Shown here: piece by piece, positions 1 through 34,806 of the stretch | Numbering within the stretch: position 1 is the first letter of the stretch | How the letters are laid out: every line of letters begins with the position of its first letter | NCBI GenBank assembly: GCA_009937625.1 | Contig: JAACFA010000002.1 | Span: 1-34,806, forward strand | DNA length: 34,806 nt | Reading direction: 5' to 3' | Origin: Gammaproteobacteria bacterium | GTDB taxonomy: Bacteria; Pseudomonadota; Gammaproteobacteria; GCA-001735895 | Position numbers and translations under genes: made by a program | The notes under the pieces: model-generated | Told to the model about the DNA's origin: nothing | What the model saw: the letters and a program-made list of their open reading frames with translations, nothing else | The model's database searches: none

Positions 1-192
1 ATGACGAAATCGGTAAGATATTTGCCTAACTTAGTTTTTGCTTTGTTTCTAAGCAGACGCTGAGAATTGTTTCCTGGGCTTCAAAGAACGGCCAACAGCG
101 GACCCTTATTTCTCACCCAATATTAGTGCCGTGATCACAATCCCCTGGCGTATTAGGTACGAGAATACGTTTTTTTCGGATATGCTAACCCT

Positions 193-1947
193 ATGGCTGA
201 GAAATTCTCCAATCACAAACTGACTGCAATTTTGTATGCAGATGTGGCGGGTTATAGTCGCCTGACTGGCAAGGATGAAATGGGCACCCATAAACGCGTC
301 ATGGAGACGCTTGATTATGCCAGTGAGGCGATAAAACAAGCTGATGGCACGGTATTGCGCTATGCTGGCGATGCTATCCTGGCGGAATTTTCGAGCGTAC
401 TAAAGCTTGTGCAAACAGCAGTAAAAATACAAACCGAACTTGAAAGCAGGAATACCGAATTTTCCGCTGAGGATAAGATTCAGATCAGGATTGGATTGAA
501 TATCGGGGAGGTTTTGGAAGATCGTGGCGAAATATATGGTGATGGCGTCAATCTGGCGGCACGTCTTGAAGCAGCCGCGGAGCCAGGTGGTATTTGTATT
601 TCCGCCGCTGTCTACGAACAGATTAGGGGTAAGTTTGACGCTGAGTTTCTCGATGGTGGCAGCCAGACTTTCAAAAATATAGCCAATCCCGTTCAAGTTT
701 ATTACTGGACACCGAGGGTCTTACCAGAAGTAGCCCCCCCAGATTTTGCATTACCCTCAAAACCATCGATTGCGATTTTGGCTTTCGAGAACATGAGCAA
801 CGATCCGGAACAGAATTTTTTTGCCGAAGGGATTAGCGAAGACATTATTACCGAGCTTTCCAAGTTTCGGTCATTTTTTGTCATTGCCCGAAATTCGTCA
901 TTTGCCTTTAAAGCCCAGTCAACTGATGTTAAAGAGATAGGCAGAAAACTAGGTGTGCGATACGTCGTAGAAGGTAGCGTTCGGAGAGCAGGCGACCGGG
1001 TTCGGATCACCGCCCAGCTAATAGATGCCATCGATGATAAACACTTGTGGGCAGACCGCTACGATCGGGAGTTAGAAGATATATTCGCGGTTCAGGATGA
1101 AGTAACGCAAGCAATTGTCACCACAATCGAACCCCAGCTTATTAGCAGCGAACGTCAACGCGCACGACGCAAGCCTACAAAAAATCTAAATGCGTGGGAA
1201 TCTTATCAACGTGGGCTATGGCACATATATCAATACAAGCCTGAAGACACCATAAAGGCACTGGAATTTTTAGAAAATGCGATCCAGTTAGACCCAAATT
1301 TTTCTTCCGCATACGGGGGATTTGCATTTGCAATGTACGTTCACCTTCTAATGGGTATTTCGCGGGATCGAGATGGTGATCTTGAGCGTGGTCTGAAAGC
1401 AGGACTTACAGCAGTATCTATTGACGAAAATGATCCCTTTGCGCATGTAGGGCTGGGGCGAATTCGCATCATTCGAGCAGAGCACAAGCAGGCAATCGCG
1501 TCTTTCGACCGCGCCATTGAACTCAATCCTAGTTTTGCACTTGCACACTACGGAAAGGCTCATTGCCTTTGGCACTGCGGTCACCCGGATCAGGCAATTA
1601 ACTCACATGACGAGGCGATGCGGCTAAGCCCACGCGACCCGTTGATGTGGACTTTTCTAGCCAGTAAAGCAATCGCGTTATATATGCTGCAACGATACGA
1701 GGAGGCGTTAGACTGTTCCCACCGCGCCCAGCAATATCCGATAACTGCGATTTGGGCTCATATGGGTGAGTTAGCAACACTTGGAGTCCTGAACCGACAG
1801 GAAGAGGCCCAAGAGGCGCTTGAGCGTGCATTGATACTTCAACCCGATCTTTCCATATCATTTGTAAAACAGGCGTTGCCCATTACCCATGCTGCCAGCA
1901 TGGAGCATTTCATCGATGGCCTAACCAAAGCAGGTGTGCCCGATTAA
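193..1947 (+). CDS. Adenylate/guanylate cyclase-domain protein with TolB-like and TPR regions
   Basis: A 584-residue cytoplasmic signalling protein. Residues 8-165 form a class III nucleotide cyclase homology domain. Its two metal-binding aspartates are D17 (in YADVAGYS) and D60 (in RYAGDAILAEF), and the VNLAARLE motif supplies N120 and R124, so the site looks intact. Residues about 190-320 match the TolB/FlgO-like region common in such proteins (SIAILAFENMSNDPEQ, then VVEGSVRRAG). Residues about 330-580 are TPR-like helical repeats (for example ALEFLENAIQLDPNF and AIASFDRAIELNPSF). No membrane segment is seen. By family it would make cAMP or cGMP, with the TPR part sensing a partner; the substrate cannot be told from sequence. 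It is monocistronic, AT-richer than the cytochrome region, and convergent with the sulfotransferase gene across repeat copy 1. Confidence 0.88.
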   Translation: MAEKFSNHKLTAILYADVAGYSRLTGKDEMGTHKRVMETLDYASEAIKQADGTVLRYAGDAILAEFSSVLKLVQTAVKIQTELESRNTEFSAEDKIQIRIGLNIGEVLEDRGEIYGDGVNLAARLEAAAEPGGICISAAVYEQIRGKFDAEFLDGGSQTFKNIANPVQVYYWTPRVLPEVAPPDFALPSKPSIAILAFENMSNDPEQNFFAEGISEDIITELSKFRSFFVIARNSSFAFKAQSTDVKEIGRKLGVRYVVEGSVRRAGDRVRITAQLIDAIDDKHLWADRYDRELEDIFAVQDEVTQAIVTTIEPQLISSERQRARRKPTKNLNAWESYQRGLWHIYQYKPEDTIKALEFLENAIQLDPNFSSAYGGFAFAMYVHLLMGISRDRDGDLERGLKAGLTAVSIDENDPFAHVGLGRIRIIRAEHKQAIASFDRAIELNPSFALAHYGKAHCLWHCGHPDQAINSHDEAMRLSPRDPLMWTFLASKAIALYMLQRYEEALDCSHRAQQYPITAIWAHMGELATLGVLNRQEEAQEALERALILQPDLSISFVKQALPITHAASMEHFIDGLTKAGVPD

Positions 1948-2040
1948 GATTTTCCATCAAGGGAATTAAAATATTACCGTTACCCCTGCCTTAGTAAATT
2001 TATTGAGAGTCCGAGATGGTCGTTCTGAGCCGCTCAAAAA

Positions 2041-2218
2041 AATTTTCTCAGCGTCAGCTTTTCATGCTTTAGGATAAAAATTCAGGATATTTGTAATTTC
2101 GCGATAGTCTCGAAAACAGCCCTCACCTCTCGTGAAGGCGACAGGCAAAAAGTTCGATATGTGTCCACGATGGGGAGCCAGAGAAGCCGATTTGAGTTCG
2201 CTCAGCCGGCTTTTTCTT
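2041..2218 (+). repeat. Dispersed intergenic repeat, copy 1 (terminator-like hairpin)
   Basis: About 170 bp closely matching copy 3 at 32573-32795. The 74 bp at 2145-2218 are identical to 9666-9739 in copy 2. It holds an outer stem TTCGCGA (2098-2104) with TCGTGAA (2130-2136) around a 25-nt loop. A second hairpin pairs AAGCCG (2184-2189) with CGGCTT (2207-2212) and TGAG with CTCA around a TTCG loop, followed by TTTTTCTT. It lies between convergent genes, so a bidirectional terminator is one plausible role; the conserved upstream 100 bp suggests more than termination. Confidence 0.85.
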
Positions 2219-2471
2219 CGCAGTTGATATCGTCACTTCGGGATAACGCGAGCATTCGTTCAGGGCCTTTTTTTGCCTGGAACTGAGCCGAATTTCCCGC
2301 GCCATTGCGCGCTGCTTCGATACGCCGCGACCTGCGAACTCTCCCGGCAATTGCGCCTGCATCGCACTATCGCCGTCACACTCCCGTTGGCGGGATAGCA
2401 CAGGGGAGTGGTGCCGGAGCGATATCCAGGCGAACTGGTCGAACCAGGGGCTCGAGGCATCTGTCGACTGA
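2219..2471. other. Intergenic stretch without recognisable gene
   Basis: This is the remainder of the 1948-2471 gap after repeat copy 1. Reading frames here are open by chance (up to 140 codons on the minus strand, running through the repeat), but no domain, start signal or codon pattern supports a gene. It may be decayed coding sequence or insertion debris, because copies 2 and 3 share a different sequence just after the hairpin while copy 1 does not. Confidence 0.4.
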
Positions 2472-3203
2472 CTATAATTCGTCCTCAAGCCAATGCGCCC
2501 GGTTGACAGCGGACAGGTGCTTCCTTGCCTCTTTTTCGTTGACAAACCGGTCGCCGATCCGGTTTGGGTTCTGCTTTTTTAGGTCCGAAACGGTAAACTC
2601 ATTCCGAATTGTTAGAAAGGACGCGATTCGTATCAGCAACTCGTCCATGTCGGAGAAATCGGCGTAGGTAACATGCAAGACATTGTCCCTGTTTAGGACG
2701 GTTTGCTTGAAGAGATAGTCAAGCGTTTGTGCGGCCCTGAAATACTCGTTATAGGCGTATTGATCGAAACTGGTCTTGTGCCCGAGGTCGATTTGCACGG
2801 ATTCCCGCGTTGCCCAGATCCGGTCTTCTAGCGCCCGGAACCACGAGGTAGCCTGAGCGAGCTTATTCTCCCTTTCGAGGTATATGATTTTCAGGGCCTG
2901 ATCTTCTACTATGGTTTTCAGCACCTCGGCGTGGTGTCCCAGCATAAAATTAAAACCGAGTGCATAGATTCCCTTGGCAAATATCGACTCGTAAAACTCG
3001 TGGTAGAAAGACACTGGATCACGATCGCGGTACTGTACGGCAGCCATCTCGGACTCGTCATTATTAGGATCCAGTCGCGCGATCATGGATAGGTTATACA
3101 GTTCATTATCACAAAACACCTGTTTATTGCTGCTGAGGGTGTTGATCAGGAAGGTCGATCCGCTCCTGGGTTGACTAACGACAACAAAGTTTACTTTTGC
3201 CAT
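2472..3203 (-). CDS. Sulfotransferase-family protein of the glycan cluster
   Basis: 243 residues. The N-terminus carries a PAPS 5'-phosphosulfate-binding loop (SQPRSGSTFL, residues 10-19) after a hydrophobic strand (VNFVVV). A later segment, YLERENKLAQATSW, resembles the 3'-phosphate-binding region of Stf0/LPS-type sulfotransferases. The family moves sulfate from PAPS to hydroxyls of glycans or lipids. No signal peptide is seen, so it should act in the cytoplasm before export. It is the last gene of the minus-strand glycan cluster, about 160 bp after the GT4 gene. The acceptor is unknown; because the neighbours are glycan genes, a sulfated surface polysaccharide is a reasonable guess. Complete and of usual size for the compact members. 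Confidence 0.8.
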   Translation of the reverse strand: MAKVNFVVVSQPRSGSTFLINTLSSNKQVFCDNELYNLSMIARLDPNNDESEMAAVQYRDRDPVSFYHEFYESIFAKGIYALGFNFMLGHHAEVLKTIVEDQALKIIYLERENKLAQATSWFRALEDRIWATRESVQIDLGHKTSFDQYAYNEYFRAAQTLDYLFKQTVLNRDNVLHVTYADFSDMDELLIRIASFLTIRNEFTVSDLKKQNPNRIGDRFVNEKEARKHLSAVNRAHWLEDEL

Positions 3204-3363
3204 GCGCTGGTAGGTTCTAGCTCGTCGCTAGCTACATTCCGGAGGTGAATTTGAACGGAGTAACTCGTTGTGATAGGTAGGTTGGCGCATAGAGCAGTCG
3301 CAGGCATATCGATTACAATCCCTGGTGATTCCTTTTGTCGCTTATTAACCTGGTGATCATCCG

Positions 3364-4842
3364 CTAATGTTTCTGTTTATATATATACTCTAATTGTTTT
3401 ATATGGTCGTCGAACGATACCAGCGGCATCGCATGCTCCCAAAACTCCGCAAGCAAAAAATCTCTTTTTAATACCTGCTCGAGCTTATTTATAAAACCTG
3501 TAGTATTGCCATTGCGAAAAACGAATTTGGAGTTATCGCCGAGTTCGCTGGCCCCACCCAAATCACTAGTTAAAATAGGTATACCCCGGCTAACTATTTC
3601 TATCGCTACCTGCGGTAAATTGTCCTCCCACAATACAGGTATGATACCAAGATCAACCCTAGACAGAATTTCATCTAGCTGCTCATGAATGTACCCATTT
3701 GTAAAATATATATTATTAAATTTTCTGCCGAGCATTTCGATTCTTTCATATGCCCTGTAGTCTTTTTTTTCCACGGCGATTACGATACTAATGCGCTTCG
3801 CGATTGCTATATGCATGGCCTCTAGTGCGTCCAGAAGAAAATAAAATCCTTTATCCCTTCTCATATATCCCAAATAACATATCGTCAATATGTCCCCATA
3901 ATCCCGCCTTAAGTTATAATTCGCCTGCTTTTCAGCGTGAACCGTGCCGATGTAGGAGACCTCTATCTTGGCTTTATTTATGCCATAGTGCTCCGCGATC
4001 ACTGCTACACGCCTGGAAACTGCCAGCACCTTATCGACATGATCATTGATAAGTGACACAAATGTCCTTCGCCTTTGTACAAAGAAGTCTGCCTGGCTGT
4101 TCAATTCCTCGAGGACAATTTTGCTTTTTGTACAACCGCGACTCGGGACCAGATTTCCCCGCCTCTTGGCAAGATATTTATATGGTTTGTACAAGAACCG
4201 AATAGACCTGAAGGCTGTCCTGTAAAACCACGATTTGGGGTGTACACCAACCGCCTTTAGGTGAAATGCAATGCGATGCGCGGCGATAACGACTTGCTGA
4301 TTAGCCCGATAAGGTAAACAACGTATGCAATCGTGCCCGCGATTGTAATCAGAGCAGTTTGCTTCATCGCTTTTCCACAGATTGACCTGGGGGCAGAATG
4401 GGTAGTAATTATGAAGCATCAGGATGAGGTTTGTAGTCGGGTAAGTCTCTTTAAGCCTGGTTACTTCAGCCGGTATACCTTCCAGATTATCAAAGTGAAC
4501 AACCTCGAACGGCCCATGCCTTTTCACAAAGTCAAGAAATACCCGTGTGGTTTCAGAATCACTCAGCACTGAATCCGCGTCGTAACAAAAGTGCCCAGGA
4601 GAAGTCACCGCGGAATTGACTATCTCAAATGTTCTGCATTTCCGTCCGTAAATATTTTTGGTAGGCCTGTAATATACCTTGCGCATGAAAGCGTTGTATG
4701 CGATCCCTGAAGACAGGAAGTAAATATCTCCCTTTTTGTTTTCAATCATTTTTGCTATCAGATGCTTCTGGTAGACGGCAACACCTCCCCCGCGTCCCTC
4801 AGGATCGTCGAATTGTACCCAGTTATAAAATAGTATTTTCAT
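3364..4842 (-). CDS. Family 4 (GT-B) glycosyltransferase
   Basis: 492 residues from the ATG at 4842, chosen because MKILFYNWVQFDDPEGRGGG is a typical GT4 N-terminus; 36 further upstream codons are open but unlike the family. The C-terminal domain has the nucleotide-sugar region (PVLWEDNLPQVAIEIVSRG, then LTSDLGGASEL) with the usual glutamate spacing. The N-terminal half carries a cysteine cluster, HNYYPFCPQVNLW then C...C..C in NCSDYNRGHDCIRCLPY, seen in a subset of GT4 enzymes and possibly metal-binding or structural. The enzyme should add a sugar to a growing glycan at the cytoplasmic membrane face. It lies between glf and the sulfotransferase gene, same strand. Donor and linkage cannot be told. 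The gene is AT-rich compared with the cytochrome region. Confidence 0.85.
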   Translation of the reverse strand: MKILFYNWVQFDDPEGRGGGVAVYQKHLIAKMIENKKGDIYFLSSGIAYNAFMRKVYYRPTKNIYGRKCRTFEIVNSAVTSPGHFCYDADSVLSDSETTRVFLDFVKRHGPFEVVHFDNLEGIPAEVTRLKETYPTTNLILMLHNYYPFCPQVNLWKSDEANCSDYNRGHDCIRCLPYRANQQVVIAAHRIAFHLKAVGVHPKSWFYRTAFRSIRFLYKPYKYLAKRRGNLVPSRGCTKSKIVLEELNSQADFFVQRRRTFVSLINDHVDKVLAVSRRVAVIAEHYGINKAKIEVSYIGTVHAEKQANYNLRRDYGDILTICYLGYMRRDKGFYFLLDALEAMHIAIAKRISIVIAVEKKDYRAYERIEMLGRKFNNIYFTNGYIHEQLDEILSRVDLGIIPVLWEDNLPQVAIEIVSRGIPILTSDLGGASELGDNSKFVFRNGNTTGFINKLEQVLKRDFLLAEFWEHAMPLVSFDDHIKQLEYIYKQKH

Positions 4843-5098
4843 TCCGATTATATGGTTAGATACCAACCCGGACCTATTCCCGATACATTTTGCCTGAAAG
4901 AACAACTCGCATACGAAAATTGTTCTATTGCAATTCTTAAGTCCTTGCAAGAGATCAGTTTTTGTTGCCCTAAATCATATGGCTACAAAAGCATATGCCC
5001 TATTATGAAAACATGATGCCATCGAGCTGGACATCTTGCTCTTGCAAGTCGATTGATATTAAGGGTCGCAACGCTGAATCTGATCTATTGGGCAGGCT

Positions 5099-6202
5099 TC
5101 ACGCGGCCACTCCACAGCCCGACAGCGCTGAAGCTACGGCCTGATCCATATTGTAATAACGGTAGTTGGCCAGCCTTCCAATAAAAGTTATATTGTTTTC
5201 ATTTGCAGCAAGTTGTCTATAGCGCTTGTAAAGGGATTCATTTTCCGGGCGTGGCACCGGATAGTAGGGTTCGCCCTCCGCCGCGGGATATTCCCAAACG
5301 ATGGCGGTATCCGGGTGCCGCTGGCCCGAGAGATATTTGAACTCCGTACAGCGGGTGTAATCGTGATCATTGGGAAAGTTCACTGTACCAGCTGGCTGGA
5401 ACCGTTCCTGCGAAATATTTTCATGCTTAAAATGCAGGCTGCGAAAGGGCAATCTGCCAAACCGGTAATCATAATAGGCATCGATCGGGCCAGTATAAAA
5501 TATCCGTCTGGCCCGGATTTGGTTTCTCGAGAGGAAAAAGTCTTCCCCGGTGCGGACAGTGATATTGGGATGATCCAGCATCCTCCGAAACAGCGCAGTA
5601 TAACCCGCACTCGGCATTGCCTGGAAAGTATCCTGAAAGTAGCGATCGTCCCGGTTTATCAAAACCGGCACCCGGGCAGTTACCGACGATGAAAGCTCCT
5701 CCGGCCGAAGCCCCCACTGCTTGGTGGTGTAGCCCAGGAAGACCTTGCGATAGACATAATCCGCCAACTCCCTGAGATTTTCGCTGTCGCTTTCGCGTAA
5801 TTTCAAAATCGGCACCCGGGCATTCTCGCCATACTGGTTGATCAACTGTTGTTCAAGCCGGTGCGCCTCAGCTGCCGGAAATAGTGCATGCAAGGTGTTG
5901 AGATTGAATGGGAGTGGGACAAGCTTGCCGTCGATCTGTGCCAGCACCTTGTGTTCATAGGGTCGCCACCTGGTGAAACGGGAGAGATACTCCCGTATTC
6001 TGAGCGAATTGGTGTGAAAGATATGAGGCCCGTAGGGATGAATCAAAATCCCGGAATCGTTCAGCCTGTCGGCGGCATTTCCACCGATATGATCGCGCTT
6101 TTCTAGCACCAGAACTTTGAGGTTCAGTCCGGCAGCCATGCGCTCCGCGATTGTTGCGCCACTGAAGCCGGCGCCGACAACCAGACAGTCTATTTTGATC
6201 AC
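5099..6202 (-). CDS. glf: UDP-galactopyranose mutase
   Basis: 367 residues, the normal bacterial length. It converts UDP-galactopyranose to UDP-galactofuranose using reduced FAD. Seen in sequence: an FAD Rossmann motif at the N-terminus (VVGAGFSGATIAERMA), EKRDHIGGNA, the family motif PYGPHIFHTN, FNLNTLHALFP, LGYTTKQWG, TGPIDAYYDYRFG followed by RSLHF, and the C-terminal IGRLANYRYYNMDQAV. The enzyme looks intact. It sits between the ABC exporter genes and the GT4 gene on the same strand. Together they imply a galactofuranose-containing exported glycan such as an O-antigen. Start ATG at 6202 directly precedes the conserved Rossmann strand. Confidence 0.95.
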   Translation of the reverse strand: MIKIDCLVVGAGFSGATIAERMAAGLNLKVLVLEKRDHIGGNAADRLNDSGILIHPYGPHIFHTNSLRIREYLSRFTRWRPYEHKVLAQIDGKLVPLPFNLNTLHALFPAAEAHRLEQQLINQYGENARVPILKLRESDSENLRELADYVYRKVFLGYTTKQWGLRPEELSSSVTARVPVLINRDDRYFQDTFQAMPSAGYTALFRRMLDHPNITVRTGEDFFLSRNQIRARRIFYTGPIDAYYDYRFGRLPFRSLHFKHENISQERFQPAGTVNFPNDHDYTRCTEFKYLSGQRHPDTAIVWEYPAAEGEPYYPVPRPENESLYKRYRQLAANENNITFIGRLANYRYYNMDQAVASALSGCGVAA

Positions 6203-6373
6203 TATGTAACCATCAGCAGGTTAGTAAATCCGCTATCATAACGAATTTACCGCAGCTGACTACTTTTACCGCGAAATTTAAGCCGTATGCCGGGGGCTTC
6301 AGTTCTCGACATGAAGTCCATTGCCGGGTCTGATTGAAAAACATCGAGAGTAGGCATGGCTTAACGGGATTAT

Positions 6374-7090
6374 TCATGCTGATAACTGCGTCATCGAATA
6401 GGCCTCGAGCACGCTGTCAGGATCACCTATCATCCGGGCACCGCCTTTTTCGATCCACACCGCCCTATCACACAGGTTGCGAATAGTTTTCTCATTATGG
6501 GAAACCAGGACTACAGTCTTGTTAGAACGGATCTTCTGGCGCATGGCGTTCGCCGATTTCTCCCGAAACTCGGCATCACCCACACCGAGCGCTTCGTCAA
6601 AGAGCAGGATATCGGGGTCAGCTTGGAATGCCACCGAGAACCCCAGCCTGGCCCGCATTCCGGGCGAATAGGCACTGATGGGTTGATTAATAAACTCACC
6701 CAGTTCTGAAAAGGCAATAATCTCATCCATGCAAGCCTCGATCTTTTTGCGGCGCATGCCCAGGAGCATGCCGCTGAGCACCGCGTTTTCCCAACCGGTG
6801 AGCTGGGGTATAAAACCGACCTGTAGCGACAACAGCGAGGTATGACAGGGGATCTCGAAGCGGATGGTGCCCCTATCTGGACTTACGATACCCGCCAACA
6901 AGCGCAGCAACGTGCTTTTACCGACACCATTCCTGCCGATGACCCCAACCGTTTCACCGCGATAGATTTCCAGGGTAACGTCTTCGAGCGCCCAAAATGG
7001 CGTTTGTCGCCGAAACCCGCGCCTCCGTCGGTAGGAGACAGCGATATTCTTCAGGCTTACTAGGCGTTCACCCTGCTGCTCTGCAATCAT
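6374..7090 (-). CDS. wzt: Polysaccharide ABC transporter ATP-binding protein (Wzt/KpsT type)
   Basis: 238 residues. Walker A is GRNGVGKST at 52-60, the signature is YSPGMRARLGFS, and Walker B is DILLFDEALGVGD, followed by the switch histidine in VLVSHNEKT. The signature variant SPGMRARL is typical of polysaccharide exporters (Wzt, KpsT, TagH, RfbE). It lacks the C-terminal carbohydrate-binding domain of long Wzt proteins, so any terminus recognition must lie elsewhere. Its ATG overlaps the permease stop (ATGA at 7090), the usual arrangement for a coupled exporter. It powers transfer of lipid-linked glycan across the inner membrane. Confidence 0.93.
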   Translation of the reverse strand: MIAEQQGERLVSLKNIAVSYRRRRGFRRQTPFWALEDVTLEIYRGETVGVIGRNGVGKSTLLRLLAGIVSPDRGTIRFEIPCHTSLLSLQVGFIPQLTGWENAVLSGMLLGMRRKKIEACMDEIIAFSELGEFINQPISAYSPGMRARLGFSVAFQADPDILLFDEALGVGDAEFREKSANAMRQKIRSNKTVVLVSHNEKTIRNLCDRAVWIEKGGARMIGDPDSVLEAYSMTQLSA

Positions 7091-7851
7091 CAGATAAGAT
7101 CGATCTTGGTGAATTGCTGGTCGTAACGCAAATGCAGCCGGATACCGATAAGCAGTACAATCATGCTAAACGCTACCACGCCACCAAGTATGTTCCAATC
7201 AGGCCAAACACCCTGTATAAGCAGCTTGCGGTAAGACTCGACCAGGATGGCTATCGGATTGAGACGCAGGTAATCGGCTAGCGGTAGCGGTAGTGATTCA
7301 AGATCGAAGAAGATGCCGGACATAAAGAAAAGCAGGGTCAGCCCACTGTCGATAATCACCCTGAAATCCGGCAGCAAAGGCACGATAGCGGAAACCAGCC
7401 AAGTCAATGCAAAAATGAACAATAACTGGATAGCAAGTAACCCGGGGAGCACCAGCCAGGTAGGACCAGGATCGATTCCATAGAGCAGAAGAAAGGCAAG
7501 CAGCATGATCAGCACGACGAGGAATTTTACGGTATTGGTGACAACCGTAATCGTCGGGAATACGATTTTTGGAACATAAACCTGCTGCATCAACCACCCG
7601 TTTGCAACCAGGGAACCGGCACCCAGTTTTATCGTGTTATCGAACCAGCGCCATGCCACCAGCCCAATCAGTAGGAACGCAACATAGTCATCACTGCCCC
7701 GCTGAAACAGGACTCCGAATACAATATAGAATACGCCCATGTAGAGCAGCGGTTCTAGCACCCACCATATAATACCCAGGTAACCACGGGATGCCTCGAC
7801 TCTAAGGTCGGCATAGACTTTGTACCAGATCAATTCGATGTAATGCTGCAT
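7090..7851 (-). CDS. wzm: Polysaccharide ABC transporter permease (Wzm/ABC-2 type)
   Basis: 253 residues with about six hydrophobic segments, for example near residues 28-50 (GIIWWVLEPLLYMGVFYIVF), 58-68, 102-125, 137-160, 170-185 and 225-243. N-terminal RVEASRGYLGIIWW is typical of ABC-2 polysaccharide permeases (Wzm, KpsM, RfbD). It forms the inner-membrane channel partnering the ATPase encoded next, whose start codon overlaps this stop. It is the first gene of the minus-strand glycan cluster. The 297 bp upstream are shared with the divergent GT2 gene, are AT-rich, and should hold the promoters for both directions, though no clear -35/-10 pair was identified. Confidence 0.92.
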   Translation of the reverse strand: MQHYIELIWYKVYADLRVEASRGYLGIIWWVLEPLLYMGVFYIVFGVLFQRGSDDYVAFLLIGLVAWRWFDNTIKLGAGSLVANGWLMQQVYVPKIVFPTITVVTNTVKFLVVLIMLLAFLLLYGIDPGPTWLVLPGLLAIQLLFIFALTWLVSAIVPLLPDFRVIIDSGLTLLFFMSGIFFDLESLPLPLADYLRLNPIAILVESYRKLLIQGVWPDWNILGGVVAFSMIVLLIGIRLHLRYDQQFTKIDLI

Positions 7852-8148
7852 TGAAAATACTCTTGCTGCTGTCCTGCCAGCAGGACTAATAAGGGCTCAA
7901 ACCTCTGTCAGCCGTTACATTTGTTACGCTCAGCAGCACTATAATGAATGGAGATTTAAGTTTTAGCGATTTATGATACTGCGCATTTAAAAATACTCAA
8001 ACTGCTTCCATGACATATGCTCAGTACACTTTCCAATCGTCGCCATTCCGACCGTTCTTTTCGTCCAGCACCCAGGTGGCCACGGTTTTTAATGGTGATC
8101 CCCGGCGAAACGCGCTGCGTGAAAAAGATTGCGTGATTTAGCCTGGGC

Positions 8149-8922
8149 ATGCAAAACGATCTCGTATCCATAATTACGCCACTCTATAACGGATCAAGAC
8201 ACATTGCCGAAAGCATAGAGTCCGTTCTTAACCAAACTATTCCCTTATGGGAAATGATTGTTATCGATGATTGCAGTACTGACCAGGGCAGGGGCAGGGA
8301 AATTGTACGGGAGTATCTTGCCAAAGATCCCAGAATTTCATTGATTTGTCTTGAAAAAAATTCCGGTTCGTCTGGCGCAAGAAACTCAGGGATAAAAGTT
8401 GTTCGTGGCGAATATTTAGCGTTTCTTGATGCCGACGACCTCTGGGATAAGCGATTCCTGGAAAAACAGCTCTTGTTCATGAAACAATTGAACGCCAGTA
8501 TCGTGTTTTCGTCATATAGGAGAATTGCTGAAGATTCAAATGAAGAAATTCTTGCCCCGTTTATCGTGCCACGGCAGGTTGATTACCATGCCATATTAAA
8601 ATCAAATTCCATTTTTACGTCAACTGTCATGCTGCATACGAAAAAACTGGGAAAACACTATTTTAATCAACAGTTGGAGAGCCTGCGCGACGATTATGTT
8701 TACTGGCTTACTTTACTACGAGAGTATGTTGATTACGCTCATGGCAACCCCGAGATTCTGGCAACTTACAGGATGAGGAGGGATTCGGTCACAGCAAAAA
8801 AATCAAAGATGATTATCCCTCATTGGAAGGTGCTGCGCAAAAATGAACGTCTTTCCCTGGTAAGGAGTTTGTACTATATCAGCTGCTGGGCATGGATAAG
8901 TTTCTGGAAATACATGAAGTAA
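8149..8922 (+). CDS. Family 2 (GT-A) glycosyltransferase
   Basis: 257 residues. The N-terminus VSIITPLYNGSRHIAESIES is the classic GT2 nucleotide-binding strand, followed by VIDDCSTD and the metal-binding DXD-type motif DADD at residues 94-97 in AFLDADDLWD. The second half (residues about 140-230) keeps the usual GT2 acceptor-side pattern with RDDYVYWL, and no transmembrane anchor is present. It should transfer a sugar from a nucleotide donor to the lipid-linked glycan. It is transcribed divergently from the exporter genes, lies next to a decayed IS481 transposase, and shares the AT-rich composition of the cluster. Donor specificity cannot be inferred. Confidence 0.88.
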   Translation: MQNDLVSIITPLYNGSRHIAESIESVLNQTIPLWEMIVIDDCSTDQGRGREIVREYLAKDPRISLICLEKNSGSSGARNSGIKVVRGEYLAFLDADDLWDKRFLEKQLLFMKQLNASIVFSSYRRIAEDSNEEILAPFIVPRQVDYHAILKSNSIFTSTVMLHTKKLGKHYFNQQLESLRDDYVYWLTLLREYVDYAHGNPEILATYRMRRDSVTAKKSKMIIPHWKVLRKNERLSLVRSLYYISCWAWISFWKYMK

Positions 8923-8943
8923 TATGCTTAGTAGTTCGGTCTC

Positions 8944-8984
8944 GATCCGACAACCGCCGATTTTGATCGAGTGAATGTCGGATC
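8944..8984. repeat. 9-bp perfect inverted repeat downstream of the GT2 gene
   Basis: GATCCGACA (8944-8952) pairs with TGTCGGATC (8976-8984) across a 23-nt spacer, starting 22 bp after the GT2 stop codon. No T-run follows on either side, so it is a weak intrinsic terminator candidate. It may instead belong to the edge of the adjacent insertion-sequence remnant. Confidence 0.5.
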
Positions 8985-9002
8985 AGCCCTGTCTTGAATT
9001 AG

Positions 9003-9565
9003 TTCAGACTTAATCTGGCACCTCTTTTGAAAAAGTGAGGGTCACCGGTTTTGATTGAAGTGCAAACTTTTGATCTAAACCATACGAGGCACTCATCATG
9101 TTGAAAACTATCGAAAAAATCGTTAAGCACAAAGTCGGCCTGTTGAATCTGGCTGAAGAACTTGGAAATGTATCGAAAGCCTGCCGAGTGATGGGCATAT
9201 CCAGAGATACTATTTATCGATACAAATCCGCAGTCGATAATGGTGGGATCGAAATGTTGTTTGAAGCGAACCGCCGCAAGCCAAATCTGAAGAATCGTAT
9301 CGATCCAATGATTGAGCTGACAGTATAGGAATATACCATTGAGTTTCCAGCTCATGGTCAGGTCCGGGCCAGTAATGAGCTGCGTAAACAGGGGGTTTTT
9401 GTATCGCCAACCGGCTTGCGGGGCGTTTGGCTACAACACCAACTGGCCAATTTCAAGGTTCGGCTGAAGGCCCTGGAGGCCAAGGTCGCCGTCAGCAACG
9501 GACTGCTCTTTATCATGGCAAGACCATTTTGTCTGGGATTCGAAGACAACTTTTTCACGTGGTGA
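9003..9565 (+). mobile_element. IS481-type insertion sequence remnant
   Basis: The left end shows CAGACTTAATCTGGCA near 9004-9022, resembling the terminal sequence of this IS group (from memory). The start of the transposase gene follows about 75 bp later. Transposase similarity stops abruptly near 9490, before the DDE catalytic core, and no matching right-hand terminal repeat was seen. This is therefore a truncated, immobile relic at the edge of the glycan cluster. Confidence 0.7.
9098..9490 (+). pseudogene. Truncated IS481-family transposase with internal stop
   Basis: The first 76 codons encode the helix-turn-helix of this transposase family (LAEELGNVSKACRVMGISRDTIYRYK, then RRKPNLKNRIDP). 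An in-frame TAG at 9326-9328 interrupts it. The same frame then continues with family-like sequence (GQVRASNELRKQGVFVSPTG, then LKALEAKVA) until about 9490, after which the reading frame (open to 9565) is unrelated. The DDE catalytic domain is absent. By comparison with intact family members of roughly 300-350 residues, well over half is missing, so it cannot transpose. Similarity was judged by recognition, not by a search. Confidence 0.8.
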
Positions 9566-9641
9566 CCGCCTGCTTTCACCAGTCACCAAATATCAAGTCT
9601 CAGCTCCCAATATTCAGCGCTCGTACGGCCTCAAAAGCTTG

Positions 9642-9775
9642 CCTCACCTTCTGAGGAGGGACAATGCAAAAAGTTCGATATGTGTCCACGATGGGGAGCC
9701 AGAGAAGCCGATTTGAGTTCGCTCAGCCGGCTTTTTCTTTTTTAATCCCCCAGGACGGATAAATCGGTAGTTAAA
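9642..9775 (+). repeat. Dispersed intergenic repeat, copy 2
   Basis: The core 9666-9739 is identical over 74 bp to copy 1. The downstream tail (T-tract, then ATCCCCCAGGACGGAT and ATCGGTA) is shared instead with copy 3. The 5' half is weakly similar and has lost the TTCGCGA stem; it shows a local CCTCA...TGAGG hairpin instead. The hairpin AAGCCG (9705-9710) with CGGCTT (9728-9733) ends in TTTTTCTTTTTT. It lies between plus-strand glycan/IS sequence and minus-strand genes, again a convergent gap. Confidence 0.85.
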
Positions 9776-9861
9776 TCTTCGCTGAAACGCGCGATCATCG
9801 CCGCGATCTGACGCAAACCGGGGCGGCACGAGTTCGAATGCAAGCCCGGGAAATCGATCGC

Positions 9862-10041
9862 TTAATGTCGATTACCTGCGGCTGAACACATGTCCTGGTA
9901 TCGGGGTGACTGCGGCATCACATGGGCGCCTTCGACCAGCAGCGAAGCCCTCTCCGCGACTCCTTTTTCGATGTTGTCACGCATGGCGAGGCGCCGCGGC
10001 ACCTAAAAATGAATCGGTAACGAGGGGTCGTGGTCGGGCAT
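9862..10041 (-). pseudogene. Possible decayed coding remnant
   Basis: On the minus strand one frame reads a protein-like segment (MPDHDPSLPIHF, stop, then VPRRLAMRDNIEKGVAERAS and LLVEGAHVMP) before a TAA at 9862-9864. The in-frame TAG between the two parts and the lack of a credible start suggest a broken gene. The LVEGAHV pattern faintly recalls small P-loop kinases such as 2-phosphoglycerate kinase, but this is only an impression. It could also be chance open sequence. Confidence 0.25.
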
Positions 10042-10060
10042 GAGCGTCAACTGCCCGGTG

Positions 10061-10201
10061 CTAGTTTTTCGGCGACAGGCTCCAGTCCAGCGGCAAGCCC
10101 TGCGCGGACATCAGGATCTGATCCATGCCGTAAAAGAAGGCCAGGGCGATCACGAGCGCCAGAATCCATTTCCGGAGAGCATTCAAGACACTAGATTCCA
10201 C
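10061..10201 (-). CDS. 46-residue single-pass membrane peptide
   Basis: A small ORF starting at GTG 10201 with AAGGTGA seven bases upstream as ribosome binding site. An in-frame TTG at 10186 is an alternative start with a poorer site. The product has one hydrophobic segment, WILALVIALAFFYGMDQIL, about residues 13-31, and a short tail ending LSPKN. It lies 73 bp downstream of the cupredoxin gene on the same strand and may be its operon partner. I do not recognise the family. The clear ribosome binding site, the hydrophobic helix and its place in a respiratory cluster favour a real small protein, perhaps an accessory of the membrane complex, but function is unknown. Confidence 0.55.
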   Translation of the reverse strand: MESSVLNALRKWILALVIALAFFYGMDQILMSAQGLPLDWSLSPKN

Positions 10202-10274
10202 TCGCGATCACCTTGTCAAGTCCCGCCATGGGAATCTTGCCGCTGGTTCTTACCTGCCCGGGTTGACAATTCGG

Positions 10275-11006
10275 TCACAGTTTGAGCTTGATATCCGTGG
10301 TCGTATCGGCGCCGGCCTTGACTTCGACCTGTTGCCTGGTTTCACCGAGCTTTTCGTGCCAGATGGCGAGCGTGTATTTACCCGGCGGAACGTTGCTCAG
10401 GCTAAACTTGCCGTCGGCGTCTGACAGCACGGTATAGGGATTGGCGGCAACCCACCAGGCGCCCCCCATCCAGGAGTGGATATCGCACTTGGCCTTGACC
10501 AGCCCGGCCTTGCGGATTTTCTTGTTGGTTACCTCGAGCTTGGAACCCGGCTGGATTTTCTTGTTGATGTTGTAAATTCCCTTGCTGATCGTGTGGAAAT
10601 TATGACCGACGCTGTCACTGTTTAACACGGTACCGGCCATCTTCGGCTTGATCAGCATGATTCGCGGCGTGAAAGTGCAATTCTTTTGGTCGTAAGTAAA
10701 CTCCTCCTCCGGCATATCCCAGTCTTTGCCGGCGGCGATCTTTTCGATACTGACCACGACGTTCTGGATGCCGCCGCTGCCGTTGACGAGCAGGGCGTTG
10801 GACGGACGGTCGCCCCCGCAGGCCTCGACGTCCTCGTCGACCTTTAGGATTTCCGGTTCGGGGGCGGCGCCGTCATAGGTGATGCTACCACTGATGCCAC
10901 CGCCGTCGCTGACGTCAACGACCTTGTATTTTGCCGCCGCAGCCGGGCCCGCGGCAATTACCGCGAGGCAACCTGCGGTAAGCGTTACCACGCGCAGAAT
11001 TTTCAT
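10275..11006 (-). CDS. Periplasmic cupredoxin-like protein with C-terminal carboxypeptidase-regulatory-like domain
   Basis: 243 residues. A signal peptide (MKILRVVTLTAGCLAVIAAG, cleavage near AAAA at 22-25) sends it to the periplasm. Residues about 110-185 show a blue-copper-like ligand set: H135 or H138 in SVGHNFHT, then C174, H177 and M180 in KCDIHSWMGG, the Cys-x2-His-x2-Met pattern of cupredoxins. Residues 190-243 (YTVLSDADGKFSLSNVPPGK, TLAIWHEKLG) look like a CarboxypepD_reg beta-sandwich. It probably carries electrons or binds copper. The ATG at 11006 follows GGAGG by six bases. The gene lies just downstream of the oxidase/cytochrome genes, with a GTGACA direct repeat 50-66 bp upstream, so it may have its own regulated promoter. 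The copper site is inferred. Confidence 0.8.
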   Translation of the reverse strand: MKILRVVTLTAGCLAVIAAGPAAAAKYKVVDVSDGGGISGSITYDGAAPEPEILKVDEDVEACGGDRPSNALLVNGSGGIQNVVVSIEKIAAGKDWDMPEEEFTYDQKNCTFTPRIMLIKPKMAGTVLNSDSVGHNFHTISKGIYNINKKIQPGSKLEVTNKKIRKAGLVKAKCDIHSWMGGAWWVAANPYTVLSDADGKFSLSNVPPGKYTLAIWHEKLGETRQQVEVKAGADTTTDIKLKL

Positions 11007-11055
11007 GTCATACCTCCAATTATAGATTTGTTATGCAGCATTGTGATCGGTACTA

Positions 11056-11072
11056 GTGACACCTCGGTGACA
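11056..11072 (-). promoter_or_regulatory. GTGACA direct repeat, site A (11-bp period)
   Basis: GTGACA at 11056-11061 and again at 11067-11072, spaced by five bases. It lies 50-66 bp upstream of the cupredoxin start and between that gene and the stop of the triheme cytochrome gene. Read toward the gene it is TGTCAC-N5-TGTCAC. The same arrangement recurs at 16763-16779 (one mismatch) and 29220-29236. The 11-bp direct-repeat geometry suits an OmpR/SARP-type winged-helix dimer. Confidence 0.6.
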
Positions 11073-11083
11073 AATTCCGGGTA

Positions 11084-13519
11084 TCATGCGGTAGATCGAT
11101 CACGCTCGCGCCTCAGATACCAGACGATCCATACTCCGATCAGCAGAACGATCAGGCTGGTCGCCACCGGTGCGCCGAAGACCAGGTTGTAATTGGTGTC
11201 GTGCGGCAGCAACAGCCAGTACCATGGCGTCTGCGTATGCAGTGAACCGACCTCGCCGTTGTTACCGTCCCAGTTGGCGAACGAGACCGGGATGAACTGG
11301 CCCCTGCGAAACACCAGGTCCCCATTGGCGGGCTCACCCTGCGTACCGCGCGGACGCTTGAGCAGTACCCGCCAGCGGCCTTCGCGCCATTCGCCGTGGG
11401 CGAACAGGTCATCGGCGCTGGCGCGCGGTTTCAACTTGGCGTCGGGTCCGGATGCGTCGAACAGCATTGCGCGCGCTGCCGCGGCCGGCTCCACCGAGCC
11501 CGCGTTCCAGTACCAGATAGTGGTGTGATGCTTGGTATCACCGTGGCGGTAGAGCGGTTTTTCGACCGGCGCCGTCGAGTAGGCATCTTCCTGCGGGAAT
11601 TGCAGTGCCAGCGCATCGGAATACATTGTTTCGCTTTGGTCCGGCAATTGCGACATGACTTCGCCGCCGGGAATGCTCTCGGTACGATCGTTGACCTCGA
11701 GCAGAAACGCAATTTCGTCGGAGTTGTACAGCACCCTGACGCTGATCGTATCGTTTAGCGGGGTGAACAGGCGTTCCTGCTTGATGATGTTCGGAAACAG
11801 CCTGAAGGTACTGACCGGGGCTTTAAGCCAGGCTTCGTCGTCGACGCCGGCCGGCAATTCTCCGGCAACCTCGATACCCTGGATCACGCTGCGCTCGCCA
11901 GGCCAGGTCGTGTCCTCGCGCAGCGAATAGGTATAGTTGGCGATATGCCAGCGATCCTCGAGCGTGATCGCATCTTCCTCGCCCTCGTCGACCGCGCGGT
12001 GCGACGGCATTGGCGTGCCACGGATTCCGATCGATACCCGCTGGTAAATATTGCGAATCGTGGCCTCGCGCTGCGCCTCGTCGACGGCGGCGCGGTCGGT
12101 ACCCGACGAGGTTTCGGTCGCACGCCAGGTCCAGGGCTTGGTCAGGTCTCGTGGCCAGATGCGATAACCCCAGTCGTCCTCGAGAAACTCGCCCGAGGTG
12201 AGATTACCGCGACCGCGCTCACCGTGGCATTTGCGGCAGTTTTCGTCGAAAACCTCCTTGCCTCGGGAAACCGATTCTTCCGAGTAAGCCACCTGCCCGG
12301 TCGTGGATTCCTCGTCGGTAATCACCAGCATCTCCTTGAGGTAGCGCCCCTCGTCGTCGAAATCCTCGTCCTCGGCTTCCTCCGGCGCCCAGATGGCGGT
12401 GGTATCGAAGCGCTTGATAAGCTGTACCAGGCCGTCGATTTGCTGGTCACTGAAAATCCGCGACCAGCCTGGCATGCTGGTGCCCTCGAGTCCGACCTTG
12501 ATCGTGTTGAACAGGTCTTCGTCCCGTGGGGCCAGATCGCCAGGCGAGGTTTTGTATTTCCATAGTCCGGCGGTGAAATCGCGCGGTCGCGGGTATACAA
12601 AATCGGCCGCGGGGCCGTCGCCGGCTCCGGTCTCGCCGTGGCAGACGGCGCAACGTAGTTGATAAAGCTCCTCGCTGCTCATTTTGGCGCGAATTGCGGC
12701 AACCTGATCTTTCATGCCGGTGACCGCCTTCGAGATCTCGGCATCCCACATGCGCGGCACCTGGCCGACATAGTCGAACAGAAAGGTAATGACATTCCAG
12801 ACTTCTTCCTCATTCAGCATTTCGTGCCAGACCGGCATCGCCGAGTTCCACGGCATGCCTCCCGTGGGCAGGCCTGGCCCGCCCGTGGTAATGCGCCAGA
12901 ACAGGAACGACTCCTGCAACTGGGCGATGGTGCCGACATCACCGAAATCGGTCGGCAACGGATCCAGCGCACTGGCGAAATGTCCCTTGCCATCGAGTTG
13001 ATCGCCATGGCAGTAAAAACAGTTGCCGTAGTAAATCTCGCTGCCCGCCGTTACCGCCTTGCGGTAAGCTTCCCAGGCGCTGTCCTCGTTCTTGCCGAGC
13101 AGTTCCAGCACCTGCATGCGCACCGGGTTCTCCAGCGTACCCAGATCGAAGCTTTTGCCGTAGACCTTGATCGACGCCGGCGGCGACGGATGGACCTGTC
13201 GTAGTTCCAGGGGTTTGTCGAACGATGGCCTGACGCCGTCATAAACCGCATAAGCGGCCAACAGCGAAACGATAACCAGCAGCGGCCAGCGCAACAGCGC
13301 CTTGTTGTCATCACGCAAGGTGTTGACGATCGGCGACTTGAATTCCGCCCAGCGATCCTCGTCACTGGAGAAGTACAAAAACAGTCCGGTCACGACGATG
13401 ATCGAATAGGTAATCATCAGCGAGCGCGGCAGGAATGGCGGGAAGGCGAACGAAAACAGCAACCAGGCGCCTACGAGCACCAGAACCGCCTGCCAGAAAG
13501 CGGGGATTCGAATGCTCAC
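11084..13519 (-). CDS. Membrane triheme cytochrome c with C-terminal ethylbenzene-dehydrogenase-like heme b (DOMON-type) domain
   Basis: 811 residues. Three N-terminal hydrophobic segments (about 10-27, 33-50, 77-94) anchor it. Three CxxCH heme c sites follow at C167-H171, C290-H294 and C428-H432. Residues about 545-780 resemble the EB_dh/DOMON beta-sandwich that binds heme b in ethylbenzene dehydrogenase gamma-like subunits. A C-terminal helix (about 783-803, SLIVLLIGVWIVWYL) ends in RRERDR, likely cytoplasmic. The GTG start at 13519 overlaps the previous stop (GTGA) and suits translational coupling. The protein probably passes electrons between the membrane oxidase and periplasmic carriers. 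The heme b role is inferred from fold resemblance. Confidence 0.85.
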   Translation of the reverse strand: MSIRIPAFWQAVLVLVGAWLLFSFAFPPFLPRSLMITYSIIVVTGLFLYFSSDEDRWAEFKSPIVNTLRDDNKALLRWPLLVIVSLLAAYAVYDGVRPSFDKPLELRQVHPSPPASIKVYGKSFDLGTLENPVRMQVLELLGKNEDSAWEAYRKAVTAGSEIYYGNCFYCHGDQLDGKGHFASALDPLPTDFGDVGTIAQLQESFLFWRITTGGPGLPTGGMPWNSAMPVWHEMLNEEEVWNVITFLFDYVGQVPRMWDAEISKAVTGMKDQVAAIRAKMSSEELYQLRCAVCHGETGAGDGPAADFVYPRPRDFTAGLWKYKTSPGDLAPRDEDLFNTIKVGLEGTSMPGWSRIFSDQQIDGLVQLIKRFDTTAIWAPEEAEDEDFDDEGRYLKEMLVITDEESTTGQVAYSEESVSRGKEVFDENCRKCHGERGRGNLTSGEFLEDDWGYRIWPRDLTKPWTWRATETSSGTDRAAVDEAQREATIRNIYQRVSIGIRGTPMPSHRAVDEGEEDAITLEDRWHIANYTYSLREDTTWPGERSVIQGIEVAGELPAGVDDEAWLKAPVSTFRLFPNIIKQERLFTPLNDTISVRVLYNSDEIAFLLEVNDRTESIPGGEVMSQLPDQSETMYSDALALQFPQEDAYSTAPVEKPLYRHGDTKHHTTIWYWNAGSVEPAAAARAMLFDASGPDAKLKPRASADDLFAHGEWREGRWRVLLKRPRGTQGEPANGDLVFRRGQFIPVSFANWDGNNGEVGSLHTQTPWYWLLLPHDTNYNLVFGAPVATSLIVLLIGVWIVWYLRRERDRSTA

Positions 13520-14337
13520 TGCTCGCTGCCGTCCTGCTGTGCCAGGAACTGGACGACCAGGTTCAATTCCGCCAGGGCCATGTTCGGAAATTCAGGCATG
13601 ATCGGTGGAAACCCCGGAGCGATTTCCGCCTTCGGATCGACGATACTGGTGCGGATCTGTTCCACGCTCAGGCGTTTACCGACATCCCTGAGACTCGGCC
13701 CCACGGGCGACTCCGACTGCAGCACCGAGTGACAGGCGGCGCAACCGAACTTGGCGAGCGCTTCCTCGGCGTTTTGCGCCAGCGCCGGCGGTGTGGCTGC
13801 ACCCTCCCCGGATTCGACCGCCGGCGCGTCGTCGCCGCTGGGCAGAGCGACGGTTACCGGGTTGCCGTCCTTTTGCTGCATGAAAGCGATAATCGCATCC
13901 ATCTCGACTGCCGACAGTTGAATCGGCGGCTGGTCGACCGCCGGCATCGGCGATTCGGTATCGTTGGTTCCCTTTTTGCCGAATCCCTCGACGACATAGG
14001 CGCTGGGCTCGACCATCGACTCACGCAGATAAGTCTCGGCATCGCCGGCCTGGCCCTGGTAGCCCTCGTCGGCCATGCGCTCGAGCGACACCGACACGAC
14101 GTTGTAAGTCAGCAGGTCGGGTGCGCGGCCGAGGTTGTTGTGGCACAGGGTACAAGTGCCCTTGCCGCGATAAAGCTTTTCGCCCATCGCGACAAAATCG
14201 TCCATCGTCAGTTCTCCGAGATTGACTTCCTCTTCCTCGGGCGCCTCGCCCCTGACCTGCGGCAGCACGTAAGTGACCGACGCGAACACCAGGATCAGCG
14301 CGATACTAAAGCCGAGCGCCTTGAACAAGGCCGTCAT
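13516..14337 (-). CDS. Membrane-anchored diheme cytochrome c
   Basis: 273 residues. One N-terminal membrane segment (about 6-26, ALGFSIALILVFASVTYVL) is followed by two cytochrome c domains: CTLCH at C62-H66 and CAACH at C199-H203, joined by an Ala/Pro/Glu-rich linker (about 160-190). Candidate distal methionines include those in SPMPAVDQ and IMPEFPNM. It starts by an ATGA overlap with the bd-like oxidase gene and its stop overlaps the triheme gene, so the three are translationally coupled. This placement fits the direct electron donor to the oxidase. Complete. Confidence 0.9.
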   Translation of the reverse strand: MTALFKALGFSIALILVFASVTYVLPQVRGEAPEEEEVNLGELTMDDFVAMGEKLYRGKGTCTLCHNNLGRAPDLLTYNVVSVSLERMADEGYQGQAGDAETYLRESMVEPSAYVVEGFGKKGTNDTESPMPAVDQPPIQLSAVEMDAIIAFMQQKDGNPVTVALPSGDDAPAVESGEGAATPPALAQNAEEALAKFGCAACHSVLQSESPVGPSLRDVGKRLSVEQIRTSIVDPKAEIAPGFPPIMPEFPNMALAELNLVVQFLAQQDGSEQ

Positions 14338-16217
14338 TGCGCACCCCCGGCCGTTGCGGCCTGCCCCTCGGTTGCGGGCGGAACCTGCCTGGTACCGCTC
14401 AGGTTCGCGATCCAGAAGATGAACAGCACGAAGATCAGAAACAACAGCGTAATGCCGGTGACCATGTTACCGACCGTGGCCAGTTCGGGAATGAAGTTAT
14501 CCGGCGAATTGTCCTTCATGACCGCGTAGACATGCCAATGAGTGCGCACCGACGAACGGATGTAACCCATTAGCGCCATCAACCAGGTGAACGCTATCGG
14601 CAGCGCAAACAGCGCGTATTGCGAACGGTTGGAAACCTTACCCCAGTATACCGGCAACTTTTTCGCCCCCTTGAACATCAGCGTGTCGATGACAACACCG
14701 GACACGATAACGACGACGGTCGACATGACCTGCAACACGCTCGAACCGACCTTGTAGACGGTGTTGGTGAAGTAACCGTAGTAAACGCCGGCGAAGACGA
14801 TGTTGGCACAGGCGACGACGTATATCGCGATCATCAGCGCGTTGCCCCAGTCCTTCCAGGCGACCGTGATTTCCCTGTCCGCGCGGCGGTAAAGCTGGAA
14901 CGACAGGAAGGTCATCACCAGCATCAGGAAAACAGCGATATTCTTCGCCGGCATGATGCCGAGCGGGCCCAGCACGGCGTGATGGCCACCGCCGAGCCGG
15001 GCGAGTTCGCTGCCGGTGTAGATCACGTTGTGCGGCGTGACCCAGACGAGGAAACCGAGGATTAGTACCAGCGCGATATACTTGACCAGCCAGCGGTAAC
15101 GCTCACCGCCCTCGGTGCGGGCCATGCCGTTCCACAGGTAATAATTGGCTGCCAGCAGGATGGTGCAGATCAGCACGGCCTGGATCACGAACAGCCACGC
15201 CAGGATGCCGCCCATCGCCAGGATCCCCATTTGCTGCGAGTAGGCGTAGACTTCCGCCATCAGCCAGTAACCGGCGAACGGCAACGGTAAAAAGGCGAGG
15301 ATGGCGACAAAGTTCGAGGTATAACCCATCCAGTCGTAATGCGCCTTTTCCGCCGCGGTTTTCGCGGCGAGAAATTTGAACGCGGCGTAGGCGCCGACGA
15401 CGGCGCCGCCAAAGGCGATGTTGGCGAGGAAGCGATGCAGGTTGAGCGGGTTCCATAACGGGCCCTTCATGATTTCCCACAGGTTGCCGGTTATCGCGCC
15501 GGTGGCTGGATCGATGCCCGATGGCGCCATCATGAACGTCGACCAGGAGTTCGCGACCACCAGCAATGTCGTGCCGACGCCATTCAGCAACAGCCCCAGC
15601 GTCAGGTGCAGCCACTTGCGATTGCCGTAACGCAACGCGTCCCAGCCATAATAATAAATGTACAGCAGCATGCTTTCGAGGAAGAACAGTAGTGCGTAGA
15701 TCAATACCTGCGAGCCAAAGGCACGCATCATGTAGGACATGAAATCGGGATAAAGCAGGAATAGCGACAACGCCAGCGTGCCGCCGAACAGCGCAGTGAT
15801 CGCGTAGGCCGTCAGGCTCACTTTCATGAATTCGTGCGCCATGTCGTCGTAACGGTCGTCCCTGGTGTAGAAACCGATAAACTCGATCACCAGCACGAAT
15901 ATCGGCACGGCCAGCACCAGCGCGCCGAAGAACAGGTGCATTTGGGCGAACACCCAGACGATGCCACGGCTGCTGGTGCCGATATCGGGATAATCTCCAC
16001 GATTGAGTCGCGGCGCGGGTTCCAGTTCGGCTTCGCTAGCCGCCTCATCGCCCCCCATCATGGCGGTGCCGGGTTCCATGCCGTGACTGTCGGCAGCGAT
16101 CGGTGGTGAGTGGCCAACAGCATAAAGCGCGATCAACAAAATCACCAGCAGTGGCAGCAGCCTGCGACAGGCCGACATCGCCGACCCGCAGAACTCGTTT
16201 TTACACTGGCTCGACAT
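14334..16217 (-). CDS. Cytochrome bd-like oxidase subunit I (CydA superfamily, no CydB, no long Q-loop)
   Basis: 627 residues with many membrane helices. CydA-like features: H94 in VFAQMHLFFGAL (equivalent to the N-terminal heme ligand), the FFLES stretch with E181 followed by a YGWDALRYGN segment, VANSW, and H261 in NPLNLHRFLAN, matching the heme b558 histidine region. The GDESG-containing quinol loop of CydA is not recognisable (replaced by PFAGYWLMAEVY), and no CydB gene is nearby. The two flanking cytochromes c suggest electrons come from cytochrome c rather than quinol, as proposed for the OR-C/OR-N branches of the bd superfamily. An N-terminal extension with a hydrophobic segment (20-36) precedes the core. 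The substrate (oxygen, NO or other) is not decidable here. Confidence 0.82.
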   Translation of the reverse strand: MSSQCKNEFCGSAMSACRRLLPLLVILLIALYAVGHSPPIAADSHGMEPGTAMMGGDEAASEAELEPAPRLNRGDYPDIGTSSRGIVWVFAQMHLFFGALVLAVPIFVLVIEFIGFYTRDDRYDDMAHEFMKVSLTAYAITALFGGTLALSLFLLYPDFMSYMMRAFGSQVLIYALLFFLESMLLYIYYYGWDALRYGNRKWLHLTLGLLLNGVGTTLLVVANSWSTFMMAPSGIDPATGAITGNLWEIMKGPLWNPLNLHRFLANIAFGGAVVGAYAAFKFLAAKTAAEKAHYDWMGYTSNFVAILAFLPLPFAGYWLMAEVYAYSQQMGILAMGGILAWLFVIQAVLICTILLAANYYLWNGMARTEGGERYRWLVKYIALVLILGFLVWVTPHNVIYTGSELARLGGGHHAVLGPLGIMPAKNIAVFLMLVMTFLSFQLYRRADREITVAWKDWGNALMIAIYVVACANIVFAGVYYGYFTNTVYKVGSSVLQVMSTVVVIVSGVVIDTLMFKGAKKLPVYWGKVSNRSQYALFALPIAFTWLMALMGYIRSSVRTHWHVYAVMKDNSPDNFIPELATVGNMVTGITLLFLIFVLFIFWIANLSGTRQVPPATEGQAATAGGAQ

Positions 16218-16223
16218 CGGCGA

Positions 16224-16382
16224 CTACCCGTGATGTATCTCGACGCCGCCGGAATAAATCAGCAGCCACCAGAAAAAGACCAGCGATGCGACCAGGGTGG
16301 CGAAAAACAGCAGGCTGCCCCAGTTGGATTTGAGCCGGTCGAGTGTGCTTCTCGAGGTGTCTGTTTCCGGTTCGATCGTCAT
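16224..16382 (-). CDS. 52-residue single-pass membrane peptide preceding the bd-like oxidase
   Basis: ATG at 16382, TAG at 16224-16226, then only six bases to the oxidase ATG. The product has a charged N-terminus (MTIEPETDTSRSTLDRLKS), one strongly hydrophobic helix at about 23-43 (SLLFFATLVASLVFFWWLLI) and the tail YSGGVEIHHG with two histidines. The position and topology recall the small helper subunits of bd oxidases (CydX/CydS) and of cbb3 oxidases, although no sequence similarity to them is claimed. It is probably co-translated with subunit I and could stabilise its hemes. Being short, it would be missed by length cut-offs. Confidence 0.75.
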   Translation of the reverse strand: MTIEPETDTSRSTLDRLKSNWGSLLFFATLVASLVFFWWLLIYSGGVEIHHG

Positions 16383-16430
16383 CGGTTGCCTCGGGCGAGC
16401 ACAATAATGCGCGGTTGTGAATGGATGAAA

Positions 16431-16703
16431 TCAGTCATCGCGTTTTATTGGGTTGGGTTTTTTGTTGTCGCCGGGGTCGTGTTTTTTCAACTCGACCACC
16501 TTGTCCGGGAAATCGATGAAATCAGTGTCGGAGATACCGCTCACCTGCTCCATGAATTCGGACATTTCCCCCAGGTCCTGGAAATAGGCTTCTTCCTGCC
16601 CCTGAATATGCTGGATATGACCGCGCCAGGTTGGATCTTTGTCACCGGCCTGCTCAAGCCAGATCCGGGCCACGAACGACTGCAATATTTGTGATCTTGC
16701 CAT
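16431..16703 (-). CDS. Small conserved-looking protein of unknown function, first gene of the oxidase operon
   Basis: 90 residues from ATG 16703. An upstream in-frame start at 16790 would add 29 residues but would place the GTGACA operator (16763-16779) inside the gene, so the shorter form is preferred; neither start has a strong ribosome site. The protein is soluble and mostly helical by appearance, with Trp/Gln-rich segments (ARIWLEQ, WRGHIQHIQGQEEAY) and a charged Lys/Pro tail. There are no cysteines and no signal peptide. I do not recognise the family. It stands 48 bp before the membrane peptide and is likely co-transcribed with the oxidase genes. Confidence 0.6.
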   Translation of the reverse strand: MARSQILQSFVARIWLEQAGDKDPTWRGHIQHIQGQEEAYFQDLGEMSEFMEQVSGISDTDFIDFPDKVVELKKHDPGDNKKPNPIKRDD

Positions 16704-16762
16704 CAAAGCCAAACCAATCGATCCCACGAATTGTTGAATTGATGCCCTTAAACCACGTGGCG

Positions 16763-16779
16763 GTGACAATCTGGTAACA
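16763..16779 (-). promoter_or_regulatory. GTGACA/GTAACA direct repeat, site B
   Basis: GTGACA at 16763-16768 and GTAACA at 16774-16779, 11 bp apart, one mismatch from site A. It lies 60-76 bp upstream of the preferred start of the first oxidase-operon gene, in the gap behind the PAS/SARP regulator gene. A single extra TGTCAC at 16798-16803 lies nearby in the opposite orientation. Confidence 0.55.
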
Positions 16780-16870
16780 AAGGCAGGCAAACTATCGTGT
16801 CACATGACTCCGACAGTAGACCTGGCCGCAGGCGAAACTCACCTGCGGGATAATCGGCAGGCAGGGGTGA

Positions 16871-18139
16871 TTAGCAGCCGCGAACGCGTCGCGCCGGCTT
16901 CGGCGCCAGGTGCAGTTTTACTGACTGCGACGTTTCACCGCGCCGACGTGCAAGAATCTCGCGGTAGAGGTTTCGCGTCTCGGGCATCGGGTCGACGCCG
17001 AATTCACGGCCAAGCACCCTGTGGCATTGTCGATACTGGGCGACTGCCGAATCTATCCTGCCGAGATGAACCAGGTAGCGCATCAAAGAGCAATGCAGGC
17101 TTTCACGACAGGGATCCTGCACCAGACCCTTGCGGCAAACCTGTACCGCCTCCAGATATTCGTCGCGTTGCGCATGACATTCGGCCTTGCGCGTCAGCAT
17201 GTCCAAATAGATTTCACCGAGGCGTTCGCGCTCCTCGGCGCACCAGTCTGCATAGGTATCCTGCTCGAGGTAATCGCCACGGTACAGAAACAACGCCTCG
17301 TCGAAACAGCGCAGCGCCTCGTCGCAGCGGTCCTTACCTTGCAGTAAACGTCCTTCGGCAGCCAGTTTTTCGAAGTGCTCGGCGTCGACCCAGACCGCGT
17401 CGCGCCTGAGCAGGTAGGCGCTGCCGACGGTTCGCACCGCGTCTTCACCGGCCCCGCTGGCGCGCAATTGCGTGCGCAGGTAGTACATGGTCACCTTGAG
17501 CCGGCCCCAGCCGCGCTCCTCGTCGACGTCTGGCCAGAGGTAATCGAGAATGCGTTCGCGGTGCACCGGGCGATCGAGGTTGGTAACGAGAAATTTCAGC
17601 AGAGTTACCGCCTGTCGGCGTTTCCATTTGTCGATGGCGATGCTTCTTTCGTTGGCGACGAGGCCAAATTTCCCGAGCATGAAAACCTGCAGCAACCCGT
17701 TGCGTGCCAACTGCGCCTGCCCCGCTTCGCGGTCGCGCAGGAAAACAACCGCGACCACCGAGCCCTTTGGTGGCCCCTGGTGCTGTTCGGGCATGACCAG
17801 CGATGAATAACTCACAGAAATCCAGTTGCCGTTCTTGCAGCGGACGCGGCAATTCGGTATCGCGCCGGGGCAGCAATTGCGGAAACACTGAAACAGGTCG
17901 CAATTTGGCCGGCACATCGGTTCACCACCCGGCAGCACCGCCTGCAGGATTTCCTCGCAGCGCAGGCCAATGACTTCGTCCGCTGCGTAACCGAGCAGAT
18001 TTTCGGCCGCCTGGTTCCAGCCCACGATTTGATGGTAGTCGTCGATGGCAAACGCGGGGTCCGCGGCCCCGGTCACGAGCTGCGAAATAACGATGGTGTC
18101 CGTTTCGATGACTGTGTTTTCAGGTGGCTCTGTGGACAT
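16871..18139 (-). CDS. PAS domain / winged-helix / BTAD (SARP-like) transcriptional regulator
   Basis: 422 residues. Residues about 18-135 form a PAS domain (DPAFAIDDYHQIVGWNQAAE) with an unusual cysteine cluster: C61, C76, C80, C85, C89, C90, C97, C101. Residues about 148-245 look like an OmpR-type winged helix (LQVFMLGKFGL, WPDVDEERGWGRLKVTMYYL). Residues 255-400 match the bacterial transcriptional activator domain with TPR-like helices (CDEALRCFDEALFLYRGDYL). It should bind DNA as a SARP-like activator, with the PAS cysteines a possible redox or metal sensor (inference). The ATG at 18139 follows GGGAGG by eight bases. It is the last gene of the outer-membrane cytochrome operon, 27 bp after the porin, and may act on the GTGACA direct repeats. 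There is no receiver domain. Confidence 0.85.
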   Translation of the reverse strand: MSTEPPENTVIETDTIVISQLVTGAADPAFAIDDYHQIVGWNQAAENLLGYAADEVIGLRCEEILQAVLPGGEPMCRPNCDLFQCFRNCCPGAIPNCRVRCKNGNWISVSYSSLVMPEQHQGPPKGSVVAVVFLRDREAGQAQLARNGLLQVFMLGKFGLVANERSIAIDKWKRRQAVTLLKFLVTNLDRPVHRERILDYLWPDVDEERGWGRLKVTMYYLRTQLRASGAGEDAVRTVGSAYLLRRDAVWVDAEHFEKLAAEGRLLQGKDRCDEALRCFDEALFLYRGDYLEQDTYADWCAEERERLGEIYLDMLTRKAECHAQRDEYLEAVQVCRKGLVQDPCRESLHCSLMRYLVHLGRIDSAVAQYRQCHRVLGREFGVDPMPETRNLYREILARRRGETSQSVKLHLAPKPARRVRGC

Positions 18140-18166
18140 GGCTATTCCTCCCGTTATCCCCTGCTA

Positions 18167-19357
18167 TCAGAAGAACAGATGCAGCTCGGCAAAGTAAGAA
18201 GAGGTATTCAGGGACGGATCCTGTGGAATACCCTCGTTGTCGCGCGCGCCGACGCGAACCTGCACAAATTGATACAGGAAGGGTTCGTATACGATGCTGT
18301 AACGCTCGTTGGCGTTATCGTAGATATCTTCATCCGGATCGTGGTACTCGTACGAAAATTTCAGATTATGACCGCGCGAAATCAACAGGTTGAATTCGAG
18401 GATGCTAACGTATTGCTCAAGGTCATCACCCGTTGGGTCTTCCACATCGATAATGTCGGCTTCCAAAAGTACCCCGAGGCGACCGAATTGCGCGCCACCG
18501 TTAATGCCGTAAATTATCACCTCGACATCTTCGGGAGTCTTGTTACGGTTGTAGGAAGCGCCCACCCGGAAACGCTTGTCCACGTAGGCAACCGAGGCGG
18601 TTACCTGCTTGCTCAGATTGGTATCGCCAGACCCGCCGGTGCCGTTGGTGGTCGCGATGTGCATTGCCCAGGGCCCCGGCTCGTAGCCGAACTCGATACC
18701 CTCGTCCGTGGCGCCGTAGGTGAAGCCGGTCACCGCGCGGATAAATGCCGTGTCGTCCTGCAGCCGCAGCCCGTAAGGCAGGAAGAATTTCCCGAACTTA
18801 AAGTAATAGGGTTCTCCCCCAAGCTCTCCCTTCAGCAAGCCGAGTGTTTCATCCGCATCGCCACCTTGAACGGTCTGGTAGAAAATGACGCGTTCGGGGA
18901 TCAGATCGACTTCGAGGTAAATATTGTACTTATCCCTGCTGAAGCCATCGTCGTCGCCTTCGTTGGGGGTATGGACGTTTTCGTAGGACGCACGGAAGTC
19001 GCCGCCGATTGCGATGTAGTCGTTCAAACGGCCGGAAAAGAAACTACTGTTCGAGTCGCTCTTCATCGGATTTTCTTCGGTGTCCTCGTCCTCCTCTGCT
19101 TGCGGCAGGTATTCGCGCCAGTCCATGAAATTCGCCGAAAGACGAGTCTGCACGTAAATGTTGGCGAAGTCGGTGCGCTTGCCGCCACCGGTCATGTTGA
19201 CGTGGCACTTGGAGCACTTGTAGCCCTCCTGGATTGCGAGGTAAGGTTCGGCGCGTATGTCCGACTGTCCCCACAGCAGGGTTACGAGCAGGCAAAGCGC
19301 CGCCACCTTGCACGATTGCGACAGGCGGGAGAAGGCTGTGATTCTTGTTATTTTCAT
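18167..19357 (-). CDS. Outer-membrane porin-like beta-barrel with N-terminal heme c motif
   Basis: 396 residues. A signal peptide (about 1-36) leads to a mature start near EPYLAIQEGY, then a single CSKCH heme-binding site (C48, C51, H52) followed by NMTGGGKRTDF. The rest (about 95-396) shows alternating beta-strand patterns (YYFKFGKFFLPYGLRL, HNLKFSYEYHD) and ends in an aromatic C-terminus (AELHLFF), typical of outer-membrane barrels. A heme in or near the barrel would let electrons or small redox substrates cross the outer membrane. It stands 16 bp after the diheme lipoprotein gene and 27 bp before the regulator gene. Whether heme is attached, and what the barrel passes, are unknown. Confidence 0.83.
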   Translation of the reverse strand: MKITRITAFSRLSQSCKVAALCLLVTLLWGQSDIRAEPYLAIQEGYKCSKCHVNMTGGGKRTDFANIYVQTRLSANFMDWREYLPQAEEDEDTEENPMKSDSNSSFFSGRLNDYIAIGGDFRASYENVHTPNEGDDDGFSRDKYNIYLEVDLIPERVIFYQTVQGGDADETLGLLKGELGGEPYYFKFGKFFLPYGLRLQDDTAFIRAVTGFTYGATDEGIEFGYEPGPWAMHIATTNGTGGSGDTNLSKQVTASVAYVDKRFRVGASYNRNKTPEDVEVIIYGINGGAQFGRLGVLLEADIIDVEDPTGDDLEQYVSILEFNLLISRGHNLKFSYEYHDPDEDIYDNANERYSIVYEPFLYQFVQVRVGARDNEGIPQDPSLNTSSYFAELHLFF

Positions 19358-19373
19358 GTTTCGATACCTGCGC

Positions 19374-20309
19374 TTAGTTGGGATCGGACGGCCGCAATGG
19401 CGCGCCGTCCAGAATCCAGTTGCGGATGACGTCCAGTTGATTTTGGGTCAGCGGCAGGTATCCGTCCGGCGGCATGCGCCGCCCGGGGTCGCTTGTGCTG
19501 ACGCGGTTCCAGAGCGTGCTCGAGTCGGGATCGAGCGGGTTCACCGTGCGGCCATCGACGATGCCGTAGTAATTGTCCGCCTCGAGCACCAGTCCGCGCG
19601 GGGGGCATTCGATTTCCGCGACGCAGGCGGGGTTCGACGGCTGCACGCTGTGGCAGGTCGAGCACACCCGCAACGAGGTTTCCCAGACCTGCATCCAGGA
19701 GCCCTCGGGATAGTCGAAACTGCTTTTGACCGCGGCAGTTTCGGAAGTCGATCCGACGGCACCGCTGCGCGCCGCCGGTTTTGGCACAGCGCATCCGGGC
19801 GTCCCATCGGAAATCCAGTCCTTTACATTTTTTATCGTATCCGCCGGCAACGGCGGATTGTTCAGCGGCATTTGACCAGCAACGATCGCTTCGCCGCTGG
19901 GCCCAGCGCCTTCCAGTTTCCAGACGAGATAACTCTGCTCCGGCTTGCCGGGATCGATTTCCATCAGCGTATCGATTTCGCCACTGGGTCGGTTTACGTT
20001 TTCGCAGCTAGCTGTCTTCGAACTCCAGTTGACACCCAACGGGGGTGTCGCGCCGGTATGACAAAGCGAACAGATTCCGCCAAAAACATTGTCCTGCACC
20101 CAATCAAGCGTAGCGTTCGGGTTGCCGCTGGCACCGACCGATCCGCCGCCATCAGACTGATTGTCGCCGCTCCCGCTGAGCAGCAGGTTGCCTTCTTCGT
20201 CGAGCCCCTGTCCTTCGCCCGCCCCGCATGCCGAAAGCGTTACGATCACCGACACCGTGATAAGCAGCTTGACGGCGTTTGAAAAAACGAATAACGGCTG
20301 GTAAATCAT
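19374..20309 (-). CDS. Diheme cytochrome c lipoprotein
   Basis: 311 residues. The N-terminal hydrophobic stretch ends in a lipobox (TLSAC, C28), so it is a lipoprotein, probably in the outer membrane. A Gly/Ser/Asp-rich spacer follows, then heme motifs CSLCH (C80-H84) and CSTCH (C216-H220). Both modules are closely similar to the first and last modules of the tetraheme lipoprotein encoded at 21283-23409, including VFGG..CS.CH, RPSGEI.TL and the C-terminal WILDGAP. Its ATG overlaps the stop of the preceding diheme gene (ATGA). It likely relays electrons between periplasm and outer-membrane partners. Confidence 0.88.
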   Translation of the reverse strand: MIYQPLFVFSNAVKLLITVSVIVTLSACGAGEGQGLDEEGNLLLSGSGDNQSDGGGSVGASGNPNATLDWVQDNVFGGICSLCHTGATPPLGVNWSSKTASCENVNRPSGEIDTLMEIDPGKPEQSYLVWKLEGAGPSGEAIVAGQMPLNNPPLPADTIKNVKDWISDGTPGCAVPKPAARSGAVGSTSETAAVKSSFDYPEGSWMQVWETSLRVCSTCHSVQPSNPACVAEIECPPRGLVLEADNYYGIVDGRTVNPLDPDSSTLWNRVSTSDPGRRMPPDGYLPLTQNQLDVIRNWILDGAPLRPSDPN

Positions 20310-21208
20310 TCCCTGGACTCCGGTGGTTTAATGGGCGGATGCCGGACCTGGTTCGGGTTTTCCTTGAACAGCCAGTAAATCCAGTTCTGCTCGACCTCGA
20401 GCGACTGCACGTAGTCAACCAGCTGCCAGCGCTCTTCCTCGGAGAGTTCATCGAAGGCCGGCATCGGCGTGCCGTTCAACGCGCTGGTGAATACGCGGTA
20501 AATATCCTGGTCGCGCTTACCGTTCTTGTAATACGGCAGCGACAGGTTGGCGGGGCGGATCGGCACGTCCCAGTCGTCGATCAGTTCGTCTGCCTGCGGG
20601 CCATCGCCCTTGCCACCGTCGCCGTGGCACTTAACGCAATCCTGGTCGATGAAAATCTTGCGTCCCGCGGCAATCGATGACGGGCTCGGCTCGAACGGGC
20701 GTTCCTCGGGAATCTCGATGATGTCCTCGTCCAGTGGCAGCGAGTCCGGGTCATCGAAATAGGGATAAAAAGTCTTGATGTACTGCACCACGGCGCCAAT
20801 ATCGGTCTCGGACAGAACATCCTTCCAGCGCGGCATCTCGGTACCCGGAACGCCCTCTCGCACGGTACGCTCGATATCCGAGTCCAGCGGCAGCGCGCCG
20901 CTGACGGTGGTGCGAAACTTGTACGCGCCGCGGCGAAAATTGCGCGGCGCCGGATCGAAGCCGTGCGCAGCCGGGCCCTTGCCGTCGCCCTGTATGCCGT
21001 GGCAGGGCGCGCAGGCGCGCAGGTAGATTTTCCGCCCGCGCTCGAGTTCGGCACGGGACGTCAGCCGGTCCACTTCGATTCTCAGAGTTTCGACGATTTC
21101 CTCGACCGACTCGTCCTGCCCGCTGCCGGACAGGGGCAGGAGCGACAGTACCCCAAGTAGCAGAGTGCAACCTGTCAAAACCGTCGTATTTTTCTTCTTC
21201 GGTTTCAC
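20306..21208 (-). CDS. Periplasmic diheme cytochrome c
   Basis: 300 residues starting at GTG 21208, preceded by GGAGGAGG five bases upstream. Signal-like N-terminus (residues about 8-30). Two cytochrome c domains: CAPCH at C66-H70 and CVKCH at C191-H195. Each is followed by GDGKGP-like or GDGGKGDG loops and a candidate axial methionine (GTEMPRW; GTPMPAF). The architecture resembles tandem mono-heme cytochromes of nitrite/thiosulfate and similar respiratory clusters. The stop overlaps the start of the lipoprotein gene. It likely shuttles electrons in the periplasm. Confidence 0.88.
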   Translation of the reverse strand: MKPKKKNTTVLTGCTLLLGVLSLLPLSGSGQDESVEEIVETLRIEVDRLTSRAELERGRKIYLRACAPCHGIQGDGKGPAAHGFDPAPRNFRRGAYKFRTTVSGALPLDSDIERTVREGVPGTEMPRWKDVLSETDIGAVVQYIKTFYPYFDDPDSLPLDEDIIEIPEERPFEPSPSSIAAGRKIFIDQDCVKCHGDGGKGDGPQADELIDDWDVPIRPANLSLPYYKNGKRDQDIYRVFTSALNGTPMPAFDELSEEERWQLVDYVQSLEVEQNWIYWLFKENPNQVRHPPIKPPESRE

Positions 21209-21282
21209 TTAATCCTCCTCCGGCGGCGCGCGGCGGTACGGGACCCCGACGCAGCGCCACGCTGGTTGTACTTATGTTTCGA

Positions 21283-23409
21283 TCACGGACACACTTCCCC
21301 GTCAGGACAAAACGGCGCGCCGTCAAGTATCCAGCCACTGATAATGCCGAGCTGGGTCGAGTTCAACGGGGGCATCCCGAATGGCATGCGCTTGTCCGGA
21401 TCCGGATCGGTGACCCGCTCCCACAGCTTGCTGCCGTCGAGGTCGAACGGCTCGACCTCGTCACCGTCGACTACACCACTGTAATTGTCGGCGGTCAGCA
21501 CCACGTCCTTCGGCGGGCAATCGAATTCGACGCCACAACTCGGGCTCGCTGGCGTCGGGCTATGGCAGAAGGTGCAGATTTGCAGCGACTCGGTCCAGAC
21601 GTACATCCAGGAACCGACCGGGAAACCAGGATCCGACGAACCGCCCGAATCGGCATCGGACGGGTCGCCGAGGGGCGCACCGTCGGCAACCCACTGGGTA
21701 AACACATCGATCAATGCCTGATCGAGCGGGATGCCGGTCGCCGGCATGCGTACCGTGCCGGGCGCGATCGGTTCGCCGCTCGGGCCCTGGCCGTTAATCT
21801 TCCAGATTACGTAGCTCAGGTCCGGGTTACCCGGATTCACTTCGAGCATATCGGTAATCTCGGTGCTCATGTAGCCGTTGGTAACGATCGTATCGTACTG
21901 GTCGACTTCCCATGAGAGGCCGGCCATCGGTGCGGTGCCACCGTGGCAGCCGACGCAAAAAGGTTCCAGAATATTGGCCTGGATGCCATACCAGGTCGGG
22001 ACGATCGAGCCCGGATCGGTGCCGCCACCGCCGGGATCGCCCCCGCCTCCGGGATCGCCGCCACCGCCGGGATCGCCACCCGTACCGGGCGCACCGGCAG
22101 CAATCCACGCAGAGATCCGGTCGATGTCGGCCTGATCGAGATACGGCGGCCCGGATGCCGGCATGCGGACGGTGCCCGCCGCGGTCGGCTCGCCGTTCGG
22201 ACCCTGGCCATTGAGCTTCCAGATTAGATAGCTCAGGTCCGGGTTACCCGGATTGATTTCGAGCAGGTCGGTGATCTGGGTGCTCATGTAGCCGTTGGTA
22301 ACGATCGTATCGTACTGGTCGGCCTCCCACGAGAGACCAGCCATCGGGAACGCTCCACCGTGACAAAATACGCAACGTGGCTGCAGGATATCGGCCTGGA
22401 TTGTCGCCCAGGTGTCGGGGCCGCTGCCACCGGGATCTCCGCCGCCGCCCGGATCGCCACCGCTACCCGGATCCCCGCCACCGGTGGTGCCGCAACCTGG
22501 TGTTCCGGCCGCGATCCAGTCGCGCATGTTCTGGATCGTGGCAAGCGGTAACGCGGGATTGAATTGTGGCATTTGATCACCACTGATGGCTTCGCCGTTG
22601 GGTCCGGCGCCCTCGACCTTCCAGATGACGTAACTTGCGTCCGGGTTGCCGGATTCGATTTCGTTGAGCGTGCTGATTTCACCGCTGGGTCGACCAACGT
22701 TGGCGCAGGTCGCGGCTTCGCTGCTCCAGTCGACACCCATCGGCGCGGCCGTGCCGACGTGGCACTGGCTGCACACGCCGCCGAACACGTTCGCCTGCAG
22801 CCAGGCAAGCGTCGCATTAGAGGTTCCGCCCGGATCGCCACTGCCACCCGGATCGCCACCGCCGCCGGGAATCGCTTTCAGCGCAAAAATACTGAAACCG
22901 TTGATGTTGGCAGTAACGAGTCGATTAGTCGTATCGACCGCGCCGAGCAGCGGGATCCAGTTGACATCGTCGGTCTCGTGGATGCGCAGGTTCGCTGCGG
23001 TGAGGCCGGCAACCATCTCGTCGCTGTAACTGATGCCGAGCACGGCCGGCTGGTTGAAGACCAGGCCGTCGGGGCCGAATTCGAAAACCGCAGCGGAAAC
23101 AAGATTGGTGCCAGCCGGAAAAGTCTGCGCGTGCTCGATCGTGATCGTGGTATCGGCGTCTAGCGCCCCGGCGGGTATGTCGAGCGTTACCGTAATGCTT
23201 TCGATCGGCGACCGATAAACGATGCTGCCGCCGGCCGGGCCGATCGGAAATTCCTGTAGCGTTTCGATCGATGGCGGCGATTCCGGATTCGTGCCCGAAT
23301 CCGTGTCGCAGCCGTTTGACAACAGTAGTAACGCCCCGAGTATAATCGAGCCGATAATGTGTCCGAAAATGCCTGCAGCTTGCTTCCCACTGCTATCGGA
23401 CAGGGACAT
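21283..23409 (-). CDS. Tetraheme modular lipoprotein with ZU5 domain and Gly-Asp-Pro linkers
   Basis: 708 residues from ATG 23409, chosen because GGAGG stands seven bases upstream; ATG 23457, with AGAGG upstream, is an alternative adding 16 residues. A lipobox (LLSNGC) places the lipidated cysteine at residue 34. Residues about 50-175 look like a ZU5 domain (PIGPAGGSI, DIPAGALD, ISYSD). Four heme modules follow with CSQCH, CVFCH, CVGCH and CTFCH at about 213, 346, 485 and 612. They are separated by GGDPGG repeats at about 183-196, 310-330 and 442-467. Modules two and three are near-identical tandem copies. It is the first gene of the operon and likely a surface or outer-membrane electron carrier. 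Confidence 0.87.
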   Translation of the reverse strand: MSLSDSSGKQAAGIFGHIIGSIILGALLLLSNGCDTDSGTNPESPPSIETLQEFPIGPAGGSIVYRSPIESITVTLDIPAGALDADTTITIEHAQTFPAGTNLVSAAVFEFGPDGLVFNQPAVLGISYSDEMVAGLTAANLRIHETDDVNWIPLLGAVDTTNRLVTANINGFSIFALKAIPGGGGDPGGSGDPGGTSNATLAWLQANVFGGVCSQCHVGTAAPMGVDWSSEAATCANVGRPSGEISTLNEIESGNPDASYVIWKVEGAGPNGEAISGDQMPQFNPALPLATIQNMRDWIAAGTPGCGTTGGGDPGSGGDPGGGGDPGGSGPDTWATIQADILQPRCVFCHGGAFPMAGLSWEADQYDTIVTNGYMSTQITDLLEINPGNPDLSYLIWKLNGQGPNGEPTAAGTVRMPASGPPYLDQADIDRISAWIAAGAPGTGGDPGGGGDPGGGGDPGGGGTDPGSIVPTWYGIQANILEPFCVGCHGGTAPMAGLSWEVDQYDTIVTNGYMSTEITDMLEVNPGNPDLSYVIWKINGQGPSGEPIAPGTVRMPATGIPLDQALIDVFTQWVADGAPLGDPSDADSGGSSDPGFPVGSWMYVWTESLQICTFCHSPTPASPSCGVEFDCPPKDVVLTADNYSGVVDGDEVEPFDLDGSKLWERVTDPDPDKRMPFGMPPLNSTQLGIISGWILDGAPFCPDGEVCP

Positions 23410-23522
23410 GATCGTACCTCCGACGACCGTATTGTTGTTGATATTTTTCACGGTCATGTTACCTCTTTGCAGCGGATCTGCGGCCCCCAACCTGGAGAGT
23501 TAATGCTCCACCGCGACCCGAC

Positions 23523-23562
23523 CGGGACATTTTCCCGATAATTTATGGGATTAAATTCCCAT
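23523..23562. promoter_or_regulatory. Two GGGA...TCCC dyads upstream of the tetraheme lipoprotein gene
   Basis: CGGGA-N5-TCCCG (23523-23537) and ATGGGA-N6-TCCCAT (23545-23562) stand 22-24 bp apart in the leader of the minus-strand cytochrome operon. Similar arms and regular spacing suggest paired protein-binding sites or RNA hairpins; no known regulator consensus is assigned. Confidence 0.4.
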
Positions 23563-23597
23563 TTAGTTTCGATGGCAACAGCAGAACCCGGTGTCAA

Positions 23598-23611
23598 TTG
23601 ATCCATGTCAA
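23598..23611 (-). promoter_or_regulatory. FNR/CRP-family-like box upstream of the outer-membrane cytochrome operon
   Basis: Minus-strand reading TTGACATGGATCAA, one base off the FNR/Anr/Dnr consensus TTGAT-N4-ATCAA. It lies about 150-190 bp upstream of the candidate starts of the tetraheme lipoprotein. It is nearly identical to TTGACCTGGATCAA at 31268-31281. Oxygen- or NO-responsive control is inferred from the family. Confidence 0.5.
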
Positions 23612-23742
23612 TAAAATCGCAAAAAATTCGTGCTTTTTGATCGATTATCATTTACTCGAATTTCCAGGGTTTACCTGCGGACGTGTCACCGTTTGTGTGC
23701 GGTAGCTAAATCCGGGTGTTTCTGCGTCAGCGTCAAATTCGA

Positions 23743-24087
23743 TTATTGACATTGTTCTTCCAGATATACGCGCAGGCGCTGCAAATATTCCCCATCCCGT
23801 TCGTCAACCTGCGCCGGCATGAGGTACCTCAACTTCGCGGCAACGATAAACTCGCGCCGTGACTCGTCGCCCGCCGGCCGTTCCTCGCTGATAACCGCCG
23901 CCAGGCGATGCAGCGTTGCTTCGGGCTCCGCGCAATAGCGTGGCAGTGAAACCTCAGCCGCATACCAGCGGCTTGCCAGCGAAACCAGTATCAACAGTAC
24001 GAGTACGGCCGTAAGCAACCGGAACGGGCGAAAGCTGACGGCCGATGGAATGGCGCAAGACCTGGTCATGGCCATGCGCCGGCTCAT
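23743..24087 (-). CDS. 114-residue membrane-anchored protein of unknown function
   Basis: The ATG at 24087 overlaps the stop of the flavoprotein gene (ATGA), placing it as the last gene of the PCP_red operon. One membrane segment, about 22-41 (FRLLTAVLVLLILVSLASRW), is followed by a soluble, probably periplasmic, helical domain rich in Arg/Glu with two cysteines (YCAEPEATL and the C-terminal EEQCQ). I do not recognise the family. The translational coupling argues for a role with the heme-related enzymes upstream. It is separated from the next operon by a promoter-bearing gap. Confidence 0.7.
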   Translation of the reverse strand: MSRRMAMTRSCAIPSAVSFRPFRLLTAVLVLLILVSLASRWYAAEVSLPRYCAEPEATLHRLAAVISEERPAGDESRREFIVAAKLRYLMPAQVDERDGEYLQRLRVYLEEQCQ

Positions 24088-25508
24088 CGCGCTGCCGCCA
24101 TCGCGGGCACAAGCTCGAAGGCGGTCTCGAGATCCGCCGTACCCGACATCTGCTTGTGCCGGTGCAGAATCCTGGCAGTCAGCCTGTTGGCGTAAAGAAT
24201 TCGATCGCGTATCGAAACACCGCCGATGTAATTGGCCCCCAGGTGTACACCGGGCAGGAATTCGAGGCGCTCGCCGATTGCGGCCAGACGCCGTGAATAA
24301 TCATCGTGATAAAGCGGCAACGCGCGCCGATGTCTCGCGACATGGAGCATTTCCGGATCGCCCCTGGCACCGAGTAATTCGCGTAACATCGGCATGACTG
24401 CGTGCAGGCAACGGTTCTCGCAACAATTCGCTGCCGTCGGGTTGCGCGCCCCGCCGAGATAACTGGTCAACAGAACGCGATCGGTCGGTGCGCGGTCGGA
24501 AAACTGGCTGCTGATCCAGAGACAGCCATTGGGCAGGTAGCCACCGTTCGCGGGTAACAAAAATCCACTGCCGTCGAGGGGATGATTAATTCGCGCGCGT
24601 TCGAACCCGGTGTGCACCACGCTGACCGGCGCGTAGTCGATCGTCTTGAGCAGGCGTGAAATTTCCGGATCCAGGATTTGCAACAGGGATGCCGCGGTAT
24701 AGGCCGGTGTGCAAAGAACCAATTGCCGGCAGTTCAGGCTGGTGGTGACACCGTCATTTTCCGCGCGCACATTCCAGCCTTTCTTGACGCGCCTCAGTTC
24801 AACCACCGCCATACCGGTGCGAACGGCGAATCCGCGGCGCTCGGCCAGTGACTCGATCAGCGTTTGCATTCCACCGGCAAACGAAAAGACCTCGGGCCTT
24901 GCCGCGGTGCCCCGGCGTTTCAGTCTGCGCAGTAGCGCACCGAGCGCCAGGCTGCCGTAACGCTGTTCGAGCGCGGTTAGTCTGGGCATGGTCGACCAGG
25001 CTTCGGCGCGTTCGACATCGCTCGCCAGCGGCCCTGACAGATAGGGTTCGAAAACCTTACTTACGAATTCCTGACCGAGCCGGCGGGTCACGAAGTCGGC
25101 AACCGATTCGTGCGGATCGGTCCCGCGGATTATCAAGGGTTCGGCCAGCAATCGCAGCTTGGCGCGTGTACTCAGCAACGGCGTGTTGAACAAGCTACCG
25201 ATACTGGCCGGCGCAGGCTGCAGCCGTCCTGCATGCAGGATATAACGCTGGTTATTCGATGAACGTCCCCGTTTGCTCGCGGTAAGGCTGGCGGAATCAA
25301 TGAAACCGTCGAGTTCACGCTGAAAATTCATCACCATCGATGCGGCGTTGTCGAGGCGATATCCCTGCTTGCTTATCGTCTTGATCTTGCCGCCGACCCG
25401 GCCGTCGCGCTCCCAGACTTCGACCGCGAGCCCGGTCTCGGCGAGGTAATGCGCCAGCACAAGTCCCGAAACGCCACCGCCGACAACGAGTGCGTCCAGC
25501 TCGCTCAT
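24084..25508 (-). CDS. Protoporphyrinogen oxidase-like FAD amine oxidase-family protein
   Basis: 474 residues from ATG 25508, preceded by GGAGG four bases upstream and overlapping the radical SAM stop (ATGA). 71 further upstream codons are open but shadow the previous gene. The N-terminus is a dinucleotide-binding motif (DALVVGGGVSGLVLAHYLAE, then VWERDGRVGGKIKT). LSGPLASDVERAEAWSTMPRLT and FAGGMQTLIESLAERRG are typical of HemY/CgoX-type oxidases, and the C-terminal GANYIGGVSIRDRI closes the FAD site. The family oxidises protoporphyrinogen IX or coproporphyrinogen III. Its partnership with a radical SAM/PCP_red protein suggests a dedicated, perhaps non-standard, tetrapyrrole substrate. Confidence 0.85.
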   Translation of the reverse strand: MSELDALVVGGGVSGLVLAHYLAETGLAVEVWERDGRVGGKIKTISKQGYRLDNAASMVMNFQRELDGFIDSASLTASKRGRSSNNQRYILHAGRLQPAPASIGSLFNTPLLSTRAKLRLLAEPLIIRGTDPHESVADFVTRRLGQEFVSKVFEPYLSGPLASDVERAEAWSTMPRLTALEQRYGSLALGALLRRLKRRGTAARPEVFSFAGGMQTLIESLAERRGFAVRTGMAVVELRRVKKGWNVRAENDGVTTSLNCRQLVLCTPAYTAASLLQILDPEISRLLKTIDYAPVSVVHTGFERARINHPLDGSGFLLPANGGYLPNGCLWISSQFSDRAPTDRVLLTSYLGGARNPTAANCCENRCLHAVMPMLRELLGARGDPEMLHVARHRRALPLYHDDYSRRLAAIGERLEFLPGVHLGANYIGGVSIRDRILYANRLTARILHRHKQMSGTADLETAFELVPAMAAAR

Positions 25509-26821
25509 CGGTCCTCCGGTGCGCAGTCGACGGGTTGCTTGCGGCCGGCGAAGCGTTCCGCCGGGGATGCGCCGAAACGCGCCGCGGCCAGGTCCGCCAG
25601 GTGCTGGCAGGTGACTCGATCGGCGCCGAGGCCCGTGACATAGGCTTCGGTACGTTTTCTGACCATCTGGCGCAGAAATACCGGCACCCGTGACAGGCGT
25701 AACTCGGCGTCTTGGCTCCATCGCGGCGCTTTTTCGGCAGCGTCCGCCAGCGGCTGAAGCGGGTCACCACCCCGGGGCTCGTAGGCACAGAGGTCGTCGT
25801 CGGCCATTAAACTACCCCGACTGGAAAACGCCCTGGCGCGACACCCTCCGCACAGCAGGCGGTACTCGCATACCCCGCATTTACCGCTAAGATCGGGCGC
25901 GCGTAATTGTGCAAATGTCGGTGCCTCTGCCCAAAGTTCGCTAAGCGGAGTTTCGCGGATATTACCGACTTCATGCTGCACGTATGGGCAGGGGGTTACG
26001 GCCCCGCGGTGATTGACTCGCGCATAATGGATACCCGCGATGCAGCCATCGCTTTCGCGCCCGCTGATACGATTCACCGGGGCCTCTGGTCGCAACTGGT
26101 GGGCGACCCGCTTGAAATGGGGAGCGCAACGGGGGCGGACGATCAGGTCGGGGTATCGGGCCTGCGCTTCGACCAGTTCTTGCAGGAAGCGTTCGTAGCG
26201 ATCGGGCTTGAGCATGGCCAGCGACCGCGCCCGTCCGATGCAGACCATGAAAAACACGTTGAGTGCGCGTGCACCGCAAGTGCGGGCAAACTCGATCATC
26301 GCCGGCAATTCATGCGCATTGTCGTCGGTCACCGAGAAATGCAATTGAAAGTCGATTCCGTAGCGTCGACAGCGCTCTATACCGGCCAGTGTTTTTACCC
26401 AGGCTCCCGACTGACCCCGAAACCGATCGTGGTTCCCGGGATCGAGCGAATCGAGACTGATGCCGAAACCCAGCAGGCCGGCCTGCCCCAGCGCCGCAAT
26501 TCGCCGCTCGGTCAGCATCATCGCATTGGTACCGATGACGATCGGTAAATTCAGCGACGAACCGTGGGCGACGATTTCCTCCAGGTCCCTGCGCAGCAGC
26601 GGCTCGCCGCCGGTGAGTACGATCATAGTGCCGTGACCGAGAGCGGCGACGTCGTCGAGCAGCGCCTTGACCCGGGCCGTTTCCATTTCGTCGTCGTCGC
26701 CGTCTCGCAGGGTTTGCGCATCGAGATAACAGTGCGCGCAGGCGAGATTGCAGCGGCGCGTCAAATTGATCGCGAGCAGCGACAGGTCGGGCGCCGGCAC
26801 GGTTCCCGAATCAGAGATCAT
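25505..26821 (-). CDS. Radical SAM/SPASM protein (NirJ/AhbD-like) with C-terminal PCP_red-like domain
   Basis: 438 residues from ATG 26821; this start overlaps the end of the universal stress protein gene by 11 bp. The radical SAM cluster motif is C24-x3-C28-x2-C31 (RRCNLACAHC), followed by GGEPLLRRD. SPASM-type auxiliary cysteines include C315, C318, C324, C327 and C345. The overall pattern resembles the heme-modifying enzymes NirJ, AhbC and AhbD, or related peptide-modifying enzymes. Residues about 366-417 (PRWSQDAELRLSRVPVFLRQ and on) match the PCP_red domain found at the C-terminus of protochlorophyllide reductase subunit B. Likely role: radical chemistry on a tetrapyrrole. The domain fusion is unusual and is the link to the neighbouring five-repeat protein. 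Confidence 0.85.
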   Translation of the reverse strand: MISDSGTVPAPDLSLLAINLTRRCNLACAHCYLDAQTLRDGDDDEMETARVKALLDDVAALGHGTMIVLTGGEPLLRRDLEEIVAHGSSLNLPIVIGTNAMMLTERRIAALGQAGLLGFGISLDSLDPGNHDRFRGQSGAWVKTLAGIERCRRYGIDFQLHFSVTDDNAHELPAMIEFARTCGARALNVFFMVCIGRARSLAMLKPDRYERFLQELVEAQARYPDLIVRPRCAPHFKRVAHQLRPEAPVNRISGRESDGCIAGIHYARVNHRGAVTPCPYVQHEVGNIRETPLSELWAEAPTFAQLRAPDLSGKCGVCEYRLLCGGCRARAFSSRGSLMADDDLCAYEPRGGDPLQPLADAAEKAPRWSQDAELRLSRVPVFLRQMVRKRTEAYVTGLGADRVTCQHLADLAAARFGASPAERFAGRKQPVDCAPEDR

Positions 26822-28991
26822 GTCGCGGATCGCTCGGATCGAGGTGAAAGATGCCGCGCGACTGCCATTCGCGCTTGATCGAGCGCAGCGTGCGTTCATC
26901 GATTTCCTCGAGGCCCTCGCGCCTCGCCCAGGATTCGATTTCCCTGATCAGCATGCCGCGTATCGATTCCGGTGCGCGGTCGATGCGCACGCGCGCCATC
27001 GTCGACCAGCGCATTCCGGTCGTCACGTTGGCCGAGCTTTCGCTGAAAGTATTCAACACCCCCTGGAGAAAATCGAGGTCTATCCGCTGCAGGTCGTTTT
27101 GCCGTGCCAGGGTCGTTACCGCGCGATAGGTCAGGCGCCGGCAGTAACCGGCCGGGACCTCCTCGAGCCGCGCGCGAGCCTCCGCGGTCCAGGGTACTTC
27201 GGTTGAATCTTCCGCGGCCTCGGGCGTGGGAACGGTTTTGCCCGAAAACGGGCACTTGCTCGCCGTTTCGGGCGCCCCGCCCTCATTTTCGCGGTTGAGT
27301 TCGCTCGCCATCGCCGTGCGTGCGCCCTCGAGCCCCTCCTCGACCAGTTCGAGGGTCACGGTCTTGGTACCGCGTTGCCGCGCGAGCGATTCGATACGCT
27401 GCTGGCAGGAGTCGCGCATGAATCCTTCGGGAACCCGCGCCATGCGCGCGAGCGCCTCGGTTTCCCAGTAAAACAACTTGTCAGCGGCAGCGCTAGCAGG
27501 CGCACTCTGTGGTACGCGCCGCTTTTTCGCCGACTCGACAAAGCTGATCACGTGCGCCGACGAAACTTCGTCGGAACTGTCACCCCGCGCCTTTTTCTCG
27601 GCGCGCAAGCGTATATTGTCGCGTACCGCGAGATCCTCGATAGCATTCAGTTCCGCTCGGGCCGCCTCGCTCCACGCGATCCCGGCCATATCGGCATCGC
27701 GCCCGATTTCGCCCGCATCGTAGGCGGCGACGATTTCCGCCATCGATTGCTCGGCACGGCCGGGCATCAGGCTGGCGGTTGCTTCTTCGACGATACGCTC
27801 GGTGACGACCGTATGCCCACGCTCCTGGGCATAACGCAATATGGCGATACGCGCCATGTTCTGTACAAACGAAGGAGCACGCTCGAGCCGGGCCTCGGCT
27901 TCGTTGGTCCAGGATACGTTGACCTCGGCCAGGCGCTCGACCGGGGGGCGATGTTGCCGCTGGCAGAGCCATACCGCGCAGGGCGCCATCCGCAGCAAAT
28001 TCTCCGCGTTGCCGCCGATGTCGAGCGCGTCGTCGGCATGAATACCGAGCTTGCCGATAACCAGCAGCGACGGATCGAGCTCGCGCAGGTAACGCAGTAT
28101 CGCGTCGTATGGTTTGCCGTCGAGTAAATCGGTTACGATCGGCACGCCGAAGTCGTCGGCAATTCGTTTTGCGATCTGCAGGTGCCCTTCATAAATTTTC
28201 GCCAGCCCCGAATCGATGATCTCCTCGTGCAGTTTTTCCTGCTCCTGGAAGCGGAATACCTTGCCGGCTTCTTCCGACAGGACACCGGCGATGCGGTTGA
28301 ATGCGACATAGTGGTAATAAGGATCGAAGGCCGACACGACGTGTAGCGGAACCTGCCATTCCTGCGCCAGTTTCAGCGCTGTCAGCAAGCCGCCATAAGC
28401 CTGCGTCGAGCCGTCGATGGCGACGACGAGCGGGCCGTCGGTAATCGAGCGCTGCGGCGACCTGATGACGAGGGTGTCGATCTCCGACCGGCGCACCACT
28501 CGCTCACAGACGGTACCAATGCAGGAATCGGCCACCGCACCGAGTCCGAGCGCGCCCAGCACCAGTAGATCGTAATTGCCGCTATTGGCCTCGGCGCTCA
28601 TTTGCCGGTAATTCTTGCCTTCGAGAGCACGCCGGACGAAGCGCATACCGGCCGCCCGGCAGGCGCGGTCGACCTGATCCATGTACGAGTCGGCAATGAT
28701 GGAAAGACCGCGCGTGATCAGGTCATCGTGCACGTCGCGTTGCCGTTCGAGTTCCTGTTCCTCGCGAAATTGCTCGGGCAAGCCACCTTCCATCTGGCGG
28801 AAGCGCAGATCGTGCATTTTTGCGGCATAAACGTGGGCCGCGGTTATCCGCGAACCGAACAGGCGCGCCAGCGTGATTGCGTCCTCGGTCCCGCGATTGG
28901 CGTGGTCGGACGAGTCTACCGCGAGCAGAATCTCCCGGTACCGCGGCAGCGGTCTGGTTTCGGTATCGGCTGAATTGAGGCTCGGTTGCAT
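26811..28991 (-). CDS. Tandem universal stress domains fused to five PCP_red-like repeats
   Basis: 726 residues from ATG 28991; an upstream TTG at 29051 would add 20. Two USP domains lie at about 17-177 and 185-345. Both keep the ATP-binding pattern G-x2-G-x9-G (GALGLGAVADSCIGT; GKLGIHADDALDIGG). Five repeats follow at about 358-408, 437-485, 506-556, 599-650 and 660-712. They share the pattern W-x3-A-x2-R-(L/I/M)-x3-P, then hydrophobic/Arg positions, then A-x3-G, which matches PCP_red; repeat 2 is the most divergent. Between repeats 3 and 4 is KCPFSGK, a Cys-Pro pair resembling a heme regulatory motif. No signal peptide, so cytoplasmic. A tetrapyrrole carrier or sensor is inferred, not shown. 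Confidence 0.82.
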   Translation of the reverse strand: MQPSLNSADTETRPLPRYREILLAVDSSDHANRGTEDAITLARLFGSRITAAHVYAAKMHDLRFRQMEGGLPEQFREEQELERQRDVHDDLITRGLSIIADSYMDQVDRACRAAGMRFVRRALEGKNYRQMSAEANSGNYDLLVLGALGLGAVADSCIGTVCERVVRRSEIDTLVIRSPQRSITDGPLVVAIDGSTQAYGGLLTALKLAQEWQVPLHVVSAFDPYYHYVAFNRIAGVLSEEAGKVFRFQEQEKLHEEIIDSGLAKIYEGHLQIAKRIADDFGVPIVTDLLDGKPYDAILRYLRELDPSLLVIGKLGIHADDALDIGGNAENLLRMAPCAVWLCQRQHRPPVERLAEVNVSWTNEAEARLERAPSFVQNMARIAILRYAQERGHTVVTERIVEEATASLMPGRAEQSMAEIVAAYDAGEIGRDADMAGIAWSEAARAELNAIEDLAVRDNIRLRAEKKARGDSSDEVSSAHVISFVESAKKRRVPQSAPASAAADKLFYWETEALARMARVPEGFMRDSCQQRIESLARQRGTKTVTLELVEEGLEGARTAMASELNRENEGGAPETASKCPFSGKTVPTPEAAEDSTEVPWTAEARARLEEVPAGYCRRLTYRAVTTLARQNDLQRIDLDFLQGVLNTFSESSANVTTGMRWSTMARVRIDRAPESIRGMLIREIESWARREGLEEIDERTLRSIKREWQSRGIFHLDPSDPRHDL

Positions 28992-29016
28992 GAATTTATC
29001 CGGGATCTCGATGCAA

Positions 29017-29145
29017 TCAGGAAGCAAGCCAAAAACCGACGAGACAGACAATTACGACCAGATTCACCGCCGCGCCGGCGAGCACGAAGTAGTCGAATCC
29101 GCTCAGATCCGTGAAAGAATTACCCCTGAATTCAAGTAACGACAT
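29017..29145 (-). CDS. 42-residue single-pass membrane peptide, first gene of the PCP_red operon
   Basis: ATG 29145, TGA at 29017-29019, then 25 bp to the universal stress/PCP_red gene. The sequence begins MSLLEFRGNSFTDLSGFDYF and ends in a hydrophobic helix (about residues 19-40: YFVLAGAAVNLVVIVCLVGF). I know no family. The short length, clean helix, operon position and a GTGACA direct repeat 75-91 bp upstream support a real peptide that may tether the cytoplasmic partner to the membrane. No strong ribosome-binding site was seen, so confidence is moderate. Confidence 0.6.
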   Translation of the reverse strand: MSLLEFRGNSFTDLSGFDYFVLAGAAVNLVVIVCLVGFWLAS

Positions 29146-29219
29146 TCGATTACTAGCCCTCCTGACAGTTGTTAAAAATTTTTGATTGGTGAATTAAACA
29201 GCTTAATTACCAAGTGGCA

Positions 29220-29236
29220 GTGACACCGTGGTGACA
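29220..29236. promoter_or_regulatory. GTGACA direct repeat, site C
   Basis: Perfect GTGACA at 29220-29225 and 29231-29236, 11 bp apart. It lies in the divergent gap between the membrane-peptide/USP operon (start 75-91 bp away) and the histidine kinase gene. It ends 12 bp before a plausible -35 of the latter (29248). It could serve both directions. Confidence 0.6.
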
Positions 29237-29247
29237 CGGACAAAGCG

Positions 29248-29277
29248 TTGCGTATTTGCCAAACCACGGGCTAGAAT
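29248..29277 (+). promoter_or_regulatory. Likely sigma-70 promoter of the histidine kinase gene
   Basis: TTGCGT (29248-29253), an 18-bp spacer and TAGAAT (29272-29277), 24 bp before the kinase ATG. Both hexamers are close to consensus. Site C lies immediately upstream. No mapped start supports it. Confidence 0.45.
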
Positions 29278-29301
29278 GGCCGCCCCGGGTAGTCAACCGA
29301 G

Positions 29302-30495
29302 ATGAATAACTCAAGCGAAACAGCTACCGATATTTATAAATTGGCGCTTCAGTCGGCGCCGTCCGGTTTCCTTGTGGTAGATGTCGGCGGAACCATCCAG
29401 TACGCAAATCAAACCCTGGCCGACATGTTCGGCCATGCCCTCGAGGATCTGTTGGGCGAATCTATCGAAATCCTGTTACCCGACCCATTCGTCGCCTCGC
29501 ACCGGGAACATGTCAGAAACTATGCGAAAAACCCGGCGCCGCGGGCAATGGGCTCCGGGCGGGACCTCGAAGGGATCAGCAAGGACAGAAGAAGATTTCC
29601 GGTCGAAGTGGGCTTGCGGCCCGTGCATACCGAGAATGGGCCTGTCGTGGTCGCAACAATTATCGATATCAGCAAGCGCAAGGCCATGGAGGATCGACTG
29701 CGCCAGCACGAAGAAGAGCTCGAGAGACTCGTGGCCGAGCGAACGCAGGAACTCGAACGAGCCCAGCAGGACAAGGAGCGCATGCTCGATCAACTGATTC
29801 AGGCCGAGAAAATGGCAACGATCGGCACACTGGTCAGCGGCATCGGCCACGAAATCAACAACCCCCTTTACGTGTTGCAGGCGACTGCCGAGGCTCTATG
29901 CGCAGAGTCCGATCTGAATCAATGCCACGCATTCGGCGGCAGCATTTTGCGGCAAACAGCACGTATCGCTGAAACCGTAAAAAATCTGTCACGTTACGCC
30001 CAGCCTGGATCGAAGCAAGAACTGGAGTGCGTGAATTTCGACGACGTCATTGCCGATGCTCTGGATCTGGCGCGTCAGTCAGTGCGGGACGATCAGGTCG
30101 AGTTTTTGGTCAACATCGAGCCCACGCCCGGGTTTCTGGCGAGGTTCGAGGAAATCGTACAAGTGGCGTTTAACCTGCTTCGCAACGCGATTCAGGCGAT
30201 TCCGGACAAGGGCAGAATCTATATAAGCTCGGCGCGACAAGGGGACTGGGTTTCATTACAGATTCGCGATAACGGCAAAGGCATCCCCGAAGAAATTTTA
30301 AGCCGGATTTTCGATCCGTTTTTTACCACTAAAGGGCCCGACGAAGGCGAGGGTCTGGGGCTTTATATCGTGCACCAGATTGTCACTCGCTGCGGCGGCA
30401 GCATCGATGCCGAAAACGCGGACAGCGGGGGTGCCCGCTTCGAAATCCGCTTCCCCGTGGCCGGGCAAGGTTCAAACCAGGAGGAGAGTTCATGA
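29302..30495 (+). CDS. PAS-domain sensor histidine kinase
   Basis: 397 residues with no membrane segment, so cytoplasmic. A PAS domain (about 10-128: [20 protein letters not shown], then [13 protein letters not shown]) is followed by a coiled coil (128-170, Glu/Arg-rich). The phospho-acceptor region is [15 protein letters not shown] with H183. The HATPase has N-box [11 protein letters not shown]1 [12 protein letters not shown]-box FDPFFTTK and G2 GLGLYIV. The family resembles NtrB/DctB-type kinases. It stands divergent from the PCP_red operon and its stop overlaps the start of the response regulator gene (ATGA), so they form a pair. The signal is unknown; a PAS in this context could bind heme or FAD, but no ligand residue is assigned. 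Confidence 0.9.
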
Positions 30496-30878
30496 AAAAC
30501 CACGTATTGATACTGGATGACGAAGCGGAGGTGCGGGACGCTATTCAACTTCAACTCAGAGATACCCGTTACGAGATTCTCTTAGCCGAAAACTTCGAGC
30601 AGGCGATGACCTTGCTGCAGGGCAACGCGGTGACGATCGATGTCATAATCTGCGACGTTCGCATGCCGGGCGTCGATGGTGTCGAGGCAGTTGCCGCTTT
30701 TCAGCGAGAATACCCGACCACGCCCGTGATTGTATTAACCGGTTTTCCCGACGTCGATCTCGCCGTTGATTTCATGAAACAGCAGGACGTCAAGGATTAC
30801 CTGACCAAACCGGTGGAAAAGGAAAAACTGATCGCCGCCGTCGACAAAGCCGTGCAGGAACGCAAGGTATTCGCGTAA
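30492..30878 (+). CDS. Stand-alone response regulator receiver
   Basis: 128 residues, a receiver domain only. The acidic pocket is D9/D10, the phospho-acceptor D55 (VIICDVRMPG), with T83 (VIVLTGF) and K106 (YLTKPVEK). There is no DNA-binding output domain, so it should act through protein contact or phosphotransfer. A good ribosome site (GGAGGAG) lies inside the end of the kinase gene. The obvious output partner is not encoded with it; the PAS/SARP regulator 12 kb away lacks a receiver. Confidence 0.92.
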   Translation: MKNHVLILDDEAEVRDAIQLQLRDTRYEILLAENFEQAMTLLQGNAVTIDVIICDVRMPGVDGVEAVAAFQREYPTTPVIVLTGFPDVDLAVDFMKQQDVKDYLTKPVEKEKLIAAVDKAVQERKVFA

Positions 30879-31439
30879 TTCTCAGGCCAGCGGCGCGCGC
30901 CGCGGCCCGAACCGCTACGCGACGCCGGTACCGGTTAGCAGGAACATCCCGGTATCAAAAGCATCGCCGATGAAAACGGGGGCAACATTAAGCGTGGATA
31001 ATGACTCCGGGATCGAATGATTCGAAGACAAAAACGAGCCGTAAAGGCGTCTGCCAACGAGGATAAAGCAGCAAATATCGACGACTGCCCTGGAGTTACC
31101 GAAGCTGCGTGGCGGACAGGTGTCGACCTGACAGGCTGCGCAAGCATTAAATTTGCAATTCAGTGGCTTGATATCCCCGGCCACCTCTTTGGCAATCGTT
31201 GCTTCTCAATTTTTTTCGAATTACTTTCACCCAAAAACGCCAGGATGATTCATTTTTTTCAAGATTATTGACCTGGATCAATAAAATGCAGGTCGTATTC
31301 AGGGTCTGATTGCAGTTGTAATTTGCTCCCGTTTCGTGACTCTGGTGCCCGGGTCGAGAACCGAATTCGAGCAGGGCCTGGATATTTAATTGATGTGTTG
31401 TTTTTGACCACGCGGATAAAGCTGCCGCCATAGAGAATA
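30879..31439. other. 561-bp intergenic region without a recognisable gene
   Basis: No supported ORF. A perfect 14-bp palindrome (GCGGCGCGCGCCGC) follows the receiver gene at about 30889-30902; it lacks a T-run, so it is only a weak terminator candidate. The second half becomes AT-rich and carries the FNR-like box at 31268, indicating the promoter region of the next gene. Confidence 0.5.
31268..31281 (+). promoter_or_regulatory. FNR/CRP-family-like box upstream of the exported helical protein gene
   Basis: TTGACCTGGATCAA, one base off TTGAT-N4-ATCAA, centred about 165 bp before the start codon at 31440 and followed by AATAAAAT. It differs by one base from the minus-strand box at 23598-23611. 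Confidence 0.5.
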
Positions 31440-32330
31440 ATGATTTCCGATACACATCGAAAGCTGTACCTCGTCTTGCTGTTGCACTCGATCCTCCTGA
31501 TCGCGTTCGCGGTTCTACCCGTGGCCGCCGACGAAAACGCGAAGCGCAGTAGAATCGAGAGCAAGATCTCACTGATACAGAAGTACCTCGAATCGCGCAC
31601 TGCGGCTCAAATTGCCGAGTCTGAATCTGCCGTGGCCAATGACCTGCTTATCCGGACTCGCGAACTGGTCGAACAAGCAATCTCGGACCTTGACGAGGGT
31701 AAGCTCGAGGCCGCGCAAGCGGGCATCGATCAATCGATAAAGCTGTTCACGGCGGCAGCGGAGTCGATCAACCGAAGAAAAAAATCCCGCCAGCTATCCC
31801 TGATCGAAATCGAGTCTGTCCGCGCCGAGATCGACGCGTATCTGGAATCTTATCAAGCCGCCCTTGCCGCCCGTGCGCCCCCCACGAGCGGGCCACTCGA
31901 TCAGGCCAGGTTGGCTGGCATGCTGGTAACGGCCGAAAATCACAGGAGCAACGGTGACATCGAATCCGCCAGGGCGATATTGATCGAGACCAGGGATCTG
32001 GTCGTAGCCGCGTTGGTGGATATTAGAAATAACGAAGTCCTGGTATACCGGGTGGAGTTTCAAACTCCGGCTGACGAGTTTCGATACGAGCAAAATCGCT
32101 ATCTCGAATACGTAACGCTAGGCCAGAATGTGCTGGCCAACGGCGATTTCGACAAAAGCCGAATCCGACTGTTCAAACAACTCAACGACGCCGGAAACCA
32201 GCTCAGTCGCGAAGCAGTCGCGTGGGTGGAAGAAGGGGATTACACTTCGGGGATACACAGCATGCAAGTGGCAATCAAAAAAGTTGCCCAGGGACTTCAA
32301 TTGCTGGGCATTCCGCTGTCAATACAATAA
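31440..32330 (+). CDS. Exported alpha-helical protein of unknown function
   Basis: 296 residues with an N-terminal signal peptide (about 1-31: YLVLLLHSILLIAFAVLPVAADEN). The mature part is almost entirely amphipathic helix rich in Glu, Arg, Ala and Leu (ESKISLIQKYLESRTAAQIA, DLDEGKLEAAQAGIDQSIKL), with a TPR-like repetition of A/G-x-I/L-D positions. No cysteine occurs in the mature protein and no enzyme motif is visible. I do not recognise it. It stands alone behind an FNR-like box and is convergent with aspC, so it may be an oxygen-regulated periplasmic scaffold (inference). The translation start at 31440 precedes a clear signal sequence, but no strong ribosome site was noted. Confidence 0.75.
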   Translation: MISDTHRKLYLVLLLHSILLIAFAVLPVAADENAKRSRIESKISLIQKYLESRTAAQIAESESAVANDLLIRTRELVEQAISDLDEGKLEAAQAGIDQSIKLFTAAAESINRRKKSRQLSLIEIESVRAEIDAYLESYQAALAARAPPTSGPLDQARLAGMLVTAENHRSNGDIESARAILIETRDLVVAALVDIRNNEVLVYRVEFQTPADEFRYEQNRYLEYVTLGQNVLANGDFDKSRIRLFKQLNDAGNQLSREAVAWVEEGDYTSGIHSMQVAIKKVAQGLQLLGIPLSIQ

Positions 32331-32401
32331 TCCGGTTGTCGGCTATCGGGTTGCGTTAAAAAGGTGCCTCCTAATAGAACAGAAAGGTCAGGGATGATCC
32401 A

Positions 32402-32438
32402 TTCTTGATTCTTGTTCTTGTTCTTGTTCTTGTTCTTT
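32402..32438 (+). repeat. Hexanucleotide microsatellite (TTCTTG)n
   Basis: Four perfect TTCTTG units at 32409-32432 with imperfect units at both ends, between the exported protein gene and repeat copy 3. It gives a chance Lys/Asn reading frame on the minus strand that is not a gene. Slippage-prone, but not in a position to control a known gene. Confidence 0.85.
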
Positions 32439-32572
32439 TTCTGATTTTCTGTTTTCGGTAATCTGGTCGGATCTTTCCTTGCCGCCCGTCGAAGCGATTT
32501 ATGGATCTGTTTTCTTGACAGGAGGCGCTTATTTGCAATCACCTGGTTGCAGGTTTCTGCCCCTGATCGATC

Positions 32573-32795
32573 AATTCTTAAGCGTCAGCTTTTCAGGCTC
32601 GATGATCTAAATTCAGGATTTTTGTAATTTCGCGACAGTCTCGAAAACAGCCCTGATTTCTCGCGAAGGCGCCTGGCAAATGGTTCGATATGCGTCCACG
32701 ATGGGGAGCCAAACACAAGAAAAGCCGGTTCGAGCTCACTCGACCGGCTTTTTCTTTTTTGATCCCCAGGACGGATGGATCGGTATTTAAGTCTT
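32573..32795 (+). repeat. Dispersed intergenic repeat, copy 3
   Basis: Aligns with copy 1 over about 170 bp and with copy 2 across the hairpin and downstream tail (CCCCAGGACGGAT then ATCGGTA). Stem 1 is TTCGCGA (32629-32635) with TCGCGAA (32661-32667), 25-nt loop. In copy 1 one C of the right arm is T, which keeps a G-U pair. It is again between convergent genes (exported protein and aspC). Confidence 0.85.
32721..32760 (+). terminator. Bidirectional intrinsic terminator-like hairpin within repeat copy 3
   Basis: AAAGCCGGT and CGAG pair with CTCG and ACCGGCTTT around a CTCA loop, with one bulged T, followed by TTTTTCTTTTTT. On the minus strand the hairpin is followed by a shorter T-run, so it can stop both the exported-protein transcript and the aspC transcript. 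Copies 1 and 2 keep the same shape with changed bases. Confidence 0.7.
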
Positions 32796-32871
32796 TGCGC
32801 TATCCCCCGCCCGCGGCTGGCTGATGGCGATCGCGCCAGTACAGGGGCTTTGACGACGCCAGGCAGGCTTC

Positions 32872-34065
32872 CTAATCGATTACCGCGGCGATGGCATCAC
32901 ACAGCGCATCCATGTTGTCGTTGGTCATCGCGGCCACGTTGAAACGCCCGGAGTCGACCGCATAAACGGCCGAGTCCTCGCGCATTCTTACAACCTGCTC
33001 CTTGCTCAGGCCGGAGAAAGAGAACATGCCGTTCTGCCGTTCGATAAAACTGAAATCCTGATCGACGCCCTTGTTTTTCAGCGTGGTCACCAGCAGGCTG
33101 CGCATTTGTTTTATGCGTTCACGCATCGCCGCCAGCTCCGCTTCCCATTGCGCGCGCAGCTCGGCATCGTTCAGGATAGTGGCGACCAACGCCGAGCCGT
33201 GCTTCGGCGGATTCGAATAAATCACGCGAATAATGCTTTTGACCTGGCTAAACACGGTCGCGGCGACCTCGGCGTTGCCGGCCACCAGCGTGAACGCGCC
33301 GGTACGCTCGCCGTAAATGCCGAAATTTTTCGAAAACGAACTGGCAATCAGAATTTCATCGCATTGCTCGACAAACAGGCGCAAGCCCTCGGCGTCTTGG
33401 TCGAGGCCGCGCGCAAATCCCTGGTAAGCAAAATCGAACAGCGGCAACAATCCGCGGGTCGAACACAGCTCTGCCAGACGCGCCCACTGTTCGCGATCGG
33501 GATCGATACCGGTCGGGTTGTGACAGCAGCCGTGAAACAACACGACGTCACCGGCCGACGCCTGGCCCAGGTCAGCCAGCATCGCCTCGAAGTCCATATC
33601 GTGTCTCTCCGCGTCGTAGTACGCGTAACGCGATATCTCGAGACCGGCGGCCTGAAAGATGCCGATATGATTAGCCCAGGTCGGGTCGGACACCCACACG
33701 CGGGTCGCGCCGATCTGTCGGCTGATCAGTTCGGCGGCGAGGCGCAGGCCGCCGGTACCGCCCGGGGTTTGCGCGGTTTGCGTCCGGCTCTCGGCGATCA
33801 CCGACGAGCCATCGCCGAACAGCAATTGCTGAACCGCCAGCGCGTAATCGGCGGTGCCGGGAATACCGAGGTAGGTCTTGCTGTTTTCGGCTTCGAGCAA
33901 ACGCCTCTCCGCCTGTTTGACCGAATTCAATACGGGCGTGTTGCCGTTTTCATCCTTGTAGACGCCGACGCCAAGATTAATCTTGTGGCTGCGAGGGTCG
34001 CTCAGAAATTTATCATTAAGACCCAGAATCGGATCGGCCGGAGCCGCTGCAATATTTTCTAACAT
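32872..34065 (-). CDS. aspC: Aspartate/aromatic aminotransferase
   Basis: 397 residues, the standard length for AspC/TyrB class I enzymes. Seen: N-terminal [12 protein letters not shown] and [23 protein letters not shown], the HNPTG motif (182-186), D211 and Y214 of [10 protein letters not shown], and the PLP lysine K246 in [16 protein letters not shown]. It transfers the amino group between aspartate (or an aromatic amino acid) and 2-oxoglutarate. AspC and TyrB cannot be told apart without comparison. The gene is a housekeeping marker, convergent with the exported-protein gene across repeat copy 3. The ATG at 34065 agrees with the family start. Confidence 0.95.
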
Positions 34066-34145
34066 GGTTCCCTTCAGGATTAGGATAAGTCGGGGTGCGG
34101 TTGTGGGTTGATTTTACTCGCCGGACCTCGCGGCAACAATAGGCC

Positions 34146-34298
34146 TCAAGCCATTTTCCCGATAATATTTACACCGGCAGCGACGGGTCGCGGGCCTGTT
34201 CCCGGCAATTCGCGCTCGGCAAGCTCCCGCAGCAGAATCTGCTTCGGGAAACCGTTGTTCACGTCATACTGATATCGATCTTCCCCTTTCAAATGCAC
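34146..34298 (-). CDS. Possible 50-residue ORF or gene remnant
   Basis: In the gap between aspC and the CotH-like gene, one minus-strand frame runs from a GTG (34298) to TGA (34146-34148). It reads as a protein-like sequence (DRYQYDVNNGFPKQILLREL, then PRPVAAGVNIIGKMA). It has an in-frame stop just before the GTG, no convincing ribosome site and no recognised family. It could be the tail of a lost gene or a small protein upstream of aspC. Confidence 0.3.
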   Translation of the reverse strand: MHLKGEDRYQYDVNNGFPKQILLRELAERELPGTGPRPVAAGVNIIGKMA

Positions 34299-34426
34299 AA
34301 TTCACCATGAATAACTGTACTTTAGGTCAGGTTAAAACTATCCATTGGATTGGAACTTTTTGCCTCGGCGATACGTTTAGAGTGTACACATGATTGATTT
34401 GATTCGAGAAATATGAGGGATACCAA

Positions 34427-34806
34427 ATGAAACAAATAATCAAGCCGGGCTACCTGCTTACACTTGCCCTGTTCACACTGGCCTCTGTTCCCGCCAGTGC
34501 TCATCACGAGGGATCGGAGCCCGGGCTGGCGCTCTATGACCCATTCCAGGTGCGCGTACTGAACCTCTCCATGGACCCGACGGACTGGGAAACCATAAAA
34601 GCTGACACGACCTACACGATCGAGGTGCACGCCTCGCTCTGGGAGGGTGTTGACTTGTCAGCTACCAATATGGTCTCGGTGTCGGTGCGGCGCAAGTCCG
34701 GGGATCGATTGGGCGACAAGGTCAGCCTGAAAGTCGACATCAATGAATACTATGGGTTGCCTGGGGATCCCTATCCCCAGGCCGTTCCCATCTGGAACGG
34801 GGTCAA
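34427..34806 (+). CDS. Exported CotH-family-like protein, N-terminal part (runs off the window)
   Basis: ATG 34427 follows GAGGGA. A signal peptide (about 1-25, TLALFTLASVPASA) precedes HHEGSEPG. The visible 126 residues include RVLNLSMDPTDWETIKAD, a beta-rich middle (VSVSVRRKSGDRLGDKVSLK) and VDINEYYG. This pattern resembles the start of CotH kinase-family proteins (family-defining V-R-R/K-G-x-S/R and K-x-S-F/L-K-V-D). The gene continues past 34806, so the kinase motifs cannot be checked. Alternative: another secreted protein with a similar beta start. Confidence 0.55.
   Translation, partial: MKQIIKPGYLLTLALFTLASVPASAHHEGSEPGLALYDPFQVRVLNLSMDPTDWETIKADTTYTIEVHASLWEGVDLSATNMVSVSVRRKSGDRLGDKVSLKVDINEYYGLPGDPYPQAVPIWNGV

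Follow-up and report, generated by a model that had tools for sequence, protein, structure and literature searches.

Why should a gammaproteobacterial operon carry six copies of PCP_red, a domain otherwise found at the C-terminus of BchB/ChlB, and which enzyme would they serve? The operon lies at positions 23743-29145 of the window (the whole stretch of DNA analysed, 34,806 nt) and comprises four genes on the (-) strand, encoding a universal stress protein (USP) fusion, a radical SAM protein, a HemY-like flavoprotein and a small membrane protein, whose neighbouring reading frames overlap. When the junctions are read directly, the USP fusion gene ends in a stop codon that overlaps the probable start of the radical SAM gene, an ATG at 26821, the radical SAM and flavoprotein genes share an ATGA (flavoprotein ATG at 25508), and a second ATGA overlap, at 24087, joins the flavoprotein gene to that of the small protein. 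The overlapping starts and stops described in the first-pass annotation are therefore seen at every junction, whereas of the two small membrane proteins that it claimed just one (23743-24087) is encoded in this stretch. A promoter scan found 0 sites, against a shuffle mean of 2.4, and terminator-like sites numbered 12, against 5.8 in shuffles, a result given no weight here.

The USP fusion (26811..28991, (-)) is 726 aa long from its likely ATG at 28991, within a longest ORF of 746 aa (26811-29051) that starts with TTG at 29051. Pfam identifies in it two Usp stretches (PF00582, E 2.1e-31, 109.8 bits, cut-off 24) and five PCP_red stretches (PF08369, E 3.7e-41, 139.3 bits, cut-off 32.5), and the resulting USP-USP-(PCP_red)x5 order is also supported by an alignment with nine relatives. 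Taken alone, copies 4 and 5 score 30.4 and 27.4 bits against the cut-off of 32.5. According to a custom profile, copies 1 to 5 span residues 379-429, 458-508, 527-578, 619-670 and 680-730 of the 746-aa ORF, that is, (-) strand positions 27765..27917 (copy 1, found also by Pfam and by the PCP_red search of the genome), 27528..27680 (copy 2, the weakest with this profile, at 40.5 bits), and 27318..27473, 27042..27197 and 26862..27014 (copies 3, 4 and 5, found also by the genome search). With the sixth copy, C-terminal in the radical SAM/SPASM protein, the five-plus-one arrangement proposed earlier agrees with Pfam, which matches PF08369 in both proteins, and a chance match is ruled out by the scores and by the same architecture in relatives. 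The number of copies varies from 2 to 5 per protein among 68 USP proteins, and is 1, 3 or 4 among 78 radical SAM proteins (custom profile). PCP_red relatives with solved structures exist (2kru, 2l09).

Two further features of the USP fusion are conserved. A Cys-Pro pair lies in the linker that joins copy 3 to copy 4, in the context KCPFSG (C600-P601 of the 746-aa ORF, codons at 27249..27254, (-)), and such a motif is present in 64 of the 68 USP proteins (in shuffled sequences, in 15.1 on average and 28 at most), placed in linkers or at the end of a repeat; it has the form of heme-regulatory (CP) motifs and is a putative heme site. In addition, G166, G169 and G179 of USP domain 1 are invariant in the alignment with nine relatives and fit the USP ATP-binding motif. 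A plasmid-borne origin of the cassette was considered and rejected: the USP fusion matches none of 72,556 plasmid records, and the plasmid matches of the radical SAM protein are all below 60 percent identity. The best among the matches listed for the latter is a TIGR04053-type protein from a haloarchaeon.

The candidate client of the cassette lies on the same strand, about 7.5 kb past the low end of the stretch 23743-29145. It is a bd-like oxidase subunit I with about 14 TM-like segments (14334..16217, (-)), recognised by Pfam (Cyt_bd_oxida_I, E 3.7e-22, 78.9 bits, cut-off 26.2), by a PDB profile match to CydA and by its fold, all 10 PDB fold matches at E<=0.001 being bd subunit I chains. Its H94 and H261 align with the heme ligands H19 and H186 of E. 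coli CydA, and both are invariant in 28 sequences. The column of E. coli E99 is occupied in the oxidase relatives by an invariant tyrosine (Y174); in an excerpt of PMC8509429, H19 or E99 of CydA is named as the heme d ligand. As to the ligands M393 and E445, the C-terminal half of the oxidase fails to align by sequence, and the Foldseek matches are global, with an rmsd of at least 16 A. No CydB gene was seen within the 34,806-nt window. Putative cytochrome c-linked bd families, OR-C and OR-N, are presented in the consulted part of PMC10839748, and the likeness to them covers the CydA fold, the adjoining c-type cytochrome genes and the lack of a CydB gene in the window, whereas Tyr at the E99 position sets the cassette-linked oxidase apart. 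OR-N oxidases occur in Nitrospirota and Nitrospinota.

Those cytochromes, assigned by Pfam and sequence reading, fill much of the surrounding (-) strand. Between cassette and oxidase are encoded a protein with four CXXCH and a PSCyt1 domain (21283..23490), one with two CXXCH (20306..21208) and one with two CXXCH and PSCyt1 (19374..20309), followed by a protein with a weak porin-like match in a profile search (18167..19357) and a PAS and BTAD (SARP-like) regulator (16871..18139, Pfam). Past the oxidase come a c-type cytochrome with two CXXCH whose gene overlaps that of the oxidase (13516..14337), a cytochrome in which three CXXCH accompany an ethylbenzene-dehydrogenase-type heme domain (11084..13519) and a carboxypeptidase-regulatory-like domain protein (10275..11006, Pfam), which is near the cassette in many relatives.

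Is this proximity more than a local accident? Of 80 named cassette loci, 75 have room upstream, and 72 of these carry the USP gene; 73 have room downstream, and 67 of these carry the flavoprotein gene. The oxidase is on the locus itself in 38 of the 80, and in 21 of the 29 loci that extend 9 kb or more to each side. The 42 cassette genomes without an on-locus oxidase have the main oxidase type elsewhere in 36 cases; in the rest, one has only a paralogue, one only a 40-residue fragment at a contig end, and four have none, these four being all incomplete or of unknown completeness. In a class sample of 369 genomes, the oxidase (E<=1e-40) was found in 16, of which 14 have the cassette, and no intact cassette was identified in the other 353 (Fisher 1.5e-23, uncorrected for kinship). 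The 4 genomes with a strong oxidase match in a phylum sample of 299 are exactly the 4 with the cassette, and in a family sample of 41 genomes the cassette accompanies the oxidase in 8 of 9 and is intact in 0 of the 32 others. Overall, the cassette follows one branch of bd-like oxidases in Alpha-, Beta- and Gammaproteobacteria, many of them with names of sulfur-oxidising genera.

Three of 26 oxidase genomes (G010, G467 and G562) have no cassette, and some oxidases may thus do without it. Two other genomes speak for the link: the flavoprotein gene of G077 adjoins the oxidase, with the genes for the radical SAM protein and the USP fusion on a different contig, and G011, which has no oxidase, retains only remnants (the C-terminus of the radical SAM protein, and parts of the flavoprotein split over two frames). 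Not counted as cassettes were G050 (a USP protein with one sub-cut-off PCP_red hit, no oxidase), G116 (a 62-aa frame) and G267 (a 182-aa frame at a contig end); for the PCP_red hits of G726, cassette genes were absent from both stretches read. The association between cassette and oxidase across genomes is therefore well supported and near-obligate. As far as the genomes allow it to be judged, the operon is not widespread apart from the oxidase, and the core of the first-pass annotation, an operon-level system, rather than a chance grouping, tied to a bd-like oxidase, now stands far more firmly on neighbourhoods and genome samples than the sequence alone could tell.

What the cassette does for the oxidase is less certain. 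With about even confidence, we propose that the four genes form a dedicated maturation cassette for the same-strand bd-like oxidase, working through tetrapyrrole chemistry and binding. The radical SAM/SPASM enzyme would modify an iron tetrapyrrole at a side chain and the HemY-like flavoprotein would then oxidise the ring or a side chain; the USP-PCP_red protein would hold the product via its Cys-Pro site and PCP_red repeats, and the PCP_red modules common to it and the radical SAM protein would gather the enzymes, before insertion of the product into the oxidase or partner cytochromes. The tetrapyrrole as substrate, the order of the steps, the hand-over and the oxidase as recipient are what we infer here. 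Judged by sequence, the NirJ2/AhbD-like radical SAM protein, the HemY-like flavoprotein and the Cys-Pro motif would all suit a system that handles tetrapyrroles.

The radical SAM protein (25505..26821, (-)), read within a 464-aa ORF (25505-26899), combines Radical_SAM (5.9e-25), SPASM (4.3e-8) and one PCP_red domain (2.7e-11, 43.8 bits) in Pfam; the last, at residues 392-442 (25574..25726, (-); Pfam and custom profile), is modelled with helices at 396-402, 407-423 and 431-442. Its best NCBIfam profiles are NirJ2 (TIGR04055, 311.8 bits, cut-off 500) and AhbD (TIGR04545, 276.6, cut-off 500), above NirJ (TIGR04051, 166.1, cut-off 515.45) and PqqE (119.5), and it stays below every NirJ/NirJ2/AhbD equivalog cut-off. 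Those families serve heme d1 and alternative heme synthesis, where they remove or decarboxylate propionate side chains. Like them it has radical SAM and SPASM-type cysteines, and neither the CX3CX2C motif nor the C-terminal cysteines vary among 48 relatives; unlike them it carries 1, 3 or 4 C-terminal PCP_red domains, and its partners are a PPO-like flavoprotein and the USP fusion. A fold search returned peptide-modifying SPASM enzymes first (PqqE, SuiB, SkfB), although a NirJ/AhbD structure may not exist to match. Together with the SPASM domain, this could point to peptide maturation, the substrate being a short unlisted peptide or the small membrane protein (23743..24087, (-)), which has one TM-like segment, no Pfam family and relatives in many cassette loci. 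Nonetheless, the latter is absent from many others, alphaproteobacterial ones included, and the NirJ2/AhbD profiles beat PqqE by nearly 200 bits, so that we give this reading hardly any credence.

Might the protein instead be the organism's own NirJ, making heme d1 for cytochrome cd1? The genome does contain two NirS/NirN-like genes and genes for a NirF-like protein, a NirE-type methyltransferase and siroheme decarboxylase, and a search of the assembly with the radical SAM protein yields, besides itself, MoaA alone at E<=1e-10. However, nirJ usually comes next after the decarboxylase genes in nir clusters, and contig C143, which carries the nir genes, breaks off some 80 bases past the last of these. 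Considering also the distance of the score from the NirJ cut-off and the fact that the cassette follows the oxidase, this explanation is highly improbable.

The flavoprotein (24084..25508, (-); ORF 24084-25721) is an Amino_oxidase in Pfam (1.1e-40) and scores 227 bits against the protoporphyrinogen oxidase profile TIGR00562 (cut-off 97.85), which bears out its earlier description as protoporphyrinogen-oxidase-like. It resembles HemY-type protoporphyrinogen/coproporphyrinogen oxidases in passing that cut-off and differs from them as an extra copy, beside a genomic HemJ-type gene, tied to the oxidase. A HemY-like and AhbD-like pair could also provide an additional way of making ordinary heme b, in the coproporphyrin-dependent style, feeding many cytochromes, and ahbD is found elsewhere beside hemY/hemH/hemQ according to the portion consulted of a review (PMC10548856). 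Nevertheless, HemJ-type and ferrochelatase genes are present outside the cassette, which makes the latter an extra; the ORFs of the window that were scanned include no ferrochelatase-like gene, the AhbD cut-off is far above the score of the radical SAM protein, and the cassette's link is with a single oxidase, not with cytochromes at large. Such a route is thus improbable.

The meaning of PCP_red itself has to be reconsidered. The domain corresponds to positions 457-510 of the 512 of the BchB profile, whose tail is matched by the first copy in the USP fusion, but the cassette proteins lack the nitrogenase-like domain of BchB/ChlB and repeat PCP_red. A search of the 3.78-Mb genome reports this operon alone (with five of the six copies at E 1e-3 or better), so there is no BchB-type gene in the assembly, which is incomplete (93 percent). 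A remnant of phototrophy was rejected on this ground, and also because the sole same-genus relative with BchB-kind matches (G021) shows no oxidase match. The premise that PCP_red sits close to the DPOR substrate, the other part of the first-pass annotation that did not hold up well, is weakened by an excerpt of PMC4157233, where the substrate residues named (Asp274, Arg48 and Gly409-Leu410) lie outside the C-terminal stretch; PCP_red may hence be a docking or scaffold module. From there, the cassette could be seen as assembling or controlling the oxidase chain with no new tetrapyrrole, the USP fusion being an energy or redox sensor. The sharing of PCP_red by two proteins in varying copy number is expected of a scaffold, the invariant glycines of USP domain 1 would suit a sensor, and the cassette is flanked by two-component regulators, with a divergent PAS histidine kinase (29302..30495, (+)) and a response regulator (30492..30878, (+)) assigned by Pfam. 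Since it leaves unexplained the pairing of a NirJ2/AhbD-group enzyme with a PPO-like flavoprotein, as well as the Cys-Pro motif, we regard this alternative as rather unlikely.

Returning to maturation of the oxidase, it has to be weighed against the sub-cut-off scores and fold matches of the radical SAM protein, the location of the DPOR substrate residues and the heme d1 genes, and the co-occurrence fits joint regulation equally well. Its most specific form, in which the oxidase uses an undescribed modified tetrapyrrole, made by the radical SAM protein and the flavoprotein and carried by the USP-PCP_red protein, is a tentative one that we doubt more than we believe; it would be the first dedicated cofactor pathway of a bd-type oxidase.

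Dedicated heme-modifying enzymes exist for heme-copper oxidases, where CtaA/CtaB carry out heme A synthesis; the proposed pair would likewise be devoted to one oxidase family, its enzymes being unrelated to them. In the literature searched, no description of a dedicated cofactor pathway for bd-type oxidases was found, PCP_red as a name led only to unrelated papers, and no paper on the cassette was among those listed by the other literature searches. The cassette suggests an undescribed route for making or delivering the heme-type cofactor of this oxidase, and its tracking of a single bd-like branch makes the cofactor question testable. Moreover, it would give PCP_red a role outside chlorophyll synthesis and link universal stress proteins to a putative heme-type motif.

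The oxidase-linked cassette is real and conserved and, within the literature covered by the searches made here, undescribed. The six PCP_red domains that the first-pass annotation had placed in one operon are recovered both by Pfam and by a separate purpose-built profile: by Pfam, the USP fusion (26811-29051, minus strand) consists of two Usp domains followed by five PCP_red stretches, and the radical SAM/SPASM protein (25505-26899, minus strand) carries one PCP_red at its C-terminus. The flavoprotein, previously described as protoporphyrinogen-oxidase-like, exceeds the NCBIfam protoporphyrinogen oxidase cut-off, and the overlaps between genes are also confirmed (the USP stop overlaps the likely radical SAM start, and two ATGA junctions come next); of the two small membrane proteins claimed, a single one is present, after the flavoprotein gene. 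Same-strand genes continue down to 10275: first those for c-type cytochromes and a PAS-BTAD regulator, then the gene of the bd-like oxidase subunit, and after it two more cytochrome genes, one of whose products has an ethylbenzene-dehydrogenase-type heme domain, and the gene of a small regulatory-domain protein. In a PSCyt1 cytochrome (21283-23490), long Gly/Asp/Pro-rich linkers separate the heme domains, and 2472-8922 is occupied by a polysaccharide cluster with genes for a sulfotransferase, glycosyltransferases, UDP-galactopyranose mutase and an ABC transporter.

Full-length alignments were obtained for the USP fusion with nine relatives and for the radical SAM protein with eight, and a scan of genome contigs with the latter alignment gave 217 relatives. 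The best 80 of these 217, analysed as loci, are from Gamma-, Beta- and Alphaproteobacteria, represented by MAGs and a small number of named genera; among them, the USP gene is found in 72 of the 75 loci with at least 1.2 kb upstream (the exceptions being L077, L096 and L100), and the flavoprotein gene in 67 of the 73 with at least 1.3 kb downstream (exceptions L086, L087, L088, L090, L103 and L123). USP proteins have 2-5 PCP_red copies (n=68) and radical SAM proteins 1, 3 or 4 (n=78), and no PCP_red was found outside these two proteins among ORFs of at least 150 residues in the 80 loci. Many loci have a long radical SAM form with three PCP_red domains and an extra C-terminal stretch (e.g., L085, 10010-12049), and in many a HEAT-repeat protein (HEAT_2, HEAT_PBS) lies between cassette and oxidase (L061, 12461-14887, and relatives).

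In the class sample (n=369 genomes), 16 genomes have the oxidase at E<=1e-40 and 25 have PCP_red matches, assigned as 14 cassettes, six BchB-type (by score pattern), three short stand-alone frames, one remnant (G011) and one without assignment (G726). All 14 cassette genomes have the oxidase, the cassette being verified by neighbourhood in six (G000, G031, G493, G498, G582, G704) and assigned in the other eight from several PCP_red matches in long frames; two genomes, G467 and G562, have the oxidase and no cassette. Nine of the 41 genomes of the family sample have the oxidase (in G025 as a fragment), eight of them with the cassette, the exception being G010. In the phylum sample (n=299), the four genomes with a strong oxidase match are the same four that have the cassette, a count that leaves out fifteen weak matches (E 1e-11 to 7e-4). 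Jointly, the cassette is present in 23 of the 26 oxidase genomes. Kinship is ignored in the Fisher values (1.5e-23, 3.1e-9 and 9.4e-8), though the class cases span many families. A second bd-like paralogue, longer at about 715-790 aa, is present in G010 (L184) and in several cassette genomes without on-locus oxidase; in G010, a protein of the arsenite-oxidase type, which combines a molybdopterin oxidoreductase with a Rieske_3 domain, is encoded nearby.

Taking tblastn matches above 60 bits, the oxidase is on 38 of the 80 cassette loci (in some of them truncated at the locus edge, in L079 a short piece alone) and on 21 of the 29 with 9 kb on both sides; L079 and L089 share one assembly, and a few loci come from genomes already represented in the alignment rows. 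Of the 42 genomes whose locus lacks it, 36 have the main oxidase type elsewhere, in some as contig-edge pieces; G367 has the paralogue only, G343 a 40-residue piece only, and G361, G364, G368 and G371 gave no oxidase in this search. G077 has a split cassette: its radical SAM and USP genes share one contig, and the flavoprotein gene adjoins oxidase and cytochromes on another. In G011 the cassette has decayed: what is left (L069, 8475-10102) is the C-terminal part of the radical SAM protein, plus fragments of the flavoprotein in two frames, and the family-sample search gave no oxidase match there. Both cases are taken as speaking for function.

The oxidase subunit (14334-16217, minus strand) has about 14 TM-like segments, and its medium-confidence model (pLDDT 75.0, pTM 0.77) has ten PDB fold matches at E<=0.001, which are bd subunit I chains. 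Histidines are retained in the H19 and H186 columns of 28 sequences, and the E99 column has Tyr in place of Glu. The related OR-N enzymes are described, in papers on Nitrospinota and Nitrospirales, as putative cytochrome c-oxidising and uncharacterised. A beta-propeller and cupredoxin protein with NosZ-like repeats adjoins the oxidase cluster in L072 (12855-14633) and L185 (13949-15709).

The top profile scores of the radical SAM protein are NirJ2 and AhbD, both below the NCBIfam family cut-offs. The radical SAM cysteines 50, 54 and 57 and the C-terminal cysteines 286, 304, 341, 344, 350, 353 and 371 are invariant in 48 sequences; the predicted structure is confident (pLDDT 84.1, pTM 0.84), with PCP_red as three helices, and its closest solved folds are SPASM enzymes, PqqE at the top. 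Since a HemJ-type gene and a ferrochelatase are located elsewhere in the own genome, ordinary heme would be independent of the radical SAM/flavoprotein pair. A role of the radical SAM protein in heme d1 is a rival reading, raised by heme d1/cytochrome cd1 genes on two contigs of the same genome, C143 (L205) and C306 (L206); a separate nirJ was not found in this assembly, whose nir contig stops about 80 bases past the last decarboxylase gene.

Of 68 USP fusions, 64 contain Cys-Pro (shuffled mean 15.1), and in 50 the next residue is F, V, I, L or M (shuffled mean 4.3), in counts from relatives that are not independent; the sites occupy linkers that follow repeat 3, the end of repeat 1 or the C-terminus. 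In radical SAM proteins Cys-Pro is present in 78 of 78 as the SPASM cysteine, with a hydrophobic residue next in only 3. According to PMC10377097, Cys-Pro motifs are frequent sites of transient heme binding in the loops of mammalian proteins. The motif of the USP fusions is a lead toward heme binding, short of proof. The main rival gives PCP_red a docking or regulatory role; as the best single explanation, we infer that the cassette handles a tetrapyrrole.
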